From: Myxococcaceae bacterium
Lineage (GTDB): Bacteria > Myxococcota > Myxococcia > Myxococcales > Myxococcaceae
Reading direction: 5' to 3'
Assembly (NCBI GenBank): GCA_019694595.1
Contig: JAIBBQ010000043.1
Span: 1-37,145 of the forward strand
Length of the DNA: 37,145 bases
Shown: one piece after another, positions 1 to 37,145 of the stretch
How the letters are laid out: every line of letters starts with the position of its first letter
How positions within the stretch are numbered: position 1 is the first letter of the stretch
Program-made: the position numbers and the translations under genes
Notes under the pieces: model-generated
The model's input: the letters and a program-made list of their open reading frames with translations, nothing else
Told to the model about the DNA's origin: nothing
Database searches by the model: none

Positions 1-534
1 GGTCGAGGGCGACTTCCACCAGGCCCGCGAGCTTCTGCGCGCGCGCCGCGTCCAGCGCGCGGCCGGCGGCGGTCTCGGGCGCGCCGGCGACGCTGCCCTG
101 CGCGGGGGCCACCAGGAGTGGCTGGCCGAGGGCATCGAGGTGCTCGACGGTGCCGAGCACGGCGGGCGCTTCGCCCGCGAGGAGCACCACGGTGAAGGCG
201 GGGGCCGCGCTCGACGGGCGCTCGACGCCGGCGTCGAGCCAGCGCAGCCCGGCGCGCTCGGCGTCGGTCAGCGCGGCCACCAGGGCGCGGCCGCCGAAGG
301 TGGTGAGCACCGCGTCGGGGCGCTCCTGCTGGAGCACGCGGCGCAGGCTGTCGAGGGTGAGGGGCTCGAGGTAGGTGCGGTCGGCGCGCTGGGGGTCGGC
401 CAGCAACGTGGCCGGGGCGGAGGCCAGCACCACCAGCTCGAGGCCGGCGGCGCGCCCGGCGGCCAGCGCCTGGGCGGCGAGCACGTCGGTGGTGTGGGCG
501 GCGGTGGGGCCGGGGCCGATGACGAGGAGCTTCT

Positions 535-538
<4 letters not shown>
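1..538 (-). CDS. Carbamoyl-phosphate synthase large-subunit-like protein, N-terminal part (runs off the window)
   Basis: The GTG start at 538-536 overlaps the argF stop as GTGA, and the gene continues past base 1. The first ~85 residues follow the CarB N-terminus: a hydrophobic strand ending VIGPGP, then SAPATLLADP, ADRTYLEPLT, and ERPDAVLTTFGG. These match the CarB pattern (VIGSGP, NSNPATIMTDP, ERPDALLPTLGG). After that the likeness falls away. Where CarB has its ATP-grasp segment ending PAFTLGGTGGG, this protein has PAQGSVAGAPE, with no glycine-rich loop. Carbamoyl phosphate is the co-substrate of ArgF, so the position at the end of the arg operon makes sense. No small subunit (carA) is visible. 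It may be a true but divergent CarB, or a paralogue that keeps the pre-ATP-grasp fold in another role. The missing C-terminus prevents a decision. Confidence 0.6.
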
Positions 539-1487
<949 letters not shown>

Positions 1488-1491
<4 letters not shown>

Positions 1492-2921
1492 GGGGTGGCC
1501 TCCGAGAGCCGGGAGAAGAGGGCGTCGAGCGACGGGACCTGGCCCGCGGCCGCGTTGAGCATCTGGATGCGGGTGGTGACGGTGGACAGCTGGGTGTCGA
1601 GCGCGGCCTCGCCGGTGCTGCCGGCGCTGAGCTTGGCCTTGGCCGCGGCCGACGGGTCGAGCTTGCGCAGCCAGGCGGCGTCGGCCTGGGGCACCACGGC
1701 CTGGGCCTGCTCGAGGGTGAGCTGCGCGAGCGGCACCCCCAGGGTGCGCGACTGGGCGACCAGCGCGCCCACGCGCGCGTAGGCGTCGCGGAACGGCAGG
1801 CCTTGCGCGACCAGCGCCTCGGCGAGGTCGGTGGCCTGGGTGCTGCCGTCGCTCACCAGCGCGCGGCAGCGCTCGGCGTCGAAGGTGATCTGCTTCAGCG
1901 CCAGCTGGAGAATCGGCAGGCACCCCGCCAGGCGGGCGCTGGTGGCGAGGATGGGGCCGCGGTCTTCCTGGAGGTCGCGGAAGTAGCCGGCGGGCAGGCC
2001 CTTCATCAGCGCGAAGAGGCCCATGAGGTCGCCCAGCTGGCGCGCGGAGTTGCCGCGGAGGAGCTCGAAGACGTCGGGGTTCTTCTTCTGCGGCATCATC
2101 GACGAGCCGCAGGCGATGGCGTCGCCCAGCTTCACCACGCCGAACTCGGCGGACGCGTAGTCCACCACCTCGGCGCCGAGACGGCCGACGCGCACCAGGC
2201 ACTTGGAGGCGGCGTGCAGGTAGTCGAGCGCGAAGTCGCGGTCGGCCACGGTGTCGAGGCCGTTGTCGGTGGCGCGCGCGAAGCCGAGCAGCGAGCGGGT
2301 CACCTCGCGGTCGTTGGCGAGCGAGGTGCCGGACACCGCGCCCACGCCGAGCGGCGAGACGTTGGCCTGGCCCAGGGCGAAGGCGAAGGCCTCGGCGTCG
2401 CGGAGGAAACCGAAGGTCCAGGACAGGAACCAGTAGGCGAGCGACACCGGCTGGGCGCGCTGGCGGTGGGTGTAGGCCGGCAGCACGGTGGACCGCTCGC
2501 GGGCGGCGCGCTCGGCGAGCGACTGGGCGAGCGCGGTCAGGTTCACCACCGCGAGGCGGCACTGCTCGCGCACGTGCAGCTTGAGGTCGAGCGCCACCTG
2601 GTCGTTGCGGCTGCGGGCGGTGTGCAGGCGACGGGCGGCCTCGCCGACCAGGGTGCCCAGGTGGGACTCCACCGCCATGTGCACGTCTTCCTCGGCGGGC
2701 AGGGTGGGCCGCGTCTTCCACAGCTCGACGAGCGCGCGGTGGAGCGCCTGAGCGTCGGCCCTGGGAATGAGGCCCTGCTTCGAGAGCATCACCACGTGGG
2801 CGAGGCTGCCGAGGAGGTCTTCCCGGACCAGCTGGAGGTCGGGAACGAGGGACGAGGTGAAAGCCAGGACCTGAGGGTCGAGTCCGCCTTGGCCGGTGGC
2901 ACCGGTGCGCGCGAGGGTCAT
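1488..2921 (-). CDS. argH: Argininosuccinate lyase
   Basis: Cleaves argininosuccinate to arginine and fumarate, the last step of arginine synthesis. The 477-residue protein carries the fumarase/aspartase superfamily signature GSSMMPQKKNPD at about 272-283, the conserved HTARSRNDQ at about 100-108, and a YTHRQRAQPV segment containing the catalytic His near 152. The usual form of this last segment is THLQRAQP, so it has a Leu-to-Arg change. I chose the ATG at 2921 because it forms an ATGA overlap with the argR stop. A further in-frame ATG seven codons upstream (2942) lies inside argR and is less likely. No argininosuccinate synthase (argG) is in the window. Confidence 0.95.
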
Positions 2922-3391
2922 GAGTGGAGTGCCTTCTTCCACAGTCCGGCGAGGGTGCGCTGCACCCGATTCGGGCTGTGGCCTTTCTTGGGGACGATGA
3001 AGAGGGTGTCGTCTCCGGCCAGGGTGCCCAGCACCCCGGGGTGACGTGAGGCGTCGATGGCGGCGGCCACCACCGAGGCGGCGCCGGGCTTGGTGCGCAC
3101 CACCACCATGGCTTCGGCGGCCTCGACGAAGGCCACCAGGCCGTGCACCGAGCGCAGCCCTTCCTGGCCGCCGGCGGACACCGGGGCGCCGGGCAGCTCG
3201 TAGGCGCCGCCGCCTTCGGGGAGCGACACCCAGCGGGCGCCCAGGCGGGCGAGATCGCGGCTCAAGGTGGCCTGGGTCACCTTGAAGCCCTGGGCGCGCA
3301 GGAGCTTGCCCAGCTCTTCCTGGGAAGTGACCACCTGCTGGCGCAGGGTCCGCACCACTGCCTCGCGCCGCGCGACTGCTGCCTCAGCCAT
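2918..3391 (-). CDS. argR: Arginine repressor
   Basis: Hexameric arginine-sensing repressor of the ArgR/AhrC family, 157 residues (usual length about 150-155). The N-terminal winged helix includes TSQEELGKLLRAQG and the DNA-contact segment TQATLSRDLARLG at about 22-51. The C-terminal core has GTLAGDDTLFIVP, the signature of the arginine-binding and hexamer domain. The start overlaps the argJB stop by 8 bases and the stop overlaps argH as ATGA, so the regulator is made as part of the operon it most likely controls. An ArgR-box-like palindrome lies before argC at 6445-6458, giving a simple autoregulatory loop. Binding there is inferred. Confidence 0.92.
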   Translation of the reverse strand: MAEAAVARREAVVRTLRQQVVTSQEELGKLLRAQGFKVTQATLSRDLARLGARWVSLPEGGGAYELPGAPVSAGGQEGLRSVHGLVAFVEAAEAMVVVRTKPGAASVVAAAIDASRHPGVLGTLAGDDTLFIVPKKGHSPNRVQRTLAGLWKKALHS

Positions 3392-5408
3392 GGGTCACCA
3401 GGGTGCCGACGCCTTCGTCGGTGAAGAGCTCGGCGATGAGGGAGTGGGGCACCCGGGCGTCGATGAGGTGCACCCGGCTCACCCCGCGGGAGAGCGCGTG
3501 CAGCGCGCCCTGCGACTTGCCGGCGAGCGACGAGCTCAGGGTGCCCACCGCGAGGAGCCCCTGCAGCTCGGTGGAGGTGAGCTGGGGCGCCAGCTCGTCG
3601 CCGCGCTGCAGGCCGTTCGACCCCGTGAGGTAGACGAGCTTGGCGGCCTTGAGCGCGCCGGCGACGTGGGCGGCCACCTGGTCGGCGTCGAGCGGCAGGG
3701 TGCGCCCTTCGGCGAAGCCCACCGGCGCGATGACTGGCACGTACCCTTGGGAGAGGAGCGACTCGAGCAGGCCGGTGTTCACCTGCGTCACCTCGCCGAG
3801 CTCGAGGCCGTTGAGGGTGGGCCCGCCGGTGCGCGCCTGGAGGAAGCCGCCGTCCTGGCCCGAGAGGCCGACCGCGGTGCCGCCGATGCGGTTGAGGCGC
3901 GCCACCAGCCCGCCGTTGGTCGAGCCGGTGACCACCATCTCGCGCAGCTTGGAGTCGCCTTCCACCTCGCCGCTCTCGCCGTGCACCACGATGGGCTGCA
4001 GACCCACGCTGCGCAGACGGTTGACGTCGTCGCAGAAGGCCTGGACCAGGGACTCCTTGGCGAGGAGCGACTGGCCGACCTTGAGCACGCAGCGGGTGCC
4101 CGAGAAGCGCGCGATGTAGCCGAGCGCCTGGGTGAGCAGCCCCACCTTGAAGGCCGGCGAGTAGTTGGTGAGCCGGTCGTCGCGCTGCACCGAGCCGTCG
4201 GCGGCCGGGCGCAGGAGCGCGGTGTAGTCGGCGTTGATCTTCACGTAGTCGTACGAGAGGTCGCAGCCCCAGGCGCTGCCGGTGGCCTTGCCCGCGCGCA
4301 GGTCGACCTTCACCGTCACCTCGGGCTCGCGCATGCGCGCGCGCAGCTTCTGGGGGTCGGCACCGCTGGGGCCGGCGTCGAAGACGGTGACGCCCTGGAG
4401 CTCGACCCTGGCGTTGGCGGGCTCGAGGGGAAAGCCCTGGCTCCCGGCGCGCGCGCCGACGGTGGCGAGGATGCGGCCCCAGTTGGGGTCGGCGCCGAAG
4501 AGCGCGGTCTTCACCAGGGTCGAGCCCGCGATGCTCCGGGCCACGTCGTCGGCGATGGGGCCCGACGGCGCGCCGACGACCTGCACGTCGAGGAGGTGGG
4601 TGGCGCCTTCGCCGTCGGCGGCGACCTCGCGCGCGAGTTCCTGGCAGAGCGATTCCAGGCTGCGGGCGAAGGCGGCGTAGTCCTCGCCGGGGTCGGTGAT
4701 GGGCGGGTTCTGGGCGAGGCCGTTGGCGAGGGCGAAGACCGCGTCGTTGGTGGACATGTCGTTGTCCACGGTGAGGCGGTTGAAGCTCACCCGCATGGCG
4801 TCGACCAGCGCGCTCTGCAGCAGCTGGGGCGAGATGGCGGCGTCGGTGGTGACGACGGCGATCATCGTCGCCAGCTGGGGGGCGATCATGCCCGAGCCCT
4901 TGCAGATGGCGGTGAGCGTCACCCGCCGCCCGCCGAGGAGCAGCTGGCGGGAGGCGAGCTTGCGCCGGGTGTCGGTGGTGAGAATGGCTTCCGCCGCGGC
5001 CTCGGGGGCGGGGCCGAGCGAGGCCTTGAGGGCGGGGAGCGCGGCGAGGATCTTCTCCTTCGGCAGGTGCACCCCGATGACCCCGGTCGACGCCATCAGC
5101 ACCGCGTCGCGGCCCACGCCGAGCAGCTCGGCGAGGGCGCGGGTCACCCGGGTGACGTCTTCCACGCCCGGCGCGCCGGTGAGCGCGTTGGCGTTGCCGG
5201 AGTTCACCAGCACGCCGTGCACCTGGGTGGCGGGGAGCCTGCGCGCGGCGTCGATGACCGGGGCGGCCCGGGCAGTGTTCTGGGTGAGGCAGGCCGCGGC
5301 CGCGCACGGCGTGCGGCTGAAGACCAGCGCCAGGTCCTTCTTGTTGGGCTTGATGCCGCAGTGGAGCCCCGCGAACTGAAAGCCCGGTGCGACGTGCATG
5401 GTGGACAC
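3384..5408 (-). CDS. argJ: Fused ornithine acetyltransferase (ArgJ) and N-acetylglutamate kinase-like (ArgB) protein
   Basis: One 674-residue chain with two arginine enzymes. Residues 1 to ~400 are ArgJ, which moves acetyl from N-acetylornithine to glutamate. CKGSGMIAPQLATM at 169-182 holds the self-cleavage site (Ala180-Thr181, with Thr181 the expected nucleophile), and the domain ends with the ArgJ terminus INADYT at 391-396. Residues ~415-674 align with ArgB: ARLNRIGGTAVGLSGQDGG at 503-521 and a C-terminus like HSLIAELFTDEGVGTL. Several ArgB active-site glycine motifs differ, however: KVGQ at 443-446 instead of KxGG, HGESGE at 476-481 instead of HGGGPQ, and SSLAGK where GGMIPK is expected. 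The Lys is kept. Kinase activity is therefore uncertain. The reading frame is continuous across the joint, so this is a fusion and not two genes. The GTG at 5408 is used here; the ATG at 5399 is an equally good start. Confidence 0.85.
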   Translation of the reverse strand: MSTMHVAPGFQFAGLHCGIKPNKKDLALVFSRTPCAAAACLTQNTARAAPVIDAARRLPATQVHGVLVNSGNANALTGAPGVEDVTRVTRALAELLGVGRDAVLMASTGVIGVHLPKEKILAALPALKASLGPAPEAAAEAILTTDTRRKLASRQLLLGGRRVTLTAICKGSGMIAPQLATMIAVVTTDAAISPQLLQSALVDAMRVSFNRLTVDNDMSTNDAVFALANGLAQNPPITDPGEDYAAFARSLESLCQELAREVAADGEGATHLLDVQVVGAPSGPIADDVARSIAGSTLVKTALFGADPNWGRILATVGARAGSQGFPLEPANARVELQGVTVFDAGPSGADPQKLRARMREPEVTVKVDLRAGKATGSAWGCDLSYDYVKINADYTALLRPAADGSVQRDDRLTNYSPAFKVGLLTQALGYIARFSGTRCVLKVGQSLLAKESLVQAFCDDVNRLRSVGLQPIVVHGESGEVEGDSKLREMVVTGSTNGGLVARLNRIGGTAVGLSGQDGGFLQARTGGPTLNGLELGEVTQVNTGLLESLLSQGYVPVIAPVGFAEGRTLPLDADQVAAHVAGALKAAKLVYLTGSNGLQRGDELAPQLTSTELQGLLAVGTLSSSLAGKSQGALHALSRGVSRVHLIDARVPHSLIAELFTDEGVGTLVTHG

Positions 5409-5421
5409 GGTCGGTCTCGCG

Positions 5422-6438
5422 CTAGCGCTCGAAGGGGGGAAGGAGGCCGAGCGTCTCCGGCCAGCCGGCGAGCCGGTTCAGGTTCTGCACCGCCTGCGAC
5501 GCGGCGCCCTTGAGCAGGTTGTCGAGCGCGGCGGTCACCACCACCCGGCCTTGCACCACGGTGACGCCGAGGCGGCAGACGGGCGTGTGCACCACCTGGT
5601 TGAGCCGCACGTCGTTGGCGTCGGCGGCGAGCTCGATGAAGGGTTCCTTGCCGTAGGCGCCTTCGAAGGCGGCGCGCACCGCGGCCTCGCTCGCGGTGGT
5701 GGGCGCCACCAGGGTGACCAGGAGCCCGCGCGCGACCGGCAGCAGGTGGGCGACGAAGGGCACGAAGGGCACCCCGAGCGCCTGGGCAATCTCCGGGGCG
5801 TGCTGGTGGGTGAGCGTCTTGTAGGCGCGGAAGTCCTGGGCGAGCTCGGTGAAGCTGTAGCCTTCGCTCGCCTGGCGGCCGGCGCCCGAGGTGCCGGAAG
5901 CCGCGGTGAAGACCAGGTTCGACTGGTCGACCAGCGACCCGCGCACCAGCGGCGCGGCGGCGAGCGCGGCGGCGGTGGCGTAGCAGCCGGGGTTGGCGAC
6001 CAGGCCCGCGTCGAGCGCCGGGCGGCCGAGCTCGGGCAGGCCGTAGACCGCGCGGGCGAGCAGCGCGGGAGCCGTGTGCTCGAGGCCGTAGCTCTTCGGG
6101 TACTGCCCGGCCTCGCGCAGCCGGAAGGCGCCCGAGAGGTCGACCACCCGCGCCTTGGCGGCGAGCGCCAGCGGGGCGAGCGTCAGCGAGGCGCTCGCCG
6201 GGGTGGCCAGCAGCACCGCGTCGCATTCCGCGAGGCGCGCCTGGGCCTCGGCGTGCGGCACGAAGCGCAGGCCGAGCGCCCGGGTCGCAGGGCCCGCGTG
6301 GGCGGCCACCGCGTCGCCGGCGAAGCGATCGCCGGCCGCGAAGACCACCTTCACCCGCGGGTGGCGGGCGAGGAGCCCGAGGAGCTCGAGCCCTGAGTAG
6401 CCGGAGGCGCCGAAGAGGCCGATGTTCATCGACTGCAT
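5422..6438 (-). CDS. argC: N-acetyl-gamma-glutamyl-phosphate reductase
   Basis: NADPH-dependent reductase for the third step of arginine synthesis. The 338 residues have the Rossmann motif GASGYSG at 10-16, the catalytic Cys152 in NPGCYAT, and the HQHAPEI segment that holds the usual catalytic His. It is the first gene of the operon and lies 13 bases before argJB. Two ATG codons are possible, 6438 and 6429. The second gives the N-terminus most usual for ArgC (MNIGLFGASG). The first sits 10 bases after a TATAAA element and would suit a leaderless message. No clear Shine-Dalgarno precedes either. Confidence 0.93.
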   Translation of the reverse strand: MQSMNIGLFGASGYSGLELLGLLARHPRVKVVFAAGDRFAGDAVAAHAGPATRALGLRFVPHAEAQARLAECDAVLLATPASASLTLAPLALAAKARVVDLSGAFRLREAGQYPKSYGLEHTAPALLARAVYGLPELGRPALDAGLVANPGCYATAAALAAAPLVRGSLVDQSNLVFTAASGTSGAGRQASEGYSFTELAQDFRAYKTLTHQHAPEIAQALGVPFVPFVAHLLPVARGLLVTLVAPTTASEAAVRAAFEGAYGKEPFIELAADANDVRLNQVVHTPVCRLGVTVVQGRVVVTAALDNLLKGAASQAVQNLNRLAGWPETLGLLPPFER

Positions 6439-6444
6439 TGCCGA

Positions 6445-6458
6445 CGCATTTATATGCA
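6445..6458 (-). promoter_or_regulatory. Probable ArgR box overlapping the argC -10 element
   Basis: In GC-rich surroundings this short AT-rich stretch contains the palindrome GCAT-TTAT-ATGC (6446-6457), followed by A. It matches the ArgR box pattern TGNAT-N4-ATNCA except for the first T. On the minus strand the same bases contain TATAAA (6454-6449), ten bases before the ATG at 6438, which fits a -10 element. A second ATTCA half-site lies at 6465-6469. ArgR bound here would cover the -10 and block the whole operon. Binding and start-site position are inferred. Confidence 0.6.
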
Positions 6459-6515
6459 GTGGCTATTCAAGTCCAGCGCGACCGCGGGTCGTCCGAACGC
6501 CGCCGGAGCCGATTT

Positions 6516-9500
6516 CTAGCCCGCCAGCGCGCCCGCGTCGCGGTGCACCCGCCGGCGCACCAGCAGCTCGTCTTCCTCGAGGAAGCGGCGGGTGAACTCG
6601 TTCAGGGTGAGGTCGTCGCCCACGTGGCCGAGCACCAGGGCGTCGGCGTAGTCCACCAGCGAGACGCAGAAGTGTGGCCCGGTGGACAGCGAGTCGGTGA
6701 CCCAGGCGAGCTGGGTGGTGAGGCGCAGGAGCCCGGCGAGCGCGACCTCGGTAGGGGCGCTGGACAGCGCGTGGGCAGCGGCGCGGGTGAGCTTCATGCG
6801 CTCGAAGATGAGGCCCTTCTCGCGGGACAGCCGGTCGAAGGCCTCGTCGAGCACCGGCTGGGCCTGCGGCATCGCGCCCAGGTACGCGAAGCCCTGGGCC
6901 AGCGCGAGGCGGGCGAGCAGGGTGCGCGGCTCGTCGCCCTTGAGCAGGCGGGTGGCGCGGGCGAGCAGCTCCTTCGCCTCGTCGCGCAGGCCGACCCGGC
7001 GCAGCGAGCGCACGCCGGAAGCGAGCGCGGGCCCCTGCTGGGCGACGCCTTCGGGGCCGAGCTCGGTGAGGAGCGAGCCCAGGCCGAGCGCGAGCTGGCG
7101 CACCAGGGCGGCGCGGCCGAAGTGGCCGGCGACCTTGAGCGCGTCTTCCAGCACCGCGAGCCGGGCCGCGGTGGGCAGCCGCTCGGCAGACGCGATGAAG
7201 CGGCCGAGCAGCGGCAGCGCGGCCGACTCCGGCAGCTGCGGCAGGAAGTCGATGAGGCCGTCGAGCAGGCGGGCGCGTTCCTCGGGGGTGAGCGAGGTGT
7301 CGTCGGCGGTGGGCTGGCGGGCGGCGAGCGCCTGGGCGAGCGCGGCGGGGTCGGACAGCTCGCGCAGGCTGCCGAGCTCCTCGCGGCCCTTGTCGTCGTT
7401 GGTGATGGAGCGGGTGTAGTCGTTGATGGGGTCGAGCCGTTCCTGGGGCTCGAGCACCTCGGACACCTGGCGGAGGCGGTCGACCAGGTAGCGCGACTTG
7501 GAGTCGAGCGCGTTGAGCTGCTGGGCGAGCGCCGAGGGCAGCGGGGTGCCTGGAGCGACGCCTTCCAGCGCCTGTTCGATGCGCGCGCCGTAGACCGCGG
7601 TGAGGTAGCCGTGCACCGGGTCGTTCGCGGGGAGCACCTTGAGCCCCTGCTCGCGCAGCCCGCGGGCGCGCTCGCCGAGCCCCAGGCGTGCGAAGCCCCA
7701 CGCGAGCTCGAAGCCCACGTAGGCGAGCGAGTTGGCCGGCGGCGCCTCGACGGCGGTGCGCTTGCGCGGCGTCTCGTGGAACGCCCGCCAGATGGCTTCC
7801 AGCTGGTGGGCCACCCGGGAGCGCCGCTCGCCGCCGCCGCCGGTGGCCTGCCCGGTGACGCGCAGGAAGCGGGGCACGTCGCGCTCCAGCGAGAGGCCCC
7901 GGGTGAGCCGGGTGAGCACCCGGTCGCGGGCCTTGGCGAGGCCGAGCGCATCGCCGCCGCTCAGGCGGGCGAGCGCGACGCGGCCCAGCCACAGCGTGCG
8001 CACGTCGAGGTCGCCGTCGTGGGCGTCGAGGAAGGTGGCGATGGCCCCGGCCCGCTGGCGCACCGAGCCCGCGGCGTCGAGCGCGGCGGACAGCGCGTGG
8101 GCCACCACGGCGCGGCCGTGCTCCGGGGTGGGGGTGGCGAGGCCCAGGAGCACGTCGAGCGGCTGGCTCGAGGTGGCGGCCCAGCGTGCGGCGAGGGCGC
8201 GCAGCTCGCCTTCCGGTGCGTCCCACAGCGCGTGCACCCAGCAGAGGTTCGCTTCGCGGCTCGCGCGCGCATGGCCGTTGAGCTCGGCGAGGGTGAGCCA
8301 GGCGTGGCGCCGCTCGGGGGAGTCGGCCGGGGCCTCGAGTTCGAGGAACGCGGCTTCCTCGCGCCGCAGCGCCGCTTCCACTTCGGAGCTGCCCAGCGCG
8401 CCGACGGTGACGGCGGTGGGGCCGGCCGGAGGGCGCTGCGGGCTGGGGACGGGCACCGGCAGCGGCCGGCTGGGGCGGGCGGTGGCCCGCGTCCTGGTGG
8501 GCCGTTCGGTGCCGGGCGCGTCGGCGGCGGTGGCCGGGCCGGCCGCCGCCTGGGGCGCGGCGTCGACCAGGCTGGTGAAGTCGGTGAAGTCGAAGGTGGC
8601 CCGGCGCACCCACGTCTCCAGCACCGCGCGGCCGCCTTCGAGCACGTAGTCGACGAACTCGGTGAGCGGGCGGAAGGCGCTCTCGGGAATGGTGTGCAGC
8701 GCGACGCCGCCGCCCTTCGCTTCGGTGAGGAGCGTCACCTGGTCGACGTCGGCGGCCAGCCAGCTGCGCAGGCGGTCGCGGCGCAGGGGCGGCTCCAGCG
8801 CCTGGCCGAGCGGGAGGTAGAGGTTGGGCAGCTCGGCGAGCCGGGCGAAGGGCTCGCCGGGCAGGGTGCCGGGGAAGGTGCGGCCCGGCCGCGGGCGCAG
8901 CAGCACCACGTCGCCGGCGACCGCGAAGGTGAGGGCGTCGAGCGCGTCTTCCGGCGTCGCGCGCACCAGCGCTTCCACCGCGGCCGCGCCCTTGGGGGCG
9001 AACCAGAGCGCCGGGGTGTCGGTGGCCGACGAGCGCCGCAGGGTCAGGGTGACCTCGAGGCGCGGCTGCGGCCCGGGCGCGAGGCGTTCCGGGGGCGCCA
9101 GCGGCGCGGGCACGACGAGGGCGCCGCTGTCGAGCCAGCGCGGCTCGCCGAGGCTGTCCCAGCGGCCGTCGCCGTGAATGAGCAGCAGCGTCTGCGCCTC
9201 GGCGGCGGCCGCGCCTTCGAGCGGGTGGGCGAAGCCGAGCTCGACGAAGACCTGGGCCTGGCCCGGGGGTGACGGCACGAAGGCGCGCAGGCCGCCGTCG
9301 TGCTCGAGCGCGGTCCACAGCGCGTACCAGGGCGGCGAAGGCACCTTGAGGAGCGCGCGCTCGCTGCCCTGCGAGAGCTCGAAGCGGTCGGCGCCGAGCC
9401 GCACCAGCTCGCCGGCGAGCGCAAGCGCGCGGGCCTGGCTGGCGCAGGTGAAGAGGACGAGCGGCGGCGCCTTGCCGGGCAGTGGCGTCGCTTCCGGGCG

Positions 9501-9740
9501 CACCGCGGCGGCCCAGCAGCTCACCGGCACCGCGCCCGGCGACGGCGGCTGGCCCACCGCGCCCAGCGCCAGCACGGCCTTGGCCGCGGCGGCGCTCAGC
9601 GGCTTCTCGGGCGACACCTCCACCGCGCCGCCGGGCAGCCGCGCGACCCGGACCGGCCCTCGCAGCGTCTCGGCCGGCAGCGCGCCGCTGCGGAGCGCGA
9701 CCCGGAGCGCCTGCTCGCTGGGGAAGACGAAGGCCTGCAT
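6516..9740 (-). CDS. Large two-part protein of unknown function
   Basis: A 1074-residue protein with no signal peptide and no membrane segment that I can see. Residues 1 to ~390 form a mixed, strand-rich region that begins with MQAFVFPSEQALRVALRSG. A Pro/Ala/Thr/Arg-rich linker follows at about 394-445. Residues ~450-1074 are almost entirely helical, with repeated Leu/Ala/Arg-rich helix pairs resembling TPR or HEAT-like scaffolds. No catalytic motif is evident. The overall style recalls the large accessory proteins described in bacterial 'ternary' NTPase conflict systems (bpX/fvmX types), but I cannot confirm this, and no MoxR, vWA or FtsH gene lies nearby. The ATG at 9740 is chosen because a TACAGT element precedes it by 11 bases. 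A GTG at 9779 would add 13 residues. It appears to be its own transcription unit. Confidence 0.75.
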   Translation of the reverse strand: MQAFVFPSEQALRVALRSGALPAETLRGPVRVARLPGGAVEVSPEKPLSAAAAKAVLALGAVGQPPSPGAVPVSCWAAAVRPEATPLPGKAPPLVLFTCASQARALALAGELVRLGADRFELSQGSERALLKVPSPPWYALWTALEHDGGLRAFVPSPPGQAQVFVELGFAHPLEGAAAAEAQTLLLIHGDGRWDSLGEPRWLDSGALVVPAPLAPPERLAPGPQPRLEVTLTLRRSSATDTPALWFAPKGAAAVEALVRATPEDALDALTFAVAGDVVLLRPRPGRTFPGTLPGEPFARLAELPNLYLPLGQALEPPLRRDRLRSWLAADVDQVTLLTEAKGGGVALHTIPESAFRPLTEFVDYVLEGGRAVLETWVRRATFDFTDFTSLVDAAPQAAAGPATAADAPGTERPTRTRATARPSRPLPVPVPSPQRPPAGPTAVTVGALGSSEVEAALRREEAAFLELEAPADSPERRHAWLTLAELNGHARASREANLCWVHALWDAPEGELRALAARWAATSSQPLDVLLGLATPTPEHGRAVVAHALSAALDAAGSVRQRAGAIATFLDAHDGDLDVRTLWLGRVALARLSGGDALGLAKARDRVLTRLTRGLSLERDVPRFLRVTGQATGGGGERRSRVAHQLEAIWRAFHETPRKRTAVEAPPANSLAYVGFELAWGFARLGLGERARGLREQGLKVLPANDPVHGYLTAVYGARIEQALEGVAPGTPLPSALAQQLNALDSKSRYLVDRLRQVSEVLEPQERLDPINDYTRSITNDDKGREELGSLRELSDPAALAQALAARQPTADDTSLTPEERARLLDGLIDFLPQLPESAALPLLGRFIASAERLPTAARLAVLEDALKVAGHFGRAALVRQLALGLGSLLTELGPEGVAQQGPALASGVRSLRRVGLRDEAKELLARATRLLKGDEPRTLLARLALAQGFAYLGAMPQAQPVLDEAFDRLSREKGLIFERMKLTRAAAHALSSAPTEVALAGLLRLTTQLAWVTDSLSTGPHFCVSLVDYADALVLGHVGDDLTLNEFTRRFLEEDELLVRRRVHRDAGALAG

Positions 9741-9751
9741 CGAGGATCCGC

Positions 9752-9757
9752 ACTGTA
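9752..9757 (-). promoter_or_regulatory. Leaderless-type -10 element (TACAGT) for the gene starting at 9740
   Basis: The minus strand reads TACAGT followed by 11 bases and then ATG. It belongs to the window-wide set of TAnnnT hexamers placed just before first genes. No good Shine-Dalgarno is present. Confidence 0.5.
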
Positions 9758-9803
9758 GGAGGCGGGGCACCTCGTGCACAGCGCTGCGGCGCCGCCGAGC
9801 GCT

Positions 9804-12626
9804 TCAGCGCACGCAGTACAGCCCGTCGGGCCCTGGGGAGCTGGTGACCTTGCCGTCGCTCGCCACCTGGTAGCGCACCGAGGGGTACGCGTACGGCGCG
9901 CAGGGCATGCCGAGCGCGTCCTGGCGGGGGTCGCCCGAGAAGGTGAAGCGACCGTCGAGCACCGGCGCGGGCCCCTGCATGGGGGCGAAGGGCGTCGCCG
10001 GCGACCTGGGCCCGTGCGTCACCGGGTCGATGGGCGCGATGGCGCGGCCGACGAGCGCGCGGTCGTTGCCGGCGCCGAAGACGGGCACACCGGCGAAGTA
10101 CACCGGGCGCGGCGGCGCGCCCCTGGCGAGCACCAGGCTCTGGCAGCCGCTGCAGCCGGCCAGCGCGAGCACCTCTCCGGTGTCGCGCTCGGAGAAGGCG
10201 AGGCTGCCGCCGGGCAGGTCCGGGTAGCCCGCGGTCTGCGAGGTGGAAGGGCCCTGCTGCGCCGGAGGCTGGGTGTAGAGGACGCCGAGCCGCGGCACGC
10301 CCAAGGCGATGCCGGAGATACCGCCGTCGACCAGCACCGAGGTGGCGCCGTCACCGTCGCGCTGCTTGAGGATGCCGGTCGAGCCCGGGCCGTACTCGCT
10401 GTAGCGCAGGCCTCCGGTGGTGGGGACGACGGCGAAGGTGGCGACGGTGCTGACCGTCGCGGTGCCGCCGTCGGCCGAGTGGTCGAGCAGGGTGAAGGGC
10501 ACCACCGCGCCCTGCTGGGAGTAGACGTGCGTGCCGTCGGCCGACAGCAGGGGGCCCTGGCCGAGCGTGCTGGGAGTGAAGGCGCCGAGCGCGGTGTGCA
10601 CCACCCACGCGCTGCCTTCCTTGCGGAGCACGGCGGTCCCGTCGGCAGAGAGGGCCTCCACGGTCCCGGGCGTGCTCACCTGGAAGCGCGAGGTGAGCCC
10701 GGTGGCCGAGAACGCGAGCACCTCGGTCGCGGCGGGCGACGGCGACGGCCCACCGCGCTGCACCGCGAGCACGTCGGCGCCGGCGGCGAAGAGCGAGGCG
10801 CCCAGGTCCCAGTCGGTGCCGGGCAGCTCGCCGAGCGGCTGCAAGGTGTGCGCGTCGAGGAGCGCGAGGCCGCTGGCGCCCGGCAGGAAGAAGAAGCGGC
10901 CGGCCGGGTCGACGCGGGCGCGCCGCGGAGCGCTCGCCGCGTCGCGCAGCACCGTGCGCTCGAGGCCGCCGTCGCGCTCGGCGAGCAGCTCCCAGCGCAC
11001 GCCGCCGTCGTCGGTGCCGACCGCGAGGGCCATCGCGCCCCCGGTCGGGAGCACCGCGGTGGTGCTGGTCACCGGCCCGAGGCCAGGCGGCGCAAGGCCC
11101 AGCTTGAGTCCGCGCGGCAGGTACACCGGGCCCAGCTCCGCGGTGCGCAGCGGGTCGGGCATGGTGAACACGATGACCCTGGGGGCGTGGTCGTTCGCCG
11201 ACAGGGTGATGCGCAGCGGCTGGTTGGGGGCGGCGCGGATGCTCAGGGCCGGCGGCAGGGTGACCAGCTTGGCGTCGTCGGCCGCGCCGCCGTCCGGGTG
11301 GCTGAGCTCCACCGTCACCTGCGTTCCGTCGAAGGGCGTCACCACGGTGAGCGACACCACCGGGTTCTGCTCGAGCCGCCCCGAGCCGTGCGAGGTGGGG
11401 TCGATGATGCACGCGGTGTCGGTCGGCGTCTTGAAGGCGCAGACCTGCTGGGCCATGCACGTCGGGCTGCAGGTGGCGGGGTCGAAGCCCTTGGTGTCGG
11501 GCAGGGTGAGGCGGCGCACGAAGACCTGGCGCTTGGCGTCGGCGGTGCTGACCCCGAAGACGAAGGCCGCGCTGGCGTCGGGGAGCAGCTCGAGCGCCGT
11601 CACCAGCGGCCGCCGGGCACAGTCGCAGCTCGCGTCGGTGGCGCGGGTGCACGCGCAGCTGAGCGCGCTGGAGAACGGCGGGGCCAGCGCCATCGACTGC
11701 ACGCCGTCGCGCAGCGCGACCAGGCCGCCTTCTCCCTCGTAGATGGGCAGGTCGCCCACCGAGGACGAGGTGACGGCCACCAGTGCGTCGGACTTCCAGG
11801 TGGGGCTCACCCGCGCGGCGGAGACCAGCTCGCCGGCGCGCCAGTGGCCCGCCTGGAAGTGCCAGGCGTAGCCGGTGCCCGACGAGACGAAGGTGAGGAG
11901 CTGGAATTCGCTCGGCGTGCCGTTGAAGGCGTCTTCCACCAGCGTGCCGGCGTTGGTGAACTCGCAGGTCTCGGCGGAGACGGTGCCCTGGCCCACGTCG
12001 AGCGTCGACAGGCAGAGCTGGCCGGGGTGGGTCACCAGCGTGAGGCCGGAGGCGCTCCAGGGACCGAAGACCACCTGCTGCCCGACGTACACGGACTTCC
12101 AGGCGCCGCCCTTCACCACCCACACGGTGTCCTGGGTGCGCAGCACGACCTCGGTGGCGGAGCGCGCGGCGAGCGAGCGGCTGGCGCCGACGCCCGCGGG
12201 CAGGTCCGGCAGGCGCGTCCACCCGGTGCCGTCGAAGAAGGCGACCTCGCGCGTCCTGGTGCTGGAATACAGCAGTCCCTTGTCGGCGAGCACGGTGCTC
12301 AGCCGGAGATCCGAGGTGGGCGTCAGCATCGGCGCCGGCAGCGGCGTGCTGGCGCCGGTGACGGGGTCGACCTCGCTGAAGCTGAGCCGCGCCTCGGTGC
12401 GCTGGAGATCCACGTCGACGCCTTCGCCGACGTAGAGGCCGACCATCAGCTTCCCGGTGGAGGCCTCGAGGTCGACGAAGGTGGGCAGCTGCGGCCCGGT
12501 CTCGGCGACGATGAAGCCCAGGCGCGCGTCGGTCGACAGCCGCTTGGCCCCCGCGGGGTCGACGTACGGCCACTTGGTCGAGCAGCCGGCGACGGCGAGC
12601 CCGAGCACGAGCGCGAGCGCCCTCAT
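9804..12626 (-). CDS. Large predicted lipoprotein with repetitive beta-rich body
   Basis: A 940-residue exported protein. The N-terminus is a lipoprotein signal: a short positive start, a hydrophobic stretch, and the lipobox AVAGC with Cys15 as the lipid site. The rest is a long series of short beta-strand units of the type 'value, display, compare' (for example DVLAVQRGGP, GTHVYSQQGAV), as in beta-propeller or YVTN-like proteins. There are Cys clusters near 320-335 (SCACTRATDASCDCARR) and 380-410, and the C-terminus is YCVR. The ATG at 12626 overlaps the upstream lipoprotein gene's stop as ATGA, so the two are co-translated and may act together at the outer membrane. Function unknown. Confidence 0.82.
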   Translation of the reverse strand: MRALALVLGLAVAGCSTKWPYVDPAGAKRLSTDARLGFIVAETGPQLPTFVDLEASTGKLMVGLYVGEGVDVDLQRTEARLSFSEVDPVTGASTPLPAPMLTPTSDLRLSTVLADKGLLYSSTRTREVAFFDGTGWTRLPDLPAGVGASRSLAARSATEVVLRTQDTVWVVKGGAWKSVYVGQQVVFGPWSASGLTLVTHPGQLCLSTLDVGQGTVSAETCEFTNAGTLVEDAFNGTPSEFQLLTFVSSGTGYAWHFQAGHWRAGELVSAARVSPTWKSDALVAVTSSSVGDLPIYEGEGGLVALRDGVQSMALAPPFSSALSCACTRATDASCDCARRPLVTALELLPDASAAFVFGVSTADAKRQVFVRRLTLPDTKGFDPATCSPTCMAQQVCAFKTPTDTACIIDPTSHGSGRLEQNPVVSLTVVTPFDGTQVTVELSHPDGGAADDAKLVTLPPALSIRAAPNQPLRITLSANDHAPRVIVFTMPDPLRTAELGPVYLPRGLKLGLAPPGLGPVTSTTAVLPTGGAMALAVGTDDGGVRWELLAERDGGLERTVLRDAASAPRRARVDPAGRFFFLPGASGLALLDAHTLQPLGELPGTDWDLGASLFAAGADVLAVQRGGPSPSPAATEVLAFSATGLTSRFQVSTPGTVEALSADGTAVLRKEGSAWVVHTALGAFTPSTLGQGPLLSADGTHVYSQQGAVVPFTLLDHSADGGTATVSTVATFAVVPTTGGLRYSEYGPGSTGILKQRDGDGATSVLVDGGISGIALGVPRLGVLYTQPPAQQGPSTSQTAGYPDLPGGSLAFSERDTGEVLALAGCSGCQSLVLARGAPPRPVYFAGVPVFGAGNDRALVGRAIAPIDPVTHGPRSPATPFAPMQGPAPVLDGRFTFSGDPRQDALGMPCAPYAYPSVRYQVASDGKVTSSPGPDGLYCVR

Positions 12627-13147
12627 CGGTTGCTCAGGTCCTCGCACCAGAAGGTGGAGTCGAAGATCTCCGACTCCGGCACCTCGATGCAGTCGTCGCT
12701 CAGCGTGTCGCAGAGCTTGGTCTTCGACGGCACGCGCAGGTGGTGCACCAGCAGCGGGAAGTACTTGGTGGGCACCGCGTGCGGCCGCACGTCTTCGATG
12801 GAGGGGAGCTGCTCGAGCACCGCGTACGCGTCGGCGGCGTTGATGTCGGAGAGCTTGAACTGGAAGTTGCCGTTGCCCTGGTAGCGCTCGTTGGTGCGCG
12901 GCAGCGGGTCGAAGCGCAGCCCCAGGTCGGGGTGGGCCTCGTCCCGGTAGAGCAGCCACACCAGGTGCGTCTCTCCGATGGTGAGCAGCTCGCAGAGGTA
13001 GTCCTGCGGGCGGTAGGCGGCGAAGAGGCCGGTGGTGCGGCCCAGGTGGTGGTTGAAGAGCGGGTTGTCGATCTGCGCGGGGTCGGTGCAGCCACTCGCC
13101 AGCGCGAGGGCGGCCGCCGCGAGCAGGGCTGGCCAGGGGCGCGTCAC
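12623..13147 (-). CDS. Small predicted lipoprotein
   Basis: A 174-residue protein with a clear lipoprotein signal (MTRPWP, Ala/Leu-rich core, lipobox LASGC with Cys20). The mature part is mixed alpha/beta with four further Cys residues, including a C-terminal WCEDLSNR. I recognise no family. It starts with GTG 13 bases after the coiled-coil gene and overlaps the next lipoprotein gene as ATGA, so it is the middle gene of a three-gene envelope unit. Confidence 0.78.
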   Translation of the reverse strand: MTRPWPALLAAAALALASGCTDPAQIDNPLFNHHLGRTTGLFAAYRPQDYLCELLTIGETHLVWLLYRDEAHPDLGLRFDPLPRTNERYQGNGNFQFKLSDINAADAYAVLEQLPSIEDVRPHAVPTKYFPLLVHHLRVPSKTKLCDTLSDDCIEVPESEIFDSTFWCEDLSNR

Positions 13148-13160
13148 TCGCGCGGGCCGC

Positions 13161-13961
13161 TCACCAGCACTCGAGGATGATGGACGAGGCGTTGCAGCCG
13201 GTGCTCACGGTGCACGAGCTCTGCCCGATGCAGCTGCCCTTCCACTGCACGAAGGAGCCGCAGGTGTTCTGGGCGAACCCGAAGTCGGTGTTGGCGCCGT
13301 TGCCGCCGTGAAAGCCCCAGGCGGTCTTGATGACGCCCGCGGCGCAGGTCGCGGTGCAGCTCGAGTTGGTGCCCGTGCAGGAGTTGGACGCGACCTGGAT
13401 CGGCCGGTGGCTGTTGATGGTGCCCGAGAGCGTCAGGTTGCCGCTGGGGTCGATGCGCGCCACCTCGCTCTGGCTGCCGCTGCCGAACACCGTGCCCTTG
13501 CCGGAGTACCAGCCCAGGTACACGTTGCCGTTGGCCGTGCCGTCGATGTGGATGTTGCCCGACGAGTTGCCACCGGTGATGTGGCTCGCGCTGCTCACGG
13601 GGCCGCCGATGTTCATGCGCGCCGCGGTGATGGTCTGCGTCGACGTCGCACCCGCGGACAGCGTGCCGACCTTGGCCTGCACCAGGTTCACCAGGGCGGT
13701 GAAGTTGGTGTTCACGTCGGCGGCGACCGCCGGGTTGTTGGCGCAGAAGGTGACCATGCCGAGCGAGGCCAGCGTCTGGCTGCAGGTGGCCTGGCCGTAG
13801 GCGACGGCCGAGCCGAGCAGCGCCACTGCCGCGAGCACGCCGAGGAGCGCGCGCCGGCGAGGCGGGCGGGCGGAGCGGGCGGTCTCCAGCGAGGACAGCC
13901 TTTCCCGGAGTTCGTTGAGCTCTGCTTCGAGGCGTTCGACGGTGCGCGAAGGGTCGGACAT
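13161..13961 (-). CDS. Coiled-coil, membrane-anchored, Cys-rich surface protein
   Basis: A 266-residue protein. Residues ~8-27 are a heptad-like coiled coil (VERLEAELNELRERLSSLE). An Arg-rich stop is followed by one membrane segment at ~38-55. The outer part has an Asn/Thr/Ser/Gly-rich stretch (~100-165; e.g. GGNSSGNIHIDG) that looks like short beta-helix or fibre repeats as in tail-fibre or pilus-tip proteins. The last ~75 residues carry about eight Cys and end ECW, suggesting a disulphide-knotted head. The layout is inner-membrane anchor, stalk, head. The gene opens the unit that continues with two lipoproteins, after a TAGGCT element nine bases before its ATG. Function unknown. Confidence 0.78.
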   Translation of the reverse strand: MSDPSRTVERLEAELNELRERLSSLETARSARPPRRRALLGVLAAVALLGSAVAYGQATCSQTLASLGMVTFCANNPAVAADVNTNFTALVNLVQAKVGTLSAGATSTQTITAARMNIGGPVSSASHITGGNSSGNIHIDGTANGNVYLGWYSGKGTVFGSGSQSEVARIDPSGNLTLSGTINSHRPIQVASNSCTGTNSSCTATCAAGVIKTAWGFHGGNGANTDFGFAQNTCGSFVQWKGSCIGQSSCTVSTGCNASSIILECW

Positions 13962-13970
13962 GGGCCGCGG

Positions 13971-13976
13971 AGCCTA
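13971..13976 (-). promoter_or_regulatory. Leaderless-type -10 element (TAGGCT) for the unit starting at 13961
   Basis: The minus strand reads TAGGCT, nine bases, then ATG. There is no Shine-Dalgarno. It drives the three-gene unit 13961-9804 if the reading of the window-wide motif is right. Confidence 0.55.
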
Positions 13977-14052
13977 GCCAAAGCCTGATGCTCGGGCTCC
14001 GGCGAAAACGTGCCTGCCCCGGCCCCGCGCGGATCCACCCCACGATTGCGGC

Positions 14053-14058
14053 TAGAGT
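14053..14058 (+). promoter_or_regulatory. Leaderless-type -10 element (TAGAGT) for the gene starting at 14066
   Basis: TAGAGT is followed by seven bases and then ATG. With 13971-13976 on the other strand it makes a divergent promoter region of about 100 bases. Confidence 0.5.
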
Positions 14059-14065
14059 GCTGCGC

Positions 14066-14677
14066 ATGACCGCCCGCCTCGGCCCCTTCCCGCCGCAGCC
14101 GCTGGACCCCAACCGGCCGGTGATTCCCCGGCCGCCCAGGCCGCAAGCGCCGCCGAACTACGCCACGCCGGCCTTCGCGATGAAGACCCGCGGTGGCTGG
14201 CAGGCGCCGCGCAGCGACACCGTGCGCATCCTCAAGGGCTTCGACCAGCGGACCCCCGACGAGTCGGTCGCGCTGGTGAAGCAGCAGCTCACCACGCCGC
14301 TCGCGCCGGCGAACGTGCGCTTCGTCGAGGAGAACATCCGCGGGACGCACCAGGCCTTCACCGTGATGCTCAACAACTGCTTCATCCCCAACTCGCCGCA
14401 CGACCAGCTGCTCCAGAGCCTGGGCGCCAACGAGGCGGTGGTGCTGGGCTCGCTCACCCAGTCGGCGTCGGCGGTGCTCCAGGTGTCGGTGCCCGGCGAG
14501 GCCGACCCTCGCTACTACGTGAAGACGCCCAACGGCTTCGACCTCACCACCAAGCCACGGGCGGTCATCTACGAAGGGTACGTGCGACGCACGCCGCCGG
14601 GCGTCGAGATGCGCACCGTGCCCTGGAGCGCGCCCGTGCTCTCCGGGCCGACCGGCACCGTCACCGAGCTCGACTGA
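14066..14677 (+). CDS. Conserved-looking hypothetical protein
   Basis: A 203-residue protein without signal peptide or membrane segment. The first ~35 residues are Pro/Arg-rich (PPQPLDPNRPVIPRPPRP) and probably disordered. The remainder is a compact alpha/beta domain with a central HQAFTVMLNNC and NSPHDQLLQSLGANEAVVLGS, and a C-terminal strand-rich part. I recognise no family. I chose the ATG at 14066 because TAGAGT precedes it by seven bases. Upstream in-frame codons from 13988 read as Arg/Pro-rich non-coding-like sequence. It stands alone between two minus-strand units. Confidence 0.7.
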   Translation: MTARLGPFPPQPLDPNRPVIPRPPRPQAPPNYATPAFAMKTRGGWQAPRSDTVRILKGFDQRTPDESVALVKQQLTTPLAPANVRFVEENIRGTHQAFTVMLNNCFIPNSPHDQLLQSLGANEAVVLGSLTQSASAVLQVSVPGEADPRYYVKTPNGFDLTTKPRAVIYEGYVRRTPPGVEMRTVPWSAPVLSGPTGTVTELD

Positions 14678-14685
14678 CCGCGACG

Positions 14686-14707
14686 CCGGCCCGTCGCTCA
14701 GGGCCGG
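14686..14707. terminator. Possible bidirectional terminator hairpin
   Basis: Between the convergent genes ending at 14677 and 14698 there is a perfect 7-base stem, CCGGCCC and GGGCCGG, with an 8-base loop. There is no T-run on either side, so it would be a non-standard terminator. The right arm lies in the last codons of the minus-strand gene. Confidence 0.35.
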
Positions 14708-17064
14708 TGGAGCACCCCGAAGGCGCCCACGGCGTAGAGGTCTCCTGCGGGCGCGAGCCACACCCCGCGGTAGTCGTAGAGCGTGAGGAACTGTTCGACC
14801 TGGGTCCACGTGGTGCCGGTGCGGCGGTACAGCTCCCCGGTCGTTCCACCCACCCACAGCTCGCTGCCTCGCGCCGCCGCGGTGTTGTACGTCTCCAAGG
14901 TGTTGCCCGGGTACTCGCGCGTCCACGCGCCGGTGGACCCGCGCTGGCTCGCGAAGCCGCCCTCGCCGGCCACGAAGAGCAGGCCGCCCGAGGTCGCCGC
15001 CGCGAAGAGCGCCTCGCCCGAGCAGCCGAGCACCTTCTGGTTGGTGAAGGCCTGGCCCTTCTTCGACACCACGGTGCAGTTGCTGCCCACCGCCACCACC
15101 TCGGTGCCCACCACCGCGAGCGCCTCGAGGTGCGCGGTGACGCCGGTCGACTTCGCCACCCAGGCGGTGCCCGGCGCGCCCACCGGTTTCTCGAGCCAGG
15201 TGCCCTGGTTGCCCACCGCGTAGACGGTGGTGCCGTCGGTCGCGAGCGCGTTGAGCCCGGCGCCGGTGACGCCCGTGCCCTCGACCGCCCACGACGGTCG
15301 CCGCGCGAGGAGGAGGCCGCTCTGGCCGGCCGCGTAGACCTCGGTGGCCGAGACCGCGAGCACCGCGTTGAGGTCGGTCGTCTGGGTGAGCGTTTCCCGT
15401 CGCCACGCCCCGTCGCGGCGGTGGAGCACGTAGCCGCCCGGGCCCACGGCGTAGACGTCGTCGGCGCTCGCCGCGCTGATGGCGCGCAGCCCCTGGAAGT
15501 CGGCCTCCGGGCCGCCCATCTGCTTCCAGTTGTTCACGCCCACCGGCTGCACGCCGCCGACGTCGTTGCGGAAGACGAGGCCGTTGTTGCCCACGGCGTA
15601 GACCGGGTCGCTCAGGGTGGTGCCCGCGGCGAACGTGGCCGTCAACTGCTGGGTGGTGAAGGGCTGCGGCCAGTAGCGCGACGGTCCGCGGTCGGCGAAC
15701 GCCCCCTGGTCGCCGCAGACGAAGGCCTGGGTCGGGTTGCCGTGCACGCCGAGGAGGTCGACGGCGCCGAGGCCGGCGTCCACCCGGGTCCAGCTCGTGC
15801 CGCTGCGCTCGAGCACGGCGCCTCCGCTCCCGACCGCGACGGCCTGGCCGGTGGCGCTGGTGAGGTCGGACCACCCGGCGTACAGCGTCTCCGAGGTGAG
15901 GCCCGCGCTCTCTCGCACGCAGGTGGTGGTGCTGGTGTCGTAGAGCGGCCCGCAGCGCAGGATGACGCCCGAGGGCCCGAGGAGGAGCCCGTCGGTGTGC
16001 GCGGCGTCGTAGGCGGAGCCGAAGAACGTGGTGTTGATGCCGGCGTCCACCACGCGCCAGCTGCCGGTGTCGCTGCGCACCGCCACCGTGCCGAACTTGC
16101 CGGCGACGATGGCGCGGGTGGCCGAGTCGCACGCCACCACGGTGAGGTCGGCCGTCGTGGGCACCGCCTCGGTCACCCAGCCGGAGAACACGCGGCGCAT
16201 CACCAGACCGCGGTCGCCCACCACCGCGAAGCGCCCGGGGGAGATGCAGCTGGCGAGCGCCCGCGCGCGCTGGTTCTTGGTGGCGTGCACCTCGTACTTC
16301 CACGCTTCGCCCTCGCGGCGCACCACGTTGCCCGCGCGGTCGAGCAGGAGCAGCTGGTCGCTCGCCCAGCCGTTGATGGCGACCAGGTTCTCGCCCAGCG
16401 GCACCGGGTATTCCCAGCAGAAGCCGCCCTCGGTGCACGCGCCCTGGGTGCAGGGTGGCCCTTCGCCCGGTGAGGCGGCGACGAAGGCGGAGCACTCGGT
16501 GGCCGGGGCCTTCACGCACTTGCGCACCCCGTACGGCGTGCAGAGGAAGGAGCCTTCGATGCACGCGCCGGGGCAGGGGTCGACGCAGCTCGCCTGGCCG
16601 CCGTCGCCCTGGCACGCCTGACCGGTGGGGCAGGCGGCGATGACGCCTTGCCACATGGCGCAGCCGCTCCCCGAGCCCTGACAGGACTCGATGCCGTTGG
16701 CGGTGGTGCAGCGCTGGGCGCCCGGGGTGCACGCGTCGGCGCAGCCGCAGTGGTCGGCGGCGCAGGTCAGGCCCGCCTGGCACGGGGAGTCGCCCGTGCA
16801 GCAGCGCTCGCCGGATCCGCCGCACGAGGCGCACTGGCCTCCGGAGCAGACGAGCGGTCCCGTGCAGGTGTCCTGGGCGCAGCAGGCCTGGCCGCTCGCG
16901 CCGCAGCGCTCGCACGTCTGGGCGCTTCCGCAGACCAGGCCGTCGGCGCACGGCGTCTGCAGGCAGCAGGGCTGGTCTTCCTTCCCGCAGCTGTTGCTGC
17001 TGATGGACTTGGTGCAGGCGGCGAGGCCCAGGACGGCGACGACGCAGAGCGAAGGCCACCGCAC
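14698..17064 (-). CDS. Predicted lipoprotein: Cys-rich N-terminal region plus beta-propeller-like body
   Basis: A 788-residue exported protein with lipobox GLAAC (Cys17). Residues ~25-220 hold about 40 Cys in repeated CC and CxxC patterns (PCC, ACC, RCC), like the disulphide-rich modules of myxobacterial surface proteins. From ~230 to the end there are many similar units containing forms such as DVYAVGPGG, TVYAVGNQG and ELWVGGTTG, each followed by a Trp-containing strand, as in photosynthesis-system-II-assembly/sialidase-like propellers. It is probably a cell-surface binding or adhesion protein. The GTG start lies eight bases after TACGCT. It seems monocistronic and ends 20 bases from the convergent gene at 14677. 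Confidence 0.8.
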   Translation of the reverse strand: MRWPSLCVVAVLGLAACTKSISSNSCGKEDQPCCLQTPCADGLVCGSAQTCERCGASGQACCAQDTCTGPLVCSGGQCASCGGSGERCCTGDSPCQAGLTCAADHCGCADACTPGAQRCTTANGIESCQGSGSGCAMWQGVIAACPTGQACQGDGGQASCVDPCPGACIEGSFLCTPYGVRKCVKAPATECSAFVAASPGEGPPCTQGACTEGGFCWEYPVPLGENLVAINGWASDQLLLLDRAGNVVRREGEAWKYEVHATKNQRARALASCISPGRFAVVGDRGLVMRRVFSGWVTEAVPTTADLTVVACDSATRAIVAGKFGTVAVRSDTGSWRVVDAGINTTFFGSAYDAAHTDGLLLGPSGVILRCGPLYDTSTTTCVRESAGLTSETLYAGWSDLTSATGQAVAVGSGGAVLERSGTSWTRVDAGLGAVDLLGVHGNPTQAFVCGDQGAFADRGPSRYWPQPFTTQQLTATFAAGTTLSDPVYAVGNNGLVFRNDVGGVQPVGVNNWKQMGGPEADFQGLRAISAASADDVYAVGPGGYVLHRRDGAWRRETLTQTTDLNAVLAVSATEVYAAGQSGLLLARRPSWAVEGTGVTGAGLNALATDGTTVYAVGNQGTWLEKPVGAPGTAWVAKSTGVTAHLEALAVVGTEVVAVGSNCTVVSKKGQAFTNQKVLGCSGEALFAAATSGGLLFVAGEGGFASQRGSTGAWTREYPGNTLETYNTAAARGSELWVGGTTGELYRRTGTTWTQVEQFLTLYDYRGVWLAPAGDLYAVGAFGVLHRP

Positions 17065-17072
17065 GGAACGGG

Positions 17073-17078
17073 AGCGTA
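17073..17078 (-). promoter_or_regulatory. Leaderless-type -10 element (TACGCT) for the gene starting at 17064
   Basis: The minus strand reads TACGCT, eight bases, then the GTG start of the Cys-rich lipoprotein. No Shine-Dalgarno is seen. Confidence 0.55.
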
Positions 17079-17116
17079 GCGCACTTGTCCCGTGGCCCCA
17101 CCTGGTGCGCGCCGCT

Positions 17117-18364
17117 TCAGCGATCGGCCAGCGCCGCCGCCGGGCTCAGCCGGCCCGCGCGCCGGGCGGGCCACAGGCTCGCCAGCGCCGCACCGAGCGG
17201 CGTGCCGAGGAGCACCAGGGCCACCACCCACGGCTCGAGGCGCGGGCGCACCACCATGGGCACCGAGGTCCCCGCTGCGGGGATCTCGAGCCCCGCGGAT
17301 CCGGCCCAGGCGACCAGCGCGAGCGCCAGGGCAGCGCCGAGCACCGCGCCCGCGCCGCCGACCAGGAGCCCTTCGGCGACGAAGGTGCGCACCACCTCGC
17401 GGCGGCGCATGCCCATCGCGAGCCAGCTGCCGACCTCGCGCGTGCGCTCGAGCACGGACATCAACATCACGTTCACTACGCCGAGCAGGCCGACCGCGAG
17501 GAACACCAGCATCACCACCGCGCTCACCAGGTCGACCAGCGCCATCTGCTGCCGCAGGAAGGGGTAGCTCGCTTCCCAGGTGGTCACCTCGAAGTCCGGC
17601 CCCAGCGCCGCCTGCGCGGCCTGCGCCACCTGGTCGGCGCGCCCCAGGTCCGGCACCGCGAGCGCGAGCGAGGTGAGCCGTCCTTCCATGCGCAGGAGCC
17701 GCTGCGCGAGCGCGAGGGGCACCCACGCCACCCGGCGCTCTCCGGGGACCGCGGCGGGAATGCGGCCGCGCAGGGACACGTCGACGCCGTTGAGTGCGCC
17801 GTCGCGGTCGCTGGCCAGCAGGGCCAGGCGGTCGTCGGCCGCCGGGGCGCCTGCCCGCTCGAGGTCGAGCGCCAGTCCCGCGGCGAGGCGCTCGCCGAGC
17901 CAGAGCGCATCGTCGGGCCACGTCGCGCCGAGCCCGCTCCGCTCGAAGCGCAGCGGCGTCACCCGGCGCTCCTGCGCGGGGTCGAACGCCGTCACCAGCA
18001 CCGGCGTGGAGCGGCCCGGGGCGTCGCCCTGATCCGCGGTCGACACCAGTGCGCCGAACTCCAGCCGGCCGGAGACGCCGCCCACGCCGTCGAGGGCGCC
18101 GAGCGTGCGGCGGGTCGCGGGGTCGTCGCCGAAGTCCAGCGTGAGCGGCGCCGCCAGCACGGCGCGCGCGAAGCCGGCGCGGTGCACCTGGACCGCCCCG
18201 CTGCCACCGAGGACCAGGTTCTCGAGGAAGGCCTGCTGCATGCCGGTGATGAAGCCGCGCACGGAGAGCACCGTGAGCACGCCGACCGCCACCGTGATCA
18301 GCGCCAGCGCGGTGCGCACGTGGCTGCGGGTCAGGTTGCGCGCGGCGAGCTGCCAGGTGCCCAT
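17117..18364 (-). CDS. ABC transporter permease, FtsX/MacB/LolC type
   Basis: A 415-residue inner-membrane protein with the usual four-helix plan: one membrane segment at ~18-36, a large periplasmic domain to ~270, then three membrane segments near ~275-303, ~325-350 and ~370-395. The cytoplasmic turn after the second helix reads ERTREVGSWLAMGMRRREV, a standard FtsX-family coupling sequence. Relatives move lipoproteins, peptides or antibiotics, or act as mechanotransmitters. The ATPase partner is not in the window and must be encoded elsewhere. The ATG at 18364 has a GAGG-type ribosome site that falls inside a 12-base palindrome. No TAnnnT element is seen. Confidence 0.85.
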   Translation of the reverse strand: MGTWQLAARNLTRSHVRTALALITVAVGVLTVLSVRGFITGMQQAFLENLVLGGSGAVQVHRAGFARAVLAAPLTLDFGDDPATRRTLGALDGVGGVSGRLEFGALVSTADQGDAPGRSTPVLVTAFDPAQERRVTPLRFERSGLGATWPDDALWLGERLAAGLALDLERAGAPAADDRLALLASDRDGALNGVDVSLRGRIPAAVPGERRVAWVPLALAQRLLRMEGRLTSLALAVPDLGRADQVAQAAQAALGPDFEVTTWEASYPFLRQQMALVDLVSAVVMLVFLAVGLLGVVNVMLMSVLERTREVGSWLAMGMRRREVVRTFVAEGLLVGGAGAVLGAALALALVAWAGSAGLEIPAAGTSVPMVVRPRLEPWVVALVLLGTPLGAALASLWPARRAGRLSPAAALADR

Positions 18365-18369
18365 CTCAA

Positions 18370-18381
18370 GCCTCGCGAGGC
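18370..18381. repeat. 12-base perfect palindrome at the permease ribosome site
   Basis: GCCTCGCGAGGC is self-complementary and lies five bases before the permease ATG (18364). It contains the GAGG that would serve as the ribosome site, so folding or protein binding could limit expression. Short GC palindromes also occur by chance in this DNA. Confidence 0.3.
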
Positions 18382-18450
18382 GCCGATGTCAGAGAATGTA
18401 AGCAAACCTGGCGGATCGAGGCTGAGAGAATGGCCGTAACCACTGGGCAT

Positions 18451-18482
18451 CTCAACCGTTTTTGAGTGGCAACTCCCTTGGA
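18451..18482 (+). promoter_or_regulatory. Possible sigma-54-type promoter with inverted repeat before the lipid operon
   Basis: The 140-base gap before the operon is unusually AT-rich. It holds TGGCAACTCCCTTGGA (18467-18482), which matches the sigma-54 pattern TGGCAC-N5-TTGC with correct spacing except for two bases, one of them the important C at -12. Directly upstream is an inverted repeat, CTCAA and TTGAG with a six-base loop (18451-18466). A start near 18493 would leave a short leader before the ATG at 18506. No TAnnnT element is found at the usual distance, so this operon differs from its neighbours. Confidence 0.35.
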
Positions 18483-18505
18483 CAGGCCCCCGAGAACCCT
18501 GGGTC

Positions 18506-19894
18506 ATGTCCGCGCACGGCTGGTTCCCGGTCACCCTGAAGGCGCACGGCTTCTACCGGACGCTGGAGCCGTTGTTCGACCGCGGCGAGGTGGAGGCCTT
18601 CACCGACGGCGAGCCCTTCTCGCGCCAGGCGGCCGACGGCTTCGGCATGTTCTTGGGCAGCGTCGGCGGGCGGCGGCTCGGCGTGGTGGCCTGCGACTTC
18701 CGGGTGGCGGGCGCCTCGTTCGGCAAGGCGAGCTCGCGCCGGTTGCTCGCCTTCGTGCGTGCGATGGGCCAGTCGCGCACGCCCATCTTCTTCCAGCTGC
18801 ACACCATGGGGGTGCGGCTCACCGAGGGGCGCACGGTCTTCCACGACGCGTTCCAGCTGATCCCCGCGCTGTCGGGCTTCGCCGCGCGCAACCTGCTCAT
18901 CACGTCGGTGCACGGCAACTGCCTCGGCCTGGGCGCCATCCTCTACGGCCTGGGGCACGCGCAGTACGCGGTGACCGGCAAGAGCTTCAACCTGACCGGC
19001 CCCGAGGTCTTCAAGATGTTCTTCGGGGAGAAGGTCGACTACCAGGCGGCGACCGGCGTCGAGCGCGTCTCGCAGCACACCGAGCAGATCCACGAGCTGG
19101 TGCCGACCTCGGAGCACGTCTACGCGAAGGTGCGGGCGCTGCTGACGGGCGTGCCGGACGCCGAAGCGGCCCCGCTGCCTCCGAAGCTCACCGCGCTGCT
19201 CGCCACCTGCGCCGACGACGCGGTGGAGGTGCTGGCGTCGAAGAAGCCCGGCCTGTGGGCGCTGGTGGCCCGCCAGGGCACGCGGCGCTTCGGGCTCATC
19301 GCTCCCGAGCCTGGCCGCCCCAACCTGCTCACCGTCGACGGCATCGCCAAGTGCCGCGCGGCGCTCAAGCTGTTCGCCCGCATGCGGCTGCCGGTGGTGA
19401 GCCTGGTGGACACCGCCGGCACCGACCCGCGCCTGGAACAGAGCGACCGCAACGTCACCGGCGAGCTGGTGGCGCTGGGCGAGGCCATCGCGGCCCATCG
19501 CCACGGGCTCCTGGGCGTGGTGGTGGGGCGGGCCTTCGGCGGCGCGAGCCTGCTCGCCTTCCCGCGCTCCTTCGGCAGCGACCGGGTGCTGGCGCTCCAG
19601 GGCGCGCGCATCGACATCATGGATCCGAAGATCGTGGGCGCCCTGGTCTCGGGCTCGGCGCGCCTGCGCGAGCAGTGGGACGCGGTCGTCGCTTCCCAGG
19701 GAGACGGCCTGGGCGATCTCGTCGAGGCGGGCATCATCGACGGCGTCATCTCCGCGGCCGGGTTGCGCGGCGCGGTCCGGCAGTTCCTCGAAGCGCGGGC
19801 GCGTCCGCTCAGCGGTGTGGTGCCGCTGCCCGCGAGCGCCCGCTCGCTCTACGCCGACGACGACGTGGAGATCACGGCAGGAGGCAGGGCATGA
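18506..19894 (+). CDS. Acyl-CoA carboxylase carboxyltransferase-like (PccB/AccD-type) protein
   Basis: A 462-residue protein with the two crotonase-like halves of biotin-dependent carboxyltransferases. The N-half contains GNCLGLGAILYGLGHAQYAVTG and GPEVFKMFFGEKVDY. The C-half contains LPVVSLVDTAGTDPRLEQ, RAFGGASLLAF and the MDPKIVGALVSG segment. PccB proteins are usually 510-540 residues, so it is short. No biotin carboxylase or biotin carrier gene is nearby; it would have to borrow these from elsewhere, or work as a decarboxylase (malonate or glutaconyl type). As first gene of the operon it may supply an alkylmalonyl-CoA unit to the KAS III enzymes downstream. The ATG at 18506 follows the possible sigma-54 site, and its stop overlaps the desaturase start as ATGA. 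Confidence 0.75.
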   Translation: MSAHGWFPVTLKAHGFYRTLEPLFDRGEVEAFTDGEPFSRQAADGFGMFLGSVGGRRLGVVACDFRVAGASFGKASSRRLLAFVRAMGQSRTPIFFQLHTMGVRLTEGRTVFHDAFQLIPALSGFAARNLLITSVHGNCLGLGAILYGLGHAQYAVTGKSFNLTGPEVFKMFFGEKVDYQAATGVERVSQHTEQIHELVPTSEHVYAKVRALLTGVPDAEAAPLPPKLTALLATCADDAVEVLASKKPGLWALVARQGTRRFGLIAPEPGRPNLLTVDGIAKCRAALKLFARMRLPVVSLVDTAGTDPRLEQSDRNVTGELVALGEAIAAHRHGLLGVVVGRAFGGASLLAFPRSFGSDRVLALQGARIDIMDPKIVGALVSGSARLREQWDAVVASQGDGLGDLVEAGIIDGVISAAGLRGAVRQFLEARARPLSGVVPLPASARSLYADDDVEITAGGRA

Positions 19895-20808
19895 ACCCCT
19901 CGACGGTGGTGTCCATGGAGCGCATCCGCGCGCTCTCCAAGCCGAGCGCCCCGCGCGCCATCTTCTGGGCTCTCGCGGCCTGGGTGACCATCGTCGCCCT
20001 GGCGGTGCTCGACTCCCGGTTCGGCAACCCGCTCACCACCGTGCTGGTGGTGCTGCTCATCGCCAACCAGCAGCACGCGCTGCTCATCCAGATGCACGAC
20101 GCGTCGCACTGGCGGCTCTCGCAGCACCGCTGGCTCAACGACCTGGTCGGCGAGCTGCTCTGCGCGTGGCCGATGTTCTTCCGCATGGCGGCGTACCGGG
20201 AGAACCACCGCATGCACCACCTGCACGCCAACACCGCGCTCGACCCCGACTTCCGCCCGGGCCGCTTCCCCAAGTCGAAGGAGCAGGCGCTCAAGATGCT
20301 GGTGCTCGACGTGCTGGCGCTCAACACCTTCGAGCAGCTGGGAGAGCTCAAGCGGCTCAAGAAGCCCACCAGCGCGAAGCTCAAGCTCGCGCGGCTCGCC
20401 TTCTACGGCACCGCGGCGGCGCTCATCACCTGGGCAGGCCTCTGGCCGCAGGTGCTGCTGTACTGGGTGGTGCCGCTCTTCACCTGGCTCAAGGTCATCC
20501 TGCGGCTGCGCGCCATCGCCGACCACGCGGGCGTGGAGCAGCAGGCCCGGCCCTACGACACCCGCACCGTGGTGCCCACGCTGGTCGACCGGCTCTTCGT
20601 GGCGCCGCGCAACTGCTCGTACCACTTCGGTCACCACGCCTACGAGAGCGTGCCCTGGTTCAACCTGAAGGCGCTGCACGTGGAACTCATGCAGCACCCG
20701 GAGCTGCGCGCGCGGGTGCGGGTGACCAGGGGCTTCCACCGCCTCCTCGACGAGCTGCCCTCGGCCAGCCTGGGCGCGCCCGCGCCGGCGCCGACGAGCG
20801 CGGGGTAG
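19891..20808 (+). CDS. Membrane fatty-acid desaturase
   Basis: A 305-residue membrane di-iron enzyme. The three histidine boxes are HDASH (69-73), HRMHH (106-110) and HFGHH (245-249), with an extra His at 212 in DHAG. Hydrophobic segments lie near 25-62, 85-100 and 170-205, the usual pattern for acyl-lipid or acyl-CoA desaturases and related hydroxylases. It overlaps the carboxyltransferase stop as ATGA and ends three bases before the next gene. It probably adds a double bond or hydroxyl to one acyl substrate of this pathway. Carotenoid ketolases share the fold, but the operon context favours a fatty acid. Confidence 0.88.
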   Translation: MNPSTVVSMERIRALSKPSAPRAIFWALAAWVTIVALAVLDSRFGNPLTTVLVVLLIANQQHALLIQMHDASHWRLSQHRWLNDLVGELLCAWPMFFRMAAYRENHRMHHLHANTALDPDFRPGRFPKSKEQALKMLVLDVLALNTFEQLGELKRLKKPTSAKLKLARLAFYGTAAALITWAGLWPQVLLYWVVPLFTWLKVILRLRAIADHAGVEQQARPYDTRTVVPTLVDRLFVAPRNCSYHFGHHAYESVPWFNLKALHVELMQHPELRARVRVTRGFHRLLDELPSASLGAPAPAPTSAG

Positions 20809-20811
20809 CGC

Positions 20812-21825
20812 GTGTTCCGCAGCGCGCGGTACCAGGGCGGCTTCTCCATCGACGCCGTCGCGTCGTGCGACTTCGAGCGGCTGGTGCCGGTGACCAACGC
20901 CGAGGTGCTGGAGCGCGGCGGCCGCAAGGCGGATCCGCGGCTCCTCGGCTTCCTCTGCCAGGAAGTGGGCATCGAGGGCCGCTTCTTCTGTCCCCCCGAG
21001 CGCAACGCCTTCGACCTCGCGAAGGAAGCCATCGAGCGGCTCCTCGCGCAGGACCCGAGCCTGCGCACCGAGGCCGAGTTCCTCATCTACTGCGGCATCT
21101 CCAACCCGATGCCCACGGTGTGCCACGCGGCGCTGCTGGCCCACGAGCTCGAGTTCACCAGCGCGAGCTGCTGGGACCTCAAGTCCGGGTGTTCGACCGC
21201 GGTGCTGGGGCTGGTGCAGGCGCTGGAGTGGTTCGAGCGCGGCGCCCGGCGCGGCGTGCTGGTGGCGAGCGAGACGTTCTCCAAGTTCACCAACCCCGAG
21301 GCGCTGGAGCTGGCGGCGACCAGCGGCGACGGAGCGTGCGCCATCGCGCTCTCGGCGACGGACGCCTGGCGGGCGCGCGGCGTGGTGCACGGCACCAACC
21401 CGACGTACTTCAAGAGCGCGTACGTGCCGGGGAAGTACCCGGTCGACGTCGAGCGCTGGCGCCAGTCGGACTACTGGTTCTCCTTCGACGCCAAGCCGCA
21501 GGCCATCACCGCCATCGGCGAGGCGTGGGTGAAGTCGCTCGCCGACGTGCTCCAGGTCTCCGAGCTGCCGGGCGAGCGGGTGACGCACTACGTGAGCCAC
21601 CAGATCGACGCGAAGAAGAACCGCCAGTTCGCGAAGAGCGGCCAGGTGCCCGACGCGGCCATCTACGAGAACTTCCGGCGCTTCGGGAACATGGGCTGCC
21701 CCACGGTGCTGCTCAACTACCAGTCGCGACCGCTCCCGACGTACGCCAAGGGCGACGTGCTGCTCTTCCACGCGGTGGGGGGCGGCATCTCGCACGCGGC
21801 GCTGTGTCTCGAGCGCATGCGGTGA
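20812..21825 (+). CDS. KAS III-like condensing enzyme (first copy)
   Basis: A 337-residue thiolase-fold enzyme. The expected triad is present: Cys127 in SGCSTA, His263 in VSHQID, Asn293 in FGNMGCPT. The Cys surroundings differ from housekeeping FabH (AACAG) and the Asn loop reads NMGCPT instead of NTSAAS, so this is a specialised member. The GTG start is three bases after the desaturase stop. Its own stop overlaps the ligase gene as GTGA. It probably joins two acyl thioesters, perhaps as a partner of the second copy at 23102-24082, as in LstA/LstB and NltA/NltB. The pairing is inference; the fold and triad are visible. Confidence 0.85.
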   Translation: MFRSARYQGGFSIDAVASCDFERLVPVTNAEVLERGGRKADPRLLGFLCQEVGIEGRFFCPPERNAFDLAKEAIERLLAQDPSLRTEAEFLIYCGISNPMPTVCHAALLAHELEFTSASCWDLKSGCSTAVLGLVQALEWFERGARRGVLVASETFSKFTNPEALELAATSGDGACAIALSATDAWRARGVVHGTNPTYFKSAYVPGKYPVDVERWRQSDYWFSFDAKPQAITAIGEAWVKSLADVLQVSELPGERVTHYVSHQIDAKKNRQFAKSGQVPDAAIYENFRRFGNMGCPTVLLNYQSRPLPTYAKGDVLLFHAVGGGISHAALCLERMR

Positions 21826-23105
21826 GCCTCGCCGAGCAGTTCCTCGGCCTGCGCCTGTCCCGGGCGGGGCAACCCATCACCCCGGTCGAGAAGGCCCAGG
21901 CGCTCGAGGCGGCCCGGGCGGCGCTGAGCGCCTTCGCGCCGGGTGCGGCGGTCACCGTGGCGGCCACCGAGCCGCTCGGCTTCGCGGTGAGCTTCTTCGC
22001 CGCGCTCGACCGCGGGCTGGCGCCGGTGACGGCGGCGCGGGGCCAGGCGCTCCTCTCGCCGTCGTCGCTCGCGCTCTCCGCCCCCGGGAGCGCCTACGCC
22101 TGCCTGACCTCGGGCAGCACCGGCGAGCCGAAGGCGTGCGTGCTCACGCTCGACGGGGCGATGGCCAACGCGCGCGCTCACGCCCGCTCGCTGCGCCTCG
22201 GCGCGGAGCACACCGTGCTGCAGACGCTGTCGCTCGCCCATTCGTTCGGGGTGGTCGCCGCGCTGCTGACGCCGCTGGTGACCGGGTGCGCGCTCGACTT
22301 CAACGACGCCCTGCTGTCGAGGCGCGCACTCGGGCGACGCACGCTCTCGCGCGTGGTGCTGAGCCTCAGTCCCGCGCAGGCGCGGTGGATGCTGCGCGAG
22401 GGCGGCGCGCCGATCGAGGGGGTCGAGGTGCTGAGCGTGGGCGCAGGCCTCCTCACGCCCGAGGAGTGGACGGCGCTCCAGGCGGTCTTCCCGGGCGCGG
22501 CGTGCTTCGCCACCTACGGGCTCACCGAGGCCGGGCCCCGGGTCAGCACCGGCCGCGTCTCGCCCGGCGCACCGGAAGGGGCGGGCTTCATCGGCGTTCC
22601 ACTCGAGGGGGTGGACGTGGCGGTGCTGGGCGACGCTCGCGAGGTGGCCGCCGCCGGCACCGGGCGACTGCTGGTGCGCAGCCCGTCGCTGGCCCACGGG
22701 CTCGAGCCGGCGCAGCTCCACCAGGGCTGGCTGCTCACCCGCGATCGGGTGGAGCTGAAGGCGGATGGGCGGCTCTACTTCCTCGGCCGCGAGAGCGACG
22801 TCATCAAGGTCGGGGGGCTCACCTTCTTCTCGAGCCAGCTCGAGGCTGCGGCGCGGAAGGTGGAAGGCGTGGTGGACTGCGCGGTGGTGATTCGCTCGCA
22901 CGTGCTGGCCAACGACCGCTGGACGCTCCTCTTCGCCGGGTCCGCCTCGGAGGACCAGGTGTGGGCCGGGCTGCGGAGCCAGCTCGAACCCGCCGCGCTG
23001 CCAGTGCAGGTGCGCTGCGTGCCGCGCGTGGAGCGCTCGGCGCTGGGCAAGGTGGAGCGCGCGTGGGCCGAGGTGGCCGCCGGCGCGGAAGGAACGACGC
23101 CGTGA
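21822..23105 (+). CDS. Short AMP-forming ligase of the acyl-CoA synthetase superfamily
   Basis: A 427-residue adenylate-forming enzyme with the core motifs: P-loop-like LTSGSTGEPKA (95-105), YGLTEAG (232-238), TRD (307-308 within), the hinge region GRESDVIKVGG (322-332), and the catalytic Lys410 in SALGKVERA. Acyl-CoA synthetases and OleC are typically 500-560 residues. Here the missing length is at the N-terminus. It may activate a free fatty acid, load the acyl carrier protein, or act as an OleC/LstC-type enzyme that closes a beta-hydroxy acid to a beta-lactone. It overlaps both neighbours as GTGA, so it is made together with both KAS III enzymes. Confidence 0.85.
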   Translation: MSLAEQFLGLRLSRAGQPITPVEKAQALEAARAALSAFAPGAAVTVAATEPLGFAVSFFAALDRGLAPVTAARGQALLSPSSLALSAPGSAYACLTSGSTGEPKACVLTLDGAMANARAHARSLRLGAEHTVLQTLSLAHSFGVVAALLTPLVTGCALDFNDALLSRRALGRRTLSRVVLSLSPAQARWMLREGGAPIEGVEVLSVGAGLLTPEEWTALQAVFPGAACFATYGLTEAGPRVSTGRVSPGAPEGAGFIGVPLEGVDVAVLGDAREVAAAGTGRLLVRSPSLAHGLEPAQLHQGWLLTRDRVELKADGRLYFLGRESDVIKVGGLTFFSSQLEAAARKVEGVVDCAVVIRSHVLANDRWTLLFAGSASEDQVWAGLRSQLEPAALPVQVRCVPRVERSALGKVERAWAEVAAGAEGTTP

Positions 23106-24082
23106 GGGTGGTGCTGAAGCGCGTGGCCTTCGCGGTGCCCGACCGGGTGGTGACCAACGACGAGCTCATCGCGGCGCGCGGGCTCAAGATGAAGGCGTCG
23201 TGGATTGCCAAGCACCTCGGCGCCGTCGAGCGCCGCTGGGCGGCCGAAGGCGAGGCGGCGAGCGACCTCGGGGTGCGCGCGGTGCGGGCGCTCGGGCTGG
23301 AGCGCTTCCAGGGCGCGCTCTTCGTCTCCACCGTCTCGCCCGACCACCTGACGCCGTCGACCGCGTCGATTCTCAAGCGAAAGCTGGGGCTGACCGACGC
23401 CTTCCCGGCGCTCGACGTGAGCGCAGCGTGCGCGGGGGCGCTGTTCGCGCTCGAGCAGGCGCGCTTCCGCCTCGAGTGCACCGGGGAAGCCGAGGCGCTG
23501 GTGGTGGCCACCGAGGTGCGCAGCCGCTTCGTCAACCCGGACGACCGCCGCACCGTCTTCCTCTTCGGCGACGGGGCGTGTGCCTTCCACCTCACGCGCG
23601 AGGAGCGCAGCGACGTGGGCCTGGAGTGGACGGTGACGCGCACCGTGGCGAGCGCGTCGGTCGACATCCTGGTGCCCGGCGGCGGCTCGGCGGCGCCGCT
23701 CGACGCGCAGGCGCTCGCGCGCGGCGACCAGTTCATCCGCATGCTCGACGGCCCGAACATCGTGGAGCTCACGCTCACCACGCTGGTCGACGCGGTGAAG
23801 GGCGAGCTCTCGGCGCGGGCGATTCCGGTGGAGCGCATCGACCACCTCTTCCTGCACCAGGGCAACGCCGCCATCTGCGAAGCGGTCGCCGGGCGGCTCG
23901 GCATCCCGCCCGAGCGGACCTGGTCCAACTTCGGCCGCTTCGGCAACACCAGCAGCGCGAGCGTGGGCCTGTGTCTGGCGGAGGCTGCGGCTGCGGGGAA
24001 GCTGTCGCGCGGCCAGCGCGTGCTCCTGGTGGCGATGGGCGCGGGCAACCACCTGGGCATGGTGTGCCTCACGTGGGCGTGA
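23102..24082 (+). CDS. KAS III-like condensing enzyme (second copy)
   Basis: A 326-residue enzyme closer to FabH than the first copy: Cys110 in SAACAGA, His252 in LHQGNAA, Asn282 in FGNTSSAS, plus the family segments TPSTASILKRKLG and GDGACAFHL. It shares fold but little close sequence with the first copy, so the two are not a recent duplication. The GTG start overlaps the ligase stop, and the gene's stop overlaps the SDR start as GTGA. It may condense with malonyl or alkylmalonyl units, or pair with the first copy as a heterodimer. Confidence 0.87.
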   Translation: MRVVLKRVAFAVPDRVVTNDELIAARGLKMKASWIAKHLGAVERRWAAEGEAASDLGVRAVRALGLERFQGALFVSTVSPDHLTPSTASILKRKLGLTDAFPALDVSAACAGALFALEQARFRLECTGEAEALVVATEVRSRFVNPDDRRTVFLFGDGACAFHLTREERSDVGLEWTVTRTVASASVDILVPGGGSAAPLDAQALARGDQFIRMLDGPNIVELTLTTLVDAVKGELSARAIPVERIDHLFLHQGNAAICEAVAGRLGIPPERTWSNFGRFGNTSSASVGLCLAEAAAAGKLSRGQRVLLVAMGAGNHLGMVCLTWA

Positions 24083-25035
24083 CGCTCGTCACCGGAGCGA
24101 CGGGCCTCCTGGGCGCCCACCTGGTGCGCGAAGGCCTCGCGCGGGGGCAGGCGCTGCGGGTGGTGGCGCGCACGATTCCCCGGCGCAGCTTCCTGTGGTC
24201 GGTGAAGGAGCAGGTCGACGTGCGGGCGAGCGATCTCTGCGCCGAGGTGCCGGCGTCGCTCCTGGACGGCGTGGACACGGTCATTCACGCGGCGGCGTCG
24301 TCGAGCCCGGGCGGCGAGGACGCCGAAGCGGCCGCTGCGCGCAACGTGCAGATGGTGGAGCAGCTGGTCCCCGCAGCGGCGCGCGCAGGTGTGCGGCGCT
24401 GGGTGCAGATCTCCAGCGTGGCCACGGTGAGCGGCGGCGCCCAGCCGGTGGACGAGCGCTCCACCACGCCGCGCGACACGCCGTACGCGAAGGCCAAGCG
24501 CGCGGCGGACCTGCTCGTCGCGGCCCGCGCGGGGGTGATGGCGGTCACCACGCTCCTGCCGACCTTCATGCTGGGCCCTTTCGACGCCCGGCCGTCGTCG
24601 GGCGCCGTCTTCCTCGCGCTCCGGGCGGGCGTGCTGCGCCACTTCGTCGACGTGCCGAAGAACCTGGTGGCCGCGGCCGACGTCGCGCGGGGGGTGTGGG
24701 CGGCGCTGGAGGCAGGCGCCACCGGGCCGTACCTCCTCGGCGGGGCCGACGTGCCGCTGCGGGAGTTCTTCGCCGAGGCGCTGCGACTGCTCGGGTTGCC
24801 CGCCGGCACGCTCGAGCAGCTCTCCGCGCTGCCGGCCGAGGGGGCGGGCGAAGGCAGCGACGCGCGCTCCTTCGCCATCGTGCGGGAGCTGTGCACGCCG
24901 AGCGAGGTGCGTTCCACCAGGGCGGAGCAGGCCTTCGGCTACCAGCCCACGCGGGACCCGTTCGTCGCGCTGCGCGAGCATGTCGAGTATCTTTCGAAGG
25001 CCCGACTGCTGCGGCTGGCCACGCCGTCAGCCTGA
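24079..25035 (+). CDS. Extended SDR, NAD-dependent epimerase/3-beta-HSD type
   Basis: A 318-residue Rossmann enzyme. TGATGLLG at 5-12 binds the nucleotide. Ser112/113, Tyr136 and Lys140 form the catalytic set (YAKAK). The C-terminal substrate domain follows from ~160. OleD, LstD and NltD, which reduce the beta-keto acid made by head-to-head condensation, belong to this same superfamily, so the order condensing enzyme, ligase, condensing enzyme, extended SDR is notable. The GTG at 24079 gives a GTGA overlap; a GTG two codons earlier is possible. Confidence 0.85.
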   Translation: MTLVTGATGLLGAHLVREGLARGQALRVVARTIPRRSFLWSVKEQVDVRASDLCAEVPASLLDGVDTVIHAAASSSPGGEDAEAAAARNVQMVEQLVPAAARAGVRRWVQISSVATVSGGAQPVDERSTTPRDTPYAKAKRAADLLVAARAGVMAVTTLLPTFMLGPFDARPSSGAVFLALRAGVLRHFVDVPKNLVAAADVARGVWAALEAGATGPYLLGGADVPLREFFAEALRLLGLPAGTLEQLSALPAEGAGEGSDARSFAIVRELCTPSEVRSTRAEQAFGYQPTRDPFVALREHVEYLSKARLLRLATPSA

Positions 25036-25051
25036 AGCGGGCCACGACGCC

Positions 25052-25816
25052 ATGGGCTACCGGCTGCTGATCACCGGAGGAACCTCGCAGATCGCGATGG
25101 CGCTCGCCGCGCGCCAGGCGGCGCTCGGGCGGGACGTCACCGTCACCGCGTCGAAGGAGGAGGGCGTCGAGCCGCTGCGCCGCCGGTACGCGGAAGCCAG
25201 GATTCCCGCCGCGGTGGTGGCGTTCGACCTCGACCCCGCGGTGCCGTACGGCCGGGCGCTCCAGGAGCTCCTCGGGTCCGGCGTCGACGCGCTGGTGCTC
25301 AACGCCGCGCCGCCGGTGAAGCGCTTCCGCCGGGTGCACCAGTTCCCCGCGAAGGAGATCGACGAGGCGCTGTCGCTCAACGTGGTGGGCAACTTCCGGC
25401 TGCTGCAGGCGGTGCTGCCGGGCATGGCGCAGCGCCGCTTCGGCCGGCTGGTCTTCGTCTCCTCGGCGATGGTGCAGCAAGCGGCGAGCCGGCACGCCCT
25501 CTACGCGCTCACCAAGAGCGCGGTGGAGTCGCTCTTCACCAGCGTGGCCATCGAGTACGCGGCGAAGAACGTGTTCGCCAACGTGGTGCGGCCGGGCATC
25601 ATCCGCACCGAGCGCACCCGCCGCTTCTGGAAGAACCCGGAGTACCTCGAGCGGGCGCAGCGCCTCATCCCCGCGGGCGCGCTGGGCCGGCCCGAACAGG
25701 TCGCGGAGGCGTTCGACCCGCTGCTCTCGGAGACCTCGTACCTCAACGGCTCGGTGCTGACCGTGGGCGGAGGGTTGCCCATCCTCAACCTGGCCGGCGT
25801 CGGAGGAGAGCCGTGA
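25052..25816 (+). CDS. Classical SDR oxidoreductase (3-oxoacyl reductase-like)
   Basis: A 254-residue short-chain dehydrogenase. The cofactor loop is GGTSQIA at 9-15 (usual TGxxxGxG, with the last Gly changed to Ala). NAA at 84-86 is present and the tetrad is Asn110, Ser138, Tyr151, Lys155. The C-terminus GSVLTVGGG is typical of FabG-like enzymes. It begins 16 bases after the previous gene and overlaps the P450 start as GTGA. It probably reduces a keto group or oxidises an alcohol on the operon's lipid product. Confidence 0.87.
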   Translation: MGYRLLITGGTSQIAMALAARQAALGRDVTVTASKEEGVEPLRRRYAEARIPAAVVAFDLDPAVPYGRALQELLGSGVDALVLNAAPPVKRFRRVHQFPAKEIDEALSLNVVGNFRLLQAVLPGMAQRRFGRLVFVSSAMVQQAASRHALYALTKSAVESLFTSVAIEYAAKNVFANVVRPGIIRTERTRRFWKNPEYLERAQRLIPAGALGRPEQVAEAFDPLLSETSYLNGSVLTVGGGLPILNLAGVGGEP

Positions 25817-27126
25817 GTGGCCGGCTGCCCCCGATGCTCCCGGGGCACTGGCTGCTCGGGCATCTCCCGGAGCGTCGGCGCGATGCGCTGGGGCTCTTCA
25901 TGCGCGGCGCTGCGCTCGACAGCCCGGTGGTGCGCTACCGCCTGGGCACCTTCACCACCTACCTGCTCAACGAGCCCGCGCTCATCAAGCAGGTGATGCA
26001 GGACAAGCTCGACCAGTACGGCAAGGGGCCCATCGTCGCCAAGATGGAGCCGCTCATCGGGCTGGGGCTCATCACCATCCAGGGTGCGGCCTGGCCGCGG
26101 CAGCGCAAGCTGGTGCAGCCGGTGTTTCACCACCAGCGGCTCGAGCGCCTGCACGCGCTGATGGACGAGCTCATCTCCGCGCGGCTGGACACCTGGCGCG
26201 CCCGCGGCGGGGAGCGCTTCGACCTCGTGCACGAGATGGTGCAGCTGACGATGGACATCATCTGCGCGTCGCTCTTCGGCCGCGGCGCGCTGCCGCGCCT
26301 CGCGGAGCTGTCGGGGGCGGCCACCGGCTTCGTCGACGAGGTGTCGGCGGAGATCCTCAAGGTCTTCACGCCCCTGGGGCTCTTGCTCAACCGGCGACCC
26401 CGGGCCGGGCCGGCAGGGCGGGCGCTGCGCGCGCTCATCGCCAGCCTCATCGAGCAGCGCCGCGCCGGCGAGGCCGACGGCGACGACATGCTCGGCGCGC
26501 TGATGGCCTCGAAGGACGACGCCGGCCAAGGGCTCTCACCCGAGGCGCTGCTCGACGAGGTGATGACGCTCTTCGTGGCCGGCCACGAGACCACCGCGGT
26601 GGCGCTGAGCTGGGCCTTCTGGCTGCTGAGCGTGCACCCCCACGCGCAGGAAGCGATTCGCGGCGACCCTCCCGCTCCCGCGGGCCGCGAGGCCACCTCC
26701 TGGGCGCGCATGGTCGCCGCCGAGGCGCTGCGGCTCTACCCGCCGGTGTGGAGCATTCCCCGGCGCGCGCTGGCCGACGACGAGATGGCCGGCTTCGACG
26801 TGCCCAAGGGCACCATGGTGATGGTCGCGCCGTACACCATGCAGCGGCACCCGAGGTTCTGGGAACGCCCCGAGGCCTTCGAGCCCGAGCGCTTCGCCCC
26901 GGGGAAGAGCCACGACCGCTTCGTCTACTTCCCCTTCGGCGTGGGGCCGCGCCGCTGCGCCGGCATGGGCTTCGCGCAGGTGGAGATGGAGTTCATCCTC
27001 GACCGGGTGTGCCGCGCCTTCTCCCTCGCGCGCGAGCCGCAGGCGCAGGTGAGCCCCCTGCCGCTGCTGACGCTCAAGCCTGACGGGCCGATGTGGATGC
27101 GGGCGCACCCACTGGGGCGCTCGTGA
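25813..27126 (+). CDS. Cytochrome P450
   Basis: A 437-residue soluble P450. The I-helix oxygen motif AGHETT is at 256-261, the K-helix ExxR as EALR at 304-307, and the haem-binding loop FPFGVGPRRCAG with Cys382 as ligand. The C-helix WPRQRKL is also typical. There is no membrane anchor and no fused reductase, so it needs external ferredoxin. The sequence style resembles fatty-acid-hydroxylating bacterial P450s. As last gene of the operon it probably hydroxylates or desaturates the assembled lipid. Its last 53 bases overlap the end of the opposite-strand gene at 27074-28129. Confidence 0.93.
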   Translation: MSGRLPPMLPGHWLLGHLPERRRDALGLFMRGAALDSPVVRYRLGTFTTYLLNEPALIKQVMQDKLDQYGKGPIVAKMEPLIGLGLITIQGAAWPRQRKLVQPVFHHQRLERLHALMDELISARLDTWRARGGERFDLVHEMVQLTMDIICASLFGRGALPRLAELSGAATGFVDEVSAEILKVFTPLGLLLNRRPRAGPAGRALRALIASLIEQRRAGEADGDDMLGALMASKDDAGQGLSPEALLDEVMTLFVAGHETTAVALSWAFWLLSVHPHAQEAIRGDPPAPAGREATSWARMVAAEALRLYPPVWSIPRRALADDEMAGFDVPKGTMVMVAPYTMQRHPRFWERPEAFEPERFAPGKSHDRFVYFPFGVGPRRCAGMGFAQVEMEFILDRVCRAFSLAREPQAQVSPLPLLTLKPDGPMWMRAHPLGRS

Positions 27127-28129
27127 GGACCTCGGACCAGGGCGTGAAGCCCAGCGTGGCCACCTCGGCGGGGCGCTCGCCCGGCAGCAGCACCTGAACG
27201 AAGCGCTCGAGCAGCTGCCGCGGCGCCTCGTCGCCTTCCGCGAGAGACGGGTGCAGCTGCAGCCCGATGCCCAGCCGCCCGTCGACGCAGATGCAGCCGC
27301 AGGCGATGGGCACCTTTCGCGACGCCGGCGGACAGCCGAGCCAGCCGCCGCGCACCTGCGGCGGGAGCCCGAGCTGCGCGGGGCGCCAGGTCCCCAGGTT
27401 GGAGAACGAGCCGGTCCACCCGAAGGGGAGCGCGAGGAGCCCGCGGGTGCGCGCGCGGTACTTCTCGAGGCCGATGACCTTGCCGAGGTTCATCGCCATC
27501 CACGCGCCGAAGTGCGCCCCGTCGCGCAGCCGCCCGCGCAGCCCGTCGGCGATGGCCCGCGGCGGCGAGCCGTCGGCGATGGACACGGTGAGGAAGCTGG
27601 AGTGGTTGGCGCGCGGGTTCTCCAGCCGCACCGCGCCGCGGAGGTTGACCGGCACCAGCCACGCCGGAATCTGGTTGCTCGAGAGGCCGAGCGAGGTGAC
27701 GGCCTGGTTCAGCCCCCAGAGCGAGAAGAGGTTGGAGTTCACCTTCGCCGCCCGCGCGTGGCGCTGGAAGCGCTTGGTGGCGTCGGCAGACACCAGCGCC
27801 CAGGCGACTCCCGCGGGCGGCCCCGACCGGTCGAGGCGCGGCCGCTCCGACGGGGCGAGCGGCGGGCGGGTGCGCAGGTAGCGCACGAAGGCGGCCGCGC
27901 GCACCGGCCACAGCGGCAGCTTCCCCGGGTAGGTCGGCAAGGGCTGCGGGGCGGCGCCGGCCTGCTCCAGCACCTCCTGCAGCGCGCCGAGGCCGTCGAC
28001 GCGCACGTGCGAGAAGCGGCTCCAGCGGGGCTGCGTCGCGCCGTCCGGGAGCTGCCCGCAGAGGATGTCGACGTTCTCGCCGAGCTCCTCGAAGACGCGG
28101 AACCACTCCCCAATCCAGTCGGTCTGCAT
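27074..28129 (-). CDS. Condensation-fold (WS/DGAT or alcohol-acyltransferase-like) protein, short N-terminus
   Basis: A 351-residue protein that looks like the later two-thirds of a condensation-type acyltransferase. A candidate HxxxDG active site is His41-Val-Arg-Val-Asp45-Gly46 (in FSHVRVDG). It is followed by a membrane-leaning linker, a helix like DATKRFQRHARAAKVNSN, the sheet ENPRANHSSFLTVSI, and a GSFSNLG segment as in the C-half of this fold. Normal members have the HxxxDG near residue 130, so ~90 residues are missing. A start at 28204 would add only 25. The ATG at 28129 is chosen because TACAGT lies 11 bases before it and the longer start would sit on the divergent gene's promoter. 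It could esterify or amidate a lipid from the neighbouring operon. Function is inferred. Confidence 0.55.
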   Translation of the reverse strand: MQTDWIGEWFRVFEELGENVDILCGQLPDGATQPRWSRFSHVRVDGLGALQEVLEQAGAAPQPLPTYPGKLPLWPVRAAAFVRYLRTRPPLAPSERPRLDRSGPPAGVAWALVSADATKRFQRHARAAKVNSNLFSLWGLNQAVTSLGLSSNQIPAWLVPVNLRGAVRLENPRANHSSFLTVSIADGSPPRAIADGLRGRLRDGAHFGAWMAMNLGKVIGLEKYRARTRGLLALPFGWTGSFSNLGTWRPAQLGLPPQVRGGWLGCPPASRKVPIACGCICVDGRLGIGLQLHPSLAEGDEAPRQLLERFVQVLLPGERPAEVATLGFTPWSEVLTSAPVGAPASTSARQA

Positions 28130-28140
28130 GGCCGGGCTCG

Positions 28141-28146
28141 ACTGTA
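28141..28146 (-). promoter_or_regulatory. Leaderless-type -10 element (TACAGT) for the gene starting at 28129
   Basis: The minus strand reads TACAGT, 11 bases, then ATG: the same hexamer and spacing as before the gene starting at 9740. Confidence 0.45.
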
Positions 28147-28198
28147 GCTGCGCTCCGCGCCGGGCGAGCGCTTCGTCGACCACCCGGAGGTCGTCGAC

Positions 28199-28204
28199 TA
28201 CCAT
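28199..28204 (+). promoter_or_regulatory. Leaderless-type -10 element (TACCAT) for the gene starting at 28212
   Basis: TACCAT is followed by seven bases and then the GTG start of the fusion protein. With 28141-28146 on the other strand it forms a compact divergent promoter region. Confidence 0.5.
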
Positions 28205-28211
28205 CGCGGCG

Positions 28212-30206
28212 GTGGACGCGGCCGCGCCTCCTCCTTCCTCGCCGCGCGCCCGGACCTGGGCCGCGTTGCTCGTGGCCTTCGTGCTGGTGGCGGTGGTGCT
28301 GTGGCGCATCGACGCGCGCGCCTTCGCCGACGCGCTGCGCGGCGTCGACGCCCTGGCCTTCTTCGGCTTCGCGCTCGTCTTCTCGCTCGCGCTGCTGACT
28401 GCGGACGCCTTCGCCACTGCGCCGCTCTACCGGAAGGTGGCGCCCGGGCTGCGCGTGGGCGACGTGTGGGTGGCGCGTGCGCGCAGCTACCCCGCGTCGG
28501 TGCTGAACCACCACCTGGGCCAGGCGCACCTCACCTGGCAGCTCGCGCGCCGCAGCGGCGTGCCCCTGCCGTCGGTCGCCGGGGCGACGCTGCTCGCGTA
28601 CACCTCGTGGAGCGGGTGGCTCGCGGCGGCGTGGGTGGCCTCCTCGGTGATGCGCGGCGGCGAGTGGTGGTGGTGGGCTGGCCCGGTGGCGGTGGTGGGC
28701 GGGTACCTGCTGCTCATCGCGCTCGCGCCCCGGCCGCTGACGACGGTGGCGTTCCTCGCGCCGCTCTTCGAGGCGGGCGTGCTGGGCCACGTGGTGGCCT
28801 GGGTGCAGCGCTTCCCCCACTTCGCGGTGCTCTTCCTGGGGACCTGGCTCTCGCCGCGCTTCTTCGGAGTGACGGTGCCCTTCGCCGAGGCGCTCACCTC
28901 GGTGCCGCTGCTCATGGTGGTGGCGACGCTCCCGGTGGCGCCCCAGGGGCTGGGCACCCGCGACGCACTCGCCGCGGCGCTGCTGCGTCAATTCGCGGCG
29001 GGCTCGAGCGCCGAGGAACAGCTCGCCCACGTGGCGGCGGCGACGCTCGGCTGGGCGGTGGTGCTGACGGTGCTGCAGCTGGCCCTGGGGCTCCTCGCGC
29101 TGCGGCTCGGCGCAGCGCCCGGCGACGCGCGCGCGGGGGAGCGGCGGCCGGTGGTGCTCTACGCGCTGGCGAGCAACGGCATGGCCCACGCGACCCGGGC
29201 GCTGCCCATGCTGGAGCGGCTGTCGCGCAGCTACGAGGTGCACGTCTTCTGCGGCGGGCCGGCGCGGCGGTGGCTCGCGGCGCGCTTCGAGCGGGTGCAC
29301 TGGATCCGCCGCTTCATGGCCTTCTACGTGGGCGACCGGGTGAGCATCCCCCTGGTGATGGCGGTCGCGGTGCTGACGCTGCCCTTGTCCGCCTGGTGCA
29401 TGCTCACCATCGGCTGGGTGATGGTGACGCGCCGGCCGCTCGCCCTGGTGACCGACTTCGAGGCGCTGTCCACGTGGACGGCGCTGCTGCTGCGGCCCTT
29501 CGTCAAGGTGCGGGTGGTGGTCTTCGACAACTTCTGCGCGGCGCGGGTGGCCGAGCCACCGTTCGACCCCACACCCGAGGAGCGGACGCTGCTGCGCAAG
29601 TGGCAGGGCACGCTGAAGGCGGTGGCGCCCACCGCCGACGTGTTCCTGGTGCAGTCGGTGGTGCACCCCACGCTCACCGACTCCAGGGCCCGCTACGTGC
29701 GGCCGCCGATTCGCGACCGCTTCCTCGGCTACGCGGGCCCGCGGAGCGACGACGGGCCGGTGGTGGTGTGCCTCGGCGGCACGCGCGGGTTCGACTGGCT
29801 GCCCGAGGTGCTGGAGCGCTCGGGTCTGCGCTGCCACGTCTACGGCTTCGACCAGGCACGCGAGGTGGGGGCGGTGTCCTTCCGCCGCTTCGAGGACGAC
29901 GCCTACCTGGAGTCGCTCGCGCACGCGCCCTTCTCGGTGGTGCGGGGCATCTCCTCGGCGTACGACGCGCTGTCGCTGGGCAAGCCGATTCTCTTCTGCC
30001 CGGCGGAAGGGCAGTTCGAGCACACCTTCAACGCGCGGCTCTTCGAGCGGCTGGGCGTGGGCCGCATGGCGGCGCCGCTGACGCCGGAGGCGCTGCGCGA
30101 CTTCCTCGCGGGGCTGGAGCCGTACCGCCAGCGGCTCGCCGGGCTGTCGATGTTCGACAACGAGAGCGTCTACGCCGAGCTCGAGCGCGCGGTGCGCGGG
30201 GCATGA
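28212..30206 (+). CDS. Fusion of a flippase-like membrane domain (LPG synthase TM/UPF0104 type) and a glycosyltransferase
   Basis: A 664-residue protein. Residues 1-300 hold many membrane segments, with the conserved marks of the lysylphosphatidylglycerol-synthase membrane family: ARARSYPASVLNHHLGQA in the middle and PVAPQGLGTRDALAAALL near 241-257. Residues ~313-664 are a GT-B glycosyltransferase of the MurG/MJ1255-like kind. It begins VVLYALASNGMAHATRALPML, and the donor site is VRGISSAYDALSLGKPILFCP with GQFEHTFNA. A hydrophobic stretch near 360-385 may keep the enzyme at the membrane. The membrane half may move or anchor the lipid that the other half glycosylates. The GTG at 28212 is chosen for the TACCAT element seven bases before it. 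It overlaps the acyltransferase-3 gene as ATGA. Confidence 0.8.
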   Translation: MDAAAPPPSSPRARTWAALLVAFVLVAVVLWRIDARAFADALRGVDALAFFGFALVFSLALLTADAFATAPLYRKVAPGLRVGDVWVARARSYPASVLNHHLGQAHLTWQLARRSGVPLPSVAGATLLAYTSWSGWLAAAWVASSVMRGGEWWWWAGPVAVVGGYLLLIALAPRPLTTVAFLAPLFEAGVLGHVVAWVQRFPHFAVLFLGTWLSPRFFGVTVPFAEALTSVPLLMVVATLPVAPQGLGTRDALAAALLRQFAAGSSAEEQLAHVAAATLGWAVVLTVLQLALGLLALRLGAAPGDARAGERRPVVLYALASNGMAHATRALPMLERLSRSYEVHVFCGGPARRWLAARFERVHWIRRFMAFYVGDRVSIPLVMAVAVLTLPLSAWCMLTIGWVMVTRRPLALVTDFEALSTWTALLLRPFVKVRVVVFDNFCAARVAEPPFDPTPEERTLLRKWQGTLKAVAPTADVFLVQSVVHPTLTDSRARYVRPPIRDRFLGYAGPRSDDGPVVVCLGGTRGFDWLPEVLERSGLRCHVYGFDQAREVGAVSFRRFEDDAYLESLAHAPFSVVRGISSAYDALSLGKPILFCPAEGQFEHTFNARLFERLGVGRMAAPLTPEALRDFLAGLEPYRQRLAGLSMFDNESVYAELERAVRGA

Positions 30207-31363
30207 GCGCGCCGGGCAGGCCGCAGCTGGCAGCGCTGAGCGCGGTGCGCTACCCCGCGGCGGCGCTGGTGGTGGCGGGCCACTTCAGCCGCGCGCCCGC
30301 CATCCTCCACGTCGACGTCGGCGCGGTGCCGCAAGGGGCGGTGTCGGTGGTGATGAGCGCGGGCCACGCAGCGCTCTCGCTCTTCTTCGTCCTCTCCGGG
30401 TACCTGCTGACGTACGGCCACCAGGGGCGGCCCTTCGAGGCGAAGCGCTGGTGGCGCGAGCGTCTGGCGCGGCTGTACCCGGCCTTCGCGCTCTCGCTGG
30501 TGCTGCTGGCGCCGCAGTTCTTCGTGCTGCGGCTCGGCTACCGGGGCGACGAGTGGGTGATGCAGCACCAGGTGGTGAGCGCGCTGCTGGTGGTGCTCCT
30601 GCTGCAGGCGTGGGTCCCGCCGGTGGCCGAGGCGTGGAACGGCGTGTCGTGGACGCTGTCGGCCGAGCTCCTCTTCTCGCTGCTCTTCCCGTGGTTGCTC
30701 GGCCGGCTCGAGCGCACGGGTCGCGCGAAGGCCGCGGGCCTGACGGCGCTGTGCCTGCTCGTCACCCTCGCGCTGCCGCTGGCGTACCTGGTGTGGCAGC
30801 CCGACGGCGCCGTGCCCACCGACGTCGGCCGGCACGGCGAGCACGCCTGGCTCACCGCGCTGCGGATGAACCCGCTCTCGCGTCTGCCGGAGTTCCTCGC
30901 CGGCATGGGCCTCGCGGTGTGGCTGCCGCCACAGGGGGAGTGGCGGCGCGGCCGCTGGCCCGACGTGCTGGTCGCCCTCGGGCTCGGGGTGATGGCCGTC
31001 GGTGCGGCCGTGTTCCCGGTGCTCCCCGTTCCGCTGTGGCACGCGGGGTGTGCGACGGTCGCCGCGGCGCTGCTGGTGGCAGGACTCGGTGGCGGTGGCC
31101 GGGCGGCGCGCGCGCTCGAGGCCGGCTGGCTGGTGCGCCTCAGCGGCGCCTCCTACGGCATGTACCTGTTCCACGTGCCGCTGGTGGCGCTGGGCGTGCT
31201 GGCCTTCGGCCGCTTCGGGGCGCCGTTCCCCGGCTCGGCGGCGGTGGTGTTCCTCGGCGTGCTGGCGCTCGCCACCGCGGCGGGGCTCGGGGTGAAGCGG
31301 GTGGTGGAGCCGTGGGGCCTTCGGCTGGTGCTCGGGCGCGCCGGGCTTCAGCCGCCGCGCTAG
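30203..31363 (+). CDS. Acyltransferase-3 family membrane protein (OafA/YrhL-like)
   Basis: A 386-residue protein with about ten membrane segments. It has the family marks: the N-terminal AGHFSR with the conserved His27, LFFVLSGYLLT, WRERLARLYPAF, GVSWTLSAELLFSLLFP, and the C-terminal GASYGMYLFHVPL. Relatives move acetyl or other acyl groups onto sugars or lipids at the membrane. The ATGA overlap with the glycosyltransferase fusion suggests it acylates the same glycolipid or glycan. The TAG stop shares CTAG (31360-31363) with the TAG stop of the convergent acyl carrier protein gene. Confidence 0.9.
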   Translation: MSAPGRPQLAALSAVRYPAAALVVAGHFSRAPAILHVDVGAVPQGAVSVVMSAGHAALSLFFVLSGYLLTYGHQGRPFEAKRWWRERLARLYPAFALSLVLLAPQFFVLRLGYRGDEWVMQHQVVSALLVVLLLQAWVPPVAEAWNGVSWTLSAELLFSLLFPWLLGRLERTGRAKAAGLTALCLLVTLALPLAYLVWQPDGAVPTDVGRHGEHAWLTALRMNPLSRLPEFLAGMGLAVWLPPQGEWRRGRWPDVLVALGLGVMAVGAAVFPVLPVPLWHAGCATVAAALLVAGLGGGGRAARALEAGWLVRLSGASYGMYLFHVPLVALGVLAFGRFGAPFPGSAAVVFLGVLALATAAGLGVKRVVEPWGLRLVLGRAGLQPPR

Positions 31364-31623
31364 GGCGGGCGGGCCGCGAGCGCCGCGGTCACCGCGCGGA
31401 CACAGTCGCCCGCCGTCTTCCACTGCACGATGGTGCGCTCGTCGAGCGCGGGGGCGAGCTCCATGAGCTCGAAGGCGAGCGCCATCAGCGCGACCGAGTC
31501 GAGGCCCAGCTCCTCGCGGAACCGCGTCTCCATCGCGAGGGTCGCCACCGGGCCGCGCAGCGCGAGGTCGGGGTTGCCGTTCAAGATGGCGGCGATTCTC
31601 GTGAGCAGCTCGGCTTCGGACAC
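31360..31623 (-). CDS. Stand-alone acyl carrier protein
   Basis: An 87-residue protein with the phosphopantetheine site LGLDSVALM, Ser43 being the attachment residue. Acidic helices before and after are as expected for this fold. The GTG start lies eight bases after TAGGGT. It is not next to fatty-acid synthase genes, so it is probably a specialised carrier, perhaps loaded by the short AMP ligase at 21822-23105, or serving the acyltransferases or hydroxylase nearby. Partners are inferred from position only. Confidence 0.9.
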   Translation of the reverse strand: MSEAELLTRIAAILNGNPDLALRGPVATLAMETRFREELGLDSVALMALAFELMELAPALDERTIVQWKTAGDCVRAVTAALAARPP

Positions 31624-31631
31624 GCACCGTC

Positions 31632-31637
31632 ACCCTA
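31632..31637 (-). promoter_or_regulatory. Leaderless-type -10 element (TAGGGT) for the acyl carrier protein gene
   Basis: The minus strand reads TAGGGT, eight bases, then GTG. No Shine-Dalgarno is seen before the start. Confidence 0.5.
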
Positions 31638-31697
31638 GCAAGTGCGGGGCGCCCTTCCGGCACCGGGACGGCCCCCCGGGGGTGGACGCGGAGGCGG

Positions 31698-31703
31698 TAG
31701 GCT
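31698..31703 (+). promoter_or_regulatory. Leaderless-type -10 element (TAGGCT) for the gene starting at 31713
   Basis: TAGGCT, nine bases, then GTG. The same hexamer and spacing occur before the gene starting at 13961. It lies 60 bases from the divergent carrier-protein element. Confidence 0.55.
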
Positions 31704-31712
31704 CGCGCTCCC

Positions 31713-32582
31713 GTGCGTGCCGCGCTGCGAGTGCTGGTCTTCCCGCTCCTCCTCGGGCTCTGTCTGCTCGCGACGTGGGCCCTGGTGCGCGCGGGGCTCC
31801 CCGTGCCGGTGGCGGCGACGGCGGTGGCGGTGGTGCAGACCCTGCTCTTGCTGGGGCTCGAGCGCGTCATCCCGTACCGGGTGGCCTGGGTGCGAGGCGA
31901 CGGTCAGACGGCGAACGACCTCGGGCACACGCTGGCGGGGACGGCGGTGGGCGCGTTCCTGGGCGACAGCTTGAACGGGGTGTGGGCCGGGGCGCTCGCG
32001 GCCTGGGCCAGCGAGGCGCTCGGCTCTCCGCTGTGGCCCACCTCGGCCCCGTTCCCGCTGCAGGTGGTGGGCGTCTTCCTGCTCGCCGACCTCGGGCGCT
32101 ACTGGCAGCACCGGCTGCACCACCGCTTCGCGTTCTGGTGGCGCTTCCACGAGCTGCACCACGACGTGCGCGCGATGGGAGCGCTCAAGGCGAGTCGTTC
32201 CCACCTGGTGGAGCGGCTGCTGCAGCAGCTCTTCATGTTCGGCCCGCTGCTCGCGCTGGGGGCGCCGCGCGAGGTGCTGTGGTGGTTCATCGTGCCCAAC
32301 TCGTTCCTGGGCGCCTTCGCCCACTGCAACGTCGACCTGCGGCTGGGGCCGCTCGAGTTCCTGGTGATGGGGCCGGCGAACCACCGCCTGCACCACGCGG
32401 TCGACCTGCGGCAGTCGAACGCCAACTTCTCCAGTGCGCTGGTGGTGTGGGACGTGGTGTTCGGCACCTGGCTCGACCCGCACCGCGAGACGCTGGGCGA
32501 GGTGGGCGTGACGCAGCCGACGCCGCAGGGTTTCGTCGCGCAGCTCGTCGCGCCGATGCGACGTCCTTCAAGCGCAAGTTGA
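31713..32582 (+). CDS. Fatty-acid hydroxylase/sterol-desaturase family enzyme
   Basis: A 289-residue integral membrane di-iron enzyme. The His boxes are HRLHH (133-137), HELHH (146-150) and NHRLHH (223-228), with His204 as a further likely ligand. Membrane segments lie at ~8-48, ~70-98, ~113-128 and ~170-198. Relatives hydroxylate fatty acids, sphingoid bases, carotenoids or sterol intermediates, or cleave alkyl glycerol ethers. Next to an acyl carrier protein and downstream of a lipid operon, acyl hydroxylation is the simplest reading. The GTG start follows a TAGGCT element. Confidence 0.88.
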   Translation: MRAALRVLVFPLLLGLCLLATWALVRAGLPVPVAATAVAVVQTLLLLGLERVIPYRVAWVRGDGQTANDLGHTLAGTAVGAFLGDSLNGVWAGALAAWASEALGSPLWPTSAPFPLQVVGVFLLADLGRYWQHRLHHRFAFWWRFHELHHDVRAMGALKASRSHLVERLLQQLFMFGPLLALGAPREVLWWFIVPNSFLGAFAHCNVDLRLGPLEFLVMGPANHRLHHAVDLRQSNANFSSALVVWDVVFGTWLDPHRETLGEVGVTQPTPQGFVAQLVAPMRRPSSAS

Positions 32583-32747
32583 GGCGGGTGCGCCGCTGCG
32601 CGTCGAGCGCCAGGTGTCCCACGCTGGGTCGGCACTGGAGTGAACACCCGTCGTGGATCCGCGCGCTTCGCCGCGGCGCGCGCGAGGCCCGCTGCTTGCT
32701 CTCCAAGAAAGTGAGACGGCGCCTGCGACGGCGGCGCGGTCCCGGTG

Positions 32748-32759
32748 TCGAGAACTCGA
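32748..32759. repeat. Short inverted repeat upstream of the small membrane protein
   Basis: TCGAG-AA-CTCGA lies in the 200-base gap 32583-32784, which otherwise shows no clear gene or promoter. It could be a small operator. Chance occurrence is not excluded. Confidence 0.2.
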
Positions 32760-32784
32760 AGGGGACGAAGGAAGGAGCGACGCG

Positions 32785-32934
32785 ATGCTGAGCTACCTGA
32801 TGACGTGGGTGTTGCTGCCGATGCTGGCCGTGTGGGGCGCCTTCGGGGTGGGCGTGCTGCTCCTCGGGCTGCGCGCGCGCTGGCTGACGCCGCCCCGGCT
32901 CCTCGCGCGGTGGACGCCTGCGTACGCGCGGTGA
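32785..32934 (+). CDS. Small single-pass membrane protein (49 residues)
   Basis: It starts with ATG seven bases after a strong ribosome site, GAAGGAG (32771-32777), one of the few clear Shine-Dalgarno sequences in the window. Residues ~5-28 form one hydrophobic helix (WVLLPMLAVWGAFGVGVLLLG), followed by an Arg-rich tail ending TPAYAR that should stay in the cytoplasm. No family is recognised. It may be a small regulator or subunit of a neighbouring membrane enzyme. The ribosome site is the main support. Confidence 0.55.
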   Translation: MLSYLMTWVLLPMLAVWGAFGVGVLLLGLRARWLTPPRLLARWTPAYAR

Positions 32935-33002
32935 GCGCCCCGGGGTGACGGTCTGCCGGGGGGCCCTTGACTCGGCGGCGCATCTGTCGCACATGCGCCC
33001 AC

Positions 33003-33893
33003 ATGAAGACTTCTCCGTGGGCGATGCTGGTGTTGCTGGTTTCGGCGTGTGGCGTGGTGGAGACCGAGGTGGCGCCGGAGCCCGACGTGCTGGACACGCA
33101 GGGCGAGGAGCTCTCGACCACCAAGGACACCTTCCTGCTGGCGCGGCGCGACGTGCGCAAGTGCATCTCGCCCCTCTGCGGCGGCTACTGGGTGAAGGAC
33201 CTCAACAGCACGATGCAGGAGCGCTACGTCAGCGCGTTCGACTTCTCGCAGTCGGTCTCGCTGCTGGCCGAGCTGCAGGACAAGGTGACCGGCGCGCCCG
33301 ACGGCGAGGTGGTGGTCTTCGGCCGCCTGGGTCCCAAGGAGAGCCGCTTCAACACCCGCACGCTCCTGGTGAAGGACGCGTACCGGGCGCTGCCGGGCAA
33401 CACGGTGCCGGGCACCGACAAGTTCTACGGCGTGGGCGTGACCAAGATTGCCTGCGTCACCACGCCGTGCGCGAACCTGCAGTTCACCCGCCTCAACCGC
33501 ACCACCGGCCACGTGCTGGGCACCGAGGTCTCCATCGAGAACGCGCTGCGCACCCGCGTGCAGGGCGACTGGGTGATGGAGCGGATCCGCACCGGCCGCG
33601 CGGTGGTCGCGGGCCACGTGACCCGCAGCGGCGCCGACGTGGTGCTCACGGCGAGCCAGGTCTACGTGCAGCTGCCCGACCGCATCCAGAGCTGCCCGCG
33701 GGTCGCCCAGCCGAGCTGCCCCGGGCAGCAGGTGGCGTCGACGCGCACCGCCAACCGCTGCACGGTCCCGGTCGGCTGCACGCCCTTCGGCGTCTGCGCC
33801 CAGTTCTTCCCCACCTGCGAGGCCGGCTACTCGCTGGTCAGCTGGGTGAACCTCTGCCCGCGCTTCGCGTGCGAGCCGGAGTGGGCGCAGTAA
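33003..33893 (+). CDS. Predicted lipoprotein, DUF6748-like
   Basis: A 296-residue exported protein with lipobox LVSAC (Cys16). After a short acidic spacer it contains RRDVRKCISPLCGGYWVKDLN, a pattern I associate with a myxobacterial domain family (DUF6748), and further on a DKFYGVGVTKIACVTTPC segment with the same Cys pairing. The last ~60 residues are Cys-rich (about nine Cys) and probably a separate disulphide module. I chose the ATG at 33003 because the lipoprotein signal begins there; upstream in-frame codons do not extend the signal sensibly. No TAnnnT element is seen. The gene converges with the GH3 gene, 13 bases apart. Confidence 0.78.
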   Translation: MKTSPWAMLVLLVSACGVVETEVAPEPDVLDTQGEELSTTKDTFLLARRDVRKCISPLCGGYWVKDLNSTMQERYVSAFDFSQSVSLLAELQDKVTGAPDGEVVVFGRLGPKESRFNTRTLLVKDAYRALPGNTVPGTDKFYGVGVTKIACVTTPCANLQFTRLNRTTGHVLGTEVSIENALRTRVQGDWVMERIRTGRAVVAGHVTRSGADVVLTASQVYVQLPDRIQSCPRVAQPSCPGQQVASTRTANRCTVPVGCTPFGVCAQFFPTCEAGYSLVSWVNLCPRFACEPEWAQ

Positions 33894-33906
33894 GCACGGG
33901 CCGGGC

Positions 33907-35571
33907 TCACCCGCGCAGCTCCGGCGGGAGCTTCTCGAGCGCGGGCACCAGGTTCGAGACCTTGAGCTGCGCCTCGGCGGCGCCTTCCAGCACGCGGCGC
34001 TGGCGGAAGGCGGCGTAGCGCCCGGGCGGGAGCCACACCGGTGCGAGGCCGCGGAGCGCGTTGGCCTTGCGCAGGCGGCCGTAGTCGAAGCTCAGCCCCG
34101 AGAGCGCCCGGTCGGCCTCGGCGGCGAAGGCCGCGCGCGTCTCGCCGCTCCAGTCGGTCGAAGGCTCGACGTGCAGCGCGTAGCCGGGGAGCTGGCCGTC
34201 GAAGCGCGGCACGGCGACGAAGTACGCGCTCTCGAGTTTCAGCGAGGTCAGCGCCTGCTGCACGGCCTGCGTCACGTGGGCCTCGACGAGCTTCTCGCCG
34301 GCGAGGTTGGTGGCGGCGCCGTGCTTGCGCACGAAGCGGATGTTGGGAATCCCCTGGAACTGGCCGCAGGTCTCCACCACGTCGTGGAGCAGGTAGCGGT
34401 GCAGGCCGGCGCCGGTACTGAAGACGATGAGGTAGCGGCGGCCGTCTTCCAGCTCCCAGGCGTAGCGGGTGGTGCGCTCGCCGCGCTCGTACGCCTCCTC
34501 GTCGAGGAACTCGAAGAAGTGGGAGGTGATGGCGAGCGCTCCGCCGGGCTCCTCGTCGCCGGTGGGCACGGAGCACCAGCCTTCGCACGCCGAGTAGATG
34601 GCGTCGCGCACCGGCACCTGGGGCCCGAGGCGCCGGGTGAGCTCGGGGAGAAAGAGCGCCGCGGTGGCCGCGGTCCAGCAGTAGACGAGGCGCAGGTGGG
34701 GGAAGAGCACCTGGCCCTGGCCGTCGGGGCCGTGGTCGCGCGCGCGGCGCACCAGCTCGGCGTGCGCGGGGCTGCGCTCGAGGCGCGCGGCGAAGAGCGC
34801 CTGCTGGGCTGCGGGGAGCTCGAGCCAGCCGGGCAGGGTGCCGGAGCGGAAGGTGGCCTCGAGGTCCGGCGCGAAGCGCTCGAAGTCGCGCAGCAGGTAC
34901 ACCAGCGAGGCGGGGAAGATGCCGGCGATGACGGTGAGGTGGGCGCGGATGGCGAGCGCCAGGGCGAGGAAGGTGCGGGTCTCGAGGTGCTGCACCTCGA
35001 AGAGCGCGTACGGCCAGGCGTAGAGCTGCTGCACGGCCTTCGGCATCTCGGTGAAGTTGAAGCCGCTCATGGTGCCCACGTCGTTGCCGTCGCGGGCGAC
35101 GTCGACCCGGCGCGAACCGACGAAGTAGAGCGCCTGGCCGCGGAAGGCCTGGGGGAAGCGGAAGAAGAGGTGCCAGAGCGAGGCCTGCACCGTCTTCTGC
35201 AGCTCGGTGCGGTAGCTCGGGGTGATGGGCACGTGCTTGGGCTCGCCCGACGAGCCCGAGGTGCGCACGTAGTAGATGGGCGCCTCGGCGGAGAGGAGGT
35301 TGCGCTCTCCGGCCATCAACCGGTCGACGTACGGGGCGAGCCCTTCGGGGGTGAGCAGCGGCACGGCGGCGGAGTAGTCCTGCGGGGTGCGCAGCTTGGC
35401 GAAGCCGTGGGCCCGGCCGTACTCGGTGTCCCGGTGCGCCGAGAGCAGCGCGCGCAGCTTGGCTTCCTGGGCGCGCTTCACGTCGCGGCCGGCGAGCTCG
35501 AGCTCGAAGGCGGCGCGGGCGCGGGCGAGCTGTCCGAGCGCGTGCAGCAGCACCAATCGTGGTGGAGCCAT
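33907..35571 (-). CDS. GH3-family acyl-acid amido synthetase
   Basis: A 554-residue member of the plant-auxin GH3 superfamily, common in myxobacteria and Bacteroidetes. It adenylates a carboxylic acid and joins it to an amine, usually an amino acid. TSGSSGEPK (104-112) is the nucleotide P-loop. The segments YSACEGWCSVP and FSTGAGLHRYLLHDVVE follow the GH3 order, with the C-terminal mobile domain from ~410. The bacterial substrate is unknown. It is divergent from an MFS exporter and the two promoters overlap, so the conjugate may be exported by that transporter. The ATG at 35571 lies nine bases after TACGCT. Confidence 0.88.
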   Translation of the reverse strand: MAPPRLVLLHALGQLARARAAFELELAGRDVKRAQEAKLRALLSAHRDTEYGRAHGFAKLRTPQDYSAAVPLLTPEGLAPYVDRLMAGERNLLSAEAPIYYVRTSGSSGEPKHVPITPSYRTELQKTVQASLWHLFFRFPQAFRGQALYFVGSRRVDVARDGNDVGTMSGFNFTEMPKAVQQLYAWPYALFEVQHLETRTFLALALAIRAHLTVIAGIFPASLVYLLRDFERFAPDLEATFRSGTLPGWLELPAAQQALFAARLERSPAHAELVRRARDHGPDGQGQVLFPHLRLVYCWTAATAALFLPELTRRLGPQVPVRDAIYSACEGWCSVPTGDEEPGGALAITSHFFEFLDEEAYERGERTTRYAWELEDGRRYLIVFSTGAGLHRYLLHDVVETCGQFQGIPNIRFVRKHGAATNLAGEKLVEAHVTQAVQQALTSLKLESAYFVAVPRFDGQLPGYALHVEPSTDWSGETRAAFAAEADRALSGLSFDYGRLRKANALRGLAPVWLPPGRYAAFRQRRVLEGAAEAQLKVSNLVPALEKLPPELRG

Positions 35572-35580
35572 GGCGAAAGG

Positions 35581-35590
35581 AGCGTAGCCT
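35581..35590. promoter_or_regulatory. Overlapping divergent -10 elements between the GH3 and MFS genes
   Basis: On the minus strand 35586-35581 reads TACGCT, nine bases before the GH3 ATG. On the plus strand 35585-35590 reads TAGCCT, fifteen bases before the MFS ATG, with a GGGAG ribosome site between. The two elements share the central TA, so the two genes would compete for, or share, polymerase binding. Confidence 0.5.
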
Positions 35591-35605
35591 CGCGGGAGAC
35601 GACCG

Positions 35606-36718
35606 ATGTGGCTCTCTGCGCTCGCGCTGTTCGCGGTCTCGCTCGGCTACGGGGTGGTGGTGCCGCTGGTGCCGTCGCTCACCGGCGGGGCGGGCGGCCT
35701 GGGCCTGTCGCTGGTCTACTCCCTGTACTCGGCGGCGAAGATCGGCACCCAGGTGCCGGGCGGGGTGTGGGTCGACCGCGTCGGTGCGCGGCGCATCATG
35801 GTGGTGGGGCTCTCGCTCTACTGCGTCTCGACGCTGGCGCTGCTGGTGCCGGGCCCGGTGTGGTGGCTGGTCGGGGTGCGGGTGGTGGAAGGCGTGGCGA
35901 CGGGCCTGGTCTTCCCCGCGGTCTTCGCGCGCGTCTTCGCGGTGCGTGGGCCGGGGCAGGGGACCTCGCTCGGCATCGTGGGGGGCGTGGGCAGCAGCGG
36001 GCTGGTGGTGGGGCCGGTGCTGGCCGGGCTGCTCGGGCCGCGCGACGTGCGCTTGCCGGTGGCGGTGGCGGCGGCCATCGCGCTGCTGACGCTGGTGCTG
36101 GTGGTGCTGGAGCGTGGGGCACCAGCTGCGCCGGCGCAGGTGCGCACGCTGTCCGACGAGCTCGGCCAGCTGCTGCGGCTCGCGCGCCAGGGCGCCTTCG
36201 TGGGGGTGATGTTGCCCATCGGCTTCAACAAGCTCAGCTACACGGCGCTGCAGGGCGTGCTGCCGTTGCACGCGCAGGCCCATGTGGGCCTCGCGCTGCC
36301 GCAGGTGACGCTGCTCTTCGCGGCGATGGGCGTGACCTTCGCGCTCGCGCAGCCGCTGGGCGGCTTCCTCGCCGACCGTTTCCCGGTGCGGCCGCTGGTG
36401 TCGCTGTGCGCCCCGCTGTCGATGGCCAGCCTGGCGGCGATGTCCTTCGCGCCGGGGCCCTGGTCCTACGCGGCGGCGCTGGTGGGCTACATCCTCGGCT
36501 CGTCGCTGGTCTTCGCGGTGGTGATGAAGCACGCGGCGGACACCTTCGGCGGCGACGCGCTCGGCGGCCTCTACGGCGTGCTGGGCACGCTCACCGACAC
36601 CATGACGGTGCTGGGCCCGCTCCTCTTCGTGACGCTCTACGCCTCTGCGCCCGAGCTCACCCATCTGGCGATGGCGCTGACGGGCGTGCTCTTCGTGGCC
36701 GGCTTCCTGCTGCTGTAG
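35606..36718 (+). CDS. Major facilitator superfamily transporter
   Basis: A 370-residue protein with about twelve membrane segments and the MFS loop motif G-GVWVDRVGARR after the second helix (~52-62), plus a matching GGFLADRFPVRP after the eighth. Helix five carries the GxxGxxGPxxG-like run VGGVGSSGLVVGPVLAGLLG, a mark of drug/metabolite-proton exporters. It is short for the family, with little soluble sequence. Divergence from the GH3 gene suggests export of an acylated amino acid or similar. The ATG at 35606 has a GGGAG site. Confidence 0.87.
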   Translation: MWLSALALFAVSLGYGVVVPLVPSLTGGAGGLGLSLVYSLYSAAKIGTQVPGGVWVDRVGARRIMVVGLSLYCVSTLALLVPGPVWWLVGVRVVEGVATGLVFPAVFARVFAVRGPGQGTSLGIVGGVGSSGLVVGPVLAGLLGPRDVRLPVAVAAAIALLTLVLVVLERGAPAAPAQVRTLSDELGQLLRLARQGAFVGVMLPIGFNKLSYTALQGVLPLHAQAHVGLALPQVTLLFAAMGVTFALAQPLGGFLADRFPVRPLVSLCAPLSMASLAAMSFAPGPWSYAAALVGYILGSSLVFAVVMKHAADTFGGDALGGLYGVLGTLTDTMTVLGPLLFVTLYASAPELTHLAMALTGVLFVAGFLLL

Positions 36719-36720
36719 AT

Positions 36721-36766
36721 GTCTTCGCGAGGGCGCTGCCCGCGAAGACGGCGGGGCGTTCGCCCC
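36721..36766 (+). terminator. Two tandem hairpins after the MFS gene
   Basis: Two bases after the MFS stop there is a long stem, GTCTTCGC pairing with GCGAAGAC (36721-36749). Its inner GGGC/GCCC pair extends the stem to 12 bases with a bulge. It is followed at once by GGGGCG-TT-CGCCCC (36753-36766). No T-run follows. This is either a strong non-standard terminator or a copy of a dispersed GC-rich palindromic repeat. The rest of the gap to 36914 shows no gene. Confidence 0.5.
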
Positions 36767-36914
36767 GTCCCACGGGTGGGGTTCACGGGGCTCTCGCCCG
36801 GGCCCGCACTCGACGCCTTCGTGTCCTGCAGGACCGCGCCCCCTTCCGAGCAACCCCGTCACCTCGGCGTGGCACTCCCTCCTCCCCTCCCGCGCGGCGC
36901 GCCCTCCCTCCCGG

Positions 36915-36920
36915 TACCGT
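36915..36920 (+). promoter_or_regulatory. Leaderless-type -10 element (TACCGT) for the gene starting at 36929
   Basis: TACCGT, eight C/T-only bases, then GTG. The spacer has no purines, so it cannot hold a Shine-Dalgarno sequence. Confidence 0.5.
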
Positions 36921-36928
36921 CCTCCTCC

Positions 36929-37145
36929 GTGAAGACCCTCCGCTTCCTCCCCCTCGCCGTCCTCTTCGCGGTGCTCGCCTTCCGCTGTGGCGCTCCGGGC
37001 GCGGGCTCCAGCGGCGGCGGAGCGGGCGGCGGTGACGCCACCTCGGGCGGCGGCGACGCGACGGCCGACGGCGGTGGCACGGGCGAGGACGTGGGTGGCG
37101 GCGGCGGCGAGGACGTGGGCGGCGGCGGCGGCGACGACGGCGGCC
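36929..37145 (+). CDS. Exported Gly/Asp-rich protein, N-terminal part (runs off the window)
   Basis: The visible 72 codons start with a signal peptide (VKTLRFLPLAVLFAVLAFRCG) and then become a low-complexity region of Gly with Asp/Ala/Glu/Thr (repeats of GGGDAT and GEDVGGGGG). Such linkers commonly follow the lipid-bearing Cys in myxobacterial lipoproteins. Cys20 is well placed, but Arg at the -1 position is poor for a lipobox, so it may instead be cut by the ordinary signal peptidase. The functional domain lies beyond the window. Confidence 0.6.
   Translation, partial: MKTLRFLPLAVLFAVLAFRCGAPGAGSSGGGAGGGDATSGGGDATADGGGTGEDVGGGGGEDVGGGGGDDGG

Follow-up and report, generated by a model that had tools for sequence, protein, structure and literature searches.

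A conserved paired-KAS III gene cluster in a Myxococcaceae bacterium and the lipid pathway it may encode

Genes of the locus

The window analysed here is a 37,145-nucleotide stretch of DNA from a Myxococcaceae bacterium (contig JAIBBQ010000043.1, assembly GCA_019694595.1). Eight consecutive ORFs occupy positions 18506–27126 of its plus strand, with coding-type GC3 (0.94–0.97 where measured) and the families named below. The operon starts with CT (18506–19894), a divergent carboxyltransferase with the beta-subunit fold of biotin-dependent acyl-CoA carboxylases (PF01039, 84.5 bits), followed by DES (19891–20808), a membrane fatty-acid desaturase/hydroxylase with three His boxes (PF00487, 114.5 bits). 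The central part is formed by KAS1 (20812–21825), a divergent KAS III of a paired subfamily with a GCS motif, LIG (21822–23105), a short AMP-forming ligase predicted to load an acid onto ACP or CoA (PF00501), and KAS2 (23102–24082), a FabH-like KAS III partner. Two reductases follow, namely eSDR (24079–25035), an extended SDR of the HpnA/SdmB/OleD superfamily assigned by family profiles and by relatives near KAS2 elsewhere, and SDR (25052–25816), a classical beta-ketoacyl-reductase-like enzyme (PF13561, 115 bits). The last gene encodes a cytochrome P450 (25813–27126; PF00067, 236 bits) with the heme Cys motif FGVGPRRCAG. The P450 Cys and ExxR, the His boxes of the desaturase and the YxxxK of both SDRs are intact.

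Five of the seven junctions are 4-base overlaps, and the others are gaps of 3 bases (20808/20812) and 16 bases (25035/25052). Hence the sequence-only reading was right in describing eight genes on one strand with six of seven junctions overlapping or within 3 bases, and its idea of one coupled pathway with lipid-type enzymes is supported. It also correctly stated that the operon has no OleB-like gene. Promoter and terminator scans gave no signal above chance.

The eight genes stand as that reading drew them, but the extent of 18506–27126 is too narrow for the pathway. The closest counterpart of the Bdellovibrionota acyl carrier proteins, and the best candidate for the ACP of this pathway, sits at 31360–31623 on the minus strand, 4 kb from the operon, and thus the pathway reaches beyond 27126. 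The protein has an LGLDSV site, scores 20.5 bits with PF00550, slightly below the cut-off of 20.8, and is 34–39% identical to the ACPs encoded between KAS1 and LIG in the related clusters L067, L103 and L104, with which it shares an LDE..I..W.T..D signature (subtype A, see below).

Upstream and divergent from CT lies an FtsX/MacB-type permease (17117–18364, minus strand; PF02687), tentatively an exporter part, with 23–27% identity to FtsX proteins near KAS1 in L076, L079 and L084. Downstream, a membrane-anchored glycosyltransferase (Glyco_trans_1_3; 28266–30206), an Acyl_transf_3 membrane O-acyltransferase (30203–31363) and a membrane oxygenase of the FA_hydroxylase family (31713–32582; PF04116, 97.5 bits), all on the plus strand, are linked to the pathway by position only. 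A GH3 acyl-acid amido-synthetase-like enzyme (33907–35571, minus strand; PF03321, 168.6 bits) is divergent from an MFS exporter (35606–36718, plus strand; PF07690). This divergent pair recurs in L040, L072 and L078, and GH3 genes are also found in L075, L076, L078, L079, L084 and L107, as well as in L040 and L072. The minus-strand ORF at 27074–28417 has no family match and was excluded from the parts.

The KAS III pair and the enzymes around it

KAS1 and KAS2 share 24% identity, and the alignment confirms the earlier claim that both keep the full Cys-His-Asn triad. The sequence-only reading had proposed a KAS III phylogeny as a check; in the part of it that sets the pair against OleA and FabH, both proteins fall outside either clade, and grouping with housekeeping FabH is not seen. 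The KAS1 clade (support 100/98) is separate from FabH and from the OleA clade (100/100). Three subtypes, A, B and C, are recovered alike in the KAS1 and KAS2 trees, and the distances of the two proteins correlate (Mantel r 0.958, reached in 0 of 5000 permutations), a value inflated by the subtype structure. This co-divergence supports the view that the two KAS III enzymes act together.

The profile scores agree with the trees. With the OleA profile NF006720 (PRK09258; cut-off 285) KAS1 scores 49.8 and KAS2 100.5 bits, whereas OleA proteins from ole clusters of the host's class score 430.5 and 451.7. With the FabH profile NF006829 (cut-off 249) KAS2 reaches 217.1 and KAS1 87.7 bits, compared with 418.6 for the canonical housekeeping FabH of the same genome, on contig C56. 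In OleA, Glu117 followed by Pro is reported in all members except two (PMC7064751), and all four OleA homologues of the host's class carry Glu-Pro there. In this column KAS2 has Thr, while the KAS1 residue varies with the alignment between Pro, Met and Thr but is never Glu. Position 87, which sets the chain-length limit of E. coli FabH, is occupied by Thr or Ser in KAS2 of 17 out of 17 loci, and by Thr in the window.

Residue 117, the NF006720 scores and the separate clade rule out OleA membership of either protein; sub-cut-off scores and tree placement rule out a FabH duplication. DarB/StlD, DpgA and HMG-CoA synthase identities were rejected on weak scores far under the cut-offs (DarB-type 35.8 against 550). 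In structure searches with KAS1, FabH/BioZ types rank above OleA, and PqsD and PqsBC are also listed; since all these enzymes have a common fold, we do not take this ranking as proof.

LIG is indeed short, as had been noted, with 427 residues, and its P-loop, YGLTE motif and C-terminal Lys are all present. Its best NCBIfam match is AmcH, a 2-oxoglutaryl-ACP ligase (137 bits; cut-off 370), and it is similar to the acid-activating ligases AmcH, MenE and malonyl-CoA synthetase. The L067 ligase matches it at E 8e-72 and other sister ligases at 1e-20 to 1e-28, against 1.6e-8 for the best OleC. With the sister-cluster ligases so much closer, LIG is not OleC-like, and its assignment as an OleC, or beta-lactone synthetase, is not supported.

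The AlphaFold model of CT (pLDDT 82.8) contains both crotonase-like halves and matches transcarboxylase 12S (Foldseek E 4e-28), AccD6 (9e-28) and long-chain acyl-CoA carboxylase. Judged from this model, CT is the carboxyltransferase-fold subunit of a biotin-dependent acyl-CoA carboxylase type. Genes for biotin carboxylase (BC) or its carrier protein (BCCP) were not seen within the window, and because no biotin carboxylase gene is linked, CT could instead be a decarboxylase. Its relatives in Bdellovibrionota clusters are 32–40% identical; among 147 genomes of the host's class no close relative was found at E 1e-20.

The best profile match of eSDR is HpnA (114 bits). It scores 42.3 bits with the OleD profile NF042422 (cut-off 580, which no OleD-like protein of the host's class reaches, the best having 430) and matches OleD at E 2e-5. 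SDR is 43–47% identical to the SDRs of subtype B clusters and 34–38% to those of subtype A, and the P450 is 41% identical to that of the L040 cluster.

A family of related clusters

Judged by its sequence, the operon is one copy of a conserved paired-KAS III cluster family, which we define by a GC[SA]-subfamily KAS1 with KAS2, LIG, ACP and SDR in one locus. The window holds all five, its ACP being encoded away from the operon. Five Bdellovibrionota genomes (L067, L103, L104, L105 and L107) keep the order KAS1-ACP-LIG-KAS2-eSDR, so a shared gene order, whose absence would have spoken against the sequence-only reading, does exist. Their KAS1 proteins are 48–52% identical to that of the window, and their eSDR relatives (30–36%) lie directly after KAS2 or one gene on, an extra SDR separating the two in L105. 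CT is nearby in four of the five, adjoining KAS1 in L067 and L103 and separate in L105; in two of them, L103 and L104, it is paired with an adjoining DES orthologue (44–46% identity).

The two sister subtypes belong to Myxococcus/Oligoflexia and to other Myxococcota. Subtype B is present in cultured species of Myxococcus and Pyxidicoccus, subtype C clusters contain FAAL, CT and ACP, and ACPs are present in all three subtypes, the window ACP having the subtype A signature. Sister clusters carry MMPL, LolA/FtsX/ABC, MFS, hexapeptide and GH3 genes, with exporter genes beside the core; MMPL adjoins it in L104, L105 and L107. Subtype A KAS1 was found in the window genome only, 1 of 195 Myxococcota genomes, and conservation within the host's own phylum is thus thin. 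The plasmid collection gave generic KAS III only, at about 25% identity.

Proposed pathway and alternative readings

We consider it somewhat probable that the locus encodes an ACP-dependent lipid pathway with two KAS III enzymes, conserved and apparently uncharacterised, built round the co-inherited pair. The gene set probably makes, decorates and exports a lipid, and would do so with two condensing enzymes that act as partners and with one small carrier protein. From the observed gene content and order, intact motifs, conservation and co-divergence, we infer the reaction steps and the product as follows. LIG would adenylate a carboxylic acid and load it onto the small ACP. CT, relying on biotin carboxylase and BCCP from the ACC of the cell, would carboxylate an acyl thioester to give the extender. 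KAS2, FabH-like and with the small Thr at position 87, would join an acyl primer to this extender, and the two SDRs would reduce the condensation product. KAS1, as a heterodimer partner or acting sequentially, might perform a second condensation or an acyl transfer, a role that we guess. Oxidation of the chain would fall to DES and the P450, and probably also to the FA hydroxylase. GH3 may, again as a guess, couple the acid to an amine. The MFS and FtsX-type transporters would export the product towards the envelope, as MMPL or LolA/FtsX/ABC would in the sister clusters.

The sequence-only reading placed the operon near the Ole, Lst and Nlt systems. In a route of that kind KAS1 and KAS2 would join two acyl-CoAs non-decarboxylatively, eSDR would reduce the 2-alkyl-3-oxo acid and LIG would close a beta-lactone. 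The operon has the AMP ligase and extended SDR for this, its KAS pair is about as divergent as LstA and LstB (23%; PMC12141560), and a P450 without OleB occurs in one oleACD cluster (PMC7064751). Still, we find such head-to-head condensation highly improbable. Glu117 is lacking in both KAS enzymes and present in all four OleA of the class, both score far below true OleA (430–452) and lie in a separate clade, LIG is distant from OleC and nearer the sister ligases, eSDR matches OleD only at the E 2e-5 given above, and the sister clusters contain ACPs. With a non-OleA KAS III pair, a non-OleC ligase and these ACPs, a beta-lactone or olefin product is unsupported. That lipstatin uses a carboxylated acyl-CoA, as was also stated, conflicts with the characterised, non-decarboxylative LstAB reaction (PMC12141560). 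Even less probable is that extra FabH copies feed unusual primers into ordinary fatty-acid synthesis. KAS2 is FabH-like at 217.1 bits, but it stays under the FabH cut-off, KAS1 far under it, a housekeeping FabH is already encoded on C56, and the gene order is kept with ligase, ACP, SDRs and exporters.

There is a small chance that the operon is a discrete-enzyme counterpart of the FadD32-AccD4-Pks13-CmrA-MmpL3 system. CT would then carboxylate a long acyl chain, LIG (or FAAL in subtype C) would attach the partner chain to ACP, and the KAS pair would carry out a decarboxylative Claisen condensation. Reduction by SDR would yield an alpha-alkyl beta-hydroxy acid, to be exported by pumps of the MMPL type. 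The match of the CT model to mycobacterial AccD6 and long-chain acyl-CoA carboxylase points this way, as do FAAL, CT and ACP together in subtype C, MMPL by the core in three clusters and the small residue at KAS2 position 87. However, the match of CT to other acyl-CoA carboxylases is just as good, and KAS III enzymes are not known to catalyse such a condensation. It is an unlikely, if conceivable, outcome that the locus is a Gram-negative counterpart of mycolate assembly, in which a KAS III heterodimer, supplied by its own acyl carboxyltransferase and an acyl-ACP ligase, makes an alpha-branched beta-hydroxy lipid that MMPL/Lol-type machinery delivers to the outer envelope in Myxococcota and Bdellovibrionota. 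We regard as quite improbable a PqsD/PqsBC- or pyrone-type route, in which KAS2 makes a beta-keto intermediate from the LIG-loaded acid, KAS1 brings a second acyl and cyclisation gives a small heterocycle. The resemblance of LIG to AmcH, MenE and malonyl-CoA synthetase and the presence of PqsD and PqsBC among the KAS1 structural matches are consistent with it, yet the triad is complete in both KAS enzymes, genes for an amine donor or an aromatic acid were not seen, and a lipid is indicated by the membrane desaturase, the FA hydroxylase and the lipid exporters.

The locus defines a recurring biosynthetic cluster family with three subtypes in Myxococcota and Bdellovibrionota, whose product is apparently unnamed in the open literature searched. 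No matching description of a two-KAS III cluster of myxobacteria or Bdellovibrionota was found there. Both phyla include predators, the Bdellovibrionota often being predatory, and genes for outer-membrane lipid transport occur in the sister clusters, so that an envelope lipid could be the product. As the pair keeps both active sites, the joint role of two full condensing sites is testable, and subtype B of cultured Myxococcus and Pyxidicoccus is usable for knock-outs.

Comparison with known systems

The cluster family does not match the beta-lactone or olefin pathways compared, and the operon is no plain copy of ole, lst or nlt, as the sequence-only reading had itself remarked. Characterised Ole and Lst condensations take acyl-CoAs. 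With Ole (OleABCD) and oleACD the operon shares a KAS III-type condensing enzyme, an AMP ligase and an extended SDR, and with one oleACD cluster a P450 (PMC7064751); it differs in the absence of OleA Glu117, of an OleC-like ligase and of OleB, in the separate KAS clade, in having two KAS III with intact triads and in the ACPs of its sister clusters. Like LstA and LstB, the two KAS III are a candidate heterodimer with 23–24% mutual identity. In LstAB the triad is reported in LstA and the catalytic Glu (E60) in LstB (PMC12141560); compared with this published residue description, the window has triads in both proteins and the OleA-column Glu in neither.

With FabH the pair shares the fold and the Cys-His-Asn triad, but both proteins are below the subfamily cut-off and the genome has its own housekeeping FabH elsewhere. 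Aryl polyene, flexirubin and dialkylresorcinol clusters likewise combine a discrete ACP, an acyl-ACP ligase, SDR, acyltransferase and lipid-exporter genes; unlike in these, no KAS II-type ketosynthase/CLF, dehydratase or ammonia lyase is seen here. The terminal condensation of mycolic acids (AccD4, FadD32, Pks13, CmrA, MmpL3) has in common with our locus a CT, an acyl-activating ligase, an ACP and a reductase, and with the sister clusters MMPL. However, in the Gram-negative hosts described here a discrete KAS III pair stands in place of the multidomain Pks13.

The operon and its enzymes

The window is the complete contig C111 (37145 bases) of a genome totalling 7.28 Mb. The eight plus-strand genes at 18506-27126 that the sequence-only reading described are confirmed: carboxyltransferase (CT), desaturase (DES), a KAS III protein (KAS1), AMP ligase (LIG), a second KAS III (KAS2), extended SDR (eSDR), SDR and P450. 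Five of their junctions are 4-base overlaps, one is a 3-base gap and one a 16-base gap. The window also carries a single run of arginine genes at 535-6438 (-), comprising argF, argH, argR, an ArgJ fusion and argC, where the 671-aa ArgJ is fused to an amino-acid-kinase domain as an ArgJ-ArgB-like fusion, and a 1074-aa protein with the fvmX7 'FtsH ternary system' domain (PF20005) at 6516-9740 (-). A 788-aa protein with a lipoprotein-like start (14698-17064, -) adjoins an FtsX permease and matches no Pfam family.

Catalytic motifs are intact in all operon enzymes. Both KAS1 and KAS2 keep the full Cys-His-Asn triad, as had been read; DES keeps three His boxes, P450 the FGVGPRRCAG and ExxR motifs, eSDR and SDR each a YxxxK, and LIG the P-loop and C-terminal lysine. 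LIG resembles acid-activating ligases, with the best likeness to AmcH, described as a 2-oxoglutaryl-ACP ligase. The KAS1 model has the KAS III fold (pLDDT 83.5, residues 201-227 being unreliable), and a GC[SA] motif is peculiar to KAS1. Mycobacterial FabH with Thr87 accepts long primers; at this FabH position, which is Phe in E. coli FabH, the KAS2 residue is Thr (Ser in subtype C) in 17 of 17 loci.

Conservation of the paired KAS III cluster

The KAS1 alignment was scanned against 84,980 species genomes, revealing in a Bdellovibrio MAG (L067) a CT-KAS1-ACP-LIG-KAS2-eSDR-SDR cluster in the window's order, with 33-48% identity. A search of 369 Bdellovibrionota genomes added five (G275, G273, G240, G258 and G270), whose KAS1 proteins show 54-61% identity to the L067 one. 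KAS1-ACP-LIG-KAS2-eSDR is kept in four of them, an extra SDR preceding eSDR in one, so the gene order is found in other genomes. Two of the five pair CT with DES as in the window (DES 44-46% identical to the window's), and three have an MMPL exporter beside the core. At both CT-DES loci a YceI-family gene adjoins DES (L103, 12996-14003, by sequence likeness; L104, 3280-4281, Pfam-tested). In G258, locus L106 holds KAS1 alone, with neither ligase nor KAS2 within 19.5 kb; this KAS1 (9440-10603) is of subtype A, 50% identical, and lies near ExbB/TolR-like genes.

All KAS1 proteins form a single clade (support 100/98), and the paired clusters fall into three subtypes. Subtype A comprises the window and Bdellovibrionota. 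Subtype B, from Myxococcus/Pyxidicoccus and Oligoflexia, has ACP-SDR-KAS2 with LIG and KAS1, its Oligoflexia members adding LolA, FtsX, ABC, MFS, hexapeptide and GH3 genes. In subtype C (L040, L072, L075 and partial loci) the additional genes encode FAAL, an acyl-CoA dehydrogenase, a canonical CT and a second ACP. A cluster of this subtype is also present in the window's own genome, split over short contigs C88 (L055) and C70 (L056). KAS1 and KAS2 distances correlate with r 0.958 over 17 loci, a value reached in none of 5000 permutations and to which subtype structure contributes part. GH3 occurs in nine paired loci including the window, and most searched genomes have one GH3 copy or none.

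Candidate carrier protein and proposed pathway

In the Bdellovibrionota loci the ACP gene separates KAS1 from LIG; in the window these two genes overlap. Its best counterpart here is at 31360-31623 (-); it shows 34-39% identity to the ACPs of L067, L103 and L104 and has LDE..I..W.T..D in common with them. The pathway therefore continues past the end at 27126 drawn earlier. Fatty acid hydroxylase, GH3 and MFS genes come after this candidate ACP, with a DUF6748 protein (32967-33893, +) between the first two. Relatives of the window's P450, GH3 and MFS in the L040 cluster are 41, 58 and 49% identical.

We class the proposed pathway as lipid assembly on a carrier protein by discrete enzymes, among them a pair of KAS III proteins. 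The features of CT, LIG, KAS2 and KAS1 suggest that an ACP-bound acyl chain would be extended, reduced, oxidised and exported. CT may supply a carboxylated extender, because its structure model (pLDDT 82.8) is that of an acyl-CoA carboxylase beta subunit; no biotin carboxylase gene is linked to it. Reaction order, substrates and product are what we infer.

Comparison with Ole and Lst systems

All the enzymes belong to known superfamilies. Their combination and its conservation look undescribed, no description being found in a limited library of open papers.

Ole clusters of the same class (loci L085-L087 and L089), located via OleD-like genes, served as yardstick. Against NF006720 (cut-off 285) the window's KAS III proteins score 49.8 and 100.5 bits, and two class OleA proteins 430 and 452. 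The Glu-Pro named essential in OleA work (PMC7064751) is present in 4/4 class OleA. At that site the KAS2 residue is Thr, while the one in KAS1 varies with the alignment used (Pro, Met or Thr). In the maximum-likelihood tree OleA is a 100/100 clade with both KAS1 and KAS2 outside. Scores, Glu-Pro residue and separate clade thus rule out an Ole-type identity of the pair. LIG is far from OleC (E 1.6e-8), sister-cluster ligases being closer, and eSDR is nearer HpnA than OleD.

The nearest idea among these systems is LstAB, a pair of KAS III proteins about 23% identical, which condenses without decarboxylation (PMC12141560); this contradicts the earlier premise that lipstatin uses a carboxylated acyl-CoA. 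However, one LstAB subunit is reported to have the triad and the other a catalytic Glu (PMC12141560), whereas in the window both KAS III proteins carry triads.

Follow-up and report, generated by a model that had tools for sequence, protein, structure and literature searches.

Can a single polypeptide chain both glycosylate a lipid and carry the product across the membrane? The question is raised by a gene in the 37,145-nucleotide stretch analysed here, referred to as the window, which is the entire contig C111 of a 7.28-Mb genome (394 contigs, 99% complete). An initial annotation, made from the letters and open reading frames, described the gene as a flippase-like membrane domain of the LPG-synthase type joined to a MurG-like glycosyltransferase and coupled to an acyltransferase-3 gene. 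The architecture and the gene coupling were borne out, whereas the membrane half proved to be divergent and the glycosyltransferase half not specifically MurG-like. The resulting proposal, that one protein could make and translocate a glycolipid, is partly supported, in that it would fit both the protein families and the published precedents.

One reading frame and two domains

Listed in Table 1 are the features of the fusion gene and of its surroundings. The frame is open and unbroken from 28065 to 30206 on the forward strand. Translation from GTG 28212 gives 664 residues, with the TGA at 30204-30206 as the first stop. No stop separates the two halves, and thus they lie in one protein, as had been claimed. 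The one-chain fusion architecture is confirmed at the level of sequence; the activities of the halves we infer. The GC content by codon position, 0.71/0.54/0.96, is like that of the other genes of the window (73.7% GC). The start at GTG 28212 is tentative because no SD-like site precedes it under the definition used, and because the frame reaches back to ATG 28065, across the start of the divergent neighbor.

A frameshift artefact as the origin of the join was considered and rejected. Of the alternative forward frames, one stays open across 28145-31361, and the second contains stops at 29065 and 29341 that flank the junction. Neither yields two tidy genes, and thus one missed base would not explain the fused frame.

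The junction itself holds an in-frame GTG at position 29151 (residue 314), located 9 bases after an SD-like GGGGGAG, where the stand-alone glycosyltransferase homologues begin. By the same rule, such a site precedes 21 of the 487 internal start codons across 14 genes of the window. A second, shorter product, namely the free glycosyltransferase, may be made from this codon in addition to the fusion. The initial annotation had named an internal stop or start as grounds for regarding the halves as separate proteins; there is no such stop, but a possible start is positioned at the junction.

Table 1. Positions in the window of the fusion gene, its parts, and the neighboring genes.
Feature	Position	Strand	Remarks
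Carboxyltransferase-domain protein	18506..19894	+	
Fatty acid desaturase	19891..20808	+	
Second KAS III-like enzyme	20812..21825	+	
AMP-dependent acyl ligase	21828..23105	+	best NCBIfam match AmcH, 133.3 bits, under cut-off of 370
KAS III (FabH-like)	23111..24082	+	
NAD-dependent epimerase/dehydratase-type enzyme	24079..25035	+	
Short-chain dehydrogenase (SDR)	24980..25816	+	
Cytochrome P450	25813..27126	+	
Divergent neighbor of the fusion	27074..28141	-	355 aa; no Pfam match
Fusion gene	28212..30206	+	664 aa; MprF/YbhN-type lipid transport domain at the N-terminus, GT-B glycosyltransferase at the C-terminus
Membrane half, residues 16-293	28257..29090	+	divergent LPG_synthase_TM (PF03706)/UPF0104
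End of last membrane helix and short linker	29091..29150	+	between the halves; GGGGGAG at 29135-29141 precedes in-frame GTG 29151
Glycosyltransferase half, residues 315-634	29154..30113	+	Glyco_trans_1_3 (PF13528), Pfam
Acyltransferase-3	30203..31363	+	PF01757 Acyl_transf_3, 116.5 bits, cut-off 31
Probable acyl carrier protein	31360..31623	-	87 aa; LGLDS site; PF00550, 20.5 bits, just under cut-off of 20.8

The membrane and glycosyltransferase halves

When the whole protein was compared with Pfam, PF03706 matched residues 16-293 over positions 2-302 of the 302 in the profile (E 8.7e-4, 19.3 bits). The membrane half alone again matched over the full length (E 4e-5, 23.7 bits), and a further run gave 21.6 bits; in every run the score fell under the curated cut-off of 33.4 bits. 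In the sub-family alignment of the membrane half, all 6 of the 6 members match PF03706 at E <= 1, the best at 5.2e-18. The homology to an accepted member of the family runs through a stand-alone paralogue of 313 residues, encoded on contig C272 of the same genome, which passes the cut-off with 50.6 bits and displays 31% identity with the membrane half over 291 columns (E 2e-22). Additionally, the loop motifs N-x-x-x-GQ and P-x-x-P-x-GLGT align roughly with Escherichia coli YbhN, an annotated PF03706 protein used for comparison. The acyltransferase-3, another membrane protein, gave no match to PF03706 at E <= 1. The sub-family profile (A2), searched at E <= 10, missed the canonical PF03706 protein encoded in this genome (C62), an hhalign comparison with YbhN and the C62 protein was weak (probability 36%), and a PDB sequence search with the sub-family profile gave no match. 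A single-sequence structure prediction of the full protein had a mean pLDDT of 38.8, which is too low for a fold search or for a view of the two re-entrant hairpins of the MprF fold.

On the basis of these comparisons, we are confident that the membrane half is a divergent member of PF03706, a confidence that extends to homology and not to function. The description "LPG-synthase-type" is upheld by the full-length match and by the link through the C272 protein, but the domain is divergent and lies beneath the Pfam cut-off. Membership in another family, which the annotation had named as the outcome that would speak against it, is not indicated, there being no convincing match to any other Pfam family. 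"Flippase-like" is better worded as an MprF-type lipid transport (scramblase) domain.

The contig of the stand-alone membrane paralogue contains ORFs that read partly as sugar/glycan genes (from ORF reading only). The ends of contigs C166 (locus L066) and C272 (L004) each hold the start of almost the same stand-alone membrane protein, the two copies being identical after the first ∼20 residues. On C166, it is preceded by ORFs that read as sugar isomerase and DegT-type aminotransferase genes.

The C-terminal half matches PF13528 at E 1.4e-31, its 110.3 bits lying well above the cut-off of 25, and no further Pfam family at E <= 1. In NCBIfam, TIGR00661 (the MJ1255/VC2487 subfamily) scored 66.1 bits on this region, under its cut-off of 195.9. 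A profile of 12 homologues, compared with solved structures, matched the GT1 enzyme 7vlb at E 2.1e-7, YjiC at 1.7e-6, and MurG (1f0k) at 0.022. Because the GT1 enzymes match far better than MurG, the half is read as a GT-B enzyme whose donor site is GT1-like. "MurG-like" is thus too specific; it remains valid as far as the GT-B fold is concerned, but the GT1 UDP-glycosyltransferases are closer, and an identity with MurG itself is rejected.

An alignment of the glycosyltransferases was assembled from 31 sequences, namely 30 homologues and a paralogue on contig C59, out of 36 loci; L006, L009, and L015 were left out for internal stops, and L011 and L017 were omitted for no computed reason. Two positions that are invariant in 31 of 31 homologues are changed in the fusion, G325A (GMGH to GMAH) and Q604H (FEQ to FEH), and the donor-binding loop is missing one residue. 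Asp 585, in place of the usual glutamate, is common to the fusion and the C59 paralogue. Retained among the invariant or near-invariant residues are G323, H326, R329, D415, D439, N440, K591, P592, Q601, F602, E603, and N607. The aligned GT1 enzymes carry EQ at the place equivalent to His 604. For plant UGTs, PMC10934233 describes the last residue of the donor motif as glutamine in 55 of 56 glucosyltransferases and as histidine in 4 of 6 galactosyltransferases. Taken together, these two observations suggest, by analogy across families, that His 604 may correspond to a different sugar donor.

The genome also holds stand-alone PF13528 proteins, and the nearest of these to the fusion is the C59 paralogue (44-45%). 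This paralogue (L002, L061) adjoins two ORFs reading as Rieske-type oxygenases, again from ORF reading only.

Occurrence of the fusion and published precedents

The whole-genome searches score only the best first-look candidates, for example 8 or 12 per genome, and the counts that follow are to be read accordingly. With the whole protein, a match was observed in 45 of 60 relatives and, across the class, in 119 of 147 genomes, its own genome being counted in both. All of these matches fall on the glycosyltransferase half except that of the C272 protein, and the protein in the window is the only one to span both halves. With the membrane half, 4 of the 195 phylum genomes gave matches at E <= 0.001 (its own, G160, G166, and G167); the four matches in the latter three genomes are ORFs of 323-333 residues that lack a glycosyltransferase. 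No further PF03706-PF13528 fusion was encountered in any of the 194 other genomes of the phylum, the best candidates per genome having been scored. Similarly, of 37 glycosyltransferase loci examined, one (L019) is truncated where its contig ends, and none of the 36 informative ones has an in-frame hydrophobic segment upstream. Two scans of a contig collection, insensitive in that they rely on exact short peptide patterns, gave 83 pattern stretches and no relatives with the single protein, and 30 stretches and no second fusion when the fusion aligned with the C59 paralogue served as query. The one relative in the latter scan is a stand-alone glycosyltransferase in a Myxococcales MAG. A plasmid search for relatives of the fusion gave no match, and neither the PF03706-PF13528 combination nor its cluster was found in print among open-licence PMC papers. 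The combination in its cluster is thus one not met elsewhere in these searches, whereas the principle of pairing a lipid transport domain with a glycosyltransferase is already published.

Among the proteins compared was AglD, the glycosyltransferase of which is of the GT2/GT-A type. The AglD of Haloferax volcanii, like the fusion, carries a glycosyltransferase and a UPF0104 domain on a single polypeptide, but in the opposite order, with the glycosyltransferase N-terminal and the membrane domain C-terminal (as described in PMC5898192); the reversed order rules out the whole protein as an AglD orthologue. The layout of the fusion is that of MprF, namely an N-terminal transport domain followed by a C-terminal cytoplasmic lipid-modifying enzyme in a single chain. 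The fusion differs in that it carries a PF13528 glycosyltransferase and no C-terminal aminoacyl transferase domain (pfam09924). Furthermore, whereas MprF has extra helices (TMD2) between the transport and soluble domains, as described in PMC11980842, only ∼20 residues separate the two matches in the fusion. The same account gives the logic of MprF as modification of a lipid at the inner leaflet and its translocation by the attached domain. It refers to MprF transport domains as "often fused" to glycosyltransferases, with O-antigen ligases also named, and cites a 2022 preprint by Hauser et al. for PplT-domain fusions, in which an MprF-type transport domain is joined to glycosyltransferases, as it is here.

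The gpgSDF genes of Pseudomonas aeruginosa and the hexSDF genes of Clostridioides difficile likewise pair a lipid glycosyltransferase with a COG0392/MprF-like predicted flippase for a glycolipid. In contrast to the fusion, the functions are encoded by separate genes, together with a deacetylase, and the operons as described in PMC12713373 and PMC10128005 contain no acyltransferase-3. According to these accounts, the lipid forms even when the flippase gene is missing, and flipping itself was not demonstrated. Stand-alone glycosyltransferases of the Glyco_trans_1_3 or MJ1255/VC2487 type correspond to the whole of the glycosyltransferase half and have no membrane half.

Gene neighborhood and proposed function

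The genes from 18506 to 31623 form a biosynthetic cluster (Table 1). The ATG of the acyltransferase-3 gene overlaps the stop of the fusion by four bases (ATGA), which, along with its strong family match, substantiates the coupling noted in the initial annotation. For the carboxyltransferase-domain protein, no close relative was found in 195 genomes of the phylum, the best match over its length showing 29% identity. The divergent neighbor of the fusion gave only a chance-level match in the PDB (E 0.26).

From the single open frame, the family assignments, the gene overlap, and the cluster context, we infer a sugar donor, an acceptor, a translocation, an order of steps, and a role for the acyltransferase as follows. 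In a protein laid out as MprF, the aminoacyl transferase would be replaced by a nucleotide-sugar-dependent GT-B glycosyltransferase. This half would add a sugar at the inner leaflet to a membrane lipid or to a lipid-like product of the ACP/KAS III cluster, the latter being suggested by gene position alone. The N-terminal half would let the glycosylated product pass to the outer leaflet, and the acyltransferase-3, probably co-translated, would next acylate it. The chances that this two-domain enzyme glycosylates a lipid and moves the product across the membrane for subsequent acylation are judged to be about even.

The membrane half could instead merely anchor the glycosyltransferase and present the lipid acceptor to it, a rather unlikely reading that would be consistent with the divergence of this half from its family. 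A cytoplasmic lipid site in PaMprF, for which a part in handing lipid on to the enzyme domain is suggested in PMC11980842, and the dispensability of HexF for product formation, as described in PMC10128005, point in the same direction. The PF03706 match extends over the full length, however, including the two loop motifs shared with YbhN, and a whole transport domain would be superfluous for an anchor. A decidedly improbable explanation is that the halves act separately, with GTG 29151 yielding the free glycosyltransferase and the fused form being a minor product or the result of neighboring genes having recently joined by accident. The SD-like site and GTG at the stand-alone start position, together with the absence of an upstream hydrophobic segment at the other informative loci, would accord with it. 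Nevertheless, with no stop between the halves the fused product should form, and, as the junction offers two candidate starts, ∼0.09 such sites are expected by chance, so that the site is weak evidence.

Most improbable of the readings considered is that the glycosyltransferase half is losing or has lost its activity, or is a pseudoenzyme. The two substitutions at invariant sites and the shortened donor loop would be compatible with such decay, but many other conserved residues are retained, the codon composition is what a live gene would show, and a natural glutamine-to-histidine change at such a site goes with donor specificity in the plant UGTs described in PMC10934233.

A more specific form of the preferred glycosylate-and-translocate reading, in itself quite improbable, is that of a secondary metabolite being both tailored and delivered by a single-chain enzyme. 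A lipid derived from the ACP/KAS III genes would receive a non-glucose sugar, be carried across the membrane by the attached MprF-type domain, and be O-acylated by the acyltransferase-3; the non-glucose sugar is proposed because of His 604, a residue shared by the majority of the compared plant galactosyltransferases. If true, a natural-product cluster would use a lipid transport domain for export. According to PMC11980842, MprF transport domains are promiscuous scramblases that take their role from the enzyme to which they are fused, and a GT-B fusion in a lipid-making cluster would provide a compact test of this idea, with one protein, one product, and two activities open to assay. The fusion would also open a route to the product of this cluster, the carboxyltransferase of which lacks close relatives among the phylum genomes searched.

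Beyond the cluster, the best match of an FA_hydroxylase at 31713-32582 (+) is to OlsE (197.9 bits, cut-off 475), and a nearby GH3-family protein at 33907-35571 (-) weakly matches OlsH (76.6 bits, cut-off 620); the pair possibly represents amino-lipid genes adjoining the cluster. Elsewhere in the window, a single ORF at 3384-5408 (-) contains ArgJ and amino-acid kinase domains, and is thus an ArgJ-kinase fusion; it adjoins genes for a semialdehyde dehydrogenase (argC-like) and a lyase (argH-like).
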